From positions 1,922,001 through 1,986,000 of the forward strand of contig NZ_CP070499.1 in the NCBI RefSeq assembly GCF_016925615.1: a stretch of DNA of 64,000 nucleotides, in the 5' to 3' direction. Positions within the stretch are counted from its first letter, which is position 1; each line of letters begins with the position of its first letter. This document shows, one piece after another, positions 1-64,000 of the stretch. Below the pieces are notes generated by a model, which ran no database searches, had not been told where the DNA came from, and saw nothing but the letters and a program-made list of their open reading frames with translations. The translations under genes were made by a program, and so were the position numbers. The DNA is from Natronosporangium hydrolyticum. GTDB lineage: Bacteria; Actinomycetota; Actinomycetes; Mycobacteriales; Micromonosporaceae.

Positions 1-2
1 AC

Positions 3-1763
3 GAGGTGGGCGGCCTGGACAATATGCCGCAGGCGATCCAGGATCTCGTCAACACACCGATGGGCTCGATCGGTGAGCCACCCCACCGGCTGCCCTCCGG
101 GCTGCTCGATGAGCACGGCAATCTCCATCGGGACCTAGCCGAGTGGGATCTGACCATCGACGGGCTCGCGCAGTATGAGGGCTTCGTCAGCCTGTTGGAG
201 GCCTCGACCGTGGAGGGCGGCGAAAAGTTCACAAGCGAACTCGGTCAGTCGGCGCTGCGGGTCAAGCAGGAGCTGAACACGATCGCGGCCAACATCACGG
301 ATATTCTGGAGACTCCGGACATCTACCTGGTGAATGACGGGGACGCGATCGAACGCGCCTGGGCGGATGCAAGGCTGGCCACTCATGATGATGAGGTCAG
401 TCGGATGCTGTCGGTAGTGGCCCGGAATGAGGACGCATCGGCGAAGCTGCTGCTCGATAACGAGAACGAGACCCGCAGCATACTGCTGGGTATGAACTGG
501 TATGACGACCGGGGCGTGGTGGACATCATCGACGCCGGCACCGGGCGCGACCTCGAAGGCGACGGCGCCGGCATGGAGAAGCAAGCCAAGGCCGCCATGG
601 CGTTGATGAAGGAACTCGGAGGTGACCGAGACTTCTACCTCGACCGCACCACCGACAACATGCAGACCGCTATCGTCGACATGGGCATCCGCTGGATGGA
701 CACATTTGGCCGCAATCTCAGCAACAACATGAACACAGAGGTTGGCCAGTACCTTTACAATCTGGACGACGACCTACGGCTTGGGATCCAGATTAAACAC
801 GACGAGCGGCAGAACTTCCTTCAGTTCATCGCCGGGACCAGTGACGAGGAGTCGATCCGGTTTCGCGCCGCATCGGCACTGTACGCCGAGGACCTGCTCG
901 TGGATGCGCTGCAGCGAGGCAACGCCGTGGACGTGGATCGAGCGCTGGCGGTGGCCGGCCGGCTCGACGGCGCGATCAACGCGGCCGAGTACACCTACGT
1001 CATGGACCAGGTCTCCCACGACCAGGCCGAGAACGAGGCGGCGTGGCAGACCGAGACCCGGCGCAACGCCGGGTACGCATTGGCGGCGGAGATGGCCTGG
1101 GACGGCGCCAGCACCGCCGCCACCCTCAACTCCGGTGGCCTGGCATCGGTGGTGACCGCCGCCGCAAGCCCAGCGGTGTCGTCGTTGATCGAAACGGTCT
1201 TCGATCCTGACGACCGTGGGGACTACCGCGACTACGAGGCCCTGGTCATGAGGCAGGACCGCGACCTCGAGAAGGACCTCGAGCGCAATTATTTCCTCCT
1301 CGCTGCCTATGAGAAGGCCGGCATCGAACCGAATCTGGACCTTCAAACCGGCGGTACCCAGGCGCGCGTCGATCTCCTCTACGACGACGAGGGGAGACTG
1401 CGGCCGCTGAAGGATATCGGCGAGCCGACCGACGAGGGAGTCAAAGTGTCCGCCGAAGAACGGGACGCTTTCGCGGATGCCGAGAACGTTACCCGCCGTG
1501 AGTGGAGTGACCGCAACGGTCAGCAATTTGAGATGAACTCCTACACTGAGGAGCGAGACACGATCGACAGTGGTGCTTGGGAGGTAAACAGTCACGGGGA
1601 GAGCGTCCGGCCGGATCCGCCGCGCAATTCCGGTTGGGGTGACGGCGACACCGCCAGGGGGAGACTCTACGGTGACGACTACCACGACGAGCTGCGCCGG
1701 CAGTCTCCCTTCACCGATCCGGATGAGCTGTATCGGAATGGAATTGTAGAGGCGAACAGGTGA
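3..1763 (+). CDS. Large acidic protein of unknown function, 5' end outside window
   Basis: The frame is open to the left edge and the first possible start (GTG at 6) has no room for a visible ribosome site, so the gene is treated as partial. About 585 residues are visible. They are rich in Asp, Glu and Ala, look largely helical, and show no signal peptide or clear membrane span; one Ala/Ser-rich, weakly hydrophobic stretch lies near residues 366-392. The C-terminal 150 residues are very polar and probably disordered. I recognise no catalytic motif. The stop is immediately upstream of the first lipoprotein gene, so the two are probably co-transcribed. A large actinobacterial secretion-associated (WXG100/ESX-type) protein is one possibility, but that is a guess from size and composition only. 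Confidence 0.7.
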   Translation, partial: EVGGLDNMPQAIQDLVNTPMGSIGEPPHRLPSGLLDEHGNLHRDLAEWDLTIDGLAQYEGFVSLLEASTVEGGEKFTSELGQSALRVKQELNTIAANITDILETPDIYLVNDGDAIERAWADARLATHDDEVSRMLSVVARNEDASAKLLLDNENETRSILLGMNWYDDRGVVDIIDAGTGRDLEGDGAGMEKQAKAAMALMKELGGDRDFYLDRTTDNMQTAIVDMGIRWMDTFGRNLSNNMNTEVGQYLYNLDDDLRLGIQIKHDERQNFLQFIAGTSDEESIRFRAASALYAEDLLVDALQRGNAVDVDRALAVAGRLDGAINAAEYTYVMDQVSHDQAENEAAWQTETRRNAGYALAAEMAWDGASTAATLNSGGLASVVTAAASPAVSSLIETVFDPDDRGDYRDYEALVMRQDRDLEKDLERNYFLLAAYEKAGIEPNLDLQTGGTQARVDLLYDDEGRLRPLKDIGEPTDEGVKVSAEERDAFADAENVTRREWSDRNGQQFEMNSYTEERDTIDSGAWEVNSHGESVRPDPPRNSGWGDGDTARGRLYGDDYHDELRRQSPFTDPDELYRNGIVEANR

Positions 1764-1771
1764 GGTGGGGC

Positions 1772-2965
1772 ATGGGCTGGCAGCATCGGGCAGGGGTTTG
1801 CTTGGTTGCGGCGGCGATGGTGGTGGCGGTGTCGGGGTGTCAGCTCGGCGGGTCGGAGGGGGCGGCTGAGTTGTTTCATCTTCGTGGTGAGATCCGTCCG
1901 GACCATCAGTGGCCGGCTCGTGGGTCGTTGACCGGTGATGCGGAGTTGGTGGCGGAGGTTACTCAGGTGGTGGACCGGTGGCAGACTCCGGATGGTGTTG
2001 GTCGTTATCCCAGGCCGGTTTACAACTCGATCGCCTGGCTCGGTGAGGTCGACGGGCAGGTGTTGGCGGTGGTGGTGTTCGCGCCTGAGGACGACCACAC
2101 CAATCGGTGGGTGCTTGAGGTAACTGGGCAACCTGGCGACCTCGCGGTGACCGAATGGCGTGATTTCCGTACCCGAGTCACCAATATGATCGAGGACACT
2201 GAGGTGCTGCCGATTCGTTCGCCGGGCTTTGGTCCGCGTTATCTGACTTCTGCGAGGATTAACCGGTTGACCGTTGACGGTGTTGAGGTTGCGGTCACTG
2301 ACGGGTTGAGCGAGCCGGTGGAGGTAGGCCGATGCGGGATGGTCGAACTTATGGCCGAGGTCGATGACGATCATTTGATCTACGGTGATCTCGGTATCGG
2401 CGTTGAGGCTCCCGTCTACCCGCTGTTCTACGCCCGCGTCACTCCACCCAGTGGGATCTCCGACGTGGCGCGCCTGCAAGATGTCGACACTTGTGCCGGC
2501 GCGGCAGCAACCGAGTGGCTGGGGTCGTTGCGGGAACTGTTCGCGCCCGACATGCCTGCCGTGATGAGTTGGCGGGACCTGGTGGAGATTAACGCGGGAG
2601 AGTTTCACGGCATGGTTGAGGAGATTCCGGTAGATGGCTCTGGACAGGATCAGCGGGCGATTGTGATCATGTGGCGGCCCGAATCGGGCCCGCCGGTGCT
2701 GTCCACCGCCGAGCGGGACTGGCTGCGTCCTGAGTCTCTGACGTTCGCCTTTCACACCGATGAAGGCCCGCTCGCGGTTCTGATGTATCCTAGCGGGGTA
2801 AACGTCACGCCGGAGCGGGAGTTTCGGGACGTCGAAGTGTCGGCGGAGGCCACGCTGCTGGCTGCCGAGCCGCACGTCATCGTGGTGGCGCTACCCGATC
2901 ACGAGATCGAGATCTCCTACACCCGTGACGGTGAACGAGAGCAGGTCGCTGTTGAAGCTCCGTGA
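1772..2965 (+). CDS. Tandem-array lipoprotein, copy 1
   Basis: A 397-residue predicted lipoprotein. Residues 1-23 form a signal peptide ending in the lipobox VSGC, with Cys23 as the lipidation site. The mature part begins with the family signature ELFHLRGE and WPARGSLTGD, contains a conserved DTCA segment, and ends with the block RAIVIMWRPESG, TPEREFRDVEV and HVIVVALPDHEIEISY. The ATG at 1772 is preferred over the upstream GTG at 1760: GAGG lies 6 nt before it and it aligns with the M-S-W start of the paralogs. The start is 8 nt after the stop of the upstream gene. The function is unknown; it should be anchored on the outer face of the membrane. It is closest to the copies at 7952 and 9278. 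Confidence 0.85.
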   Translation: MGWQHRAGVCLVAAAMVVAVSGCQLGGSEGAAELFHLRGEIRPDHQWPARGSLTGDAELVAEVTQVVDRWQTPDGVGRYPRPVYNSIAWLGEVDGQVLAVVVFAPEDDHTNRWVLEVTGQPGDLAVTEWRDFRTRVTNMIEDTEVLPIRSPGFGPRYLTSARINRLTVDGVEVAVTDGLSEPVEVGRCGMVELMAEVDDDHLIYGDLGIGVEAPVYPLFYARVTPPSGISDVARLQDVDTCAGAAATEWLGSLRELFAPDMPAVMSWRDLVEINAGEFHGMVEEIPVDGSGQDQRAIVIMWRPESGPPVLSTAERDWLRPESLTFAFHTDEGPLAVLMYPSGVNVTPEREFRDVEVSAEATLLAAEPHVIVVALPDHEIEISYTRDGEREQVAVEAP

Positions 2966-3021
2966 TGCAGTCCATCGCGATTGTCAGATTGCGATTGTGC
3001 TTGTTCGGGTCGTCTAGCCTA
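2966..3021 (+). repeat. 72-bp conserved spacer, copy 1 (split by IS630 element)
   Basis: This is the left 56 bp of a spacer that recurs intact at 6682-6753, 9206-9277, 10472-10543 and 11747-11818. The last 16 bp lie beyond the insertion sequence, at 4217-4232. It contains three GATTG motifs in a row and the block CTTGTTCGGGTCGTC. It separates lipoprotein genes and ends at the next ATG. It probably carries a promoter or regulator site, but no good -35/-10 pair is evident, and there is no clear Shine-Dalgarno before the ATG. Confidence 0.8.
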
Positions 3022-4214
3022 GTGTCTCGTGATCCTGTTAGCGTTATCTTGATGTGTCGTTGACTCGGTTGTGATGTGGGTGGTCGATGCTGGTGGGGTG
3101 GGGTTGACGCAGGAACAGACAGCTGAGCTTCGGGCTGTGATCAACAGCCGGGACGTGTCCGGAGCGGTCGCGACCCGGGCTCGGATCGTGTTGTGGATGG
3201 CCGAGGGAAGAAGGCGCAAGGACGTGGCGGCGTTGGCTGGCGTGTCGTTGCCTACTGTGGATCGCTGGGTGGGTCGGTACGAGGCCGAAGGGCTGGCGGG
3301 TCTGGAGGATCAGAAGCGGGGCGGACCCAGGGATCAGGTTCCGGCCCGGGTGCGTGCCCGGATCCTGGCGCTGAGCCGTACCAGTCCGCCGCCCGAAACC
3401 GGGCTGTCGCACTGGTCGAGTCGTCAGATGGCCGGCTACATCAGGCAGACTGAGGGTGTGCCGGTGTCCTGGCACTACGTGGCCCGGCTGTGGCGTGAGC
3501 ATGACCTCAAGCCGCACCTGCAGGGCACGTTCAAGCTGTCGAAGGATCCACGGTTCACCGAGAAGGTCGCCGACGTGGTCGGGCTGTATCTGGACCCGCC
3601 GGCCGGAGCGGTCGTCTTGTCGATCGATGAGAAGACGCAGGTCCAGGCGCTCGACCGTACCCAGCCGATGCTGCCGATCGATTTCGGGCTGACCGAGAAA
3701 CGCACTCACGACTACGTCCGGCACGGCACCACGAACCTGTTCGCCGCACTCGATGTCGGCACGGGGCAGGTGACCGCCGGCTGCTACCCGCGCCGCACCG
3801 GCGAGGCGTTTCTGGCGTTCCTGCGCAAGGCGGTCAAGCCGCACGCTGGCAAGCAGATCCACGTCGTGCTGGACAACCTGTCCACCCACACCACCCCCGA
3901 GGTGAAGGCATGGCTGGAGCGCAACCCGAACGTCACCCTGCACTTCACCCCGGTCGGGTCGAGTTGGATCAACCAGATCGAGGCCTGGTTCGGGCTCATC
4001 ACCAGGCAGGCCATCCGGCGGGGCACGTTCGCCTCGGTCAACGCTCTGATCGCCCGTATCCGTGCCTACGTCGAGCACTGGAACACCGACGCCAAGCCGT
4101 TCGTATGGACCGCCACCGCCGGCCAGATCCTCGCCAAGGTCCGCTGGGCCGAGTCCAACGTCAAGCAACTCGTAGCGAACAACTCAAAGTAACGCAAACA
4201 GAGTTACGGAACAC
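3022..4214 (+). mobile_element. IS630-family insertion sequence, 1193 bp
   Basis: The ends are 25-bp imperfect inverted repeats at 3022-3046 and 4190-4214, matching at 19 of 25 positions. They are flanked by TA at 3020-3021 and 4215-4216, the TA duplication expected for IS630. The empty site is visible in the same window: the homologous spacer at 6682-6753 has one TA at the matching position. Removing the element plus one TA restores a spacer of exactly 72 bp. The single transposase gene fills the element and its stop codon lies inside the right inverted repeat. The element looks complete and recently inserted. Confidence 0.93.
3071..4192 (+). CDS. IS630-family transposase
   Basis: A 373-residue DDE transposase. 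The N-terminus has a helix-turn-helix region (RRKDVAALAGVSLPTVDRW). The catalytic triad is visible as Asp186 (LSIDEKT), Asp268 (VVLDNLSTH) and Glu304 (NQIEAWFG), with 35 residues between the second Asp and the Glu, as in the IS630/Tc1 group. Start choice is between GTG 3071 and ATG 3074, two adjacent codons. It is intact, with no frameshift or internal stop, so the element may be active. It catalyses cut-and-paste movement into TA dinucleotides. Confidence 0.95.
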   Translation: MMWVVDAGGVGLTQEQTAELRAVINSRDVSGAVATRARIVLWMAEGRRRKDVAALAGVSLPTVDRWVGRYEAEGLAGLEDQKRGGPRDQVPARVRARILALSRTSPPPETGLSHWSSRQMAGYIRQTEGVPVSWHYVARLWREHDLKPHLQGTFKLSKDPRFTEKVADVVGLYLDPPAGAVVLSIDEKTQVQALDRTQPMLPIDFGLTEKRTHDYVRHGTTNLFAALDVGTGQVTAGCYPRRTGEAFLAFLRKAVKPHAGKQIHVVLDNLSTHTTPEVKAWLERNPNVTLHFTPVGSSWINQIEAWFGLITRQAIRRGTFASVNALIARIRAYVEHWNTDAKPFVWTATAGQILAKVRWAESNVKQLVANNSK

Positions 4215-4232
4215 TAGCGATGGTTGTGTGAC

Positions 4233-5441
4233 ATGAGCTGGCTACGGCAGAGCTTGGTCTGTGCGGTGGCGGCGGCCCTGGTGCTGGCGGTGTCGGGGTG
4301 TCAGCTTAGTCAGCCGGCAGAGTCGGCAGGCGAGGCAGAGCTGTTCCACCTGCGTGGGGAGGTCCGCCCGGATGAGCAGTGGCCGGCCCGCGGGTCACTG
4401 ACCGGGGACCAGGACCTGGTTGATGAGGTCACCGAGGTAGCTGACGCCTGGCAGACCCCCGATGGGGTTCCTCGTCACCCCAGCCCGGTCTTCAGTTCGA
4501 TTGTGTGGCTGGGTGAGGTGGCTGGCCAGGTGTTGGGTGTGGTTGCGTTTGCCCCTGCGGATGAGTACAGCGATACCTGGATCGTGGAGATCACCGGAGA
4601 GCCGGGGGACCTGGAAGTCACCGAGGCCAGGAACTTTCGGGCTGGGGTGACCAACTTCATCGAAGACACCGAGGTGTTGCCGATCCGGTCTGCTGGAGTG
4701 GGCCCTCGCTATCTCGTGTCAGCATTCGTTGACGAGGTTTACGTCGATGGTGTGACTGTGGCTGTCGATGATGGGCTTACGGAGCCGGTGCGGGTGCCCG
4801 AGTGCGAACTTGTAGAGGTAGTGCTCGACATCCGCCAGGGCAGACTGATCGCTTATGGTGACTGGGGAGCCGCGGTCCCCTACCCGGTTTACCCACTGTT
4901 CTTCGCCCGAGGAGCAGAGCCTCCAGAAGTCTCCGACGTTGCGAAGATACAGGGCATGGACACCTGCATCGAGGCGAAGCCAGGTGGTTGGCTAGCCGCT
5001 GCCCGGGAGGTGCTGGCCCCGGAGACACCAGCGGTGATCGGCTGGGGAGAACTTGCGAGGATCGACAGCGGTCCACTGGCGGGCGCGGTGGACGACATCG
5101 GGATCCTCGGGTCGGGCAATCGCGACCAGGCCGTCGTGGTGATGTGGCGGCCGGAGTCCGGCGGGGCGCCCGCGTTCTCCAGCGCACATCTGGAGCCGTC
5201 GCCGATTAGCAACCCGATGGTGTTCAGCCTGAGCACACCGGAAGGGCCACTCGGGGTCGTGACCTACGTGCGGGGAAGCATAACGCCTGAGCGCGAGTTC
5301 TCGGATATTGGCGTTCCAAACGAAGCCGGCCTGCTGGTTGCGGAACCAGGAGTGATTGTCGTGGCGCTGCCCGACCACGAGATCGAGATCTCGTATACCC
5401 GTAACGGCGAACGAGAGCAGGTCAGGGTTGAAGCTCCGTGA
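4233..5441 (+). CDS. Tandem-array lipoprotein, copy 2 (type A)
   Basis: A 402-residue predicted lipoprotein with signal peptide and lipobox VSGC (Cys23). The type A subfamily is recognised by EVADAWQTPDG and VFSSIVWLGEVAGQVLG. The first roughly 200 codons are almost identical to copy 4 at 6754; the middle diverges, and the last 40 residues are again identical. This mosaic points to gene conversion. The ATG at 4233 is chosen over GTG 4224 because all paralogs start M-S-W. The IS630 element lies only 16 bp upstream, so the original promoter may be cut off from this gene. The end overlaps the next lipoprotein gene. The function is unknown. Confidence 0.85.
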   Translation: MSWLRQSLVCAVAAALVLAVSGCQLSQPAESAGEAELFHLRGEVRPDEQWPARGSLTGDQDLVDEVTEVADAWQTPDGVPRHPSPVFSSIVWLGEVAGQVLGVVAFAPADEYSDTWIVEITGEPGDLEVTEARNFRAGVTNFIEDTEVLPIRSAGVGPRYLVSAFVDEVYVDGVTVAVDDGLTEPVRVPECELVEVVLDIRQGRLIAYGDWGAAVPYPVYPLFFARGAEPPEVSDVAKIQGMDTCIEAKPGGWLAAAREVLAPETPAVIGWGELARIDSGPLAGAVDDIGILGSGNRDQAVVVMWRPESGGAPAFSSAHLEPSPISNPMVFSLSTPEGPLGVVTYVRGSITPEREFSDIGVPNEAGLLVAEPGVIVVALPDHEIEISYTRNGEREQVRVEAP

Positions 5442-6681
5442 TGTGGTCCCGGGCAATCCTCAGGTTGCGCTGGTTCGTGCACTCACGAACGGGACGCCAT
5501 GGGTCTGCGCGGTATTGGCGGTGATGGTGGTGGCGGTGTCTGGGTGTCAGCCCAGTCAGCCGGCGGAGTCGGCAGGTGAGGCAGAGCTGTTCCACCTGCG
5601 CGGGGAGATCCGTCCGGACCACCAGTGGCCGGCTCGCGGATCGCTGACCGACGACGGCGACCTGGTCGCTGAGGTCACCCAGGTGGCGGATGAGTGGCAG
5701 ACTCCGGATGGGGTCGGTCGTTACCCTAGCCCGGTTTACAACTCGATTGCTTGGCTCGGTGAGGTCGATGGTCAGGTGTTGGGGGTGGTGGTGTTCGCGC
5801 CAGCGGATGACCACACCAACCGGTGGGTGCTTGAGATCACTGGGCAACCTGGAGATCTCAGGGTGACCGAGTGGCGCGACTTTCGCACCCGGGTCACCAA
5901 TATGATCGAGGACTCCGAGGTGCTACCGATCCGATCGCCAGGCATTGGGCCGCGCTATCTGACCTCCGCGAGGATCAACCGACTCACCGCCGACGGCGTA
6001 GAACTTGTGGTCACCGACGGGTTGAGTGAGCCGGTGGAGGTAGACCGGTGCGGAACGGTCGAACTCGTCGCAGAAGTCGACAACCGGGATCTCGTGTACG
6101 GCGACCTCGGCACCGACGTCGAAGCCCCCCGCTACCCGCTGTTTTATGCGCAAGGCGTCCCTGCCAGCGGCGTCTCCGATGTGGCACGGCTACAAGGCAT
6201 CGACACCTGCGCCGGCGCGGCCGAGGGCGAGTGGCTGGGGTCGGCACGGGAGCTGTTCGCGCCCGACATTCCGGCCGCGATGAGCTGGGGAGAGTTGGCG
6301 GAGATCGGCGCAGGGGAATTCCGCGGCACGGTTGAGGAGTTTGCTGTCTATGGTTCCGGGCGGGATCAACGGGCGATCGTGATCATGTGGCGGCCCGAAT
6401 CCGGTCCGCCGGTCCTGTCCACCGCCGAGCAGGACTGGCTACGCCCCGAATCGCTCATGTTCGCCTTTCACGCTGACGAAGGCCCACTCGCGGTCCTAAT
6501 GTATCCCAGCGGGGTAAGCATCACCCCGGAGCGGGAGTTTCGGGACGTCGAAGTGCCGGCGGAGGCCACGCTGCTGGCCGCCGAGCCCGACGTCATCGTG
6601 GTGGCACTACCCGACCACGAGGTTGAGGTCTCGTACACCCGTGACGGTGAACGAGAGCAGGTCGGTGTTGAAGCTCCGTGA
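5428..6681 (+). CDS. Tandem-array lipoprotein, copy 3 (type B)
   Basis: About 417 residues, ending in the same C-terminal block as the other copies. The start is uncertain. The frame extends into the upstream gene, but a lipoprotein signal peptide (VCAVLAVMVVAVSGC) fixes the region. A TTG at 5428 gives the N-terminus MKLRD, with two positive charges, and is also present in the sister gene at 7952; GTG 5443 is the alternative. With TTG the gene overlaps copy 2 by 14 nt, which suggests translational coupling of a type A/type B pair. The mature protein carries ELFHLRGEIRPDHQWPARG and the usual C-terminal motifs. The function is unknown. Confidence 0.8.
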   Translation: MKLRDVVPGNPQVALVRALTNGTPWVCAVLAVMVVAVSGCQPSQPAESAGEAELFHLRGEIRPDHQWPARGSLTDDGDLVAEVTQVADEWQTPDGVGRYPSPVYNSIAWLGEVDGQVLGVVVFAPADDHTNRWVLEITGQPGDLRVTEWRDFRTRVTNMIEDSEVLPIRSPGIGPRYLTSARINRLTADGVELVVTDGLSEPVEVDRCGTVELVAEVDNRDLVYGDLGTDVEAPRYPLFYAQGVPASGVSDVARLQGIDTCAGAAEGEWLGSARELFAPDIPAAMSWGELAEIGAGEFRGTVEEFAVYGSGRDQRAIVIMWRPESGPPVLSTAEQDWLRPESLMFAFHADEGPLAVLMYPSGVSITPEREFRDVEVPAEATLLAAEPDVIVVALPDHEVEVSYTRDGEREQVGVEAP

Positions 6682-6753
6682 TGCAGTCCAGGGAGATTGT
6701 CAGATTGCGATTGTGCTTGTTCGGGTCGTCTCGCCTAGCGATGGTTTTGTGAC
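6682..6753 (+). repeat. 72-bp conserved spacer, copy 2 (uninterrupted)
   Basis: This intact copy has TCGCCTAGCGATGG near its end and serves as the empty-site reference for the IS630 insertion at 3020. Copies 3-5 have TCGTCGAGTGATGG at this place and lack the TA target. Confidence 0.85.
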
Positions 6754-7965
6754 ATGAGCTGGCTGCGGCAGACCGTCGTCTGCGCGGTGGCGGCGGCCCT
6801 GGTTCTGACGGTGTCGGGGTGTCAGCTTAGTCAGCCGGCAGAGTCGGCAGGCGAGGCAGAGCTGTTCCACCTGCGTGGGGAGGTCCGCCCGGATGAGCAG
6901 TGGCCGGCCCGCGGGTCACTGACCGGGGACCAGGACCTGGTTGATGAGGTCACCGAGGTGGCTGACGCCTGGCAGACTCCGGATGGGGTTCCTCGTCACC
7001 CCAGCCCGGTCTTCAGTTCGATTGTGTGGCTGGGTGAGGTGGCTGGCCAGGTGTTGGGTGTGGTTGCGTTTGCCCCTGCGGATGAGTACAGCGATACCTG
7101 GATCGTGGAGATCACCGGAGCGCCGGGGGACCTAGAAGTCACCGAGGCCCGGAACTTTCGGGCTGGGGTGACCAACTTCATCGAAGACACCGAGGTGTTG
7201 CCGATCCGGTCTGCTGGAGTGGGCCCTCGCTATCTCGTGTCAGCATTCGTTGACGAGGTTTACGTCGATGGTGTGACGGCGGCTGTCGATGATGGGCTTA
7301 CGGAGCCGGTGCGGGTGCCCGACTGCGAACTCGTCGAGGTAGTGCTCGACATCCGCGGCAGCAGACCCATCGCCTATGGAGACTGGGGAGCCGCCGTCCC
7401 ATCCCCGATCTATCCGCTGTTCTTCGCCCGAGGAGCAGAAGGCCCGGAAATCACCGATGTGGCAAGGGTGCAAGGATTCGATACCTGCGCCGAGGCTGAG
7501 TCGGGCGGTTGGCTAACCGTGGCACGCGAGGTACTGGCTCCAGAGACTCCCGCGGTGGTGGGTTGGCGGGAGGTGGCAAGAATCGATAGCGGGCTGCTCG
7601 GGGGAACGTTGGCCGCCCTTAGGCTTATCGCCTCTGGTAACCGGGAGCGTGCGATCGTGGTGATGTGGCGGCCAGAGTCGGGTGACGCGCCCGCGTTCTC
7701 CACGGCGCAGCTCACTCCCTCCTCCGTCGACAATCCAATGATTTTCACCATTGACGCGCCGGAGGGGAGGCTCGGTGTAGTGACGTATCAAACCGGGGTG
7801 AGTGTCACACCCGAGCGGGAGTTCACCGAGGTGGACATCCCGACCGAAGCCGACCTGCTGGTTGCGGAACCAGGAGTGATTGTCGTGGCGCTGCCCGACC
7901 ACGAGATCGAGATCTCGTATACCCGTAACGGCGAACGAGAGCAGGTCAGGGTTGAAGCTCCGTAA
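6754..7965 (+). CDS. Tandem-array lipoprotein, copy 4 (type A)
   Basis: A 403-residue predicted lipoprotein, signal peptide ending VSGC (Cys23). It is nearly identical to copy 2 up to about residue 195, then differs through the centre (for example TLAALRLIASGNRERAIVVMWRPESGD), and becomes identical again in the last 40 residues. The ATG at 6754 directly follows the 72-bp spacer. It overlaps copy 5 by 14 nt, repeating the type A/type B arrangement seen upstream, so the pair was probably duplicated as a unit. The function is unknown. Confidence 0.87.
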   Translation: MSWLRQTVVCAVAAALVLTVSGCQLSQPAESAGEAELFHLRGEVRPDEQWPARGSLTGDQDLVDEVTEVADAWQTPDGVPRHPSPVFSSIVWLGEVAGQVLGVVAFAPADEYSDTWIVEITGAPGDLEVTEARNFRAGVTNFIEDTEVLPIRSAGVGPRYLVSAFVDEVYVDGVTAAVDDGLTEPVRVPDCELVEVVLDIRGSRPIAYGDWGAAVPSPIYPLFFARGAEGPEITDVARVQGFDTCAEAESGGWLTVAREVLAPETPAVVGWREVARIDSGLLGGTLAALRLIASGNRERAIVVMWRPESGDAPAFSTAQLTPSSVDNPMIFTIDAPEGRLGVVTYQTGVSVTPEREFTEVDIPTEADLLVAEPGVIVVALPDHEIEISYTRNGEREQVRVEAP

Positions 7966-9205
7966 CGCGGTCCCGGGCAATCCTCAGGTTGCGCTGGTTC
8001 GCGCACTCACGAACGGGACGCCATGGGTCTGCGCGGTACTGGCGGTGATGGTGGTGGCGGTGTCGGGGTGTCAGCCCAGCCAGCCGGCGGAGTCGGCAGG
8101 CGAGGCAGAGCTGTTCCACCTGCGCGGGGAGATCCGTCCGGACCATCAGTGGCCGGCTCGCGGGTCGCTGACCGGTGACGCGGAGTTGGTGGCGGAGGTC
8201 ACCCAGGTGGTGGACCAGTGGCAGACTCCCGAGGGGGTCGGTCGTTACCCTAGCCCGGTTTACAGTTCGATTGCTTGGCTCGGTGAGGTCGATGGTCAGG
8301 TGTTGGGGGTGGTGGTGTTCGCGCCTGCGGATGACCGTACCGATCGGTGGGTGCTTGAGGTAACTGGGCAACCTGGTGATCTCGTGGTGACCGAATGGCG
8401 TGATTTTGGCACCCGGGTTACGAATATGATTGAGGATGCTGAAGTGCTGCCGATTCGTTCGCCGGGCTTTGGTCCGCGTTATCTGACTTCTGCGAGGATT
8501 AACCGGTTGACCGTTGACGGTGTTGAGGTTGCGGTTGCCGAGGGGTTGAGTGAGCCGGTGGAGGTTGGCCGGTGTGGGATGGTCGAACTTGTGGCTGAGG
8601 TCGACGGCGGCCATCTGGTCTATGGTGATCTCGGCGCCGGTGTTGAGGCTCCTTTTTACCCGCTCTTCTTCGCCCAAGTCATCCCACCTAGCGGTGTTTC
8701 CGACGTGGCGCGTCTGCAAGATGTCGACACTTGTGCCGGTGCGGCCGAGACCGGATGGCTGGGGTCGGTACGGGAGCTGTTCGCGCCCGACATGCTAGCC
8801 GCGATGAGTTGGGGAGAGTTGGCGGAGATCGGCGCAGGGGAATTCCGCGGTACGGTTGAGGATATTGCTCTCTATGGCTCTGGGCAGGATCAGCGGGCGA
8901 TCGTGATCATGTGGCGGCCTGAATCGGGTCCGCCGGTGCTGTCCACTGCCGAGCAGGACTGGCTGCGTCCTGAGTCTTTGACATTCGGCTTTCACACCGA
9001 TGAAGGCCCGATCGGGGTTCTGATGTATCCCAGCGGTGTAAATGTCACGCTGGAGCGGGAGTTTCGTGACGTCGAAGTGTCGGCGGAGGCCATGCTGCTG
9101 GCCGCCGAGCCGCACGTCATCGTGGTGGCGCTACCCGATCACGAGATCGAGGTCTCGTACACCCGTGACGGTGAGCGGGAGCAGGTCGGTGTTGAAGCTC
9201 CGTGA
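7952..9205 (+). CDS. Tandem-array lipoprotein, copy 5 (type B)
   Basis: About 417 residues. The start is inferred as TTG at 7952 (MKLRNAVPG), equivalent to the TTG at 5428. The alternative GTG used by copy 3 is lost here (GCG), which favours the TTG for both. Lipoprotein signal VCAVLAVMVVAVSGC. The DNA of the middle section is close to copy 1, with long identical stretches such as the segment coding for SARINRLTVDGVEVAV, again suggesting exchange between copies. Translation is probably coupled to copy 4. The function is unknown. Confidence 0.8.
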   Translation: MKLRNAVPGNPQVALVRALTNGTPWVCAVLAVMVVAVSGCQPSQPAESAGEAELFHLRGEIRPDHQWPARGSLTGDAELVAEVTQVVDQWQTPEGVGRYPSPVYSSIAWLGEVDGQVLGVVVFAPADDRTDRWVLEVTGQPGDLVVTEWRDFGTRVTNMIEDAEVLPIRSPGFGPRYLTSARINRLTVDGVEVAVAEGLSEPVEVGRCGMVELVAEVDGGHLVYGDLGAGVEAPFYPLFFAQVIPPSGVSDVARLQDVDTCAGAAETGWLGSVRELFAPDMLAAMSWGELAEIGAGEFRGTVEDIALYGSGQDQRAIVIMWRPESGPPVLSTAEQDWLRPESLTFGFHTDEGPIGVLMYPSGVNVTLEREFRDVEVSAEAMLLAAEPHVIVVALPDHEIEVSYTRDGEREQVGVEAP

Positions 9206-9277
9206 TGCAGTCCAGGGCGATTGTCAGATTGCGATTGTGCTTGTTCGGGTCGTCTCGTCGAGTGATGGTTGTGTGAC
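9206..9277 (+). repeat. 72-bp conserved spacer, copy 3
   Basis: Nearly identical to the spacers at 10472-10543 and 11747-11818. It lies between the stop of copy 5 and the ATG of copy 6. Confidence 0.85.
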
Positions 9278-10471
9278 ATGAGCTGGGTGCGGCAGAGCTC
9301 GGTCTGTGCGGTGGCGGCGGCCTTGGTGGTGGCGGTCTCGGGGTGCCAGCTCAGCCAGTCGGCACGGGATGTTGAGCTGTTCCACCTGCGTGGGGAGCTC
9401 TACCCCGACAGCACGTGGCCCGCTCGCGGGTCGCTGACCGGCGACTCGGAGTTGGTCGCCGAGGTCATCAAGATGGTGGACCAGTGGCAGACGCCCGACG
9501 GGGTCGGTCGTTATCCCAGTAGGGTCTATAGCTCGATCGCCTGGCTGGGCGAGGTCGACGGGCAGGTGCTCGCAGTCGTCGTGTTCGCACCCGAGGATGA
9601 CCACACCAACGAATGGCTGCTCGAGGTAACCGGCCAACCTGGCAACCTCACCGTCACCGAGGCCCGCGACATCCGTACTGTGTTCGGCAACTCTATCGAG
9701 AACACGGAGCTGGTGCCCATCCGCTCGGACGCGATCGGACCCCGCTACCTGACATCCACCAGGATCGACCGGCTCACCGCCGACGGCGTCGAGCTGACGG
9801 TCACCGACGGACTGAGCGGGCCGGTGGAGGTAGAGCAATGCACAATGGTCGAGCTGATGGCAGAGGTCCGCAACGAGGACCTTATCTACGGCGACCTCGG
9901 CACCGGCGTCGAAGCACCCCTCTACCCACTGTTCTACGCCCGCGTCCTACCACGCAGCGGGATCTCCAACGTGGCACGTTTGCAAGACGTCGACACCTGC
10001 GCCAGCGTGTCCGAGACTGAATGGCTGGGTTCGGCGCGGCAACTTTTCGCGCCCGACATCCCCGCGGTGACGTATTGGCGGGAGCTCGCGGAGATCAACA
10101 CGGGAGGATTTGAGGGCACGCTGGAGGAGATCCTTATCGATGGCTCCGGGCGGGATCAACGGGCGATCGTGATCATGTGGCGGCCCGAATCGGGCCCGCC
10201 GGTGCTGTCCACTGCCGAGCAGGACTGGCTGCGTCCTGAGTCTCTGACGTTCGCCTTTCACGCTGACGAAGGCCCACTCGCGGTCCTAATGTATCCCAGC
10301 GGGGTAAGCATCACCCCGGAGCGGGAGTTTCGGGACGTCGAAGTGCCGGCGGAGGCCATGCTGCTGGCCGCCGAGCCGCACGTCATCGTGGTGGCGCTAC
10401 CCGATCACGAGGTTGAGATCTCTTACACCCGTGACGGTGAACGGGAGCAGGTCGGTGTTGAAGCTCCGTGA
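9278..10471 (+). CDS. Tandem-array lipoprotein, copy 6
   Basis: A 397-residue predicted lipoprotein (lipobox VSGC, Cys23) starting M-S-W-V-R-Q-S. The mature sequence is shorter at its N-terminus than types A and B (QSARDVELFHLRGEL). It keeps WPARGSLTGD, DTCA, RAIVIMWRPESGPPVLSTAEQDW and the common tail. The segment WRELAEINTGGFEGTLEEI is the closest relative of the truncated final copy. The stand-alone spacer upstream suggests its own transcription start. The function is unknown. Confidence 0.87.
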   Translation: MSWVRQSSVCAVAAALVVAVSGCQLSQSARDVELFHLRGELYPDSTWPARGSLTGDSELVAEVIKMVDQWQTPDGVGRYPSRVYSSIAWLGEVDGQVLAVVVFAPEDDHTNEWLLEVTGQPGNLTVTEARDIRTVFGNSIENTELVPIRSDAIGPRYLTSTRIDRLTADGVELTVTDGLSGPVEVEQCTMVELMAEVRNEDLIYGDLGTGVEAPLYPLFYARVLPRSGISNVARLQDVDTCASVSETEWLGSARQLFAPDIPAVTYWRELAEINTGGFEGTLEEILIDGSGRDQRAIVIMWRPESGPPVLSTAEQDWLRPESLTFAFHADEGPLAVLMYPSGVSITPEREFRDVEVPAEAMLLAAEPHVIVVALPDHEVEISYTRDGEREQVGVEAP

Positions 10472-10543
10472 TGCAGTCCAGGGCGATTGTCAGATTGCGA
10501 TTGTGCTTGTTCGGGTCGTCTCGTCGAGTGATGGTTGTGTGAC
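10472..10543 (+). repeat. 72-bp conserved spacer, copy 4
   Basis: Almost the same sequence as spacer copy 3. It ends at the ATG of lipoprotein copy 7. Confidence 0.85.
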
Positions 10544-11746
10544 ATGAGCTGGCTGCGGCCGACCGTGGTCTGTGCGGTCGCGACGGTGTTGGTGCTGATG
10601 GCGGGGTGTCAGGGCGAGAATCCTGATGGCGGGGGGGATGATGTTCCGCTACTCAATCTGCGTGGGGAGCTCAACCCCGACGAGCAGTGGCCAGCCCGGG
10701 GGTCACTGACCGAGGACGCGGAACTGATCGCAGAGGTGAGCCAGGTTGTGGACCAATGGCAGACCACCGACGGGGTAGGTCGCCACACTCGCTCGGCACT
10801 CACCTCGATCGCCTGGCTAGGAGAGATCGACGGGCAGGTCCTCGCGGTCGTGGCGTTTGCTCCCGAAGGCACGTCCAACGACCGGTGGATCGTCGAGGTG
10901 ACTGGCCAGCCGGGTGACATGGCGGTTACCGAGGCACGCGATATTCGCACCCGGATCGGGAACTCTATCGAGGACACGGAGCTGGTACCGATCCGCTCGG
11001 AGGGGATCGGCCCTCGATACCTGGTGTCAGCCCGGGTTGATTGGCTGACCGCCGACGGCGCGGAGGTTCAGCTAGTTGACGGTTTGAGCGAAGAGGTCGA
11101 GGTGGGCCGGTGTGAGCTGGTCGAGTTGGTCGCGGCGATCGGAGACGAGCGACTGGTCTATGGCGACCTGGGGACCAACGTCGAGCCTCCGCTGTATCCG
11201 TTGTTCTACGCACGGGGTCTTGGGCCAGAAGAAATAACCGACGTCGCTCGGCTACAAGGAGCAGGAGTAGATACCTGCGCCGCTGCGAGGAGCGAATGGT
11301 TGGGATCGCTGCACGAGCTGTTCGAACCCGAGATTCCAGCGGTGTTGAGCTGGGTCGAGCTAATCGAGATCAACTCAGAGGATTTTCGTGGCTCGTTGGA
11401 GGAGATTCCCGTCAACGGCTCCGGGTATGACCAACGGGCGATCGTGATCATGTGGCGCCCTGAGGCTGGTCCGCCGGTACTGTCTACTGCGCAGCTGAAC
11501 GAGCCGCGTCACCGTTCCCTGACGTTCGTGTTCGAGACCACCGAGGGCCCGCTCGCGGTTCTGATGTATCCTAGCGGGGTAAACGTCACGCCGGAGCGGG
11601 AGTTTCGGGACGTCGAAGTGTCGGCGGAGGCCGCGCTGCTGGCCGCCGAGCCGCACGTCATCGTGGTGGCTCTACCCGATCACGAGGTTGAGATCTCTTA
11701 CACCCGTGACGGTGAACGGGAGCAGGTCGGTGTTGAAGCTCCGTAA
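10544..11746 (+). CDS. Tandem-array lipoprotein, copy 7 (divergent)
   Basis: A 400-residue predicted lipoprotein with a different lipobox, LMAGC. The mature N-terminus has an Asp/Gly-rich linker (NPDGGGDDVPLLNLRGEL), making it the most divergent intact copy over its first 300 residues. From about YPSGVNVTPEREF to the stop, the DNA is nearly identical to its neighbours, which fits 3' gene conversion. It contains the usual RAIVIMWRPEAGPPVLSTAQ block. The function is unknown. Confidence 0.87.
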   Translation: MSWLRPTVVCAVATVLVLMAGCQGENPDGGGDDVPLLNLRGELNPDEQWPARGSLTEDAELIAEVSQVVDQWQTTDGVGRHTRSALTSIAWLGEIDGQVLAVVAFAPEGTSNDRWIVEVTGQPGDMAVTEARDIRTRIGNSIEDTELVPIRSEGIGPRYLVSARVDWLTADGAEVQLVDGLSEEVEVGRCELVELVAAIGDERLVYGDLGTNVEPPLYPLFYARGLGPEEITDVARLQGAGVDTCAAARSEWLGSLHELFEPEIPAVLSWVELIEINSEDFRGSLEEIPVNGSGYDQRAIVIMWRPEAGPPVLSTAQLNEPRHRSLTFVFETTEGPLAVLMYPSGVNVTPEREFRDVEVSAEAALLAAEPHVIVVALPDHEVEISYTRDGEREQVGVEAP

Positions 11747-11818
11747 TGCACCCGAGGGCGATTGTCAGATTGCGATTGTGCTTGTTCGGGTCGTCTCGTC
11801 GAGTGATGGTTGTGTGAC
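11747..11818 (+). repeat. 72-bp conserved spacer, copy 5
   Basis: The last copy of the spacer, ahead of the degenerate eighth lipoprotein gene. It starts TGCACCCGAGGG rather than TGCAGTCCAGGG. Confidence 0.83.
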
Positions 11819-12294
11819 ATGAGCTGGGTGCGGCAGAGCATGGTCTGCGCGGTGGCGGCGGCCTTGGTGGTGGCGGTCTCGGGGTGCCAGCTCAGCCAGT
11901 CGGCACGGGGGTCGAGATCAACACTGGAGGATTTGACGGTGCGCTGGAGGATATCCTCATCGATGGCTCCGGGCGGGAACAGCGGGCGATCGTGGTGATG
12001 TGGCGTCCCGAATCCGGTCCGCCGATTTTCTCGAGGGTCGAGCAGGAGCTACTTCGCTACGAATCGGTCACGTTCAGCTTCCACACTGACGAAGGCCCAC
12101 TCGCGGTCCTGATGTATCACCACGGCATCGCGATCACCCCGGAGCGGGAGTTTCGGGACGTCGAAGTGCCGGCGGAGGCCACGCTGCTCGCCGCCGAGCC
12201 GCACGTCATCGTGGTAGCACTACCCGAACACGAGATCGAGATCTCCTACCTCCGTGACGGTGAACGAGAGCGGGTCACCGTCGCAGCTCCGTAA
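11819..12294 (+). pseudogene. Tandem-array lipoprotein, copy 8, deleted and frameshifted
   Basis: The first roughly 90 bp encode a signal peptide and start nearly identical to copy 6 (MSWVRQSMVCAVAAALVVAVSGCQLSQSARG, shown here as two joined family blocks). At about 11908 the sequence jumps to a region matching copy 6 codons for EINTGGFEGTLEEI, removing roughly 0.7 kb. The two parts are in different frames: the signal-peptide frame ends at 11998, and the C-terminal frame is open from about 11884 to 12294. The C-terminal part still carries RAIVVMWRPESGPP, TPEREFRDVEV and HVIVVALPEHEIEISY. No functional lipoprotein is expected unless a frameshift is tolerated. Confidence 0.85.
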
Positions 12295-12315
12295 GCCCGC
12301 ATCGGCTGTCTCGGG

Positions 12316-12963
12316 TCAGGCCAGGGCAGCCTGGGCCGCCTGTTCGGCTGCGACGAGCTGCTGCTGCCAGTACTCCGACAGGGTGTCGCCGAAGAACTCA
12401 CGGTAGTAGCCGAGGTAGGTCAGCCGTACCTGTGCTGGGGTCTCCGGGGCGGCGAAGAACGCCAGGTCGCCGGGGACCATGTTGCGCATCCCCAGGATCG
12501 GCATCGGACTGGCGAACGGCCGGAAGGTCGGGCTGTGCAGGCCAGGCGTCTCATGTGCGGGCCAGAAGTCGCCGGCGAGCATGCCGCCGGCGACGAACTC
12601 GGGCCGCAGCTGGGCGTGGACCCGCTCCACCAGGGCTTTCAGGGCCGACTCGGCCAGGCCGTAGGGGATGATGAAGTACACCAGGTAGCTGCGGTCCTCG
12701 GGGTGCTCCTGGCAGTGCTGCACGAACCGGGTCCGCATCTCGCGGGCGTAGCCGGCGAGCGCGTCGTCGCCGAGCGTGGCGTCGAAGGGGAACAGTTGCA
12801 CCACCTGGTGCTGCAACGCCCGCCCCATATAGGGGCATACTGGCCCGGACCGCCCAAGATCGGGGTGGGGGTTGATGGGGAAGTCGCGTAGCCAGCGCCA
12901 GGCCAGGTCGAGACGCTCCTTCGCGGCCGGGTCGAGCACCGGCTCCTCCACAGGAACGGACAT
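12316..12963 (-). CDS. DUF6875-like protein of unknown function
   Basis: A 215-residue soluble protein. The segment FPINPHPDLGRSGPVCPYMGRAL near the N-terminus resembles the conserved start of a family (which I recall as DUF6875) often found beside actinobacterial biosynthetic clusters; I am not certain of that number. ATG at 12963 is preferred to GTG 12975 because GAGG lies 6 nt before it. The gene converges with the lipoprotein remnant (21 bp between stops) and diverges from the MFS gene, so it may be the left border of the polyketide cluster. No catalytic motif is recognised; one Cys in the VCPY segment is notable. Confidence 0.8.
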   Translation of the reverse strand: MSVPVEEPVLDPAAKERLDLAWRWLRDFPINPHPDLGRSGPVCPYMGRALQHQVVQLFPFDATLGDDALAGYAREMRTRFVQHCQEHPEDRSYLVYFIIPYGLAESALKALVERVHAQLRPEFVAGGMLAGDFWPAHETPGLHSPTFRPFASPMPILGMRNMVPGDLAFFAAPETPAQVRLTYLGYYREFFGDTLSEYWQQQLVAAEQAAQAALA

Positions 12964-13149
12964 CAGTAACCTCACAGCTCCACAGTGGTTATCTCGTAGG
13001 TACCATAGGTCGTGGCGCCGGTTCGCGATTATCAGGGCGTTATCGGTGGGACTTCAACCGGCGGTGACCTGGCTGCGCTGCGATGCGAGCCCCCGCCCGG
13101 TTCTGGTTAGCACTTGTATACTTCGCGAAGCCCGAACCAGGAGGACACT
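12964..13149. promoter_or_regulatory. Divergent intergenic region with palindromes before the MFS gene
   Basis: This 186-bp region separates two divergent genes. On the + strand a possible -10 TATACT (13117-13122) overlaps two small perfect palindromes, GTATAC (13116-13121) and CTTCGCGAAG (13121-13130), a likely place for a repressor. No convincing -35 is seen. On the - strand TATGGT near 13005 is a possible -10 for the DUF6875-like gene. Confidence 0.4.
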
Positions 13150-14586
13150 ATGGATGCCGCGCCGAGCGCCGCCGATACCAGGCGCAATGTCCGTAAGTTC
13201 CAGATGATCTGGGCGGGTCAGCTCTGCTCGGCGATCGGCTCCAGCCTGACCGGCTTCGTGCTCGGGGTGTGGGTCTTCCAGTCGACCGGCTCGGCCACCC
13301 AGTTCGCCATCATCTTCATGGCCTCGACGCTGCCGGGCGTCATCGTCGCGCCGTTCGCCGGCGCCATCGTCGACCGGTACGACCGGCGGATGCTGATGGT
13401 GATCAGCAACGCCGCGGGCGGCGTCGTCATCGCGGTCCTCGCGGCGCTGCTCTGGACCGACATCATCCAGGTCTGGCATGTCTATCTGACCGCGGCTGCC
13501 GCGGCCGTCTTCGGTGCCCTGCACATGACCGCCTTCTACGCGGTGACGCCGCAGCTGGTCCCGAAGGAGAAGCTCGGCAAGGCCAACGGGCTGCTGCAGA
13601 TCACTCAGGCCGCCCGGATCGCGGCGCCGCTGGTGGCGGGCCTGTTGTTGGCGACGATCGGGCTGCGTGGAGTGATCCTGATCGACCTCGCCGCCAGTAT
13701 CTTCGCGATCCTGGTGCTGGTGCTGGTCCCGTTGCGCAAGGAGCTGACCAACGCACCGGGTGCGGACACCAACCGCTCGTTCCTGAGCGACCTGGGGTAT
13801 GGCTGGACCTATCTGCGGAGCCGCTCCGGGCTGATGGCGCTGGTGCTGCTCTTCACCGGGTTCAACTTCTGTTACGCCATCGCCGGGGTGTTGGTGCAGC
13901 CGCTGATCCTCTCGTTTTCGAACGAGGTGACGCTGGGCATCCTGATGTTCTGCGGCGGCGCCGGGTTCTTCGCCGGCAGTGTGCTGATGAGCACCTGGGG
14001 TGGGCCGAAACGGCGGGTGCGGGGGATTCTGATCATTCTCGCCATCGGCGGGGTGGTGCTGGCGCTGCACGGTGTCGCCCCCTCGCCGTGGTTGATCGCG
14101 GTGGTGGCGCCGTTGTTCCTGGTGACCCTGCCGTTGTTGATGGGGACCTCGATGGCCCTGGTGCAGACCAAGGTCGAGGGCGAGGCGATGGGGCGGGTGA
14201 TCGCGGCGGTCCGGATGGCGGGCCAGGCGGCGATGCCGTTGGCGTATGTGCTGGCCGGCCCCCTGGCGGATCGGGTGGCGGAGCCGGCGATGGCCGACGG
14301 GGCGCCGTTGGGTGACAGCGTGGGGTCGGTGATCGGTGCCGGGCCGGGGCGGGGCATCGCACTGATCTTCTGGGTGGTCGGCTTGATGCTGATCCTGCTG
14401 GCGATCGCCGGTGCGGCGTCGAGCAAGTTGCGGCGGTTGGAAGAGGACCTCCCCGATGCCGACCACACCGCGCCCGCGACCCCGCCGGCTGCGCCGGAGC
14501 CGGAGCCGGAGCCCGAGCTGGAGTCAGCGCCCGAGCGGGAGCCCGAAGCCCAGCGCGATCCGCGCGCCGGGACCGGCAGTCGATGA
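13150..14586 (+). CDS. MFS family exporter
   Basis: A 478-residue membrane protein of the major facilitator superfamily, with about 12 hydrophobic segments and the loop motif DRYDRRMLM between segments 2 and 3. Families of this type export drugs or the product of the adjacent cluster. ATG 13150 is chosen because AGGAGG sits 5 nt upstream. The last 45 residues form a disordered tail of Pro-Glu repeats (PEPEPEPELE). The stop is 15 nt before the O-methyltransferase start, so the two are probably co-transcribed. Substrate is inferred only from location. Confidence 0.88.
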   Translation: MDAAPSAADTRRNVRKFQMIWAGQLCSAIGSSLTGFVLGVWVFQSTGSATQFAIIFMASTLPGVIVAPFAGAIVDRYDRRMLMVISNAAGGVVIAVLAALLWTDIIQVWHVYLTAAAAAVFGALHMTAFYAVTPQLVPKEKLGKANGLLQITQAARIAAPLVAGLLLATIGLRGVILIDLAASIFAILVLVLVPLRKELTNAPGADTNRSFLSDLGYGWTYLRSRSGLMALVLLFTGFNFCYAIAGVLVQPLILSFSNEVTLGILMFCGGAGFFAGSVLMSTWGGPKRRVRGILIILAIGGVVLALHGVAPSPWLIAVVAPLFLVTLPLLMGTSMALVQTKVEGEAMGRVIAAVRMAGQAAMPLAYVLAGPLADRVAEPAMADGAPLGDSVGSVIGAGPGRGIALIFWVVGLMLILLAIAGAASSKLRRLEEDLPDADHTAPATPPAAPEPEPEPELESAPEREPEAQRDPRAGTGSR

Positions 14587-14601
14587 AGGAGGCCGCGAGC
14601 C

Positions 14602-15654
14602 ATGCCACTATCGCTCTCCGAGCAGGAGTACCGCCGGTTCCTGGAGACCGATGATGCTCCCGCACCCCACCTGGACTTCCTGCACACCGCCTCCTATCGG
14701 GCGGCGGGCGCGGGGGTACGCCTAGGGGTGTTCGATGCTCTGGCCGAGGGCCCACTGCCGGGTGAGGTGCTGGCGGAGCGGCTGCAGGTCGACCCCCGCG
14801 GGCTGGGGCTGCTGCTGACGGCGTTGCGGAGCTTCGGCTACCTCACGGTCACCGGTGATGGATATGTCAACACCGCGAAGGCGCAGAAGTGGTTGCTGGA
14901 CACGCCCGGCAGCTATGCGACGGTCTTCTCGTTCTGGCAGACGGTGCTCTTCGAGCTGTGGTCGGAGCTGGAGGATTCGGTGCGCACCGGGAAGCCGGCG
15001 GTCGATTTCTACCAGTGGCTGGAGCAACGGCCCGCGACGATGCGGCGCTTCCAGACGATGCTGACCCGGCTGGCCGGGTTCCTGTGTCCGGAGGTGCTGG
15101 CGGCGGTGACGCTGCCCGAAGGGGCGACGAAGCTGCTGGACATCGGGGGTGGACACGCCACCTACGCCGTGGGCTTCTGCCAGCGCTATCCGGAGCTGTC
15201 GGCGACCGTGCTCGACCTGCCGGGGGCGTTGGCGGTCGGTTCTGAGGCGGTCGCTGCCGCCGGGCTGACCGGCCGGGTCTCGATGCGCGAGGGGGATCTG
15301 CGGACGGACCCGTTCGACGCGGCAGAGTTCGACGTGGCGTTGCTCTTCAACATTGTGCACGGGATGCCGCCGGCAGAAGTGCGGCAACTGCTCGCCGCGG
15401 TAGCCGCGGCGCTGCGGCCGGGGGGCCGGGTGTTGGTGTTGGAGCCACTGTCCGACCTCGCGGCCGGTGGTGGGGTGGTGGGTGAGGCGTTCGTGCGGAC
15501 CTTCAGCCTCAATCTCTTCCACGGGCAGGGCGGGCAGGTCTATGGCTACGCCGAGTTGGCCGAGTGGTTGACCGAGGCCGGCTTCACCGACCTCGATCGC
15601 CACACGTTCCAGAAGTCACCCACGGACCACCTGATCACCGCGCTCCGCGGTTGA
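14602..15654 (+). CDS. SAM-dependent O-methyltransferase (Methyltransf_2 type)
   Basis: A 350-residue class I methyltransferase. An N-terminal winged-helix dimerisation region (residues about 25-100) precedes the SAM-binding core. The glycine-rich motif I is [15 protein letters not shown], followed by an acidic residue region ([10 protein letters not shown]), and a later [13 protein letters not shown] motif. This architecture is that of polyketide O-methyltransferases such as TcmO/DmpM relatives. AAGGAGG lies 9 nt before the ATG. The 3' end overlaps the MbtH-like gene on the opposite strand by 39 bp. It probably methylates a phenol of the polyketide. Confidence 0.9.
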
Positions 15655-15861
15655 CTGCTGCTCATCCATCCAGCGGCGCAACGACAACGGCCGGAGGTCG
15701 GTCCAGACCTGTTCGATGTGGGCCAGGCACTCGGCCTTGCCGCCGACGACTCCTTCGCGCCGCCAACCGTCCGGAAGTGGCTGGTCGTCGAGCCAGATGG
15801 AGTATTGCTCCTCGTCGTTGACGACCACCGCGTAGGTGTTGGTGTCCTCTTCGTCCTGCAT
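15616..15861 (-). CDS. MbtH-like protein
   Basis: An 81-residue protein with the MbtH signature: [17 protein letters not shown], then PDGWR and [15 protein letters not shown]. MbtH proteins bind and activate adenylation domains of non-ribosomal peptide synthetases. No adenylation domain is encoded in this window, so the partner must lie elsewhere, or the protein helps another enzyme. The residue usually Pro in the NDEGQHSLWP-type motif is changed (IWLDD). AAGGG is 7 nt before the ATG. It is convergent with and overlaps the O-methyltransferase end, and diverges from the ATP-grasp gene, with which it may share a bidirectional promoter. Confidence 0.87.
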
Positions 15862-15980
15862 CGCACACCCTTACATCGCCGTAGGTTCGGGGTTCTCGGC
15901 GTAATAGTATGGCGCCTGCGGAGCTGAGACCACCAGCTGTCCAGGCGACGATATCTCCACACTGCACCGAAGGAGGCACG
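15862..15980. promoter_or_regulatory. Divergent promoter region, MbtH-like gene / ATP-grasp gene
   Basis: 119 bp between divergent starts. An AT-rich patch GTAATAGTATGG (about 15900-15911) offers TAGTAT as a -10 on the + strand and TACTAT on the - strand; -35 boxes are poor on both. Confidence 0.35.
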
Positions 15981-17300
15981 GTGGTCCGACCTCAACCGCC
16001 CACCGGTGGCGGTGGCGAGCTGGTGGTGCTGGTACGCGATGTCGGCACCAACTGGGTGGAGCACATGTCGGCGGTGGTCCACGCGCTTGGTGACCGGGTG
16101 GCGGTGGTGTCCGGTCCCGATCCGGTGGCCGGTGATCGCCTGGCCAGCGCCGCCGACGAGGTGGTCATCGTGGCCGACCCGACCGACCCCGAACCGGTGA
16201 CGGCGGCGGTTACCAGGCTTGCTGCGGGCCGGCGACCCCGAGCAGTCTTGTCGATCACCGATGGCTGTGTGGCGGTGGCCGCGCAGGCGGCGGAGGCGGT
16301 GGGGCTGGGTCGGACCCCGGCGGCGCCGATCATCCGCTCCCGAAACAAGGCCGAGGTTCGTCGCCGGCTTCGGGCCGCCGGTCTGCCGGGTCCGGCGTTC
16401 CAACTGTTCGCCGCCGCCGATGAGGCTGCCGCGGTCGCGGCGGCGGTGGGTCTGCCGGCGGTGGTCAAGCCGCTCAACGGCACCGGCAGTCATCTGGTCC
16501 GGCGAGTCTGGGATGTGGCCGGCCTCGCCGCGGCGTACGACGAGGTGACCGCCGGGTTGGCGAGCGGGCCGCTGGCGCATCTCTACCAGCGGCCGCTGCC
16601 CACCGCCGGTGGTGATCCGCTGGACCCGGGTCGGGTGCTGCTGGTCGAGCGGGCGCTGGTGGGTCGGGAGTTCTGCCTGGACCTGGTCGTCCGGGACGGC
16701 GAGGTCATCGAGTACCCGTTGGTCGACAAGTTCCTGATGGACGACCACTTCTTCGAACTCGGGTTCTGCGCGCCGCCGTTCGCGCTCGACAGTTCGCGGC
16801 AGCAGCTGATCTGCGCCGCGGCGGTGGCGGCGGTGACTGCGCTGGGGGTGGCCAACACCATGGCGCACGTCGAGGTGATTGACGACCAGTGGCTGGGGCC
16901 TACGGTGGTGGAGGTGAACGCGGGGCGGCCCGGCGGGATGGGCCCGGCGTTCCTGAATCGCCTCACTACCGGCATCGACCCGGCCGCGGAGTTGTTGGCG
17001 GTGCACTGCGGGGCCGACCGTCCGGTGGCGGCTCCGCGGACCCTGGCTCCGGTCGCCGCGGTGAACGTGTTCGCGCAGGGCAGTGGCCGGGTCCGGGCGG
17101 TGCATGGGTTGGCCGAGTTGGCAGACCATCCGGATGTGCTGGCCACGGTCGCGGCGGCCGAGCCGGGCGATGTGCTGACCGAGCAGTACGAGGTCGACGT
17201 GGCCGGGCTGGTGCTGGCCGGGTTCACCGATCGGGACGAACTCGTCCGAGTCTGCCGTGAGCTGACCGCTCAGGTGTGGGCGGAGTTCGACCCAGCCTGA
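15981..17300 (+). CDS. ATP-grasp carboxylate-amine ligase
   Basis: A 439-residue ATP-grasp enzyme. The central domain contains VGLPAVVKPLNGTGSHLV, with the ATP-contacting Lys and flexible glycine loop. The Mg/ATP motif EVNAGRPGGMGPAFLN matches the E-x-N-x-R pattern of the superfamily. The N-terminal region resembles a pre-ATP-grasp fold (VVVSGPDPVAGD region). Such enzymes activate a carboxylate as acyl phosphate and join it to an amine. The GTG at 15981 is preferred because AAGGAGG lies 4 nt upstream; an ATG at 15909 would add 24 residues. In this cluster it could amidate the polyketide or couple an amino acid to it (inference). Confidence 0.87.
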   Translation: MVRPQPPTGGGGELVVLVRDVGTNWVEHMSAVVHALGDRVAVVSGPDPVAGDRLASAADEVVIVADPTDPEPVTAAVTRLAAGRRPRAVLSITDGCVAVAAQAAEAVGLGRTPAAPIIRSRNKAEVRRRLRAAGLPGPAFQLFAAADEAAAVAAAVGLPAVVKPLNGTGSHLVRRVWDVAGLAAAYDEVTAGLASGPLAHLYQRPLPTAGGDPLDPGRVLLVERALVGREFCLDLVVRDGEVIEYPLVDKFLMDDHFFELGFCAPPFALDSSRQQLICAAAVAAVTALGVANTMAHVEVIDDQWLGPTVVEVNAGRPGGMGPAFLNRLTTGIDPAAELLAVHCGADRPVAAPRTLAPVAAVNVFAQGSGRVRAVHGLAELADHPDVLATVAAAEPGDVLTEQYEVDVAGLVLAGFTDRDELVRVCRELTAQVWAEFDPA

Positions 17301-17456
17301 TCGGCCGCGAGTTGCCGCCTAGCATGTTCGGCCGGTAGCGGGATCAAGTCACCGGAAAATCAGCAAAGGTTTCAGACGCCACATACGCTAAATCCGACCC
17401 AATGACCGGTTTGCCGGTTTTGTCAGTGGGGTCGGCGAAGCGTGTGAGGAGGACAG
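17301..17456 (+). promoter_or_regulatory. Leader of the polyketide operon
   Basis: 156 bp without a gene, AT-richer than its surroundings. It holds a CCGGTTT direct repeat (about 17406-17420) and ends with GAGGAGG before the GTG at 17457. All genes from 17457 to 31187 point the same way with tiny gaps, so this probably holds the operon promoter, but no clear -35/-10 pair is evident. Confidence 0.4.
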
Positions 17457-18071
17457 GTGTCTGAGAGCAGATTAGCGGTCATCTACTTCAGTCGAAGTGG
17501 CACGATCGCGATGCTGGCGCGGCACATAGCCGAAGGCGCGGCGGCTCACGGCGCCGAAGTGCGGCTTCGGACTGTGGCCAGCCCGGACCAGGGTGGTGGT
17601 GGCGGTGGCCTGGCTCCGGAACCGGCGAGCATGGCCGACCTGGAGTGGGCGGACGCCATCGCGTTCGGTTCCCCGACCCGGTTCGGCAACCTCGCTGCGG
17701 AGCTGAAGGAGTTCCTGGACCGGACCGGGCCGCTGGCCCTGCGGGGCAAGCTCGCCGACAAGGCGGTCTCCGGCTTCACCAGCGCCGCGTCTCCGCATGG
17801 TGGGCAGGAAGCGACCCTGCTGGCGCTCTACCACACGATGTGCCACTGGGGCGCCGTGATCGTCCCGACCGGCTACACCGATCCGTCGCTGCGGGAGATC
17901 GGCGGCAACCCGTACGGCTTGTCCGTGACCGCCCGGCACGACGGCTCGCTGTCGCCCGCGGAGGTCGTCGCCGCCCGCTTCTTCGGGGTCCGGTTGGCCG
18001 GTATCGGCGCCCGGCTGGCCGAACCCGTCCCGGAGCCGGCCCGCGAACCGGTTCCGGCCGGCGGGGCATAG
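17457..18071 (+). CDS. WrbA-type NAD(P)H:quinone oxidoreductase / flavodoxin-fold protein
   Basis: A 204-residue flavodoxin-fold protein. The FMN phosphate loop is YFSRSGTIAMLA near residues 10-21, followed by the SPTRFGNLAAELKEFLD and FTSAASPHGGQE segments typical of WrbA. It would bind FMN and reduce quinones by two electrons using NAD(P)H. Pentangular polyketide clusters often contain such a reductase to keep aromatic intermediates reduced, or to supply reduced flavin to monooxygenases. The GTG start has GAGGAGG 4-5 nt upstream. A rare TTA leucine codon is at codon 6. The C-terminus is Pro/Glu-rich. Confidence 0.88.
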   Translation: MSESRLAVIYFSRSGTIAMLARHIAEGAAAHGAEVRLRTVASPDQGGGGGGLAPEPASMADLEWADAIAFGSPTRFGNLAAELKEFLDRTGPLALRGKLADKAVSGFTSAASPHGGQEATLLALYHTMCHWGAVIVPTGYTDPSLREIGGNPYGLSVTARHDGSLSPAEVVAARFFGVRLAGIGARLAEPVPEPAREPVPAGGA

Positions 18072-18083
18072 GGGGGGCCAGCC

Positions 18084-18449
18084 ATGACTCTGGAACAGGT
18101 TCAGCCCGAGCGAGTCGACGCTGCGACCGGCCGATTGCGGGTGGTCTTCCTGCTCACCGTCGCCGAGGGCGCCGAGGACCGGTTCGTCGCCGCGTATGAG
18201 GCGATTCGGCACCGGGTCGCGGCGGTCGACGGTCACCTGGCAGACCAACTCTGCCAATCGACCACCGACCCATCACAGTGGATGATAACCAGCGAGTGGG
18301 AGAGCCCGGAGCACTTCCTCGCCTGGGAACGTACCGCCGGGCACCGCGAACTCGCGGGTCCGCTGGTGGCTTGTACGACCGACCGCCGGTCGCTGCGGTT
18401 TCTGGTGCGGCACCAGACCAGCGGGGCCGCGCAGCGGGGGTGGCGGTGA
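18084..18449 (+). CDS. ABM-family monooxygenase
   Basis: A 121-residue protein of the antibiotic biosynthesis monooxygenase (dimeric alpha-beta barrel) family: VVFLLTVAEGAEDRFVAAYEAIRHRV, then SEWESPEHFLAWERT. Cofactor-free oxygenases of this type (TcmH, ActVA-orf6 class) convert anthrone-like rings to quinones. It follows the WrbA-like gene by 12 bp and shares its last base with the next ATG. The C-terminus has an Arg-rich tail. Substrate is inferred from location only. Confidence 0.85.
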   Translation: MTLEQVQPERVDAATGRLRVVFLLTVAEGAEDRFVAAYEAIRHRVAAVDGHLADQLCQSTTDPSQWMITSEWESPEHFLAWERTAGHRELAGPLVACTTDRRSLRFLVRHQTSGAAQRGWR

Positions 18450-19183
18450 TGAACCGGTACGCGTTGAGTTTTCCGATCCGGCCCGGAACGGCGTCGGAGG
18501 TGGCGGAGATCCTCCGTAGCTACCGCCGTCCGAGCGCCGGGGCGGCCCCCGGCGGCCCACCCTTGTTGCGGCGTACCACGGTCTTCGTTGGAGCGGACCG
18601 GGTGGTCCGGGTGATGACGGTAGCGGGTGAGATCGATGAGGTGATGCGGCACCTCTCCAGCCAGCCGCAGATCCGGGCGGTGGAGGAGGCCCTCGATCCG
18701 TACCTGGCGATCCGGCGGGACCTGCGGACTGCGGCCGGCGTGCAGGACTTTCTGGAGCGGGCGCTGCTGACCGAGGCGGTGCATCGGCAGACCCCGCAGG
18801 AGCAGTTGCCGGAGGTGACCGACGACGCCGTAGCGCGGTGTGGGCTGCTCTACCCGGTCCGTCCGGGCTGCGGTAAGCCGGCGGCGCAACTGCTCGCCAA
18901 CGCCGCGCCGCTGCCGGTCCGGGTGGATGCCCAGACCGCCATCGTCGCCAGCAGCGTCTATTACCACGACGACGTGTTGCTGCGAATGTTCGAAGTGGCC
19001 GGACGCGTCTCGGACGTGCTGGCGTATCTGGCCCGCACCGCTGCCGCCGCACCGGCGGCGGCGGAGCTGGCCGAGCTGATGGAGACCGATTTCGACCTGA
19101 CCACCGAGGCGGGTTTCCGGGCGTTCCTCGCCGGGAGCCGGCTGGAGTTGGTCACTGACCGGCGAGTGGAGGTGCCGGCATGA
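18449..19183 (+). CDS. SchA/CurD-like protein (WhiE ORF I type)
   Basis: A 244-residue protein with two related halves, each beginning with a similar strand: YALSFPIRPGTASEV near residue 4 and GLLYPVRPGCGKPAAQ near residue 131. This matches SchA/CurD-like domains found in spore-pigment polyketide clusters (whiE, cur, sch). The exact role is not established; the halves resemble alpha-beta barrel monooxygenase/cyclase folds. ATG 18449 is used; GTG 18446, one codon upstream, is also possible. It overlaps both neighbours, so translation is coupled. Confidence 0.85.
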   Translation: MNRYALSFPIRPGTASEVAEILRSYRRPSAGAAPGGPPLLRRTTVFVGADRVVRVMTVAGEIDEVMRHLSSQPQIRAVEEALDPYLAIRRDLRTAAGVQDFLERALLTEAVHRQTPQEQLPEVTDDAVARCGLLYPVRPGCGKPAAQLLANAAPLPVRVDAQTAIVASSVYYHDDVLLRMFEVAGRVSDVLAYLARTAAAAPAAAELAELMETDFDLTTEAGFRAFLAGSRLELVTDRRVEVPA

Positions 19184-20067
19184 ACCCGACCGCGCCACCG
19201 CCGGTAGCGGTGATCGGATTGGGCCGGATGGGCAGCGGCATGGCGCAGTGCCTGCTGGCCCGGGGCTACTCAGTCGCGGTGTGGAACCGCACCCCGGAGG
19301 CGGTGGCCGAGTTGGCCGGCCAGGGCGCCACTGCGGCGGCGACCCCGGCGGCCGCCGCCAAGGACAGCGAACTGGTGCTGCTGTCGCTGGCCGACGCCGC
19401 GGCGACCCGGGAGGTGCTCTACGGCCCGGACGGGGTGCTGAGCGGCGGACCGCTCGCCGGGGTGCTGGTCTCGACCAGCACGCTGGCGCCGGAAGAGATG
19501 GCGTTGCTGGCCGAGCGGACGCCAGCGGTGCTGGAGGTGGGCCTGCTCGGCAATCACCAGCACGCCGCCCAGGGGGAGCTGCGGCTGCTGGTCGGGGGTG
19601 ACCGGGCGCTGCTGGACCGGGTGTACGACACCCTCGACCTGCTGGCCCGGGAGGTCATCTACGTGGGCGAGCTAGGCGCCGGCATGCGGTTGAAGGTGCT
19701 GATGAACCTGCTGATGGGGGTGCAGGTGCAGGTGCTCGCGGAGGCCGTGACGCTGGGGGAGGGCCTCGGCCTGGACCGCCAGCTGGTGTTGGACACCATC
19801 ACCGGTAGCGGCTTCGCCAGCCCGGTGATGAACTTCAAGGCCCGCCGGCTCAGCTCCCAGGACTACTCCGCTCCCGACTTCCGGCTGCGGCTGATGGCCA
19901 AGGACTTGCAGCTCGCGCTGGCCGGCGCGGACCAGGTGGGGTTGGAGCTGCCGCTGGCCCAGGCCGCCCTGCGCAGCCACGACACGGCGGTCGCGCTCGG
20001 GCACGGCGACCTCGACTGTGCCGCGATCGCCCACGCGGTTGCCGGCCCCCGCCGGAGCCGGCGATGA
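19180..20067 (+). CDS. Beta-hydroxyacid dehydrogenase-family NAD(P) oxidoreductase
   Basis: A 295-residue protein with an N-terminal Rossmann fold (VIGLGRMGSGMAQCLLARGY) and the all-helical C-terminal domain of 3-hydroxyisobutyrate dehydrogenases. The catalytic Lys is present in GAGMRLKVLMN. The usual substrate loop DAPVSGG is replaced by EVGLLGNHQHAAQG, so the substrate is probably not a small hydroxyacid and the enzyme may act as an imine or ketone reductase. It is coupled to both neighbours by 4-nt overlaps. Its job in pigment-type polyketide synthesis is unclear. Confidence 0.87.
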   Translation: MNPTAPPPVAVIGLGRMGSGMAQCLLARGYSVAVWNRTPEAVAELAGQGATAAATPAAAAKDSELVLLSLADAAATREVLYGPDGVLSGGPLAGVLVSTSTLAPEEMALLAERTPAVLEVGLLGNHQHAAQGELRLLVGGDRALLDRVYDTLDLLAREVIYVGELGAGMRLKVLMNLLMGVQVQVLAEAVTLGEGLGLDRQLVLDTITGSGFASPVMNFKARRLSSQDYSAPDFRLRLMAKDLQLALAGADQVGLELPLAQAALRSHDTAVALGHGDLDCAAIAHAVAGPRRSRR

Positions 20068-21068
20068 CGATCGATGTGCACGGCCACCTCAGCCCACCGG
20101 AGTCGCTGCGGCGCTTCCCGATGCCGCCCCGGTTGGGGGACGTGACCGGCATGATCGAGGCCAAGTTGGCGCTCGGCGTGTCGATGACGGTCATCGGCAG
20201 CCCGGTCGGGGCCGGTGCGATGGTGCCGATCCCGGGGGTGGACAACTACGCCCAGAGCGAGGACCAGCTCCGCGGTCTGCACGAGTGGCTGGCCTCGGTC
20301 GTCGCCGACCACCCGCAACACCTCCGGTCGTACGTCTACGTCAACCCGTTCGGGGGCGATGCGCACCTGGCTAACGCGGCGGAGTGGGCCCGGCAGCCGG
20401 AGTTCGTCGGGGTCATCGCGAACAGCAGCATCTCGGGGCGCTACCTGCTCGGCCCGGAGGCCGATGCCTTCTTCGGGTTCCTTGCGGAGCTGGACCTGCC
20501 GCTGTTCCTGCACCCGCCGGCCTCGCCGGCCGCCGGGACCGGCCTACAGGACCTGCCGCTGATCGAGCAACTGGGTCGGTTCTGCGACATCACCATCGGG
20601 TTGGCGTGCTGCGTGCTGGGTGGCTGGTTGGAGAAGTACCCGAGCCTACGGATCCTGGCCAGCGCCGGCGGGGGCGCGTTGGGCCTGCTCCCCGAGAAGC
20701 TGGACCAGGCGTGGGCGCCGGCGCACTGGGGCGGCCGGCCCGGGGCGGTCGAGTCGCCGCTGCCGCGGCCGCCCAGCAGCTACCTCGATCGGATCTGGGT
20801 CGATACCGCCACGCCCAGTCCGGCCGCGCTGACCCTGGCGCTGGCCACGGTCGGGCCGCGGCGGGTGGTCTTCGGCACCGACTCGCCGCCGCTCCCGCCG
20901 GAGAGCGTCGGTGGGCTGCTGAAGACGATCGGTGACGCCGCGATCCCGGCCCAGACCCGAGACGGCGTGCTCGCTGGGAACGCCCGCGAGCTGTTCGGAG
21001 CCCGGTTGGGCGACCCGTCGGCGGCCATCCCGGCGGCCGTGGGTGAGACCGCGAGGAGTGACCAATGA
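20064..21068 (+). CDS. Amidohydrolase-superfamily protein (ACMSD-like), altered active site
   Basis: A 334-residue TIM-barrel metal-dependent hydrolase/decarboxylase relative. The metal motif H6-G-H8 is at the very N-terminus, LFLHPPAS gives the third His, and Asp273 is in FGTDSPP. In the ACMSD family the motif LAHGGG provides a catalytic His; here it reads [10 protein letters not shown] with Ser200 in that place. The decarboxylase chemistry may therefore be lost or changed. It is coupled by ATGA overlaps on both sides. A role in cyclisation, decarboxylation or hydrolysis of the polyketide is possible but unproven. Confidence 0.83.
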
Positions 21069-21469
21069 CGACTCAGACCGTTCGAATCGTAGACATCAGC
21101 GAGGTGCCGGCGAACCGCCGCCGGGGCGGGGACCTGCGGACGGTGCTCAGCCCGGGCACCGTCGGCGGCGACTCGGGCTTCATGGGCCTGGCCATCCTGG
21201 CTCCGGGCGAGCGGGTGGTGGAGCACTACCACCCGTACTCAGACGAGTACCTGTTCGCGGTGGCTGGCGAGGTTACTGTGGACCTGGACGGGGTGGCGCA
21301 TTCGCTCCGTGCCGACCAGGGTGTGATGATCCCGCGGAACATGCGGCACCGGGTGCGCAACACCGGTGCGGTGACGGCCCGGATCGTCTTCCACCTCTGC
21401 CCGCTGGCCCCCCGCCCGGAGCTCGGCCATGTCGACACCGAGACGCTGACTGAGCAGGAGCCGGCGTGA
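21065..21469 (+). CDS. Cupin polyketide cyclase (WhiE ORF II / CurC type)
   Basis: A 134-residue single cupin. Motif 1 is [21 protein letters not shown], with His-x-His and Glu for metal binding, and motif 2 is around [12 protein letters not shown]. It sits directly before KS-alpha, as in spore-pigment clusters where this protein helps cyclise or protect the polyketide. It is translationally coupled to KS-alpha by a GTGA overlap. A cyclase function is known only by association for this family. Confidence 0.88.
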
Positions 21470-22749
21470 CCAGGAGCGCCCCGGGCGCCGGCGGGCGGCG
21501 GGCCTGCGTGACCGGGGTAGGCGTGGTAGCCCCCGGCGGCACCGGGGCGCCTGCCTTCTGGGAGCTGCTCACCAGCGGGCGGACCGCGACCCGGGCGATC
21601 AGCCTCTTCGACCCGGCCGAGTTCCGGTCCCGGATCGCCGCCGAGTGCGACTTCTCGCCGGCGGCGGTCGGGTTGACGCCGCAGGAGGTGGCGCGCAATG
21701 ACCGGTACGTGCAGTTCGCCCTGGTCGCGGCCGATGAGGCGGTGCGATCGGCGGAGCTCTCGCTCGACCCGCTGGACCCGTGGCGGGTGGGGGTGTGCAT
21801 GGGGACCGCGGTGGGCGGCACCATGCTGCTGGAGTCGGACTATGTGGTGACCTCCAATCGGGGCGAGCAGTGGCTGGTCGACCACCGGTACGCGTCGCCG
21901 TTTCTGCCCCGTGCCTTCTCGCCAGCGCCGCTCGCCGCCGAGGTGGCCCAGCGGGTCGGCGCCAAAGGCGTGGTGCAGACGGTCTCGACCGGCTGCACGT
22001 CGGGGTTGGACGCGGTCGGCTACGCCCATCGGCTGATCCAGGAAGACCAGGCGGACGTGGTGATCGCCGGGGCGGCCGACTCACCGATCTCGCCGATCAC
22101 GGTGGCCTGCTTCGACGCTATCCGGGCCACGTCGCCCCGCAACGACGACCCCGCCCACGCCTCCCGGCCGTTCGACGCCGATCGGGACGGATTCGTGCTC
22201 GGCGAGGGCGCGGCGGTGCTGGTGCTGGAGGAGGAGGGGTATGCCCGCCGTCGGGGTGCGCCGGTGCTCTGCACGGTGGCCGGGTTCGCGACCCGCGGCA
22301 ACGCCTACCACATGACCGGATTGACCCGCGAGGGCGTGGAGATGGCGGAGGCGATCACCCGGGCGCTCGCCGATGCCCGGCTTGATCCGGCCGATGTGGA
22401 CTACGTAAACGCCCACGGCTCCGGCACCCGGCAGAACGACCGGCACGAGACCGCGGCGTTCAAACGGGCGCTGGGGGAGCACGCCTATGCGGTTCCGATC
22501 AGCTCGATCAAGTCGATGGTGGGGCATTCGTTGGGGGCGATCGGCGCGATTGAGGCGGCGGCCTGCGTGTTGGCGTTGACCGAGCAGGTGGTGCCGCCGA
22601 CCGCGAACCTGGACACCCCCGACCCGGAGTGCGATCTGGACTATGTCCCGCACCAGGCCCGAGCGCGGCGGCTGGGCTCGGTGCTGTCAGTGGGTAGCGG
22701 CTTCGGTGGCTTCCAGTCCGCTCTGGTGTTGCAGCGGGAGTCGTCATGA
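21466..22749 (+). CDS. Type II ketosynthase alpha subunit
   Basis: A 427-residue beta-ketoacyl synthase. The active-site Cys177 is in [12 protein letters not shown]; catalytic His317 is in [11 protein letters not shown] and His354 in SMVGHSLGA. It catalyses decarboxylative condensation of malonyl units on the ACP, as a heterodimer with the next gene product. The GTG start overlaps the cupin stop and the stop overlaps the KS-beta start, consistent with 1:1 expression. Position after a cupin gene points to the spore-pigment clade. Confidence 0.97.
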
Positions 22750-23978
22750 CCGGCGTGGCCGCGGAGGCGGCGGTCATTACCGGCCTGGGGGTGATCGCCC
22801 CGACCGGTGCGACCACCGATGTGTACTGGAAGGCCACGCTGGCCGGGGAGTGCGCGATCGGTCGGCTGCAACGCTACGACCCGAGTGGCTACCCGCTGGC
22901 GCTAGCGGGCGAGGTGAAGGGTTTCGATGCCGAGCAGCTGATCGAGTCTCGACTGGTGGTGCAGACCGACCGGTTCACCCAGTTCGCGCTCGCCGCCGCC
23001 GAGTTGGCGCTGCAGGACGCCGGGCTCGACCCGGCGGACCTGCCACCGTTTGAGATCGGCGTCGTTACGGCCAGCTGCGCCGGTGGCGTGGAGTTCGGGC
23101 AGCAGGAGATCGAAGCGTTGTGGCGGCAAGGCTCCCGTTTCGTGGGGCCATACCAGTCGATCGCCTGGTTCTATGCGGCGAGTACCGGCCAGATCTCGAT
23201 CCGGCACGGCTTGAAGGGGCCGTGCGGGGTGCTCGTCACCGACGAGGCAGGGGCCCTCGACGCGATCGCGCACGCCCGTCGTGATCTTCGGGCGGGCGCG
23301 GTAGCGATGCTGGCCGGGGGCGCCGAGGCGCCGTTCGCCCCGTTCTCGATGACCTGCCAGTACGGGACCGGTCTACTGAGCACGGCAACCGACCCGGTGC
23401 AGGGATACCGCCCGTTCACCGCGACCGCGGCCGGCTTCGTGCCGGCTGAGGGCGGTGCGATGGTCGTCTTGGAGACCGCCGCCGCCGCCCGTACCCGAGG
23501 CCTGCGGGGCTACGCGGCGGTCGCCGGTTACGGCACCACCTTCACCGGTGGCGGCGGGCCGGCGGCGACCGCGGGCGGGTTGGTGCTGGCCGCCCGGCAG
23601 GCGTTGGCACAGGCCGAGATCGCCCCGGAGGAGGTCGATGTGGTCTTCGCCGATGCCCTCGGGGTGCCGGCGGCGGATCAGGCCGAGGTGGCCGCGTTGC
23701 GGGAACTGTTCGGCGCCCGGGCGGCGCAGGTGCCGGTCACCGCCGCCAAGGCCGGCACCGGTCGGGCATATGCCGGAGCCGCGGCGATCGATGTGGCCGC
23801 CGCAGCGCTCACGGTCGCGCACGGGGTGGTGCCGCCGACCCCGAACGTCTCGGAGCTCGCGTACGACCTGGACCTGGTGATCGGCGAGCCGCGGGTGCTC
23901 GATGCCCGCACCGCGCTGATCTGGGCGCGGGGCTTGAGCGGCACGAACTCGGCACTGGTCATCCGGGCCTGTGGGTGA
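22746..23978 (+). CDS. Ketosynthase beta subunit / chain length factor
   Basis: A 410-residue KS homologue lacking the active-site Cys. In most chain length factors the Cys is replaced by Gln (VTEQAGGLDA); here the segment reads [11 protein letters not shown], giving Glu167 at that place. The protein forms a heterodimer with KS-alpha and sets chain length. Its length and the neighbouring motifs are normal, so it is not a pseudogene. The Glu is unusual relative to the textbook KS-beta, although I cannot survey the pigment clade. Translation is coupled to KS-alpha (ATGA). Confidence 0.95.
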
Positions 23979-24022
23979 CCGGCCGAGCTGGACATGTAGA
24001 TGCGAACGGAAGTGAGGTTGGA

Positions 24023-25969
<1,947 letters not shown>

Positions 25970-25979
25970 GGAGAATCTC

Positions 25980-27140
25980 ATGTCCAAACTAGCTAAGAAG
26001 GCCACGCCGGTAGCCGCACTGGACCCGGTGGCCGAGGCGCGCCGGCTCGCCGACGACATCACCGCGCAGGCCCGCGATACCGAACGGCAGCGCGGCATCT
26101 CCCCAGAGCTGACCGAGCAGCTGCGGTCGGCCGGTCTGTTCGGCTTGCTGACCCCCAAGTCGTTGGGCGGGCTGGAGTGTGAGCCGAGCGTCATCCTGGA
26201 GACCATCGCGGAGCTGAGTCGGGCCGACGCCGCCACCGGCTGGACTGTCCTGATCGGTCAGGGGGGCGGTTACCTCGCCTGGCTCGACGCTGAGGTGGCC
26301 GCGGCGATCGTGCGCCGGGTGCCGAATCCGATCATCGTGGGGTCGATGGCCCCACTCGGGCAGGCGGCCGCCGGCGGCGACGGGGCGGCGCTGCGGATCA
26401 CCGGCCGCTGGCCGTACAGCAGCGGCTGTCAAGCGGCCGATCTGGTCTTCGGCGCTTTCCAGACCGGCGAGCAGCGCGGCGCGCCGTTCCGATTCGCGCT
26501 GTTCGAGCCGGGTCAGGTGGAGATCCACGACACCTGGCGGGTGGCCGGGCTGCGCGGGACCGGCAGCCACGACCTCTCCGCGAGCGATGTCTCGGTCGCG
26601 ATGGAGCGCACCTTCGACCCGTTCGGGGCGGCGACCGAGCCCGGTCCGCTCTACCGGTTGCCGTACCTGACCTATCTGCTGACCGCGATGGCGGGCTTCC
26701 CGCTCGGGGTGGCCCGCCGGGTGCTCGACGAGTACGCGGCGGTGGTGCAGGTCAAGCGCAACGTGGAGCGCCAGGTGCTGGCCGAGACGCCGCTGATTCA
26801 GCAGGATCTCGCGCGGTGCGAGAGCGCGGTGCGGGCGGCCCGGGCGGGGGTGCTGGCCGCGATGGTCGAGGTCTGGGGGGAGGCGCAGGAAGGGGTGCCC
26901 ACGCCGGTCACCCGGGCGCTGTTCACCGGGTCGGTTCAGCACGCGATGCGGACCGCTGTCGAGGTGGCGGACGCCGCCCTGCGTGCCTGTGGCGCGAGCC
27001 AGCTCTACCACCACGCACCGTTGCAGCGCTGCTACCGGGATTTGCAGGCAGCCGCCCAGCACATCGCGTTCGGGCTCGACGCGCAGCGGCGCGTGGGGGC
27101 GACCTTGCTGGGCCAGGAGGCCCCACTCGCCTTTATCTGA
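25980..27140 (+). CDS. Acyl-CoA dehydrogenase-fold flavoprotein (likely hydroxylase) 2
   Basis: A 386-residue paralog of the preceding protein with the same landmarks: [53 protein letters not shown] and a C-terminal bundle ending [17 protein letters not shown]. The ATG at 25980 lies 10 nt after the previous stop, with AGGGAGA upstream. The longer frame that opens at 25776 is overlap with the first gene. The two enzymes could form a heteromer or act at two positions (inference). Confidence 0.85.
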
Positions 27141-27167
27141 CCACCGGCTCACCGAAAGGAGACAGTG

Positions 27168-27500
27168 ATGTACCGGACCATGATCGTTGCGAAGATGCGG
27201 CCGGACGCCGCCAAGCCGATCGCCGAGGTGTTCGGGGAGTCCGACACCAGCACCGACCTGCCAGCGTTGGTGGGCGTCCGCGCCCGCAGCCTCTTCCAGT
27301 TCAACGAGGTGTATCTGCACCTGATCGAGGGGGACCGGCCGATCGCGGCGGCGGTGGCCGAGGTCGCCGGGCACCCGGCGTTCCGGCAGATCAGCAACGA
27401 TCTGCGGCCCTATGTGGCGGCGTACGATCCGGAGACCTGGCGGGAGCCGAAGGACGCGATGGCGCACGAGTTCTACCGGTGGGAACGGCGGTCGTCGTGA
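27168..27500 (+). CDS. TcmI-family polyketide cyclase (WhiE ORF VII type)
   Basis: A 110-residue dimeric alpha-beta barrel cyclase. It begins [22 protein letters not shown], and has [16 protein letters not shown] and [20 protein letters not shown], matching TcmI relatives that close the last rings. ATG 27168 is chosen, with AAAGGAGA upstream; GTG 27165 is adjacent. Its stop overlaps the GTG of the carboxylase gene by 4 nt. Confidence 0.92.
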
Positions 27501-29245
27501 CGGAGACGCTTGACCACCGGTCGACCCAGGTTCGAGGGCCCTCCGCCGCAGATTGGCTGGCCTGTCCCGGCTGCCGTCGGCTGATCTTCGGCCGCCGGTT
27601 GCAGCGACACCTCGACGTGTGTCCCGAATGCCACCACCACCGGCGGCTCAGCGCCGATGCTCGGCTCGCCCAGCTGCTGGACCCCGGTAGCCAGCTCGCG
27701 TTGCCGCCGATCCGGTCGGTCACCGACCCGCTCGGCTTCGTCGACGAGCAGCCGTACGCCCAGCGGCTCGCCGCGGCCCGCGCCGCGACCGGGCTGTCCG
27801 AGGGGGTCGCCGGCGCCCACGGCACGATCGAGGGTCAGCCGGTGGTGGTGGCGGCGATGGACTTCGGCTTCATCGGCGGCAGCCTCGGCGCCGCCGAGGG
27901 GGAGCGGATCACCGCCGCCGCCGAGTACGCCGGGGCGCACCGGTTGCCCCTGGTGGTCGTGACCGCCTCGGGCGGCGCCCGGATGCAGGAGGGGGCGTTG
28001 TCCCTGATGCAGATGGCCAAGACCAGCCAGGCGTTCGCGGAGCTGGACGAGGCGGGCATCCTCACCGTGGCGGTGATCAGTGACCCCACCTACGGCGGGG
28101 TGGCGGCCTCCTTCGCGACCCTGGCCGACATCATCATCGCCGAATCCGGCGCCAGGCTCGGCTTCGCCGGGCCTCGAGTCATCGAGCAGACGCTGCGGAC
28201 GCGGCTGCCGGAGGGGTTCCAGACCGCGCAGCGACTGCACGCGCAGGGCCTGCTCGACGAGGTACGGCCCCGGGGTTCGCTGCGGTCGGCGCTCGGCCAG
28301 CTGCTGCGGGCGGCCGTCCCCGCCGCGGCGGCGCCCGAGAGCCCCGGGCACAGTACGCCGCTGATGCTGGTGCGGGAGGCTAGCGAACTGCCGGCGATCG
28401 ATCCGTGGCGGGTGGTGCAGCTGGCCCGGGAGCGGGCGCGCCCCACCACCCTCGCCTACGCCAGCCAGTTGTTGGACGGCTTCTACGAGCTGCACGGAGA
28501 CCGGCTGACCGGGGACTGCCCGGCGATCGTCGGTGGTCTTGGCCGGCTGGGTGGAGCGCCGGTGATGTTGATCGGGCACCAGAAGGGGCAGACCACCCGG
28601 GAGCTGGTGGACCGAAACTTCGGCATGGCGTCACCGGCTGGCTACCGTAAGAGCGCGCGGTTGCTGCGGCTCGCGGCCAAGCTGGGGGTCCCGGTGGTCA
28701 CGCTGATCGACACCCCGGGCGCCGCCGCCGATGTGGCCGCGGAGGACCAGGGGCAGGCCTTCGCGATCGCCGAGAACCTGCGGCTGCTGGCGGGCCTGCC
28801 GGTGCCGGTGGTGGCGGTCGTGACCGGGGAGGGTGGCAGCGGTGGGGCGCTCGCGTTGGCGGTGGCCGACCGGGTGTACGCGTTGGCGAACAGCACCTAC
28901 TCGGTGATCAGCCCCGAGGGGTGCGCGGCGATCCTGTGGCGGGGGCCGGCCGCCGCGCCGCAGGCCGCGGCGCAGCTCCGGCTCACCGCTCCGGATCTGC
29001 TTCGGATGGAGATCATCGATGGCGTGGTCCCGGAGCCGGACGGTGGCGCGCACAGCGACCCGGTGGCGATGGTGGAGCTGCTTCGGGAGGTGCTGAACCA
29101 CGCGCTACGGGAGCTCACCGGGGTGCCGCCGGCGGCGTTGGTGCGGCGGCGCCGGGCCCGCTTCCGGGAGTTCGGACAGACCTTGCCGTCCGCGATGTGG
29201 ACGGGCAGTGAAGAGGTGAGCGACGATGACGCCGCAGCACTTTGA
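27497..29245 (+). CDS. accDA: Acetyl-CoA carboxylase carboxyltransferase, fused AccD-AccA
   Basis: A 582-residue fusion. The N-terminal half is AccD (beta): a zinc ribbon [26 protein letters not shown], then [13 protein letters not shown]. The C-terminal half, from about residue 290, is AccA (alpha): [37 protein letters not shown] and [21 protein letters not shown]. Together they transfer CO2 from carboxybiotin to acetyl-CoA. The GTG at 27497 is the start; the frame upstream of it runs within the flavoprotein gene. It forms a private malonyl-CoA supply with the next two genes. Confidence 0.93.
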
Positions 29246-29792
29246 AGCACCGCCGGTCGCCGTCGGCGCCGGGCCGGGCGCCGGGCCGGGCGCCGGAACG
29301 AGCGGTGACGGGAGCCATGAGTCGGTGTTGGCCGCGGTCTGTGCCGCGGCGGGGACGCTGCTGGCGCAGGCCGGCGGACCCATGGCGCGGCTGCGGGTGC
29401 GGTGCGGCGAGGTCTCGGTCGAGCTGCGCTGGCCGGCGGAGCCGGTCGCTGGCGGATCGATGCCCGCCGCGGTTACCTCGACCATGCTGAGTGAGGAGTT
29501 GACCAGCGTCGACGAGTTGGCCACCGCCGAGCAGTTGGCGGTGACGTACCTGCGGGCGCCGATGGTCGGCACCTTCTACCATGCCCCGGAGCCGGACGCG
29601 GCGCCCCTCGTGCGGGTCGGCGACGTGGTCGAGGCGGGGCAGCAGATCGGGATCCTGGAGGCGATGAAGCTGATGAACCCGATCGAAGCCGAACAGGCCG
29701 GCCGAGTGGTCGAGGTGCTTGTGCCCAACGCCGCCCCGGTCGAGTACGACCAGCGGTTGATCGCCATCACTACCGCCGACCCGGCGACCTGA
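29226..29792 (+). CDS. accB: Biotin carboxyl carrier protein
   Basis: A 188-residue protein with the biotinyl domain at the C-terminus; biotinylation is predicted at Lys148 in EAMKLMNPI. The N-terminus has a Gly/Ala/Pro-rich linker ([14 protein letters not shown]). It overlaps the end of accDA by 20 nt. It carries CO2 between the AccC and AccDA partners. The split subunits resemble the E. coli-type enzyme rather than the usual actinobacterial fused biotin-carboxylase/carrier subunit. Confidence 0.95.
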
Positions 29793-29807
29793 CCCGCGGA
29801 GCTATCG

Positions 29808-31187
29808 ATGTTCTCCACCCTGCTGATCGCCAACCGGGGCGAGATCGCGCTCCGGATCGCCCGTACCTGCCGCGAGCTGGGGATCCGGACGGTGGCGGTG
29901 TACTCGAACGCCGACGCCGACACCGAGGTGCTCCGGGTGGCCGACGAGGCGATCCGGATCGGGCCGGCGGCGCCGCGCCGCAGCTACCTGGATATGTCCG
30001 CGATCCTCTCGGCGGCGTTGCAGTGTGGTGCGGAGGCGATCCACCCCGGCTACGGTTTCCTCTCGGAGGACCCGGACTTCGCCGAGGCGTGCCGCGCGCA
30101 CGGCGTGGTGCTGGTGGGGCCGCCGCCGGAGGTGATGCAACGGCTGGGTGACAAGGCTAGTGCCCGAGCGGTGATGGCCGGGGCCGGACTGCCGGTGGTT
30201 CCGGGCAGCACCGGCACGGTGGAGACGCTGGCCGACGCCCGGGAGGTGGCGCGGCAGATCGGGTTCCCCTTGATGATCAAGGCGGCGGCGGGCGGCGGCG
30301 GGATGGGCATGACCGCGGTCTGCAACCCGGCCGACTTTCTCACCAGCTATCAGCAGGTGCGGGCGCACGCCCAGGCCTTGTTCGGCGATGGCCGGGTGTA
30401 CCTGGAGCGGCTAGTGTCACCGGCTCGGCATGTGGAGGTGCAGGTCGTCTGCGACACCGTCGGCAACGCGGTGCATCTGGGGGAGCGGGAGTGTTCGGTG
30501 CAGCGCCGGCAGCAGAAGCTGCTGGAGGAGACCCCGGCGCCCGGGCTGCCGCGGGAGGTGGCTGCCCAGTTGGCCGAGGCGGCGGTACGCGGTGCCCGGG
30601 CGGTGGGGTATGTCGGCGCCGGCACCTTCGAGTTCCTGGTCGACCGGGACGGGCGGTTCTACTTCATGGAGGTCAACTGCCGGGTGCAGGTGGAGCATCC
30701 GGTGACCGAGATGGTGACCGGCATCGACATCGTCCGGGAACAGGTGGTGGTCGCCGCCGGATACCCGCTCTCGCTGCGGCAGGCGGAGATCGCACCGAGC
30801 GGGTCGGCGATCGAGTGCCGGATCAACACCGAGGACCCGGAGCGGGGATTCGTCCCGACGCCCGGGCAGATCGTCGACTTCCGGCCGCCAGGTGGCCCGT
30901 TCGTGCGGGTTGACACCCACGGGTACGCCGGCTTCCGAATTGTGCCGGATTACGACTCGCTGCTGGCGAAGGTGGTGGTCTGGGCACCGGACCGGCCGGG
31001 GGCGGTGGCCCGGATGGACCGGGCGCTGCGGGAGCTGCGAGTGGCCGGCCCGGGGGTCGCGACCACCGCCGGATTCCTGCGGCAGGTGCTCGCCGAGCCG
31101 GCGTTTCGGGCCGGCACCTACACCACGTCGCTGGTCGACGAGATGACCACCGCCCGGGCGGCCGGCTTCGCCGAGCAGGGCTTCTAG
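29808..31187 (+). CDS. accC: Biotin carboxylase
   Basis: A 459-residue ATP-grasp biotin carboxylase: LIANRGEIALRIARTCRELG at the N-terminus, GYGFLSEDPDFA, the glycine loop KAAAGGGGMGM, ERECSVQRRQQKLLEE, and the EVNCRVQVEHPVTEM motif. It carboxylates biotin on AccB with ATP and bicarbonate. It starts 15 nt after accB and is the last gene of the polyketide operon; the dcw cluster follows after about 290 bp. Confidence 0.96.
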   Translation: MFSTLLIANRGEIALRIARTCRELGIRTVAVYSNADADTEVLRVADEAIRIGPAAPRRSYLDMSAILSAALQCGAEAIHPGYGFLSEDPDFAEACRAHGVVLVGPPPEVMQRLGDKASARAVMAGAGLPVVPGSTGTVETLADAREVARQIGFPLMIKAAAGGGGMGMTAVCNPADFLTSYQQVRAHAQALFGDGRVYLERLVSPARHVEVQVVCDTVGNAVHLGERECSVQRRQQKLLEETPAPGLPREVAAQLAEAAVRGARAVGYVGAGTFEFLVDRDGRFYFMEVNCRVQVEHPVTEMVTGIDIVREQVVVAAGYPLSLRQAEIAPSGSAIECRINTEDPERGFVPTPGQIVDFRPPGGPFVRVDTHGYAGFRIVPDYDSLLAKVVVWAPDRPGAVARMDRALRELRVAGPGVATTAGFLRQVLAEPAFRAGTYTTSLVDEMTTARAAGFAEQGF

Positions 31188-31358
31188 GGCGCGGCGGTCC
31201 TCCACTCTCCTCCACCAGGCCGCCGCCAGCCCCGGCGCAACGGGCTCCGGTGCTGGTCGTCGCGGTGAGGTCGTCCCGCGAACGGGTGTCCGGTAGCCGA
31301 CCGCGGGCCTCGGCGCGTCGCCCGGGCCCGAGCCCGCTACCTGCGAAAACACCGGATA

Positions 31359-31384
31359 GGTCACGCGGTGTGGTGACCCGCGTG
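31359..31384. promoter_or_regulatory. Nested inverted repeats upstream of mraZ
   Basis: GGTCAC (31359-31364) and GTGACC (31373-31378) form a 6-8-6 inverted repeat. It overlaps a second pair, CACGCGG (31363-31369) and CCGCGTG (31378-31384). It lies just before the mraZ promoter and could be an operator, or a hairpin ending transcription of the accC operon. The rest of 31188-31395 shows no gene. Confidence 0.4.
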
Positions 31385-31395
31385 CAGGTAACTGG

Positions 31396-31437
31396 TTGTC
31401 TGTGGAGTGAAGTGGAGTAGAGTGGTGGGCGGTGGCG
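31396..31437 (+). promoter_or_regulatory. mraZ promoter with fourfold MraZ box
   Basis: Four direct repeats lie exactly 10 bp apart: GTGGAG at 31402 and 31412, GTGGTG at 31422, GTGGCG at 31432. MraZ is known to bind such arrays of short G-rich direct repeats upstream of its own gene. A likely promoter, TTGTCT (31396-31401) and TAGAGT (31418-31423) with a 16-bp spacer, is embedded in them, so MraZ binding would block it (inference). Confidence 0.8.
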
Positions 31438-31474
31438 GTCCATGACTCGCCCGGTCGTAAGGGGGTGGGGTCCG

Positions 31475-31900
31475 TTGTTTCTCGGCACCCACCATCCGCG
31501 ACTGGATGAGAAAGGCCGGCTGATTCTGCCGGCCAAGTTTCGCGACGAGCTGGCCGGTGGCGTGGTGATCACGAAGGGGCAAGAGCGGTGCCTGTACGTG
31601 TTCCCGGTCGCCGAGTTCGCCGCGATCGCGGCTCGGCTGCGCGAGCAGCCGATGACGCACAAGGCCGCCCGCGCCTACAGTCGAGTGTTCTTCGCGTCGG
31701 CACACGACGAGGTGCCGGACAAGCAGGGGCGGGTCATGGTCCCGAGTCACCTGCGGGAGTACGCCGGCCTCGGCCGCGAACTCGCCGTGATCGGGGCGAG
31801 CACGCATGTCGAGATCTGGGATCGGCAGGCGTGGGAGTCATACCTGACAGACAGTGAAGACGATTTTGCCAGTATCGAGCAGGGGGTGCTGCCCGTGTAA
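31475..31900 (+). CDS. mraZ: Transcriptional regulator MraZ
   Basis: A 141-residue protein with two SpoVT-AbrB domains. The first begins [25 protein letters not shown], the second is [24 protein letters not shown]. It is the autorepressor of the dcw cluster. The TTG at 31475 gives the standard MFLGTH start and length, with a GGGGGTGGGG tract a few nt upstream; ATG 31442 would add 11 atypical residues. Binding sites are visible just upstream. Confidence 0.95.
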
Positions 31901-32066
31901 GGCGCCAGTCCGCACCGGACTGTCGAATCACACTCGCCGTACCGCGAGCTCTCCAGCCGCTTGCGACTGTCCTGACACCTCTTCCCCGGTGCCAGGGCCC
32001 GAGCGGATGGGGAGCTGGCGGTACGGCGGCTGCGACCAGGGGGCTGCAACAGGGGGTCGAACAGTT

Positions 32067-33086
32067 TTGGCTGAGCCGCGCGGTGCGCATGTACCGGTGC
32101 TGTGGGAACGGTGTGAACAGTTGCTCGCACCGGCGTTCCTGGCCGCTCTCGCAGCCGGCCGGCAACCGGTCTATGTGGACGCAACGCTTGGCCTGGGGGG
32201 GCACGCGGCGGCGCTGCTGTCGGCGCATCCGGAGCTGACCCTGGTCGGTATCGACCGGGACCCCGAGGCGCTGGCGGCTGCGTCGGCCCGGCTGACCGAG
32301 TTCGGTCCCCGGGTCGCCACGGCGCACGCGGTCTACGACCAGTTGGCCGAGGTGCTCGCCGCGCGGGGCCACCGCCGGGTCGACGGAGTCCTGTTCGATC
32401 TCGGCGTCTCCTCGTTGCAGTTGGACCTGGCCGACCGCGGTTTCGCCTACGCCCGACCGGCCCCGCTGGACATGCGGATGGACCCGGGGCAGGAGCTGAC
32501 CGCCGAAATGGTGGTCAACACCTACTCTGCGGGCCAGTTGACCCGGGTGCTGCGGGACTTCGGCGAGGAGCGCTTCGCGGCCCGGATCGCGGGCCGGATC
32601 GTCCGGGAGCGGCAGCGGGCGCCGTTGACCTCGACCGAGCGGCTCGCCAACCTGGTGCAGGAGGCGATTCCGGCGCCGGCGAGGCGGACCGGCGGGCACC
32701 CGGCGAAGCGCACCTTCCAGGCGCTGCGGATCGAGGTCAACAGCGAGCTGGCAGCGTTGCGGGCGGCGCTGCCGCAGGCGATCGACGCGCTCGCGGTGGG
32801 CGGCCGAATTGTGATCCTCTCGTACCACTCGTTGGAGGACCGGATCGCCAAGCAGGAGCTGGCGCGCCGCGCCCGCAGCAGCGCGCCGCCGGACCTGCCG
32901 GTGGCGCCGCCCGGCACCGAACCAACTCTGCGGCTGCTCACCAGGGGAGCGGAGCTGCCGACGGCGGCCGAAGTGGCCGCCAATCGCCGAGCAGCCTCGG
33001 CGAAGCTTCGCGCGGCGGAGCGAATCGCGGCCGACGGTGGGGGATCGTCGGCCGGCCGGCACGACAAGGGGGGAACGACGAGATGA
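32067..33086 (+). CDS. rsmH: 16S rRNA C1402 N4-methyltransferase
   Basis: A 339-residue SAM methyltransferase (MraW). It has HVPVLWERCEQLL, the SAM motif VDATLGLGGHAAALL, GVLFDLGVSSLQLDLADRGF and ILSYHSLEDRIAKQ, all characteristic. It methylates 16S rRNA at C1402. The start is uncertain: TTG 32067 has AGGGGG about 10 nt upstream, while ATG 32007 would add 20 residues. 31901-32066 shows no other gene. The stop overlaps ftsL by 4 nt. Confidence 0.93.
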   Translation: MAEPRGAHVPVLWERCEQLLAPAFLAALAAGRQPVYVDATLGLGGHAAALLSAHPELTLVGIDRDPEALAAASARLTEFGPRVATAHAVYDQLAEVLAARGHRRVDGVLFDLGVSSLQLDLADRGFAYARPAPLDMRMDPGQELTAEMVVNTYSAGQLTRVLRDFGEERFAARIAGRIVRERQRAPLTSTERLANLVQEAIPAPARRTGGHPAKRTFQALRIEVNSELAALRAALPQAIDALAVGGRIVILSYHSLEDRIAKQELARRARSSAPPDLPVAPPGTEPTLRLLTRGAELPTAAEVAANRRAASAKLRAAERIAADGGGSSAGRHDKGGTTR

Positions 33087-33448
33087 CGGATACTGTGTCC
33101 GTTCGGGCAGAGGTGGCGCCACCACCGGTGGTGGCGGTGCCGCGGACCCCGTTCGTGGTGCTGGTGCTGTTAGCGGTGGCCGGTGGCGTGCTCGGCATCC
33201 TGCTACTCAACACCAAAATCAACGAGAACGCCTTCGTCCTGTACGAGCTGCGTCAGGAACAGGCCACCTTGGACCAGCGGGAGCAGCAGCTCGACCGGGA
33301 GATCGCGCAGTCCAGTTCGACGGCGCAGCTGGAGGCGGCGGCGCGGCAGATCGGGCTGGTGGATCTGCGGGACGACGTGGTGCACCTGCGGCTACCCGCC
33401 GCTCCGGCCCACGACGAGCCGGCGCAGCAGCTGGAGGCGCAGGGATGA
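33083..33448 (+). CDS. ftsL: FtsL-like divisome protein
   Basis: A 121-residue bitopic membrane protein: short cytoplasmic N-terminus, one membrane span (FVVLVLLAVAGGVLGILLL, residues about 24-42), then a coiled coil (ELRQEQATLDQREQQLDREI). Size, topology and position between rsmH and ftsI identify it as FtsL, which with FtsB/FtsQ links the divisome to septal synthesis. ATGA overlaps on both sides show translational coupling. Confidence 0.88.
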   Translation: MTDTVSVRAEVAPPPVVAVPRTPFVVLVLLAVAGGVLGILLLNTKINENAFVLYELRQEQATLDQREQQLDREIAQSSSTAQLEAAARQIGLVDLRDDVVHLRLPAAPAHDEPAQQLEAQG

Positions 33449-35628
33449 GTAAGCGACGCAGCGACAGCCGGCTCGGGGAGGCCCGGGCGTACCATCCCCG
33501 CGGGCGGACCGTGCGCGACCAGCAGTCGGCTGGCCGGGCTGGCCGTACCGGCGATCCCTACCGCAGCGTGTTGCAGGTCTTCGCCGAGCCGGCGGAGGTC
33601 ACCCGGCAGCGCGAGGAAGCCGGCGAGCGTAAGGGCAGCGCCAGTAACGACAGCGCAGGCAAGAGCGGTGGTCCGGCGAAGAGCAGCGGCCAGGCCAAGA
33701 CCGGTGGTCCGGCCAAGAGCGCTGGCGCGGCCAAGCCCGGTGGTCCGGCGAAGCCGGCGCGGCGCGGCGGGTCACCGGTCCGCAGTAAGCCCGGTGGCAA
33801 GCCGGCTTCGCGCTCGAAGCCGGGCGCGGGTGGCAAGGGCAGCAAGCCCGCCCCGCGCCGAGGTGGCCAGCGTGGCCGGAGCGGGCCGCCGCGGCTGGCC
33901 AACTCCAAGCAGCGCCTGCGGCTGGCTACGGCGCTCGCCATGGTGATGTTCTCGCTGATCGGGCTCCGGCTGGTCGAGATGCAGTTGACCGACGGCCCGG
34001 CGTACGCCGCCAGCGGCCTGGAGAATCGGCTGCAGAAGGTGACTTTGCCCGCGTCGCGGGGGGCGATCTACGACCGGGAAGGCAACGTCCTGGCGATCAG
34101 CACCGAGGCGCGCTATGTCTTCGCCGATCCGTCGATGGTGGACGATCCTGAGTACACCGCCGAGGTGCTTCGTCCGCTGCTCGGCATCCCCGCCTCCGAG
34201 CTGGCGCAGCGGTTGACTCCGGAGCCGGGTGAGGACGGCACGGTCTCCCGGTTCGAGTGGCTTGCCCGCGGGATCGAGGTCGCCCGGGCGGAAGAGATCA
34301 TGGCGCTGAACCTGCCCGGCATCGGTACCGGGCAGGACGAGCAGCGGATCGTCCCCGGCCACGACCTGGGCGCCAACCTGATCGGCTTCACCGGCACCGA
34401 CCTGACCGGGCTCGAGGGGCTGGAGGCCGCCTACGACGAGGTGTTGCGGGGAGTAGATGGCGAACGGGAGTACGAGGGCGGGGCCGGGGTCAGCTCGGGT
34501 CGGCAGATTCCCGGTGGCTACCTGACCGAGACCCCGCCGAAGCCCGGCAGCGATCTGCGCCTCACCATCGACATGGATCTGCAGTATGAAGCGCAGCGGA
34601 TCCTCGCCGACCAGCTGCGGGCGGTGGACGCCAGCTTCGGGGCGGCGGTGGTGCTCGACCCGCGCAGCGGCGAGGTGCTCGCCCAGGCGAGCTACCCGAC
34701 CTACAACGCAGCCGACCCGCAGAGCGTGCCGCCCGAGGAGCGGGTAGATGCCGCCACCGCCACGGTCTTTGACCCGGGCTCCACGCACAAGCCGCTGGTC
34801 TTCGGCGCGGCCCTGGAAGAGGGCGTGATCGCGCCCGGCGACACCCTGGTGGTCGACCCGTCGACCACTCGGGGCGACCAGAGTTTCCAGGACACCTATC
34901 CACATGCCCACGGCACCGAGCTGACCCTGCCGGCGGTGATGGCCTTCTCCTCCAACGTCGGCACCATCCAGGTCGCCGACGACCTCGGCAGCGACCAGCT
35001 GTACGCGTACCAGCAGGCATTCGGGCTGGGGCAGCCGACCGGGGTGGGGATGCCGGGCGAGGCCGCTGGCGCGCTGTTGCCGCCGTCGGACTGGTACGGC
35101 TCGTCGTACGGATCGGTGCCGATCGGCCATAGCGTGGATGTGACCACGCTCCAGCTGGCCGCGGCGTACGGGGCGATCGCCAACGATGGGGTCTGGGTGC
35201 AGCCACGGCTGGTCCAGTCCGTGGTGGCGCCGGACGGTAGCGAAACAGTCACCGGTGATCCCGAGAGTCGCCGGGTGCTCAGCGACGACAACGCCGCGTA
35301 CGTCCGGGAGTTGTTGGAGGCGGTGGTGACCGTGCCGAACGGCACCGGGGTGACCGCGGCGGTGCCCGACTACCGGGTCGGCGGCAAGACCGGTACCGGC
35401 AAGGTGGTCGAAGAGGGGGAGTACGCCGACGGCGATGTGGCGACCTTCGTCGGCATGGCGCCGATCGACCACCCGCGCTATGTGATCGCGGTGGTGGCGC
35501 ACACCCCCAACGGCGGCGGTGGCGCGGTCGCCGCCCCCGCCTTCCAGGAAATGATGGGCTTCACGCTCAAGCATTACCGGGTGCCGCCGGCCGCCACCGA
35601 GCCGCCCACCTTCGAGCTGTACCCGTGA
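33445..35628 (+). CDS. ftsI: Septal transpeptidase (class B PBP)
   Basis: A 727-residue penicillin-binding protein. Residues 1-150 are a cytoplasmic, disordered extension with many Gly-Pro-Ala-Lys repeats, followed by one membrane span (ATALAMVMFSLIGLRLVEM). The catalytic motifs are S446-T-H-K449, S502-S-N504 and K648-T-G650, the first with His in the position normally Phe. It cross-links septal peptidoglycan. The ATG at 33445 overlaps the ftsL stop. The frame is open further upstream, but that is overlap with ftsL. Confidence 0.95.
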   Translation: MSKRRSDSRLGEARAYHPRGRTVRDQQSAGRAGRTGDPYRSVLQVFAEPAEVTRQREEAGERKGSASNDSAGKSGGPAKSSGQAKTGGPAKSAGAAKPGGPAKPARRGGSPVRSKPGGKPASRSKPGAGGKGSKPAPRRGGQRGRSGPPRLANSKQRLRLATALAMVMFSLIGLRLVEMQLTDGPAYAASGLENRLQKVTLPASRGAIYDREGNVLAISTEARYVFADPSMVDDPEYTAEVLRPLLGIPASELAQRLTPEPGEDGTVSRFEWLARGIEVARAEEIMALNLPGIGTGQDEQRIVPGHDLGANLIGFTGTDLTGLEGLEAAYDEVLRGVDGEREYEGGAGVSSGRQIPGGYLTETPPKPGSDLRLTIDMDLQYEAQRILADQLRAVDASFGAAVVLDPRSGEVLAQASYPTYNAADPQSVPPEERVDAATATVFDPGSTHKPLVFGAALEEGVIAPGDTLVVDPSTTRGDQSFQDTYPHAHGTELTLPAVMAFSSNVGTIQVADDLGSDQLYAYQQAFGLGQPTGVGMPGEAAGALLPPSDWYGSSYGSVPIGHSVDVTTLQLAAAYGAIANDGVWVQPRLVQSVVAPDGSETVTGDPESRRVLSDDNAAYVRELLEAVVTVPNGTGVTAAVPDYRVGGKTGTGKVVEEGEYADGDVATFVGMAPIDHPRYVIAVVAHTPNGGGGAVAAPAFQEMMGFTLKHYRVPPAATEPPTFELYP

Positions 35629-37217
35629 GCGGGGTCCGCGGCCGCACGGTAACGTCTAGCGCCGTGGTGTCAACGCTGCCCCGGCCACCACGGCTGCTGC
35701 CGTGTCCGCTGGCCGAACTCGCCGCCGTGGTCGGCCTTCCCGCAGAGCCGGTGCCGGTCACCGGCGGCCCCGCAGCGCCGGTGCCGGTCACCGGCGGACC
35801 TGCAGCGCCGGTGCTGGTTACCGGGGTAACCCACGCCAGCGACGCGGTGCAGCCGGGAGACCTGTACGCCGCCCTGCCGGGGCAACGCCGGCACGGTGCC
35901 GAGTTCGTGGCCGCCGCCGCAGCCGCGGGCGCCCGGGCCGTCCTCACCGACCGGGCTGGCGCCGACGCCGCTGCGACGGCAGGCTTACCGGCCCTGATCG
36001 TCCCGAATCCCCGGGCGGTGCTCGGGCTGGTCGCGGCCCGGGTCTACGGCGACCCGACCGCCCGGCTACCAGTCATCGGCATCACCGGCACCGCCGGCAA
36101 GACCACCACCGCGTACCTGGTCGAGGCCGGTCTGCGAGCCGCCGGCCGGACCCCGGCGTTACTCGGCACCGTGGAGACCCGGTTGGATGACCTGGTCGTC
36201 GACAGCGTCCGCACCACCCCGGAGGCGACCGATCTGCACGCCCTGTTCGCGCTGGCGGAGCAACGGGGGGTGGACGCGGTGGCGATGGAGGTCTCCAGCC
36301 ACGCGCTGGAGCTCGACCGGGTCGGCGGGGTGCGGTTCGCCGTCGGCGGGTGGACCAACTTCGGCCTGGACCACCTCGACTTCCACCCGGACGTGGCGGC
36401 CTACTTCGCGGCGAAGGCGAAGCTGTTCGACGGCCGGTGCGAGGTCGAGGTGCTCAACGCCGACGACCCCGCGCTCAATTCGCTGATGAAACCACAGACG
36501 GTTACCTACTCCGCCGCCGGCGACCCGGCCGCAAGCTGGTACGCCAGCAAGATCACCGGCGCGGTCGAGCAGAGCTTCCTGGCGCACGGGCCGGCTGGGG
36601 CGGTCACCGCCGGGGTACGCCTGCCGGGCCGCCACAACGTCGCCAACGCACTGCTGGCGATGGCCGCGCTGACGTCGCTCGGGATCGACCCGGCGGTGGC
36701 GGCGGACGGGATCGCCGGCTGCCCCGGCGTGCCCGGCCGGCTGGAGCGGGTGGGCGACGGCCCGGTGCTCGGAGTGGTCGACTACGCCCACAAACCTGAC
36801 GCCATCGTGGCGGCGCTCGCCGCACTGCGTCCGGTCGCCGCCGCCCGCCGGGGCCGGCTCATCTGTGTGATCGGCGCCGGCGGGGACCGCGACCCCGGCA
36901 AGCGGTCGCTGATGGGGCAGGCGGCGGCACGCGGCGCGGACCTGGTGGTCATCACTGACGACAATCCGCGTACCGAGGACCCGGCGGCGATCCGGGCAGC
37001 GGTGATCGAGGGGGCCCGAACGGTGGCGGGCGCCGCCGTGGTGGAGGTGGCGGGGCGCCGCCGGGCCCTCTACGAGGCGGTGGGCCGGTCCGCCCCCGGC
37101 GACGTGGTGGCGGTGCTCGGCAAGGGCCACGAACGCGGTCAGGAGATCGACGGCGAGATCCGGCCGTTTGACGACCGGGAACTGTTGGCCCAGGCGCTCA
37201 CGGAGGCGGCGACGTGA
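35625..37217 (+). CDS. murE: UDP-MurNAc-tripeptide synthetase
   Basis: A 530-residue Mur ligase: N-terminal UDP-binding domain, ATP loop GITGTAGKTTTAYLV, central MEVSSHALELDRV motif and C-terminal domain with DNPRTEDP, the motif associated with meso-diaminopimelate-adding enzymes. It adds the third amino acid of the stem peptide. The N-terminus contains three in-frame 30-bp repeats (PVPVTGGPAA) at 35742-35831. The GTG start overlaps the ftsI stop; a GTG near 35664 would shorten it by 13 residues. Confidence 0.95.
   Translation: MSGVRGRTVTSSAVVSTLPRPPRLLPCPLAELAAVVGLPAEPVPVTGGPAAPVPVTGGPAAPVLVTGVTHASDAVQPGDLYAALPGQRRHGAEFVAAAAAAGARAVLTDRAGADAAATAGLPALIVPNPRAVLGLVAARVYGDPTARLPVIGITGTAGKTTTAYLVEAGLRAAGRTPALLGTVETRLDDLVVDSVRTTPEATDLHALFALAEQRGVDAVAMEVSSHALELDRVGGVRFAVGGWTNFGLDHLDFHPDVAAYFAAKAKLFDGRCEVEVLNADDPALNSLMKPQTVTYSAAGDPAASWYASKITGAVEQSFLAHGPAGAVTAGVRLPGRHNVANALLAMAALTSLGIDPAVAADGIAGCPGVPGRLERVGDGPVLGVVDYAHKPDAIVAALAALRPVAAARRGRLICVIGAGGDRDPGKRSLMGQAAARGADLVVITDDNPRTEDPAAIRAAVIEGARTVAGAAVVEVAGRRRALYEAVGRSAPGDVVAVLGKGHERGQEIDGEIRPFDDRELLAQALTEAAT
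35742..35831 (+). repeat. Three 30-bp in-frame tandem repeats in murE
   Basis: Units begin at 35742, 35772 and 35802. They encode AEPVPVTGGP, AAPVPVTGGP and AAPVLVTGVT. The first two are nearly identical in DNA; the third has diverged and merges with the conserved domain (VTHASDAVQPGDLY), so copies 1 and 2 look like expansion of an ancestral strand. Confidence 0.9.
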
Positions 37218-38638
37218 TCGGGTTGACGATGGCGGAGGTGGCCGCGGCCACCGGCGGCACGCTCACCGGTGTGGCCCCGGAGGTCCGGGTGACCGGCTCG
37301 GTCGAGCACGATTCGCGACGGGTCGGACCGGGCGGGCTGTTCGTAGCGCTGGTCGGCGAACGAGTCGACGGGCACGATTTCGTCCCGGCCGCGCTGGCCA
37401 GCGGCGCCGTCGCGGTGCTGGGCACCCGGCCGCTCGACGGGGCGCCGATGGTGCTGGTTGACGACCCGTTGGCGGCGTTGGCGGCGCTGGCCCGGGCGGT
37501 CTGCGACCGGCTCACCCCGGACCTGCGGGTGATCGGGGTGACCGGCTCCTCCGGCAAGACCACCACCAAGGATCTACTCGCCCAGCTCACCACCGCGCTC
37601 GGCGCCACGGTGGCGCCGGCCGGCTCGCTGAACAACGAGCTCGGACACCCGTACACGGTGTTGCGGGCCGACCCCGACACCCGCTTCCTGGTGTTGGAGA
37701 AGGCCGCCCGCGGTCTGGGGCACATCGCCTACCTGTGCCGGGTGGCGCCACCCCAGATCGGGGTGGTTCTCAACGTCGGCGTCGCGCATCTCGGCGAATT
37801 CGGCAGCGTCGAGGCGATCGCGCAGGCCAAGGGCGAACTGGTGGAGGCGCTGCCGGCCGACGGGCTAGCGGTGCTCAACGCCGACGATCCGGCGGTCGCG
37901 GCGATGGCCGCCCGGACCGCCGCCCGGGTGGTGCTCGTCGGGGAGTCGGCCGCCGCCGAGGTTCGGGCCGCCGACGTCACGCTCGACGACCGGGGTCGGC
38001 CGGGCTACACCTTGGTCACTCCGGAGGGGAGCGCGCCGGTGCGGCTGCAGGTGACCGGAGCCCATCAGGTCGGCAACACTCTGGCGGTGGCCGCGGTCGG
38101 CCGGGAACTGGGCCTGCCGGTGACCGAATTGGCGGCGGCACTGGGGACGCTGCGGGTCACCTCGGCGCGCCGGATGGATGTCTTCGACCGCCCCGACGGG
38201 ATCACCGTCATCGACGATTCGTACAACGCTAACCCAGCCTCGACCGAGGCGGCGCTGCGGGCACTGGTAAGCCTCGGCAGCGGCCGGCGTACCGTGGCGG
38301 TGCTCGGCTACCTGGCCGAGTTGGGTGAGCACGAGCGTTCCGGGCACGAGCAGGTCGGCGCCCTCGCCGCCGAACTCGGTGTGGACGCGCTGGTGGTGGT
38401 CGGTGACGAAGCGGCGCCGATCCATGCCGGCGCCGACCTCGCCCGGGCGCGGCGAGTGTGGGGAGGAGAGTCAGTGTTGGTGTCCGATCAGGACGCGGCG
38501 GTGGCCTGGCTGCGGGACCATCTGGACCCCGGTGACGTGGTGCTGGTCAAGGGCTCCCGGTACCGGACCTGGGAGGTTGCCGACTGGCTGCGGCCGGCGG
38601 CGGCCCCGGTCGCGGGAGCGGAGGTGGCGCGCGGATGA
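37214..38638 (+). CDS. murF: UDP-MurNAc-tripeptide-D-Ala-D-Ala ligase
   Basis: A 474-residue Mur ligase with ATP loop [30 protein letters not shown] and the C-terminal [16 protein letters not shown] motif specific to MurF. It joins D-Ala-D-Ala to the tripeptide. The GTG start overlaps murE by 4 nt; the stop overlaps mraY by 4 nt. Confidence 0.96.
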
Positions 38639-39732
38639 GAGCCGTTGTCGTCGCTATCGCGGTCGCCTTCCTGGTGTCACTGTTGTGCACCCCGTGGGCG
38701 ATCCGAGCCTTTTCGCGGCTGCGGGCCGGGCAGCCGGTCCGCAGTGATGGTCCACAGAGTCACCTGCCCAAGCAGGGCACCCCGACCATGGGCGGGGTGG
38801 TCTTCATCGTCGCCACGCTGATCGCCTACGTGGCGGGTCACCTGACGCTGACCACCCTGCCCTCGGCACAGATCGCGCAGGTCGGGCCGACCATGACCGC
38901 GTTGGTGATTCTGGGGCTGTTCGTCTTCTGTGGCGCGATCGGCTTCATCGACGACTACCTCAAGGTGCGCAAGCGCAACAGTCTCGGGCTCTCCGAACGC
39001 AGCAAGCTCATCGGTCAGCTGTTGGTCGGCGCGGTCTTCGGCGTGGTGGCGTTGACCTTCGAGAGCACCAACGGCGAGACCGTCGGCAGCGAGACCCTCT
39101 CGTTCGTGCGGGACATCGACTGGCTGAACATCACCCAGGTCGGGGCGGTGGTCGTCTTCATCCTGGTGGTGATGGCCACGACCAACGCGGTGAACCTCAC
39201 CGACGGGTTGGACGGGCTGGCCACCGGCACCTCGGTGATGGTGCTCGGCGCGTACGGCCTGATCGCGTTCTGGCAATACCGCCACTGGTGCGCCGACCCC
39301 AGCTACAACCTGGACTACTGCTATGCGGTCCGGGACCCGCTGGAGGTGGCGCTGCTCGCCGGGGCGGTCGTCGGCGCGCTGGTCGGGTTCCTGTGGTGGA
39401 ACGCCTCGCCAGCGAAGATCTTCATGGGCGACACCGGGTCGATGGCGATCGGCGGCATGGTGGCCGCCATGGCGGTAGCCACCCGCACCGTGATGCTGCT
39501 GCCGCTGCTGGGCGGGCTGTTCGTCATCATCACCATGTCGCTGATCATTCAACGGGTCTCCTACAAGACCACCGGCAAACGAGTCTTCCGGATGTCGCCG
39601 CTGCACCACCACTTCGAGCTCGCCGGTTGGAGCGAGGTGAACGTGGTCATCCGGTTCTGGATCATCGCCGGGATCGCGGCCGCGGCGGGGCTGGGGATTT
39701 TCTACGGTGACTTCCTCGCCGCCACCGGGTGA
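38635..39732 (+). CDS. mraY: Phospho-MurNAc-pentapeptide transferase
   Basis: A 365-residue polytopic membrane enzyme forming lipid I. Hallmarks: [28 protein letters not shown] with the Asp-Asp pair, [25 protein letters not shown] and the [12 protein letters not shown] motif. About ten membrane spans. It is coupled to murF by ATGA. Confidence 0.97.
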
Positions 39733-39739
39733 GGCGGGC

Positions 39740-41185
39740 ATGGCCGGGGAGGGGATGATGGCCCGCGACTGGCAGCGGCCCGATGTTGGGGCCCGCGACT
39801 GGCAGCGGCCCGATGTTGGGGCCCGCGACTGGCAGCGGCCGGTGGTGGTGGCCGGCGCGGGGGTAGCCGGTGCCGCCGCCGCCCGGAGTCTGCTGCGACG
39901 GGGGGCCACCGTCACCGTGATCGACCAGCGGGCGTCGGCGGCGACCGATGCGCTGGCGGCCGAGGGCGCGAGGGTGGTGGTCGCGCCGGAGCCGCCGACC
40001 GGGCTCTTCGACGGGGTCACCGATCTGGTCGTCTCGCCCGGGTTCCCGCCCCACCATCCGCTGGTGGCGGCGGCCTACGCCGCCGGGGTGGCGGTTTACA
40101 GCGAACCAGAGCTGGCGTGGCGGCTGCGCTCGCCGGAGAGCCCGGCCTGGTTGGCGGTGACCGGCACCAACGGCAAGACCACCACGGTCACCATGCTGGC
40201 GGCGATGCTGCGGGCGGCCGGTCTGCGCGCCGCCGCCGTGGGCAACATCGGCGCCCCACTGGTCGACCTCACCGGCCATGAGGTGTTGGCAGTGGAGCTG
40301 TCCAGCCAGCAGCTGCACTGGTCGCAGACGTTGGCGCCGCAGATCGGGGCTTGGCTCAATCTCGCCGATGACCATCTTGAGTGGCACGGCGGCCGGGCCG
40401 CCTACGCCGAGGCGAAGTCCGCGATCTGGCGGTCGGCCGGCAACGGTGGAGTCGCGGTGGGCAATCTGGACGATCCGGCGGTGGCGGAGCGGCTGCCGGC
40501 TGGTGGGGTCGGATTCACCCTGCGGCCACCGGCCGCGGGCCAGCTCGGTGTCGCCGACGGGGCCCTGGTCGACCGCGCCTTCGGCGGCGGCGAACTGATC
40601 CGGGCCGACGCGGTCCGGCCGGCCGGGGCGCACAACCTCGCCAATGCGCTGGCCGCTGCGGCGGTGGCGCTCGGCTACGGGGTGCCCGCCACGGCGGTTG
40701 CCGCGGGGCTCGCCGGGTACCAGCCGGAACCGCACCGCAACGCCGAGGTCGCGACGCTGGCACAGGTCCGTTACGTGGATGACAGTAAGGCCACTAATCC
40801 GCACGCCGCGCTCGCGTCGTTGCTGTCCTATCCGCGGGTGGTGTGGGTCGCGGGCGGTCAGCTGAAGGGTGTGGCGGTCGACGAGTTGGTCGCACGGGTG
40901 GCCGACCGGTTGGCCGGCGCGGTGCTGCTGGGGGTCGATCGGGCGGAGCTGGCGGCGGCGTTGGCGCGACACGCGCCCGGGGTGCCGGTGCGTGAGGTCG
41001 CCAGCACCGATGATGGAGCCATGGCAGAGGTGGTACGGGCGGCTGCCGGGCTGGCCCGGCCCGGCGACACGGTGCTGTTGGCGCCGGCGGCCGCCTCGCG
41101 GGACATGTACGTCGACTATGCCGCCCGGGGCGCGGCGTTCGTCGCTGCGGTGACCGGGCTCGACCCGGCCGGTGGTGCCCGATGA
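39740..41185 (+). CDS. murD: UDP-MurNAc-L-Ala-D-Glu ligase
   Basis: About 481 residues: VVVAGAGVAGAAAARSLLRRG (Rossmann-like UDP site), ATP loop VTGTNGKTTTVTML, ELSSQQLHWS and DDSKATNPHAA. It adds D-glutamate. The start is uncertain among ATG 39740, 39755 and 39758; each has a G-rich ribosome site. The first residues are made of a 30-bp repeat encoding ARDWQRPDVG. The stop overlaps ftsW by 4 nt. Confidence 0.95.
   Translation: MAGEGMMARDWQRPDVGARDWQRPDVGARDWQRPVVVAGAGVAGAAAARSLLRRGATVTVIDQRASAATDALAAEGARVVVAPEPPTGLFDGVTDLVVSPGFPPHHPLVAAAYAAGVAVYSEPELAWRLRSPESPAWLAVTGTNGKTTTVTMLAAMLRAAGLRAAAVGNIGAPLVDLTGHEVLAVELSSQQLHWSQTLAPQIGAWLNLADDHLEWHGGRAAYAEAKSAIWRSAGNGGVAVGNLDDPAVAERLPAGGVGFTLRPPAAGQLGVADGALVDRAFGGGELIRADAVRPAGAHNLANALAAAAVALGYGVPATAVAAGLAGYQPEPHRNAEVATLAQVRYVDDSKATNPHAALASLLSYPRVVWVAGGQLKGVAVDELVARVADRLAGAVLLGVDRAELAAALARHAPGVPVREVASTDDGAMAEVVRAAAGLARPGDTVLLAPAAASRDMYVDYAARGAAFVAAVTGLDPAGGAR
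39761..39840 (+). repeat. 30-bp in-frame tandem repeat in murD N-terminus
   Basis: Two perfect 30-bp units (39761-39790, 39791-39820) encode ARDWQRPDVG twice, then a perfect 20-bp partial unit (39821-39840) joins the conserved VVVAGAG strand. Perfect identity implies recent expansion. Confidence 0.95.
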
Positions 41186-42495
41186 GAGCCCTGCTCGGCC
41201 GCCCCGCGGCGGTGCTGCGGGGATTACTGGACCGGCCCCTTACCTCGTACCATCTGCTGCTGGCCAGCACCGGGCTGTTGCTGGTGATCGGCCTGACCAT
41301 GGTCTTCTCGGCGACCAGTGTGTATGCCTTCGCCACTGACGGTAACGCCTTCGCCGCCATCGCCGAGCAGGCCACCTACGCGGTGTTCGGGCTCGGGGCG
41401 TTCTGGGTCTGCCAGCGGCTCCCGGCCCGTACCTTCCGGGCGCTGGGCCTGCCGCTGTTGTTGGTGGCGTTCACCCTGCAGGGGCTGCTCGACCTGCTCT
41501 CCGTCGCCTCCCGGGTCGGGCTGATCGGGACGCCGCAGCTCGGTCCGATCGGGGCGAACGTGCGATGGCTGGAGATCGGCGCGTTGTCGGTGCAGCCGTC
41601 TGAGTTGGCGAAGTTCGCCCTCGTGGTGTGGGTGGCGGATGTGTTGGCCCGCAAGGGGTCGGCGGTCGGGTGGTGGCGTGAACTGGCCCGGCCGCTGTTC
41701 CCAGTGGTGGGTTTGATGCTCGCGCTCGTGGGATACCAGGACCTCGGCACCATGTTGTGTCTGGTGGTGCTGTTCGTGGGCATGCTGTGGGCGGCCGGGG
41801 TGCGGCTGCAGGTGTTCGCGGTGATGGCGGTGATCGGCCTGGCCGGCGTTGCGTTCTTGGTTTTTCTCCAGCGCAGCTACCGGATGGAGCGGCTGACCGC
41901 GTTCCTGAATCCAGACTGCGACGTGCTGGACGAGTGTTATCAGGCGATGCAGGGCCGCAGCGCGCTCGGCGACGGCGGCTGGTTCGGGGTGGGGCTCGGC
42001 AACGCCAGCCACAGCTGGGGCTGGCTGCCGGAGGGGCACAACGACTTCATCTTCGCGGTGATCGGCGAAGAACTCGGCGTAGTGGGCTGCCTGGTTGTGT
42101 TGGGGCTGTTCGCCGTCTTCGCCTACACCGCGCTGCGGATTGCCCGGCGGGTGCCGGACCGGTTCCGGCGGTTGGCCGCCGCCGGGGTGGCTGCCTGGAT
42201 CGTCGGACAGACCGTGATCAATATCGGTGGGGTGGTCGGGCTGTTGCCGATCACCGGATTGCCGTTGCCGTTCATCTCCGCTGGCGGCAGCGCGCTGATC
42301 GTCACGATGGCGGCGGTGGGGATGCTGCTGTCGTTCGCCCGGGTCGAGCCGGCCGCCGCCCGTGCCCTACACGCCCGACCGCCGGCGAAATGGGTCCAGC
42401 TACTCTGGGCGCCGTTGCCGCCGCTGCCGCGGGACCCAGCGGCCGCCGCGTCCGATCCCAGCAATCGAGGGACTCCCCGTCAGGAGGTACGTTGA
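41182..42495 (+). CDS. ftsW: Septal lipid II polymerase, SEDS family
   Basis: A 437-residue membrane protein with about ten spans. SEDS motifs are visible: FSATSVYAF, GALSVQPSELAKFA, YQDLGTMLC, GNASHSWGWLPEGHNDFIFAVIGEELG and GLPLPFISAGGSALI. It polymerises septal glycan strands with the ftsI product. The ATG overlaps murD by 4 nt. The C-terminal 60 residues are a Pro/Ala-rich cytoplasmic tail. Confidence 0.96.
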   Translation: MRALLGRPAAVLRGLLDRPLTSYHLLLASTGLLLVIGLTMVFSATSVYAFATDGNAFAAIAEQATYAVFGLGAFWVCQRLPARTFRALGLPLLLVAFTLQGLLDLLSVASRVGLIGTPQLGPIGANVRWLEIGALSVQPSELAKFALVVWVADVLARKGSAVGWWRELARPLFPVVGLMLALVGYQDLGTMLCLVVLFVGMLWAAGVRLQVFAVMAVIGLAGVAFLVFLQRSYRMERLTAFLNPDCDVLDECYQAMQGRSALGDGGWFGVGLGNASHSWGWLPEGHNDFIFAVIGEELGVVGCLVVLGLFAVFAYTALRIARRVPDRFRRLAAAGVAAWIVGQTVINIGGVVGLLPITGLPLPFISAGGSALIVTMAAVGMLLSFARVEPAAARALHARPPAKWVQLLWAPLPPLPRDPAAAASDPSNRGTPRQEVR

Positions 42496-43601
42496 GCAGG
42501 GTAATCAGCTCCGTGGTGCTCGCCGGTGGCGGCACCGGTGGGCACGTCTTCCCGCTGCTGGCCTTCGCAGACTGTCTGCGGAGGCACAACCCGGAGATCC
42601 GGATCACCTGCCTGGGCACGCCCAGAGGTCTGGAGAACGAGTTGATCCCCCCGCGCGGCTACGATCTGCGACACGTGCCTGCCTACCAGTTGCCGCGGTC
42701 GGTGAGTCTTGACCTGATGCGTACGCCGGACCGGATGTGGCGGTCGGCGAAGGCGGCCGGCGAGATCCTGGACGAGGTCGAGGCGCAGGTGGTGGTGGGC
42801 TTCGGCGGCTACGTGGCGGTCCCCGCCTACCTCGCCGCCTGGCGCCGGGAGATGCCTTCGGTGATCCACGAGGTGAACGTGCCGCCCGGCGTCGCGAACC
42901 GGTTGGCGATGAAGCTGACCCCGCATGTCGCGGTCGGCTTCCCGCACCAGCTGAACCAGGTCAAATCGCTGCGTAACGCCCGGTTGGTCGGGGTGCCGCT
43001 GCGGCGCAGCATCACCGGGCTCGATCGGGCCGCCCGGCGGGCGGAGGCCCGGGCCAGGTTGGGGCTGCGCCCGGACGCTCCGGTGCTCTTCGTCTTCGGT
43101 GCCTCCCAGGGCGCCCGGTCGATCAACCTGGCGATGGCCGGTGCGGCGAAGGCGGTCACCGCCGCCGGGGTGCAGGTGCTACACGTGATCGGCGCTCGCA
43201 ATGAGGATGTTGAGATCCCGGCGGGGCTGCCGATGCCGTACGTGAGCGTCAAGTTCCTGGATGAGATGGAGCTGGGGTATGCGGCCGCGGATCTCGTGCT
43301 CTCCCGCGGCGGGGCGATGACCTGTGCCGAGCTGGCGGCGGTGGGGCTGCCAGCGGTCTATGTGCCGTACCCGCACAGCAATCAGGAGCAGCGCCGTAAC
43401 GCGCTGCCGGTGGTGGAGGCCGGCGGCGGGTTGCTCGTCGACGACGACCAGCTCACTCCGGACTGGATCGAGAAGCACGTCTTGCCGTTGTTGGGCGATC
43501 CGGCCCGGCTCGCCGCGATGGGCGTTGCCGCGGCCGCCTACGGTCGCCGTGACGGTGACGAGGCGCTGCGAGAGTTCGTCCTCGAAGTGGTGCCAGGGTG
43601 A
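42492..43601 (+). CDS. murG: UDP-GlcNAc:lipid I GlcNAc transferase
   Basis: A 369-residue GT28 glycosyltransferase making lipid II: VVLAGGGTGGHVFPLLA at the N-terminus, GFGGYVAVPAYLAA, FGASQGARSINLAM and SRGGAMTCAELAAVGLPAVYVPYP. It starts at TTG 42492, with AGGAGG just upstream and a TTGA overlap with the ftsW stop; the longer open frame is overlap with ftsW. Confidence 0.96.
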   Translation: MSRVISSVVLAGGGTGGHVFPLLAFADCLRRHNPEIRITCLGTPRGLENELIPPRGYDLRHVPAYQLPRSVSLDLMRTPDRMWRSAKAAGEILDEVEAQVVVGFGGYVAVPAYLAAWRREMPSVIHEVNVPPGVANRLAMKLTPHVAVGFPHQLNQVKSLRNARLVGVPLRRSITGLDRAARRAEARARLGLRPDAPVLFVFGASQGARSINLAMAGAAKAVTAAGVQVLHVIGARNEDVEIPAGLPMPYVSVKFLDEMELGYAAADLVLSRGGAMTCAELAAVGLPAVYVPYPHSNQEQRRNALPVVEAGGGLLVDDDQLTPDWIEKHVLPLLGDPARLAAMGVAAAAYGRRDGDEALREFVLEVVPG

Positions 43602-43812
43602 GCGCGAGGACCGCAGCGAGCGGAGCGAGTGAGGACCGCAGTCGTGAACAGTGGTCTGCGGTGAGCGCGAGGACCGCAGCGAGCGGAGCGAGTGAGGACC
43701 GCAGTCGTGAACTTGGTGGTGCGGTGAGCGCGAGGACCGCAGCGAGCGGAGCGAGTGAGGACCGCAGTCGCGAACAGTGGTCTGCGGTGAGCGCGAGGAC
43801 CGCAGCGAGCGG
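43598..43812 (+). repeat. 63-bp tandem repeat, 3.4 copies, murG-murC junction
   Basis: Units start at 43598, 43661, 43724 and 43787 (partial, 26 bp). Copies 1-3 differ at only a few positions, mainly near their ends. Each unit contains GAGGACCGCAG twice. The period is a multiple of three, so the frame is preserved. The core GCGAGCGGAGCGAG resembles short dispersed repeats common in actinomycete genomes (recollection). Confidence 0.95.
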
Positions 43813-43846
43813 GCGTGGATCGCAGCAGACGGAGGGGGAACGGTGA
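43598..43846 (+). CDS. 82-residue repeat-encoded frame between murG and murC (doubtful gene)
   Basis: The frame starts with GTG overlapping the murG stop and ends with TGA overlapping the murC GTG, the same 4-nt coupling seen throughout the cluster. It is built from 21-residue repeats with the core SARTAASGASEDRSRE, encoded by 63-bp DNA repeats. The protein would be hydrophilic and low-complexity, with no recognised domain. It may be translated simply to keep ribosomes moving between murG and murC. Whether it is a real protein is open. Confidence 0.4.
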   Translation: MSARTAASGASEDRSREQWSAVSARTAASGASEDRSRELGGAVSARTAASGASEDRSREQWSAVSARTAASGRGSQQTEGER

Positions 43847-45258
43847 CGACCGCACCGGCGCAGCCTGAGGCGCTCACGGCCGAGCAGCTCGGGACCGTGC
43901 ATCTGATCGGCGTGGGCGGTGTCGGCATGAGCCAGCTCGCCCGGCTGTTGTTGACCCGGGGGATCCCGGTTACCGGTAGCGAGCTGAAACAGTGGCCGGT
44001 GCTTGCCGCGCTGCGGGCGCTGGGCGGCACCATCTTCCCCGACCACGAGGTCTCCAATCTCGACGGCGCGGACACGGTGGTCTACTCCACCGCGATCCCC
44101 GCCGACCATGTGGAGTTGGTGGAGGCTCGTCGCCGCGGCCTGCGGGTGTTGCACCGCTCGGAGGCGTTGGTGGCTGCCACCAGCGGCCACCGTACGGTCG
44201 CGGTGGCGGGTACTCACGGCAAGACCACCACCACCTCGATGCTGACCGCGATTCTGCAGCATGCCGGGCGGGACCCGTCGTTCGTGATCGGCGGTGAGGT
44301 CTCCGAGAGCGGGGGCGGTGCCCATCACGGCACCGGTGAGGATTTCGTCATCGAGGCCGACGAGGCCGACGGTTCGTTTCTGCGGTACGCCCCGTACGCC
44401 GGTCTGGTGACCAATATCGACGCTGATCATCTCAATACCTATGGTGACCTTGAGGGTTTGGCCGAGGCGTTCTTCGAGTTCGGCCAGACCGTCGATCCGG
44501 CGGGGTTCGTGGTCACCTCCGCCGATCAGGAGCGTACCCGGGAGTTGACCCGGCGGCTGCGGGCCACCGGCCGCACCGTCCACACCTACGGCGAGGCCGC
44601 CGACGCGGACCTGCGAGTGGAGCAGCTGCGATCGAGCGTCGCCGGTGCGCAGTACGTCGCTTATCTGGACGGGGTCCGGGTCGGTGAGGTCTCGGTGCCG
44701 ATGCCCGGTGCGCATCTGGGGCTGAACAGCGCCGCTGCCGCGTTGGTGGCGTTGCGGCTGGGCGTACCGCCGGCGGCGATCGCTGGCGGGTTGGCGGCCT
44801 TCCCCGGGGTCCGGCGTAGGTTCGAGTTGAAGGGCACCGAGGCGGGGGTCCGGGTTTATGACGAGTACGCGTACCACCCGACGTCGGTGACCTTGGCGTT
44901 GCGGACGCTCCGGGAGATCGCCGGAGCGGGCCGACTGCTCGTGGTCTTCCAGCCGTACCGGGTCTACCGGACCCGGGAGTTGCAGGCCGAGTTGGCGGCC
45001 GCGCTGGCGCTGGCCGATCAGGCGGTGGTGATGGAGGTCTTCGGCCCGGGGGAGGTTCGCCAGCCCGGCGAGGGCGGCACGTCGTTGACCGCGGCGATTG
45101 AGCTGCCGGACCCGCAGAAGGTCTTCGTGCCGGATTGGGAGGCGGTCACGGCAGAGGTAGTGGCGCGGGTGCGGCCGGGCGATGTGGTGGTGACGATGGG
45201 CGCGCCACCGATCTCGTTGCTGGGTGAGGAGCTGCTCGCCGCCTTCGCGGAGCGGTAG
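43843..45258 (+). CDS. murC: UDP-MurNAc-L-alanine ligase
   Basis: A 471-residue Mur ligase: HLIGVGGVGMSQLARLL, ATP loop VAGTHGKTTTTSML, FVIEADEADGSFL, DEYAYHPTSVTLALRTL and VFQPYRVYRTREL. It adds the first stem-peptide residue. GTG 43843 has GGAGGGGG upstream and overlaps the repeat-encoded frame; an earlier start at 43777 lies within the repeats and is unlikely. It ends 3 bp before ftsQ. Confidence 0.95.
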   Translation: MTTAPAQPEALTAEQLGTVHLIGVGGVGMSQLARLLLTRGIPVTGSELKQWPVLAALRALGGTIFPDHEVSNLDGADTVVYSTAIPADHVELVEARRRGLRVLHRSEALVAATSGHRTVAVAGTHGKTTTTSMLTAILQHAGRDPSFVIGGEVSESGGGAHHGTGEDFVIEADEADGSFLRYAPYAGLVTNIDADHLNTYGDLEGLAEAFFEFGQTVDPAGFVVTSADQERTRELTRRLRATGRTVHTYGEAADADLRVEQLRSSVAGAQYVAYLDGVRVGEVSVPMPGAHLGLNSAAAALVALRLGVPPAAIAGGLAAFPGVRRRFELKGTEAGVRVYDEYAYHPTSVTLALRTLREIAGAGRLLVVFQPYRVYRTRELQAELAAALALADQAVVMEVFGPGEVRQPGEGGTSLTAAIELPDPQKVFVPDWEAVTAEVVARVRPGDVVVTMGAPPISLLGEELLAAFAER

Positions 45259-45261
45259 TCG

Positions 45262-46035
45262 ATGAGTACCACCCCGCGGCGCTGGCGGTTGGTCCGGGCC
45301 AGTACCGACGCGGTGCCGGCGTCGGTGCGGCGGTTCTTTATGGCGCGTCGACCCCGCCGCCGGGATGCGGTGCGTCGCCGTCGATGGTGGCTCGGGTCGG
45401 GGGCGTTGCTCGGTACAGCGATGCTCGCGGGTTGGCTCCTGTGGGGAACGTCGCTGCTGGGGGTGCGTTCGGTCGAGGTGGCCGGCGCTGACCTGGTCGC
45501 TGCCGAGGAGGTGGTGGCGGTGGCCGGGGTGGATCGCCGGACGCCATTGTTGCGGGTCCGGGAGTCCGACGTCGTCGAACGGGTCGGGCAGTTGCCGGCG
45601 GTGGCGTCGGTGCAGGTGCATCGTCGGTTTCCGGACACCGTGGTGATCGAGGTGGTGGAGCGGGAGCCGGTCGCCGCGGTGTCGACCGGTGGGGAGTTCG
45701 CCTTGGTCGACGCGGAGGGGCTGCTGTTTCATGAGGTGCCGCGGGCGCCGGCGGGGTTGCCGGAGGTGGTGGTATCCGACACCGGTGACGCTGGCGAGCA
45801 GATCCGGTCGGCGCTGACGGTGCTTGCGGCGTTGGCACCGCCGTTGCGTGAACAGCTGTTGACGGTGACGGTTACCGGTCCGGTCAGTATCGAGCTGGAG
45901 CTCTCCTCAGGCTGGACGGTGATCTGGGGTGATGAGCACGATAGCGAACTCAAAGCCCGGGTGGTGGCTGCACTGCTGGACCAGGAGGGTGAGATTATCG
46001 ATGTGAGCGCGCCGCAGGTGGTCAGCGTACGCTGA
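45262..46035 (+). CDS. ftsQ: Divisome protein FtsQ (POTRA domain)
   Basis: A 257-residue bitopic protein. An Arg-rich cytoplasmic N-terminus (ARRPRRRDAVRRRRWW) precedes a single span (residues about 44-65), the POTRA domain (LLGVRSVEVAGADLVAAEEV) and the FtsQ domain (VEREPVAAVSTGGEFALVDAEGLLF). It connects FtsL/B to the septal synthases. The last codons lie in a perfect 12-bp palindrome, CAGCGTACGCTG (46023-46034). Confidence 0.92.
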   Translation: MSTTPRRWRLVRASTDAVPASVRRFFMARRPRRRDAVRRRRWWLGSGALLGTAMLAGWLLWGTSLLGVRSVEVAGADLVAAEEVVAVAGVDRRTPLLRVRESDVVERVGQLPAVASVQVHRRFPDTVVIEVVEREPVAAVSTGGEFALVDAEGLLFHEVPRAPAGLPEVVVSDTGDAGEQIRSALTVLAALAPPLREQLLTVTVTGPVSIELELSSGWTVIWGDEHDSELKARVVAALLDQEGEIIDVSAPQVVSVR

Positions 46036-46051
46036 TTCAAAAGTCCGACAC

Positions 46052-46072
46052 GCCGGGAGCGTGGTGCCCGGC
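46052..46072 (+). terminator. GC hairpin between ftsQ and ftsZ
   Basis: GCCGGG (46052-46057) and CCCGGC (46067-46072) can pair across a 9-nt loop. There is no U-tract, as is common in high-GC terminators. It would partly separate ftsZ from upstream transcription. Weak evidence. Confidence 0.35.
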
Positions 46073-46107
46073 TCTGGCGGGCCCGGCGCCTACGCTGCGT
46101 GAGAAGG

Positions 46108-46136
46108 TTGACTTTACTGTTGGCCTCTAGTAGAGG
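46108..46136 (+). promoter_or_regulatory. ftsZ promoter with operator-like palindrome
   Basis: TTGACT (46108-46113) and TAGAGG (46131-46136) are separated by 17 bp, the best sigma-70-type promoter in the window. The -10 is half of the palindrome CCTCTAGTAGAGG (46124-46136), a plausible repressor site. Confidence 0.65.
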
Positions 46137-46179
46137 GTGGTAGCTTGCGAGTCGCCTCGATCGAAGGGAGGGCTGACCG

Positions 46180-47283
46180 ATGACGCATCCGCACAACTAC
46201 CTCGCGGTCATCAAGGTCGTCGGCATCGGCGGTGGCGGCGTCAACGCCGTGAACCGAATGATCGAGGTGGGACTCAAGGGGGTTGAGTTCATCGCGGTCA
46301 ACACCGATGCCCAGGCATTGTTGATGAGCGACGCCGACGTCAAGTTGGACGTGGGCCGGGAATTGACCCGTGGGCTGGGGGCGGGTGCTGATCCGGATGT
46401 CGGCAAGCACGCCGCCGAGGATCACCGCGACGAGATCGAGGAGGTGCTCAAGGGCGCCGACATGGTCTTCGTCACGTGCGGTGAGGGCGGCGGCACCGGT
46501 ACCGGTGGCGCTCCGGTGGTGGCCAATATCGCCCGTAAACTCGGCGCGCTGACCATCGGCGTGGTGACCCGTCCGTTTTCGTTCGAGGGTAAGCGGCGCC
46601 AGGTGCAGGCGGAGACCGGCATCGACGAGCTGCGCAACCAGTGCGACACGCTGATCGTGATCCCTAACGACCGGCTGCTGGCGCTCGGGGACCGCAGCAT
46701 GAGCATGATGGACGCGTTCCGGCAGGCGGATCAGGTGCTGCTCTCGGGTGTCCAGGGCATCACCGACCTGATTACCACACCGGGTCTGATCAACCTCGAC
46801 TTCGCCGATGTGAAGAGCGTGATGAGCGGGGCCGGCAGTGCGTTGATGGGGATCGGCGGGGCGCGGGGCGACAGCCGGTCGGTGGAGGCGGCGGAGGCCG
46901 CCATCTCCAGTCCGTTGCTGGAGCAGAGTATGGACGGCGCCCGGGGCGTGCTGCTGTCTATCGCCGGCGGCTCGGACCTTGGGCTCTTCGAGATCAACGA
47001 CGCGGCTCAGTTGGTTACCGACGCGGCCCACCCGGAAGCGAACATCATCTTCGGGGCGGTGATCGACGATGCCCTCGGCGACGAGGTCCGGGTGACGGTG
47101 ATCGCCGCCGGGTTCGACGGCGGCACGCCCGCGTATAAGCCGGCGGAGCCGCGTAAGCCCGCCACGCCGCCGGAGCCGCCGACCTCGGCCCCGCCAGCGG
47201 CGCCGACCTCGCCGCCGCCGACGGCGCGTCGGGTGTTGTTCGACGACGTCGATGTGCCCGAGTTCCTCAAGAACGGATCGTGA
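46180..47283 (+). CDS. ftsZ: Cell division GTPase FtsZ
   Basis: A 367-residue tubulin homologue forming the Z-ring. GTP loop [17 protein letters not shown] (Gly run at residues 103-109), VIPNDRLL, and the C-terminal peptide DVDVPEFLK that binds partners such as SepF. The linker before it is short and Pro-rich. GAAGGGAGGG precedes the ATG, and a dedicated promoter lies in the 144-bp gap after ftsQ. The stop overlaps yggS. Confidence 0.98.
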
Positions 47284-48017
47284 GTACGCTCCGGGAGGAT
47301 CTCGACGCGGGGGGTGACCCTCGGCTCGCCGAGTTGTCGGCGTCCCTGGCGGCGGTTCGGGAGCGGATCGCCGAGGGGGCCCGGGCGGCTGGCCGGGATC
47401 CCGCTGAGGCGACGCTGATCGCGGTCACGAAGACATATCCGGCCGCGGATGTGGTTCGGTTGGCCCGGCTCGGGGTAACCGACATTGGTGAGAATCGGGA
47501 CCAGGAGGCCGCGCCGAAGGCCGCCGAGACCGCGGCCGTCGGTGCGTCGGTCCGGTGGCACTTCGTCGGGCGGTTGCAGCGCAACAAATGCCGTTCGGTG
47601 GCGCGCTACGCCGATGTCGTGCACACCGTCGACAGTGTGCGGCTCGCCGGGGCGCTCGCCGCGGCCGCCGCTACGGAGCGGGTCGAGCCGCTCGAGGTGC
47701 TGGTCCAAGTGAGCATCGACGATGATGAGTCACGGGGCGGGATTTCGCAGGCCGGGCTGCCGGCCGTAGTGGCGGCGGTGGTGACCGCCTCGTCGCTGCG
47801 GCTGCGGGGGGTGATGGCGGTGGCGCCGATGTCGTGGTCGCCGACGGAGGCGTTCGGTCAGCTTGCCGACATCGCATCCCGGTTGCGGGCGGAGCATCCG
47901 GCGGCGACCATGGTCTCTGCCGGGATGAGCGGGGACCTTGAGGCTGCGCTCGCCTGTGGAGCGACACACCTACGGATCGGCTCCGCCTTGCTCGGAAAGC
48001 GTGACAGCCTGCGGTAA
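47280..48017 (+). CDS. yggS: PLP homeostasis protein, YggS/PLPBP family
   Basis: A 245-residue alanine-racemase-like barrel. The PLP Lys is in [14 protein letters not shown]; other motifs are [25 protein letters not shown] and [13 protein letters not shown]. It binds pyridoxal phosphate and buffers its level. The GTG start directly overlaps the ftsZ stop; the pgeF/ylmD gene normally between them in actinobacteria is absent. Confidence 0.93.
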
Positions 48018-48095
48018 CCTGAGCTGGGCGGCCAAATTACACGGGTGTCATTCCGGGTTCGCGGGGGAACGGTCGCTCCGGACGGAGGGTCAGCC

Positions 48096-48812
48096 ATGAG
48101 CGCACTGCGAAAGGCGGGGGTGTGGCTCGGTCTCATCGAGGATGAGAGCGACGCGTACGACGAGCGTGAGTTCACCCAGGCCGGCCGTGACCGTGCCCGG
48201 CCGCGGCGTACAGAGTCCGCGGCGGAGTACGACGATGACTACGGGGACGAGGACGAGGCACCGCCCTCCCGTTCGCGGGAGAGTCTGTGGCCCGCGGAGC
48301 GGGCACCAGAGCGGGCGTCTGAGCGCGCCCCCGAGCGGGCCCCGGAGCGGTCCGCTGACCGGGGTGGAGCCCGCCGACCGGAGCGGAGTGAGGAAGCTCG
48401 CAGCAACGTGCGTTCGATCACGCGGGAGTCGGCGAGCCGTGACGGCGGCGTGAGTCACCTCACCCGGGACAACCTCGCATTGGCGCCGTCACCGGTCGTG
48501 CCGAACGAGCGCGCCGCCAGCGAGGAGGAGCGGCGTTACCAGATCACGACGCTGCATCCGACCACGTACCGGGAGGCGCGCACCATCGGCGAACACTTCC
48601 GGGAAGGCACTCCGGTGATCATGAATCTCACCGAGATGGAGGAGGCCGATGCCCGCCGGCTGGTGGACTTCGGTGCCGGTCTGGCGTTTGGACTGCGCGG
48701 TACTATGGAGCGCGTGACGAACCGGGTGTTTCTGCTTTCGCCGGCAAATGTCCACGTCACCGCGGAGGACAAAGCCAAGATCGCGGAGGGTGAGTTCTTT
48801 CACCACCGGTGA
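48096..48812 (+). CDS. sepF: Cell division protein SepF
   Basis: A 238-residue protein. The N-terminal amphipathic helix [14 protein letters not shown] is the membrane anchor; residues 30-125 are a disordered linker with repeats of the type [16 protein letters not shown]; the C-terminal domain ([31 protein letters not shown]) binds the FtsZ tail. It tethers FtsZ to the membrane in bacteria lacking FtsA. GGAGGG lies 7 nt before ATG 48096. Confidence 0.95.
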
Positions 48813-48854
48813 GTCCGCCACCAGCTCCGCCTAATCCGAACGAGGGATGTGCCA

Positions 48855-49166
48855 GTGGGCTTCGTGCTTGTGCTGCAGGTGGTTTATGTCCTGCTGTACC
48901 TGTTCCTCCTCCTACTGTTCGCCCGGTTTGTGATGAGTTGGGTGCTGGCTTACTCGCGGCGGTGGCAACCCGGTCGGGGGGCGGCCGCGACGATGGAGTC
49001 CGTGTGGACCGTCACCGATCCGCCCCTCAAGGCGTTGAGGCGGGTGATCCCACCGTTGCGGATTGGTAGCGTGAGCATCGACCTCGCCGCCCTGGTGCTG
49101 CTGGTTATGCTGTTCGTGTTGTTCGCCGTGGTAGGGAGCCTGATCGCCGGCCTGAGCAGCGCTTAG
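48855..49166 (+). CDS. YggT-family membrane protein
   Basis: About 103 residues with two hydrophobic segments (VLQVVYVLLYLFLLLLFARFVM and IDLAALVLLVMLFVLFAVVGSL) separated by a loop with WTVTDPPLKALRRVIPPL, characteristic of YggT. The GTG at 48855 is favoured, with GAGGG 8 nt upstream; GTG 48849 is possible. It lies between sepF and divIVA as usual. Its role in division or osmotic stress is not settled. Confidence 0.9.
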   Translation: MGFVLVLQVVYVLLYLFLLLLFARFVMSWVLAYSRRWQPGRGAAATMESVWTVTDPPLKALRRVIPPLRIGSVSIDLAALVLLVMLFVLFAVVGSLIAGLSSA

Positions 49167-49214
49167 GCAGGTGGCCAGCGGTCTGCGCCGCCGCACTTGA
49201 CCGGAGGAGTTTCG

Positions 49215-49973
49215 ATGCCGCTAACCCCGGCTGACGTTCACAATGTCGCCTTCAAGAAGCCGCCGATAGGCAAGCGAGGGTATGACGAGGAAGAGGTCGA
49301 CGCCTTCCTGGACGAGGTCGAGCGCGAGCTTGCCCGCCTCATCGAGGAGAACAACGAACTGCGAGCCAACCTTGAGCGCGGCGGAGGCCGCGGCGCATCA
49401 GGGGGTGGAGACCCACGGCTCGCCCAGGAGAATTCCGATCTGAAGTCCCAACTGGATCGGATCCAGCGAGACAAGCAAGCCGCCGAGCAGGCGGCCCGCA
49501 CCATGCAGGCGGAGCTGGAGCAGTTCCGGGCCGCTGGCGCGGAGGCGGTCGGCCCGGACGGCGAACAGCAGGCGTTGCGGGTGCTGATGATGGCCCAGCG
49601 CACCGCCGACGACCACGTCTCGGACGCCCGCCGGGAGGCCGACAAGGTGCTCTCGGAGGCTCGCAGCAAGGCCGAAGAGCTGACCCGCGAGGCCCGCAGC
49701 AAGGCGGAGGCGCTGGAGCGGGACGCGCGACAGCGGCACCAGGAGGCGATGGGCGGGCTGGACGCGAAACGCTCCGCACTGCAGAAGCACATCGAGGAGC
49801 TGAAGCAGTTCGAGCGGGAGTACCGGACCCGGTTGAAGGCGTACCTGGAGAGCCAGCTTCGGGATCTCGAGGGTCGTGGCCAGGGCCTGGAGGTCGAGAT
49901 GAACCGCACGGAAGGCAACCGGTCCGGCGGTGCGCTCGCGGGTGCGGGCGCGTACGGGCATGAGGGTCACTAG
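49215..49973 (+). CDS. divIVA: Polar growth protein DivIVA/Wag31
   Basis: A 252-residue protein. The N-terminal domain [35 protein letters not shown] is the membrane-binding DivIVA domain, followed by long coiled coils (residues about 40-60, 75-120 and 140-225). It marks poles and directs tip growth in actinomycetes. ATG 49215 is chosen since GGAGG precedes it; GTG/TTG codons upstream are not conserved. Confidence 0.96.
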
Positions 49974-50073
49974 CAACCGGCCAAGCCCGCAACGACGCCC
50001 CCCAGCCCGCTGCGCCCCTCCTCGCCGCCGCAGTCGATGCTGGACCACCCCCAGGTACTGGGAGTGATGTGCC

Positions 50074-50703
50074 GTGATCGTCGCAAGTCTCCTGCTGATC
50101 GCGGGAGCCGCCACGTTGCTCGTGCTCGGGCTGTGGCAATCGTCGAGCGTGCTGCTGAGCGGCTCGATCGCCGCCAGTCTGCTGGCGGCGGTGACGCTGG
50201 TGGTGGGGGCCCGGCGGGCGGCTGACGCGCCGACCGCCGCGGCCCGCCACGGGTCTGCTGCGGCGACTACCGCGCCGATGGCCCGGGTGGCCGACGCGCC
50301 ACCGGCCTTGCCCGACCCGGCGCCAGTCGCCGCAGCCGGGTCCACCGTCGCCATCCCCAGCCAGATGCTCGGTGGCCCGCCGACCGCCGCCGCCGGCCCC
50401 GAGTCGCCGCCTTCGGCTCCGAGCGGTGACCTGCCCGAGGCGGCGGAGGTCGATGACGAGGAGCCGTCGGATGAGCCGGCGCCGCAGCAGGTGTCCGCGG
50501 CCGACGCCGCTCGGGTGAGTCGGATGCACACCGACGTTCTCGTGGTGGACGGCCGACCCCGCTACCATCTGCCGGGCTGCGTCCACCTGATGGCCCGGGA
50601 GAGCGAGCCGTTGCCGGTCGCCGAGGCGATGGAGCTTGGCTTCACCCCGTGCGGTCTTTGTGAGCCGGACAGCGCGTTGTTGGCGGATGCTCGCCGGGTC
50701 TGA
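50074..50703 (+). CDS. Two-span membrane protein with C-terminal Cys/His motif
   Basis: A 209-residue protein. Two N-terminal membrane spans (residues 1-20 and 28-45) are followed by a 90-residue Pro/Ala-rich linker and a C-terminal motif YHLPGCVHLMARESEPLPVAEAMELGFTPCGLCEP, shown here as family landmarks: His, Cys, His, then C-x2-C. It resembles small zinc-binding domains of the Ada type. The GTG start at 50074 has GGGAG upstream. The function is unknown; such genes often follow divIVA in related genomes (recollection). Confidence 0.8.
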   Translation: MIVASLLLIAGAATLLVLGLWQSSSVLLSGSIAASLLAAVTLVVGARRAADAPTAAARHGSAAATTAPMARVADAPPALPDPAPVAAAGSTVAIPSQMLGGPPTAAAGPESPPSAPSGDLPEAAEVDDEEPSDEPAPQQVSAADAARVSRMHTDVLVVDGRPRYHLPGCVHLMARESEPLPVAEAMELGFTPCGLCEPDSALLADARRV

Positions 50704-50748
50704 CCGGTCGCGATCGGGTGCTGACCTTGCGCACGGCAGAATGGGTAC

Positions 50749-51051
50749 GTGTCTGACGAGGTGACGGTGGCGGTGCGGGTCAAACCCGGCGCCTCGCGTG
50801 CCATGGTGGGCGGTCATCACTCCGGGCCGTTCGGTGCGGCGCTGGTGATCTCGGTCGCCGCACCGGCGGTAGACGGCCGGGCGACCGAGGCCGCCCGTAG
50901 GGCACTAGCAGCCGCGCTCAAGGTACGCCGGAGTGCGGTGGTGCTGCGCCGGGGCGCCGCTAGCCGCGACAAACTGTTCGCGGTCACCTCGCCGGGCGAT
51001 GACGGATTGGCCTCCCGGATCGCAGAGCTGCGCGACAGTGGTGCCCGGTGA
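50749..51051 (+). CDS. YggU-family (DUF167) protein
   Basis: A 100-residue protein: VAVRVKPGASRAMVGG and AAPAVDGRATEAARRALAAAL are the conserved DUF167 strands and helix. The function is unknown. CAGAAT (50737-50742) is 6 nt before the GTG, suggesting a leaderless start. The stop overlaps the antiporter GTG by 4 nt. Confidence 0.88.
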   Translation: MSDEVTVAVRVKPGASRAMVGGHHSGPFGAALVISVAAPAVDGRATEAARRALAAALKVRRSAVVLRRGAASRDKLFAVTSPGDDGLASRIAELRDSGAR

Positions 51052-52544
51052 CCTACGAACTGGTCCTGGCGCTGCTGATCGGCGCCGTCGTCCTGCTGAT
51101 CTCGGTGGCGGTGATGCGGCTGTCGAATCGGTTGGGCCTACCAGTGCTGCTGATCTACCTGGCGATCGGAGTCGGGCTGGGCGAGGCCGGGCTTGGGCTG
51201 CAGTTCGAGGATGCCGAGCTGACCCGCAACCTGGGGCTGTTGGCGCTGGTGGTGATCATCGCTGAGGGTGGGCTGACCGTACGCTGGTCGGCGCTGCGGC
51301 CGGTGGCCGCCCGAGCCGCGGTGCTCTCCACTATCGGGGTGCTGACCAGCATCCTGGTCGTCGGTTTCGCCCTGCACTGGTTGCTCGGGATGCGGCTGGA
51401 GTTGGCTCTGCTCTACGGGGCGGTGCTCTCTTCCACCGACGCGGCGGCGGTCTTCGCTACTCTCCGGCGGCTGAAGCTGCGCCCGCGGGTGGCGGCGACG
51501 CTGGAGGCGGAGTCGGGCAGCAACGACCCGGCCGCGGTGATCGCGGTCATGCTGCTGTCGACAGCCGCGTTCACCACCTGGTGGCAGGAGGGTTTCTCGG
51601 TCCTCTACCAATTCGTCGTCGGTGGCCTGATCGGCGCGGTGGCCGGGCTGGTGGGCGCGGCGGTGTTGCGCCGTGCGGCATTACCAGCGGCGGGGTTGTA
51701 CCCGTTGGCGGTAGTGGGATTCACCATTCTCGCCTACGCGGCGGGGACGATTGTCCAAGCATCCGGGTTCCTGGCGGTCTACGTCGCCGGGGTGATCTTG
51801 GGAAACTCCCGGCTGCCCCACCGGCAGGCGATCCTCAGCTTCGCCGAGGGTATCGCCTGGTTGGCGCAGATCGGTCTGTTCGTCATGCTGGGATTGCTGG
51901 TCTCGCCCTCGGAGCTGCCGGCTGCGTTGCCCTCGGCGATCGTGGTCGGGTTGGTGCTGGTATTTCTGGCTCGACCGGTCTCGGTCGCGGTCAGCGTGAC
52001 CGGCTTCCGGGTGCGGCTGCGGGAGCAGTCCTTCCTGGCCTGGGCTGGGCTGCGGGGGGCGGTGCCGATCGTGTTGGCGACCATCCCGCTCTCGGAGCAG
52101 GTCGTCGGCGCGCAGGGGCTGTTCAACGTGGTGTTCGTGCTGGTGGTGATCTTCACCTTGGTGCAGGGGACGACGCTGCCGACGGCCGCCCGGTGGGCGC
52201 GAGTGACGGCTCCGACCGAGGCGTCGGAGTTGCCGGTCGAGACCGCGCCGTTGGACCGGCTCCACGCCGATCTGCTGGAGCTGCAGGTGCCGGCCGGGTC
52301 CCGGCTGGCTGGAGTGCACATCGACGAGCTGCGACTGCCGACCGGCGCGGCGGTGACCCTGGTGTTGCGGGAGGGCAACGGGTTCGTGCCGGGCCCGACG
52401 ACCCGGATCCGGGTCGGCGACAGTCTGCTGGTGGTCGCCACCGCCGATGTGCGGGACGCGGCCGAGAAGCGACTGCGGGCGGTCAGCCGCCGCGGCCGGC
52501 TGGCCCGTTGGTTCGGCGAGGATGGCGAACTGCGAGAAGGATGA
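51048..52544 (+). CDS. CPA1-type cation/proton antiporter with TrkA-C domain
   Basis: A 498-residue protein. About 12-13 membrane spans with SSTDAAAVFATL and ESGSNDPAAVIAVML, motifs of the NhaP2/CvrA K+/H+ antiporters, including the paired Asn-Asp. The cytoplasmic C-terminus (residues about 400-485) is a TrkA-C nucleotide-sensing domain (LEVPAGSRLAGVHIDELRLP-like). It exports K+ or Na+ in exchange for protons. The exact ion is not determined. Confidence 0.9.
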   Translation: MTYELVLALLIGAVVLLISVAVMRLSNRLGLPVLLIYLAIGVGLGEAGLGLQFEDAELTRNLGLLALVVIIAEGGLTVRWSALRPVAARAAVLSTIGVLTSILVVGFALHWLLGMRLELALLYGAVLSSTDAAAVFATLRRLKLRPRVAATLEAESGSNDPAAVIAVMLLSTAAFTTWWQEGFSVLYQFVVGGLIGAVAGLVGAAVLRRAALPAAGLYPLAVVGFTILAYAAGTIVQASGFLAVYVAGVILGNSRLPHRQAILSFAEGIAWLAQIGLFVMLGLLVSPSELPAALPSAIVVGLVLVFLARPVSVAVSVTGFRVRLREQSFLAWAGLRGAVPIVLATIPLSEQVVGAQGLFNVVFVLVVIFTLVQGTTLPTAARWARVTAPTEASELPVETAPLDRLHADLLELQVPAGSRLAGVHIDELRLPTGAAVTLVLREGNGFVPGPTTRIRVGDSLLVVATADVRDAAEKRLRAVSRRGRLARWFGEDGELREG

Positions 52545-52566
52545 GGGTTTTAAGGGTTAAAATCCT
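52544..52566. promoter_or_regulatory. AT-rich inverted repeat upstream of dksA-like gene
   Basis: TTTTAA (52548-52553) and TTAAAA (52557-52562) around GGG, extended by AGG/CCT outside, form a stem of about 10 bp with one G-T wobble. It directly follows the antiporter stop. In 70% GC DNA it stands out; terminator or operator. Confidence 0.45.
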
Positions 52567-52607
52567 AGTTTATCCGGGCTGATGATCGTGACATTGGTGT
52601 GGCGTAG

Positions 52608-52636
52608 TTGTCGGAACCCAGTACGTTCCGTATCCT
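52608..52636 (+). promoter_or_regulatory. Promoter and operator of the dksA/traR-lspA-rluD operon
   Basis: TTGTCG (52608-52613) and TATCCT (52631-52636) are 17 bp apart. The spacer is a near-perfect inverted repeat, CGGAAC-N7-GTTCCG (52612-52630), a good repressor target. It is not a LexA box. Confidence 0.6.
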
Positions 52637-52697
52637 TGCCACCCTATGGAGTGCGCAGCGACCCGCTGCGCGCCCATTTCCGTATCTGGGGGACGCG

Positions 52698-53252
52698 ATG
52701 GCTGAGCGGACGAAGGAGAAGCGCCAGGCTGCTCCGGCGGCGAAGACCAAGCCCGCCTCGGAGTCGGCGGGCAGCGGCACGGCCGCGAAGCCGGCGAAGG
52801 CCGGCAGCGCGGCAAAGTCTACGGCTGCGGCGAAGTCGACTCCGGCCAAGAAGGCGCCACCAAAGAAGGCGGAAAAGCCGAAGCCGACCCGGTCGGCGGA
52901 TGAGACCGAGCGGATCCGGGCGGCGTTGGCGGCCCGGCTCGACGAGCTTCGCGAGGAGTACCAACTCCACCTCGCGGAGATCGCCGAGCTGCAACGGGAC
53001 CGGCTCACCGACTCTGCCGGTGACGACCAGGCCGACACCGGCAGCAAGACCTTCGAGCGCGAGCAGGAGATCTCGCTGGCGAACAGCATCCTCGAGCGCA
53101 CCACCCAGGTGGAGCGCGCGCTGGAGCGGCTCGACGAGGGCAGCTACGGCTGGTGCGAGCGGTGCGGCGATGCCATTCCGGTCGAGCGGCTGGCGGCCTT
53201 CCCATCGGCGACCCGCTGCGTCACCTGTAAGCAGCTGGAGGAACGGCGCTGA
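52698..53252 (+). CDS. DksA/TraR-family zinc-finger protein
   Basis: A 184-residue protein. Residues 1-70 are a Lys/Ala/Pro-rich disordered extension ([25 protein letters not shown]); then a coiled coil ([23 protein letters not shown]) and the DksA-type C4 zinc finger [25 protein letters not shown], given here as its motif CxxC...CxxC. DksA proteins bind RNA polymerase's secondary channel; actinobacterial versions are not well studied. ATG 52698 has GGGGGA upstream. It is followed by lspA. Confidence 0.9.
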
Positions 53253-53320
53253 TAGGTCAACAGACGCCAGCCGGCGGCGAGAGCGGGGAGCAGGGCCCAC
53301 CCCGCCCCCGCTCCGGTGGT

Positions 53321-53839
53321 TTGGGTGCGTGGCGGGCCCGGGCCTGGCTGTTCGGCCTGGCCGGAGTGTTGGTGCTGTTCGACCAGCTAACCAAACAGCT
53401 GGCCGTCAACCACCTAGCCGGGGCCGAACCGGTGCGCCTCCTCGGCGGCGCCGTCTACCTGACCTACACGACCAACACCGGCGCGGCGTTCAACCTCGGG
53501 AGCTCTTACACCTGGGTCTTCCCGATCGTCGCCTTCGCGGTGATGGCCTGGATCTCGGTCATGGCGGTCCGGCTGCGCTCCGGCGCTTGGGCGCTCGCCC
53601 TCGGGCTGGTGCTGGGCGGTGCGGTCGGCAACCTGTTCGACCGGCTGTTCCGGGAACCGGGCCCGTTCCGCGGCGCGGTGGTCGACATGGTCAGTGTCTT
53701 CGCTCCGGACGGCAGCGTCTGGCCGGTCTTCAACCTGGCCGACTCGGTGCTGGTGGTCGGCGTGATCCTGGCGATCTGGCTGGAGTTGACCGGCCGCCGG
53801 CGGGACGGCACCCGAGCCGGGGCGGAGGGGCAGTCATGA
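53321..53839 (+). CDS. lspA: Signal peptidase II (lipoprotein)
   Basis: A 172-residue membrane peptidase with four spans. The catalytic Asp residues are in VVDMVSVF and [15 protein letters not shown] and [10 protein letters not shown] are also conserved. It cleaves lipoprotein signal peptides at the lipidated Cys, so it would act on the lipoproteins at 1772-11746. The start is uncertain (TTG 53321; no good ribosome site seen). Overlaps the next gene by 4 nt. Confidence 0.92.
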
Positions 53840-54768
53840 GCGCTACCCGGTCCCTGCCGGTCCCCGAAGGGCTCGACGGGATCAGGCTGGATGTCGCGGT
53901 CTCGCGGCTCTTCGGCCTGTCCCGGGCGGCGGCCGCGCAGCTGGTGGAGGCGGGCGATGCTCGGCTCGACGGCAGCGCCGGCAACAAGTCGGCGCGAGTG
54001 GCCAGCGGCGCATGGCTGGAGGTGACGCTGCCGGGACCGCCGGTGCCGACCCAGCCCGCGCCCGTGCCCGGGCTGCGGATCCTGCACAGCGACGACGACA
54101 TCGTGGTGGTGGACAAACCGGTCGGGGTCGCGGTCCACGCCAGTCCGGGGTGGCGGGGCCCGACCGTGGTCGGTGGGCTGGCCGCGGCCGGTTACACCAT
54201 CGCCACCAGCGGTGCCGCTGAACGCCAGGGCGTGGTGCATCGACTCGATGTCGGCACCACCGGGGTGATGGTGGTGGCGAAGAGCGAGCGAGCGTATTCG
54301 CTGCTCAAACGGGCCTTCAAAGCGCGCGAAGTGGAGAAGCGCTACCACGCGGTGGTGCAGGGGCAGCTGGACCCGCTACGTGGCACCATCGATGCCCCGA
54401 TCGACCGGCATCCACACCACGACGGCCGGTGGGCGGTCGTTTCGGGGGGCCGCGAGAGCGTCACCCACTACGACACGCTGGAGGCGTTCCCGGGCACCAG
54501 CCTGGTCGACATCCAGCTGGAGACCGGCCGCACCCATCAGATCCGAGTGCACATGGCGGCGGTCCGGCATCCCTGCGTGGGTGACCTGACCTACGGCGCC
54601 GATCCCACCCTGGCGTCCCGGCTCGGGCTGGCGCGGCAGTGGCTGCATGCCCGGTCGTTGAGCTTCACCCATCCGGGTAGCAGCGAGTGGGTGACCTTCG
54701 TCAGCGACTACCCGGCGGACCTTTCGCAGGCCCTCGAAAGTCTGCGAGACGGGCCGCAGGCGCACTAG
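53836..54768 (+). CDS. RluD-family pseudouridine synthase
   Basis: A 310-residue protein with an N-terminal S4 RNA-binding domain ([24 protein letters not shown]) and a catalytic domain whose nucleophile is the Asp in [31 protein letters not shown] is the other conserved motif. It probably modifies 23S rRNA. The ATG overlaps lspA. Confidence 0.93.
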
Positions 54769-54821
54769 GTCCCAACGACGTGACCCGATAGCCTGTGAAC
54801 CCGGAGTCACAGCCAGCCCAG

Positions 54822-54833
54822 GGTCTCTAGACC
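54822..54833. promoter_or_regulatory. 12-bp palindrome GGTCTCTAGACC
   Basis: A perfect palindrome in the 90-bp gap before the ParA-like gene. Possible operator; no clear promoter boxes are associated. Confidence 0.3.
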
Positions 54834-54858
54834 GCGACTACCAGCGCTGGAGGCGAGC

Positions 54859-56058
54859 GTGGAGCGCAGCGAGTGGGGCCAACCCGCCGAGCCGGCGCCG
54901 CGGTGGCGAGCGTTGCTCGACCGGGCGCTGCTCGGTCGCAGCGGTGAGCACCAACAGGTGCCGCGGGCTCGCGCGGGGCAGCAGGGCGGCGCGTCGGCGA
55001 CCGTGGACGAGCGGCGGACCGGCTATCCGGACCACCTCCCCGATGAGCATCCCGGCTACTACCCCGATGAGCGTCCCGGCCCGCGCCGAGAGCAGTATCA
55101 GGCACCGCCGCGGCCGGGGGTCCCGCCGGGGCAGTACGCTCCGCAACCTCAGCCAGCGGTCCATCCCGGCCAGTTCCACCAGCCGGGCCAGTACCCGAAC
55201 CAGCTCGATCCCGGGCAGATCGAGTGGCGGCAGGCGGCCCGGCCGGACGACTCCACCGGCTGGGCGATCGCCACCCTGCGGCGGGAGCTGGCCGGCCCGA
55301 AGGTGCTGGCGTTCGCTAACCCGAAGGGCGGGGTCCACAAGACCACCGCCACGGCGCTCGCCGCCGCCACCATCGGCAGCGTCCGGGGCCGGGGGGTGAT
55401 CGCGTGGGACGACAACGAACTCCGGGGCACGCTCGGGCTGCGGGCCGGCAGCGCCCGCCACGCGCGGACCATCCGCCATCTGATCACCGACCTGGCCGAG
55501 GTGGAGGCCACCAGCGGCCTGGAGTTGGCGGACAAGGTCGACGACTACCTTCGCCACGCCTCCGACGGCACCTACGACGTGCTCGCCGGCGAGGAGAACC
55601 CCCGGTTCGCCCAGCACCTCGACCAGTACACCGTCCGGCGGGTGTTGGAGCTGTTGCGGCGTACCCACGATGTGATCTGCGTCGATACCGGTAACAATGT
55701 GGAGAGCACCAACTGGCGGACGGTGCTGCAGGCCGCAGACCAGTTGGTGGTGACGACGGTGCCGCGCGAAGATGCCGCGTTCACCGCCGATTGGATGCTC
55801 GACCTACTGGACGAGTCCGGCATGGGGCACCTGGTAGCGGGCGCGGTGACCCTGCTGTCGTGCGCGTCGCCCACTCCGCAGCCGTTGCTGGAGGATCTGC
55901 AGGCCCACTTCGCCACCCGTACCCGGGCGGTCGCGGTGGTGCCGTATGACCCGGCGCTGGAGAGCGGTTCGTCGATCGAGCCGGCGATGCTGCAGCCCGC
56001 CACCCGGCAGGCCTGGTTGCAGGCGGCCGCCACGCTGATCGACCCGCTGACCCGCTGA
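54859..56058 (+). CDS. ParA/MinD-like ATPase with Pro-rich N-terminus
   Basis: A 399-residue protein. Residues 1-130 are Pro/Gln/Tyr-rich and disordered, followed by a P-loop ATPase domain. The deviant Walker A reads NPKGGVHKTT (residues 154-163), with His in place of the usual Gly. The second half has VICVDTGNNVEST and DQLVVTTVPREDAAF, so the fold is intact. The architecture is like ESX-associated EspI/MinD-like proteins in actinobacteria. Target unknown. GTG start preceded by GGAGG. Confidence 0.83.
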   Translation: MERSEWGQPAEPAPRWRALLDRALLGRSGEHQQVPRARAGQQGGASATVDERRTGYPDHLPDEHPGYYPDERPGPRREQYQAPPRPGVPPGQYAPQPQPAVHPGQFHQPGQYPNQLDPGQIEWRQAARPDDSTGWAIATLRRELAGPKVLAFANPKGGVHKTTATALAAATIGSVRGRGVIAWDDNELRGTLGLRAGSARHARTIRHLITDLAEVEATSGLELADKVDDYLRHASDGTYDVLAGEENPRFAQHLDQYTVRRVLELLRRTHDVICVDTGNNVESTNWRTVLQAADQLVVTTVPREDAAFTADWMLDLLDESGMGHLVAGAVTLLSCASPTPQPLLEDLQAHFATRTRAVAVVPYDPALESGSSIEPAMLQPATRQAWLQAAATLIDPLTR

Positions 56059-56119
56059 CCCGCTGCGCGCCGGGGTGAAGGAGATCAGCGCGGATGCGTG
56101 CCCGTGAGAGGATCAATGG

Positions 56120-56866
56120 GTGAGTCAACCTGGGGACCCACCACCGGCCACCGACGCCTGGCCGTCGCCGCCGTCACCGCTGTCCGCATCGTTGGCTTCG
56201 ACGTCGTTGCCGATGCCGGCGCCCGGGCCGATGCCCGCCGGGCGCCGACCCGTGCTCGGGTGGCTGGTCTTCGTCGCCGCCGTGGCGGTCGCCGGCTTCC
56301 CGCTCGGCCTGCTCTGGTCGCTGATCGCGCCGGATGTGCCGTTGGTGTTGGTGGAAGGCGGCCTGGCCTACGCCGAGACGCAGCCCGAACAGCAGATCGC
56401 CGCGGATGGCTGGTTTGCCATCCTCAGCGTCCCGTTCGGGGTGGCGGTCGCGGCCGCCGGCTGGCTGTTGGCGCGCCGGCAGCGGGGGAGCGCGGGGTTG
56501 GCGGCGGTCACGGTCGGAGCGGTCCTCGCGGCGCTGGCCGCCTGGTGGTTGGGGCGGCAGGTCGGGCTCGCCGGTTACGAGTCGACGCTGGCGGCGGCGG
56601 AGCCGGGTGACCAGCTCGGCCGGCCGCCGGACCTCGCGGCAGCCGAAATCGGCTGGTGGCCGCCCCGGATAACCGGTGTCCTGCTGGTGCCCGCGACCGT
56701 GGCAGCGGCGGCCTACACCCTGCTCGCGGCGTGGTCCCGATTTCCCAGCCTTCGGGGCGAGGACGAACCGGAACCGTTCGTGGGCCCGGGCGTCGTTGAG
56801 CACCCGGGCGTCGCCGAGCACCGGGGCACCGCCGAGCACCCGGGCGGTGACCCGTACCACCGGTGA
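56120..56866 (+). CDS. Four-span membrane protein (DUF2567-like)
   Basis: A 248-residue protein with a Pro-rich N-terminus, membrane spans near residues 45-70, 100-118, 127-145 and 185-205, and a C-terminal tail of repeats such as EHPGVAEHRGTAEHPGG. The conserved region LWSLIAPDVPLVLVEGGLAY fits the DUF2567 family (moderate confidence). The function is unknown. It precedes hisD by 59 bp. Confidence 0.7.
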   Translation: MSQPGDPPPATDAWPSPPSPLSASLASTSLPMPAPGPMPAGRRPVLGWLVFVAAVAVAGFPLGLLWSLIAPDVPLVLVEGGLAYAETQPEQQIAADGWFAILSVPFGVAVAAAGWLLARRQRGSAGLAAVTVGAVLAALAAWWLGRQVGLAGYESTLAAAEPGDQLGRPPDLAAAEIGWWPPRITGVLLVPATVAAAAYTLLAAWSRFPSLRGEDEPEPFVGPGVVEHPGVAEHRGTAEHPGGDPYHR

Positions 56867-56883
56867 GGTGACAAACTCTGGGA

Positions 56884-56909
56884 CGCCGCCGACCTCCCTA
56901 CCGGCGGCG
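56884..56909 (+). terminator. GC-rich hairpin upstream of hisD
   Basis: CGCCGCCG (56884-56891) and CGGCGGCG (56902-56909) form a perfect 8-bp stem with a 10-nt loop and no U-tract. It most likely ends transcription from the membrane-protein gene. Confidence 0.5.
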
Positions 56910-56912
56910 ACC

Positions 56913-56918
56913 TAGACT
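56913..56918 (+). promoter_or_regulatory. -10 box of hisD, leaderless start
   Basis: TAGACT ends 7 nt before the hisD GTG, with no Shine-Dalgarno between. This spacing is typical of leaderless actinobacterial transcripts, where transcription starts at the first base of the codon. No good -35 is present. Confidence 0.55.
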
Positions 56919-56925
56919 TGGCGGC

Positions 56926-58236
56926 GTGCTGAACCGGATCGACCTGCGTGCCGGAGGGGTGGCGGCGCTCGCCGAGCGCGACCTGCGAACCCTGCTGCCC
57001 CGCGCTGCCCTGGACGTCTCAACCGCGGTGGAGCAGATCCGCCCGATCGTCACCGCCGTCCGCGACCATGGTGCGGCGGCGGTCCGGGAGGCGACCGCCC
57101 GGCTGGACGGGGTGGAGCTGACCGAGCTGCGGGTGCCGGCGAGCGCGATCAGCGACGCGGTGGCGGCGCTCGACCCGCAGTTGCGGGCGGCGCTCGTCGA
57201 GTCGATCGGGCGGGCGAGGCTGGCCCACGCCGCCCAGCTGCCGGCTGCGGCGACCACCACGGTCGCCCCCGGCGCCACCGTCACCCAGACCTGGCGACCG
57301 GTCACCCGAGTGGGGTTGTACGCCCCCGGCGGCGCCAACACGCTGCCGTCGAGCGTGGTCATGAATGTGGTGCCGGCGCTGGTCGCCGGGGTGTCGTCGA
57401 TCGCGCTGGCGAGCCCGCCGCAGCGGGGCACCGGGCTGCCCGACCAGACCATCCTCGCCGCCTGCGGGCTGCTGGAGGTCGACGAGGTGTACGCGGTGGG
57501 TGGCGCGCAGGCGGTGGCGATGTTCGCCTACGGGATTCCGGGCGAGTGTCCGCCGGTGGATGTGGTGACCGGCCCCGGCAGTGTCTACACCAACGCGGCG
57601 AAGCGGCTGGTCCGCGGCGTGGTGGGGGTGGACGCGGAGGCCGGCCCGAGTGAGGTGGCGATCCTCGCCGACGAGACCGCCGACCCGGCGCATGTGGCTG
57701 CTGACCTGATCAGCCAGGCCGAGCACGGTGAGCTCTCGGCGAGCGTGTTGATCACACCGGCCGAGTCGCTGGCCGGGCAGGTCGACCAGGAGCTGGCGCG
57801 GCGGGTGCCGGCGAGCAAGCATCAGCAGCGGATCACCGCGGCGTTGACCGGTCAGCAGTCCGGCGTGGTGCTGGTCGATGATCTCGCCGACGGGCTGCGG
57901 GTCGCCGACGCGTACGCCGCCGAGCACCTGGAGATCCAGACCCGGGATGCCCGGCAGCTCGCGGACCGGGTGCGGCATGCCGGGGCGATCTTCGTCGGGC
58001 CGCACGCGCCGGTTTCGCTCGGTGACTACTGCGCTGGCTCCAATCATGTGCTGCCCACCGATGGCTGCGCCCGGCACGCTGGCGGGCTGTCGGTGCAGAC
58101 CTTCCTGCGCGCGGTGCAGGTGGTGGAGTACGACCAGCCCGCGCTGCGGGAGGTCGCTGCCCAGGTGGTGCGGTTCGCCGAGGCCGAGGATCTGCCCGCG
58201 CACGGGCAGGCGATCAGCGCGAGGTTCGAGTCGTGA
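56926..58236 (+). CDS. hisD: Histidinol dehydrogenase
   Basis: A 436-residue zinc enzyme that oxidises histidinol to histidine. Hallmarks: [49 protein letters not shown], and the late [19 protein letters not shown], with zinc ligands. It opens the his cluster. The stop overlaps hisC by 4 nt. Confidence 0.96.
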
Positions 58237-59327
58237 CCACCATCGACCGGGAGATCGACCAGCTGGTGCGGGAGGAGCTGCGCGGCCGCTCCCCGTACGG
58301 GGCGCCGCAGCTGGCGGTCCCGGTCCGGCTCAACACCAACGAAAATCCCTATCCGGTGCCGGCGCCGGTCGTCGCGCAGGTGGCCGAGGCGGTCGCTGCC
58401 GAGCTGGCCGGGCTCAACCGCTACCCCGACCGGGACGCGGTGGCGCTGCGCACCGACCTCGCCGACTACCTGGGCCACGGCCTCACCGCCGACCAGGTGT
58501 GGGCGGCGAACGGCTCCAACGAGGTGCAGCAGCAGCTGCTGCAGGTCTTCGGTGGCCCCGGCCGCACCGCCCTCGGTTTCACCCCGTCCTACTCGATGCA
58601 TCCGCTGCTCGCCGCCGGCACCGGCACCACCTGGGTGGACGGCCAGCGGGGGGAGCAGTTCGACCTCACCGCCGAGGCGACGGCGGCGCAGGTGCGCGAG
58701 CACCAGCCCGCGGTGGTGTTCCTCTGCTCTCCGAACAACCCCACCGGCACCGCGCTGCCGCTGCCGGTGGTCTCCGCGGTGCTCGCCGCGGCCCCGGGGA
58801 TCGTGGTGGTCGACGAGGCGTACGCCGAGTTCGCCCGGCCGGGCACCGCGAGCGCGTTGACGTTGTTGCCGGAGCACCGGCGGCTGGTCGTGACCCGGAC
58901 CATGAGCAAGGCGTTCGGCTTCGCCGGTGGCCGGCTGGGCTATCTGGCCGCCGACCCGGCGGTGGTGGCGGCGGTGCAGCTGGTCCGGCTGCCGTACCAC
59001 CTCTCCGCGCTGACTCAGGCGGCCGCCCGGGCGGTGCTGGCGCACGCGCCAGCCCTGCTGGCGTCGGTGACGGCGCTGAAGGAGCAGCGGGACCGGTTGG
59101 TGACCGAGCTGCGGGCGCGTGGCCTGGCGGTCGCCGACAGCGACGCCAACTTCGTGCTGTTCGGCGGGTTGGGTGAGCAGCAGCCGGTGTGGCGTGCGTT
59201 GGTCGACCGGGGGGTGCTGGTCCGCGATGTCGGCATCGCCGGCTGGCTGCGGGTGAGCGCCGGCACCCCGGCCGAGACCGATGCCTTCCTGACCGCATTG
59301 GATGACGTGTTGAAGGAGCAACGATGA
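58233..59327 (+). CDS. hisC: Histidinol-phosphate aminotransferase
   Basis: A 364-residue class II PLP aminotransferase: [29 protein letters not shown], and the Schiff-base Lys in [18 protein letters not shown]. It makes histidinol phosphate. Coupled to hisD (GTGA) and hisB (ATGA). Confidence 0.95.
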
Positions 59328-59944
59328 GCCGGAGCGCGAGGATCGAGCGGACCACCGCGGAGACGAAGGTGAGCGTCGCGCTGGCGCTGGACGGCACCGG
59401 CCAGGCGGAGATCGCCACCGGGGTCGGTTTCTTCGACCACATGCTGCACCAGATCGCCCGGCACGGCGGCTTCGACCTGTCGGTGCACACCGACGGCGAC
59501 CTGGAGATCGACGCACACCACACTGTGGAGGACACCACCCTGGCGTTGGGGGCGGCGCTGGCGGAGGCGCTCGGCGACAAGGCCGGCATCAACCGGTACG
59601 GCGACGCGGTGGTGCCGATGGACGAGGTGTTGGTGCAGGCGGCCGTGGACCTCTCCGGCCGCCCTTATGTGGTGCACGACGAGCCGCCGCTCGCCCCGTA
59701 CATTGTGGGCACCGGTGCTACCTACCCGACCAGCTTGACCCGGCACATCTGGGAGTCGCTGGGGCACACCGCGAAGCTGACGCTGCACGTGTCGGTGCTG
59801 CGGGCCGCTCGCGACGGGGCCACCCCGGATCCGCACCACGTGGTGGAGGGGCAGTTCAAGGCGGTGGCCCGGGCGCTGCGGACGGCGGTGGCGCTGGACC
59901 CGCGGGGGGCCGGGACGGTCCCGAGCACCAAAGGGACGCTGTGA
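59324..59944 (+). CDS. hisB: Imidazoleglycerol-phosphate dehydratase
   Basis: A 206-residue monofunctional dehydratase: [34 protein letters not shown] and [11 protein letters not shown]-type segments with the metal-binding His clusters. No phosphatase domain, as normal for actinobacteria. The stop overlaps the next small gene. Confidence 0.96.
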
Positions 59945-60111
59945 GCAGCTTCCTGCCGGTGCTGCTCTTCGGCATCGCCGGGGTGCTGGTCGGGGGCGCC
60001 TGGTCGCTTTACCGGCAGGGGTCGGGCAAGTTCGCGATCGGGGTGACCGTGGTGCTGGCGCTGTTGGCGCTCGCTGGCGGGATTTTGTGGCTGTGGCCGG
60101 GAGGTGACTGA
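59941..60111 (+). CDS. 56-residue membrane protein between hisB and hisH
   Basis: A short gene read directly from the sequence. It starts GTG overlapping the hisB stop (GTGA) and its TGA shares one base with the hisH ATG. The protein has two hydrophobic segments, FLPVLLFGIAGVLVGGAW and IGVTVVLALLALAGGILWLW. The exact coupling on both sides supports a real gene. No family is recognised; it could be a small actinobacterial membrane protein conserved in this operon. Confidence 0.75.
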   Translation: MSSFLPVLLFGIAGVLVGGAWSLYRQGSGKFAIGVTVVLALLALAGGILWLWPGGD

Positions 60112-60737
60112 TGGGTGAGCCGACTGTGGTGGTGCTGGACTACGGTTCCGGCAACCTCCGGTCCGCCGAACGTGCGCTGGCGCGGGCCGGCGCGCGGGTG
60201 CGGGTCACCGACGACCTGGCTGCGGCGGAGGCCGCTGATGGGCTGGTCGTCCCGGGCGTCGGAGCGTTCGCCGCCTGTATGGCCGGCATCGACAAGCTCG
60301 GCGCGCCGCCGGTGATCGCCGCCCGGGTCGCCGCCGGCCGGCCGGTGCTCGGCATCTGCGTCGGCGCGCAGATCCTGTTCGAGTACGGCGACGAGCATGG
60401 GCAGGTCACCCCGGGGCTGGGGCTGCTGCCCGGCGGGGTCACCCGGCTCGCCGCGGCCCGGGTGCCGCATATGGGCTGGAATGAGTTGCGTGCCCCGGCT
60501 GGTTCGGTGCTCTTCGCCCAGCTGCCGCCGGGCACCCGGTGCTACTTTGTCCACTCCTACGCCGCCCGCCCCACCTCCGAGCTGGTCGCCACCGGGGCGC
60601 TGGTGAGCGTGGCCGAGCACGGCGGGCCGTTCGTCGCCGCGGTGGAGCGGGGGCCGCTGTCGGCGACCCAGTTCCACCCGGAAAAATCCAGCGACGCCGG
60701 GGCCACCCTGCTGCGCTCATGGGTAGGTACGCTGTGA
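60111..60737 (+). CDS. hisH: Imidazole glycerol phosphate synthase glutaminase subunit
   Basis: A 208-residue class I glutamine amidotransferase. The nucleophile Cys is in GICVGAQILFEYG; His and Glu are in TQFHPEKSSDAG. It supplies ammonia to HisF. Coupled with the small membrane gene upstream. Confidence 0.95.
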   Translation: MGEPTVVVLDYGSGNLRSAERALARAGARVRVTDDLAAAEAADGLVVPGVGAFAACMAGIDKLGAPPVIAARVAAGRPVLGICVGAQILFEYGDEHGQVTPGLGLLPGGVTRLAAARVPHMGWNELRAPAGSVLFAQLPPGTRCYFVHSYAARPTSELVATGALVSVAEHGGPFVAAVERGPLSATQFHPEKSSDAGATLLRSWVGTL

Positions 60738-60765
60738 CCTACCGCACAGGGACGGGAGAGTCGCC

Positions 60766-61074
60766 GTGAGCAAGCAGCGCACCGCCAACAAGTCGTCGGG
60801 TGGCATGTCGAAGGCGACCGGCAAGTCGAAGAAGGCTTCAGGCAAGCAGCACCCGGCCAGCCGCCGCGGCGGCAGGTACGGCGGCCGCGGTCGCACCGGC
60901 TTCGCCGGCATGCGCCGTACCCGCACGCAGCGGCTCGGCATCGCCGCGGTGGCGCTGGTGGCGCTCGCGCTGATCTGGTTGTTTGTGGAGTGGCAGCTGG
61001 CGATCGGGCTCAGCGCCCTGGTGCTGCTGGTGCTGCCCGCGTTCGTAGTGCTGACGATGGGACGTCGATACTGA
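60766..61074 (+). CDS. Basic two-span membrane protein
   Basis: A 102-residue protein. Residues 1-55 are very basic (Lys/Arg/Gly-rich, e.g. [22 protein letters not shown]); two membrane spans follow ([18 protein letters not shown] and [21 protein letters not shown]). The function is unknown. The last base is shared with the hisA ATG. Confidence 0.7.
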
Positions 61075-61802
61075 TGACACTAACTCTGCTGCCGGCGGTC
61101 GACGTGGCCGACGGGGTGGCGGTGCGGCTGGTGCAGGGCGAAGCGGGCACCGAGACCGGTTACGGCGATCCGCTGGAGGCGGCGCTGGCGTGGCAACGGG
61201 CCGGCGCGCAGTGGGTGCACCTGGTGGACCTGGACGCCGCGTTCGGCCGGGGCAGCAACGCCGACCTGCTCGCCGACGTGGTCCGGCAGCTGGATGTGGC
61301 GGTCGAGCTCTCCGGCGGCATCCGGGACGACGCGTCGCTGCGGGCGGCGCTGGGCACCGGCGCGGCCCGGGTCAACATCGGTACCGCCGCGCTGGAGGAC
61401 CCGGCCTGGTGCGACAAGGTGGTCGGGGAGTATGGCGACCGGATCGCGATCGGCCTGGACGTGCGCGACCGGACCCTCTCCGCCCGCGGTTGGACCCGCG
61501 ACGGTGGGGACCTCTTCGACGTCCTCGCCCGGCTGGACGCCGCCGGCTGCGCCCGTTACGTGGTGACCGACATCCGCCGCGACGGCACCCTCACCGGCCC
61601 CAATCTGGACCTGCTGCGGGAGGTGTGTGCGCGTACCCCGGCGCCGGTGATCGCCTCCGGCGGCGTCTCCACACTGGATGACCTGCGCGCGCTCGCCGGC
61701 CTGGCGCCGCTGGGAGTGGAGGGCGTGATCTGCGGCAAGGCGCTCTACGCCGGCGCGTTCACCATCGAAGAAGCGCTCGCCACCCTCGCGGCCCCCAGCT
61801 GA
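61074..61802 (+). CDS. hisA: Phosphoribosyl isomerase HisA/PriA
   Basis: A 242-residue TIM barrel. Catalytic Asp residues are in [19 protein letters not shown] and [16 protein letters not shown]. In actinobacteria this enzyme is often bifunctional (PriA), also serving tryptophan synthesis when trpF is missing; that cannot be judged here. ATG 61074; the frame is open further upstream in the previous gene. Confidence 0.93.
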
Positions 61803-61825
61803 CCCGGCTGCCGGACAATCGCGGC

Positions 61826-63400
61826 ATGGGTCGTTGGTTCAACACCGCCGGGCCGTGCCTGCCCGAATACCATTACATGATTCCGGCGCTGCGCCGGCTG
61901 CCGGAGGCCCCCCGGCTGGTGTCGCAGCTCGGCTACTTCGTGGTCCACGCGCCGCGGCAGACCGGGAAGACCACCGCGGTCCGAGCGCTCGGTGACGACC
62001 TCACCGCCTCCGGCGAGTACGTGTCGATGGCGTTTACGTGCGAGATCGGCCGGGCGGCCGGGGATGACTACCACGCGGCGATCCAGGGGGTGGTGCAGGA
62101 GATCCGCAGTCGGGCGGAGGTAGCACTACCTCCCGAGCTCCGACCGCCGCCGTGGCCGCAGGACGGTGAGAATCTCCTCAAGGAGGCGCTCGCGGCGTGG
62201 GCGCGGGCGTGCCCGCGGCCGCTGGTGCTGTTCTTCGACGAGATCGACGCGCTGCGGGGCCAGAGCCTGATCAGCGTGCTGAGCCAGTTGCGAGCTGGCT
62301 ATAACGAGCGGCCGGCCGATTTTCCCGCCTCGGTGGTGCTGTGCGGGCTGCGCGACGTTCGGGACTACAAGGCGGCGGCTGGGGGCGACCCGCGCCGGCT
62401 GGGCACCGCCAGCCCATTCAATATCAAGCTGAAGAGCCTACGGGTCGGGGACTTCACCGCCGCCGAGGTGGCCGAGCTGTACGGGCAGCACACCGCCGAC
62501 ACCGGGCAGGAGTTCACAGCGGATGCGGTGGCCCGGGCGTTTGAACTTACCGGCGGACAGCCGTGGCTGGTCAACGCCCTCGCCAAGGAGATCGTCGAAG
62601 AGATCAGTGTGCCCACAGCGGAGCCGATCACGGTGGAGCATGTGGAGGCTGCCAAGGAGCGGCTGATCCTGGCCCGCGCCACCCACCTGGACTCGCTCGC
62701 CGCGCGCCTGGCCGAACCGCGGGTCCGTCGGGTCATCGAGCCGGTGCTGGCCGGGACCCTCGCTCAGTTGGAGCCATACGACGATGACACCCGCTACGTG
62801 CGCGATCTGGGGCTGGTGGCGTCGAGCCCGCCGGTCCGGATCGCCAACCCGATCTATCACGAGGTGATCGTGCGGGTCCTGGGCAGCGCCGTGGAGGAGA
62901 ACGTGCTGGCCGATCCGCGCAGCTTCGTGCTGCCCGACGGCCGCTTCGACATCGACCTGCTGCTCCGGGAGTTCGCGGCGTTCTGGCGGGAAAATGGTGA
63001 GCTGCTCACCGCCGGGATGATCTACCACGAGGTGGCCCCGCAGTTGGTGCTCATGGGCTACCTGCAGCGGGTGGTCAACGGTGGTGGCACCGTAACCCGG
63101 GAGTACGGGCTTGGTCGGGGTCGGATCGACCTGCTCATTGAGTGGCCGTACCGGACTGCGGATGGCAAGCGGAGCTGGCAGCGGGAGGCGATCGAGTTGA
63201 AGGTCTGGCGTACCGGTGAGCCGGATCCGCTCGACCGGGGCCTGGCGCAGCTCGATGGCTATCTGGACCGGCTCGGCCTCGACCACGGTGTGCTGGTGGT
63301 CTTCGACCGGCGCGCCGAGGCCGCGCCGATCACCGACCGGACCGGCTTCGCCGAGCACCACAGTCCGGCGGGGCGGCCGGTCACCCTGCTACGAGGGTGA
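61826..63400 (+). CDS. AAA-type ATPase with C-terminal PD-(D/E)XK-like domain
   Basis: A 524-residue protein. Walker A is APRQTGKTT (residues 42-50), Walker B LVLFFDEIDAL (about 133-143), then a winged-helix-like middle. The C-terminus has GRGRIDLLIEW with Asp435 and EAIELKVWR with Glu457-x-Lys459, the PD-(D/E)XK nuclease pattern. Such AAA/nuclease fusions (DUF1703-like relatives) are of unknown function. GACAAT 6 nt before the ATG suggests a leaderless start. It separates hisA and hisF and is unrelated to histidine synthesis. Confidence 0.85.
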   Translation: MGRWFNTAGPCLPEYHYMIPALRRLPEAPRLVSQLGYFVVHAPRQTGKTTAVRALGDDLTASGEYVSMAFTCEIGRAAGDDYHAAIQGVVQEIRSRAEVALPPELRPPPWPQDGENLLKEALAAWARACPRPLVLFFDEIDALRGQSLISVLSQLRAGYNERPADFPASVVLCGLRDVRDYKAAAGGDPRRLGTASPFNIKLKSLRVGDFTAAEVAELYGQHTADTGQEFTADAVARAFELTGGQPWLVNALAKEIVEEISVPTAEPITVEHVEAAKERLILARATHLDSLAARLAEPRVRRVIEPVLAGTLAQLEPYDDDTRYVRDLGLVASSPPVRIANPIYHEVIVRVLGSAVEENVLADPRSFVLPDGRFDIDLLLREFAAFWRENGELLTAGMIYHEVAPQLVLMGYLQRVVNGGGTVTREYGLGRGRIDLLIEWPYRTADGKRSWQREAIELKVWRTGEPDPLDRGLAQLDGYLDRLGLDHGVLVVFDRRAEAAPITDRTGFAEHHSPAGRPVTLLRG

Positions 63401-63432
63401 GCGTGCCCGGGCGGCCGGGGCCCGCCGACCGC

Positions 63433-63438
63433 TAGGCT
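63433..63438 (+). promoter_or_regulatory. -10 box of hisF, leaderless start
   Basis: TAGGCT lies 6 nt before the hisF ATG with no ribosome site between, so hisF seems to have its own promoter after the inserted ATPase gene. Confidence 0.5.
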
Positions 63439-63444
63439 CAAGGC

Positions 63445-64000
63445 ATGAGCGTGGCGGTGCGGGTGATCCCCTGTCTGGATGTGGACGCCGGTCGGGTGGT
63501 CAAGGGAGTCCGGTTCCAGGATCTGCGGGACGCCGGCGACCCGGTCGAGCTGGCGGCGGCCTACGACGCGGCCGGCGCCGACGAGTTGACCTTCCTCGAC
63601 GTCACCGCCTCGTCGGACGACCGGGACACCATGTTCGACGTGGTCCGGCGCACCGCCGAATCGGTGTTCATCCCGCTGACTGTGGGCGGCGGCGTAAGGA
63701 ACGCCGATGATGTGGACCGGCTGCTGCGGGCCGGTGCCGACAAGGTGGGCGTCAACACCGCGGCGGTGGCGCGACCGGAGGTGATCGCCGAGATCGCCGA
63801 GCGGTTCGGCCGGCAGGTGCTGGTGTTGTCGCTGGATGTGCGGCGCGCGGCCGGTACGCCCAGTGGGTTCGAGGTGACCACCCACGGCGGTCGCCGTGGC
63901 ACCGGCATCGACGCGGTCGAGTGGGCGCGCCGCGGCGCCGAGTTGGGCGCCGGCGAGATCCTGCTGAACTCGATGGACGCCGACGGCACCAAGGACGGCT
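63445..64000 (+). CDS. hisF: Imidazole glycerol phosphate synthase cyclase subunit (3' end outside window)
   Basis: 185 residues visible of about 255. The TIM barrel begins [18 protein letters not shown], with the catalytic Asp in [41 protein letters not shown] and the second catalytic Asp in LVLSLDVRR are conserved. It closes the imidazole ring using ammonia from HisH. The gene continues past the right edge. Confidence 0.95.

Follow-up and report, generated by a model that had tools for sequence, protein, structure and literature searches.

Among the described systems closest to the locus analysed here are type VII immunity genes of firmicutes. There, esaG and tipC are described as tandem, non-identical immunity paralogues at type VII toxin loci that recombine and have homology blocks, which in tipC lie at the 5' and 3' ends flanking a variable centre, and TipC is given a probable lipoprotein signal (PMC9484751). 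A second report describes TilA as an extracellular immunity lipoprotein against a type VII-secreted toxin, and the lpl (DUF576) genes of S. aureus as multi-copy and tandem (PMC10730906); the lpl/tilA tandem genes are also described as recombining (PMC9484751, PMC10730906). In Corynebacterium glutamicum, a third report describes the ExsI/ExiR pair, in which the cell's own membrane protein recognises a type VII-secreted protein (PMC12607788).

The window that we analysed is a stretch of 64,000 nucleotides from Natronosporangium hydrolyticum. Its positions 1760 to 12294 contain a tandem series of seven intact lipoprotein genes plus a remnant with an internal deletion, all on the + strand, as are all the features listed here. 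An earlier note had claimed seven intact lipoproteins of about 400 residues and one remnant in the same orientation, and ORF analysis found them so; its description of the genes as lying in a row holds for the tandem order but not for continuity, since an IS630 transposase gene in the c1/c2 spacer (3071-4192; NF033545, 260 bits, cut-off 100) splits the array once. The element has CTAG, a TA-containing target, at both ends. The intact copies are c1 (1760-2965, 401 aa, GTG start), c2 (4233-5441, 402 aa), c3 (5428-6681, 417 aa), c4 (6754-7965, 403 aa, the mosaic partner of c2), c5 (7952-9205, 417 aa), c6 (9278-10471, 397 aa) and c7 (10544-11746, 400 aa, diverged except for a converted tail). We chose TTG starts for c3 and c5 within the ends of c2 and c4, respectively, and a GTG at 5443 is a possible alternative for c3. 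Spacers of 72 bp separate c3 from c4 (6682-6753), c5 from c6 (9206-9277) and c6 from c7 (10472-10543). All seven ORFs (about 400 aa) have a lipobox, which reads VSGC, or MAGC in c7, and GC3 is lower in the copies, at 0.71-0.81. The remnant, c8 (11819-12294), combines a c6-like signal-peptide head with a diverged tail: a 193-bp c6-like stretch (96%) spans the preceding gene's end, the spacer and the head, and the tail, also c6-like (84%), is out of frame because about 720 bp have been lost from inside the gene.

Divergence among the copies is far from uniform, as would be expected of a mosaic. Nucleotide identity between c2 and c4 by alignment tenths is 91, 100, 98, 98, 96, 80, 71, 71, 59 and 95%, and pS for this pair is 0.31 over codons 1-25, 0-0.11 over codons 25-220, 0.51-0.85 over codons 220-382 and 0.06 in the tail, bearing out the match, divergence and renewed match that had been noticed between them. 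For c6 and c7, pS falls from 0.39-0.83 over codons 60-382 to 0.03 in the final 43 codons, such that synonymous divergence flips between about 0 and 0.5-0.85 inside single pairs of copies. The suspicion of recombination among the paralogues was likewise supported: the PHI test on the array copies rejected its absence (0 of 5000 permutations as low), and so did the longest shared run, for which the count was 0 of 2000 permutations in eight of 21 pairs (c2/c4, c1/c5, c1/c7, c3/c6, c5/c6, c2/c3, c2/c5 and c4/c5) and 1 to 925 of 2000 in the other 13. Protein-level selection alone is insufficient to explain the pattern, because the c5-c6 and c6-c7 spacers are the same at 72 of 72 noncoding positions. 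The tail that had been described as common even to divergent copies is common within two sets (92-97% identity among c1, c3, c5, c6 and c7; 95% between c2 and c4), but only 74-78% identical between them. Beyond the first 60 codons, pN is below pS in nearly all comparisons, which gives no indication of positive selection; and because every one of the seven frames is intact and pN stays well under pS at pS values of 0.5-0.8, the copies have been maintained. By these measures the copies are strongly mosaic through recombination among paralogues, and near-zero synonymous divergence in the converted blocks suggests that this recombination is ongoing.

The start of c1 overlaps the stop of the upstream gene (GTGA), whose 3' part occupies positions 1-1763 (+) and whose full length (G000:C1:1920842-1923763) begins before the window. 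The product, of 973 aa, matches PF23275 (TPR_23, EspA-like) at 31 bits against a curated cut-off of 27 and is a large helical protein, presumably secreted. No toxin domain was found in it with Pfam, NCBIfam or PADLOC, and a model of its C-terminal 585 aa was unusable for assigning a fold (pLDDT 33). A small WXG100-like gene stands in front of the TPR_23 gene. This pairing of a large EspA-like protein with a small WXG100/EspC-like protein resembles the mycobacterial EspA-EspC pair, from which it differs in that the window's small protein is below both the WXG100 and the EspC cut-offs (TIGR03930, E 0.0027, 17.9 bits against 44.85; no Pfam match). A lipoprotein array is not known to be part of the mycobacterial operon. 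At another locus (L157, family f8), the TPR_23 and EspC models are both over their cut-offs, the small upstream gene being EspC-like (PF10824, 36.9 bits against 23.5). The genome has ESX machinery, with two EccC genes over cut-off, far from the array; no antiphage defence families were found.

In scans of c1, c2, c7 and the remnant, no Pfam or NCBIfam model came over its cut-off. An AlphaFold2 model of the lipoprotein (11 sequences; mean pLDDT 59.8) has one fairly confident beta-rich stretch at about residues 50-220, for which model Foldseek returned no PDB match at E <= 0.001; the best VIA-align hit (Z 5.4) was a small designed beta-sheet protein, and no fold was assigned. The earlier note had recognised no described system, and this stands for sequence families; it does not stand for the principle, recombining tandem immunity genes of type VII systems, which is published for firmicutes (PMC9484751). 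Like esaG and tipC as described there, the array has tandem non-identical paralogues, shared end blocks and inter-copy recombination; unlike them, it has scanned copies without a family match over cut-off, an EspA-like neighbour in which no toxin domain is recognised, and, in its genome, ESX machinery of the EccC type. It shares multi-copy tandem lipoproteins with TslA/TilA and lpl, whereas TilA is encoded 5' of a reversed-domain lipase and the lipoproteins here are encoded 3' of a helical protein in which no enzyme domain was found. ExiR is a predicted three-TM protein rather than an array, and its substrate is a WXG100-family iron binder.

A genome of the same genus (G023) has identical gene order with a single homologous lipoprotein. 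In other genera the array's lipoprotein family also occurs as a single-copy gene adjoining dxs, away from TPR_23. The order-wide scan scored no more than four candidates per genome and its copy numbers were therefore set aside; another scan scored up to nine. One match to this family (family 1) lies outside the window's taxonomic family (G305, E 2.5e-8), beside what reads as a probable sigma factor gene.

Elsewhere in the genome, a paralogous locus (L066) has a WXG-like gene, a TPR_23 gene and six lipoprotein genes of an unrelated family (family 2). This second array is also mosaic: identity between its members B2 and B3 by eighths is 100, 95, 99 and 95%, then 68, 67, 67 and 52%, their longest shared run is 48 (0 of 2000 permutations), and three of six within-type pairs are at five or fewer of 2000 permutations. 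The two TPR_23 proteins have BLAST similarity before and within TPR_23 and none behind it; between family 1 and family 2 loci, the N-terminal part matches in both of two pairs and the C-terminal part in neither, although another alignment suggests weak C-terminal similarity. Outside this genome, family 2 has one weak match (G138, E 1.5e-5), the 14-kb surroundings of which contain no match to the TPR_23 queries.

The same architecture recurs elsewhere with unrelated lipoprotein families. In the Actinomycetes loci fetched, which are not a random draw (among the matches listed, family f31 contributed 19 of its 35 and f8 two of its 21), a lipobox gene lies directly behind 15 of 33 TPR_23 genes versus 19 of 171 other genes (Fisher p 1.5e-5; 11 of 28, p 5.8e-4, without the window's genus); the lipobox rule and the ORF walk used for these counts are both home-made. 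By that rule the other 18 have none, among them seven of seven from other genera of the same taxonomic family and the three loci with confirmed EccC (L083, L139 and L149). At the negatives L140, L144, L145, L146 and L153, the next gene is a PQQ400-family member that carries either a TM anchor or a lipobox overlooked by the rule, and 15 of 33 is therefore, if anything, low; the gene caller, also home-made, fails in low-GC stretches (L143-L145). Eight of 25 loci walked have at least two same-family partner proteins in tandem, and the copies at L150 have no significant shared run. On a TPR_23 tree of 32 of the 33 genes (L068 was left out, as it was from the locus-walk statistics and the C-terminal comparison), partner family changes label six times, the minimum possible and a value that none of 200 shuffles reached, in a lineage signal partly shared with taxonomy. 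In hhalign, matches between partner families spanned 18 to 65 columns and reached no more than 35% probability, those of several pairs being mainly signal peptide, and we therefore treat the families as unrelated by sequence. On these comparisons, the partners form unrelated families that track TPR_23 lineage. One of the families bears a weak resemblance to a PQQ/BamB-type propeller (PF13360, cut-off 27.6 bits; 27.7 bits for one member and 26.2 for a second). Between loci of the two best-sampled partner types, PQQ400 and L180, the region behind TPR_23 has a BLAST match in 46 of 50 pairs, and a modular polymorphic toxin is thus unsupported between these types; the contrast of N- and C-terminal matches between family 1 and family 2 loci would instead favour exchanged C-terminal domains.

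We propose, with a probability of roughly 45%, that the lipoproteins act at the cell surface as immunity proteins, directed against a secreted protein linked to ESX, and are part of an ESX (type VII) module. The module would comprise the small WXG100/EspC-like protein, a secreted and toxic EspA-like TPR_23 protein, and lipoproteins that recognise it outside the membrane. Probably co-translated with the TPR_23 gene, c1 would bind and neutralise the cell's own TPR_23 protein, and the further copies would protect against TPR_23 variants from related competitors; they may have diversified by duplication and by gene conversion via their shared ends and spacers. We favour this reading because of the c1/TPR_23 overlap, the gene order in G023, the second mosaic array, the lipobox enrichment, the tandem partners and the lineage tracking, and also because the C-terminal parts of the genome's two array-linked TPR_23 proteins have no BLAST match to each other, the genome has two EccC genes, and there are firmicute precedents. 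Against it stand the lack of a recognised toxin domain, the homologous C-termini of the two best-sampled types, the 18 TPR_23 genes without a lipobox gene, the EccC-confirmed loci without a lipobox partner, the single copies adjoining dxs, the absence of any sign of positive selection and the null result at L150. Of the earlier note's comparison with antigen or immunity arrays, surface location, from the lipobox, and likeness to immunity arrays hold, and antigenic variation gained no specific support.

The main alternative, possible though we rather doubt it, is docking or assembly, in which an EspC/EspA-like complex outside the cell is tethered, capped or received at the membrane by the lipoproteins, and copies diversify since this surface complex is a phage target or a kin-recognition part rather than a killer. 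The EspC-like small protein at L157, the EspA-like nature of the large one, the TPR_23 C-terminus conserved across the two best-sampled partner types and the weakly propeller-like partner family, a propeller being a common scaffold, are all consistent with docking, as is the Corynebacterium report of a WXG100 protein that is secreted and has a membrane receptor of its own (PMC12607788). Nonetheless, several unrelated partner families for one conserved protein class and long diverged arrays exceed the needs of an anchor, and the 18 of 33 genes lacking a lipobox gene directly behind them argue against docking too. It is unlikely that tandem amplification and concerted evolution were selectively almost neutral here, with additional copies only adding dosage or decaying: the remnant c8, the IS630 insertion, the lower GC3 and the non-ATG starts of c1, c3 and c5 would fit, but the seven intact frames and the low pN would not, and tandem arrays arose in other lipoprotein families behind TPR_23 genes too. 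It is very unlikely that the lipoproteins themselves vary as surface antigens or phage receptors, functionally independent of the TPR_23 neighbour; this would account for lipobox and mosaic structure but not for the gene overlap, the second unrelated array at the neighbour's paralogue, or a TPR_23 neighbourhood that is shared by G023 and recurs in distant loci with other lipoproteins.

Actinomycete ESX systems are known mainly for virulence and uptake. Returning to the immunity reading, we tentatively suggest that WXG/EspC-like and EspA-like TPR_23 proteins with recombining arrays of unrelated anchored proteins may constitute a system of ESX (T7SSa) antagonism or self-recognition that has not been described before and occurs in several Actinomycetes families. 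In it, surface immunity lipoproteins from families of fast turnover would be matched to a conserved helical effector that lacks a recognised enzymatic tip. If this is true, the pairing of an EspA-like protein with shuffled lipoprotein arrays matched to it would assign ESX a testable role in actinomycete competition, and would provide clues to the membrane contacts of EspA-like proteins. Even under docking, lineage-specific lipoprotein partners would point to unrecognised components of ESX secretion.

The earlier note had described eight lipoprotein genes in tandem and in the same orientation, seven intact and one a remnant, and this arrangement is borne out at 1760-12294, though an IS630 transposase gene sits between the first two copies. 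The window corresponds to bases 1922001-1986000 of a 5.70 Mb genome in a single contig, and all seven intact ORFs (c1-c7, ~400 aa each) and the remnant (c8) are on its + strand. The insertion breaks up the c1/c2 spacer and is flanked by CTAG on both sides. c1 starts at a GTG that overlaps the stop codon of the gene before it. In c3 and c5, the one start that works for both copies and gives a full signal peptide (MKLR...) is a TTG lying within the end of c2 and c4, respectively, such that c2-c3 and c4-c5 look like coupled gene pairs. Spacers of 72 bp precede c4, c6, c7 and c8, with the spacer before c2 being IS-interrupted. The remnant is a c6-like head fused to a diverged tail via a frame-shifting deletion, ~720 bp. 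Immediately behind it, on the opposite strand, is a DUF6875 gene (12316-12963, -); beyond this are a probable polyketide-type biosynthetic cluster (14602-29245; O-methyltransferase, SchA/CurD-like protein, ketosynthase, carboxyl transferase and acyl-CoA dehydrogenase) and then a penicillin-binding transpeptidase (33445-35628).

The mosaicism proposed for the copies is upheld by a codon alignment of all seven, in which pairs flip between near-identity and 55-80% identity. For c2/c4, pS is 0-0.11 at alignment codons 25-220, 0.51-0.85 at 220-382 and 0.06 in the tail; for c6/c7, it is 0.03 in the tail versus 0.39-0.83 at codons 60-382. Recombination tests were run: with our own implementation of PHI (406 informative sites), 0/5000 permutations were as low as observed, and a GENECONV-like longest-run test gave 0/2000 permutations in eight of the 21 pairs. 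Purifying selection on the protein alone could not have yielded this pattern, since synonymous distances switch too and the noncoding c5-c6 and c6-c7 spacers are identical to each other. Outside the first 60 codons, pN is lower than pS in nearly all comparisons, which argues that the diverged centres are under constraint; positive selection is not visible.

The gene before c1, which starts outside the window, encodes a 973-aa protein with a TPR_23 (PF23275, EspA-like) domain above the Pfam cut-off, and ahead of it, a divergent gene encodes a 121-aa protein that matches WXG100 below the threshold. Among the three genomes of the genus compared, including that of the window, a Micromonosporaceae MAG (G023) has the same three genes with one lipoprotein of the c1-c7 family, and the third has no homologue of the array lipoprotein. 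Three other TPR_23-type loci are present in the window's genome. At L066 (G000:C1:939001-952000), an 878-aa paralogue is followed by six lipoproteins of ~210 aa (L066:289-4324, -) in three A-B repeats, from a family unrelated to c1-c7. This array is partly mosaic: B2 and B3 are 95-100% identical in their first halves and 52-68% in their second (run of 48, 0/2000 permutations), and three of the six within-type pairs are at ≤5 of 2000 permutations, with the other three not significant. At L067 (G000:C1:5099001-5116000), the TPR_23 gene is followed by a 376-aa lipobox protein (L067:8312-9442, -), the body of which is similar to the C-terminal half of the TPR_23 protein just before it; it looks like a duplicated substrate tail that has acquired a lipoprotein signal. 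The same stretch has another WXG/EspC-like gene (L067:15389-15760, -), close to an ABC transporter; this gene seems to have no TPR_23 neighbour there. The third locus, L068, is below the Pfam cut-off, with a shortened TPR_23 gene and no lipoprotein behind it; judged from gene neighbours, its position corresponds to the G023 locus.

TPR_23 is present in 7/101 family genomes and 28/394 class genomes, the window's genome being counted in both. We sampled 33 TPR_23 genes: five from the genus, seven from other genera of the family, and 21 on 20 stretches from the class (19 of the 35 listed matches of one family, f31, and two of the 21 of another, f8). A lipobox ORF within -60 to +250 bp after the gene was found for 15/33 TPR_23 genes versus 19/171 other genes of the same loci (Fisher p = 1.5e-5), and for 11/28 without the window's genus (p = 5.8e-4); none of the seven family loci outside the genus has one. 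Four partner families have no detectable homology to each other: that of c1-c7 (fam1), that of L066 (fam2), L180 (11 lipoproteins at five loci) and the weakly PQQ/BamB-like PQQ400 (16 proteins at ten loci). At least two tandem members of one family occur at eight of the 25 loci walked (7, 6, 4, 4, 3, 3, 2 and 2). In a taxonomically distant family, four tandem ~170-aa lipoproteins behind a TPR_23 gene (L148:4608-6650, -) again form a repeated two-gene unit, copy 1 being like 3 and 2 like 4, with runs at ≤3 of 2000 permutations in three of six pairs; significant runs were found in 1/3 pairs tested at L140 and 0/3 at L150. EccC was confirmed by NCBIfam at L083 (with EccD), L139 and L149, and none of these three has a lipobox gene behind the TPR_23 gene. 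From reading of the sequence, lipoprotein loci L152, L153 and L154 also have ESX-like neighbours (WXG100 match at L154 sub-threshold, 40.5 vs 44.85). L157, whose lipoprotein is outside the four families, has a small neighbour above the EspC cut-off.

When the partner label, which is partly shared with taxonomy, is mapped onto a quick tree of 32 TPR_23 proteins, it changes six times, the least possible for seven labels (0/200 shuffles as low). Among sampled loci, fam1 and fam2 are confined to the window's genus, as PQQ400 and L180 are to f31; inside f31, however, L180 is one clade (100), and single genomes (G634 and G722) have both of the latter types. A helical TPR_23 protein, presumably secreted, comes with a small partner, and membrane-anchored proteins of the same cell track the TPR_23 lineage, are duplicated and reshuffled, and differ in family between loci. 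Surface immunity proteins behave in this way, as PMC9484751 and PMC10730906 describe for tipC, esaG and lpl/tilA, and we put the probability that the lipoproteins are surface immunity proteins at slightly under one half (about 0.45). Counting against this, the TPR_23 protein next to c1 has no recognised toxin domain, and TPR_23 C-termini are still homologous in 46/50 pairs between PQQ400- and L180-type loci, which is evidence against toxin-tip exchange between those types. Between the window and L066 TPR_23 proteins, BLAST similarity occurs before and within the domain in 2/2 pairs and behind it in 0/2, although a multiple alignment suggests weak similarity there. A docking or receptor role, for which PMC12607788 offers an actinobacterial analogue in principle, is plausible but somewhat less likely. 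We found no description of a WXG/TPR_23/lipoprotein-array module in the open-access library searched, which is not proof of absence; "lipoprotein", "TPR" and "EspA" are all absent from the main text of PMC11217815.

The array was also sought in related genomes, as the earlier note had proposed. When as many as nine candidates per genome were scored, relatives of its proteins were found in 53/200 family genomes, with one match each in the 52 besides the window's genome. In all seven genera examined outside the window's genus, the array-family gene adjoins a dxs-like gene from reading of the sequence (L043-L049), the dxs identity being confirmed at one such locus; the only dxs-type copy scanned, at L044, has no Pfam match. 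Copies c1-c7 fall together in a single clade (100/99). The branch that sets the dxs type apart leaves the G023 partner, along with a second, single homologue in the window's genome, on the same side as the array. Given this placement and the single-copy dxs-type relatives, a branch of a widespread single-copy lipoprotein turned TPR_23 partner and was amplified in the window's lineage.
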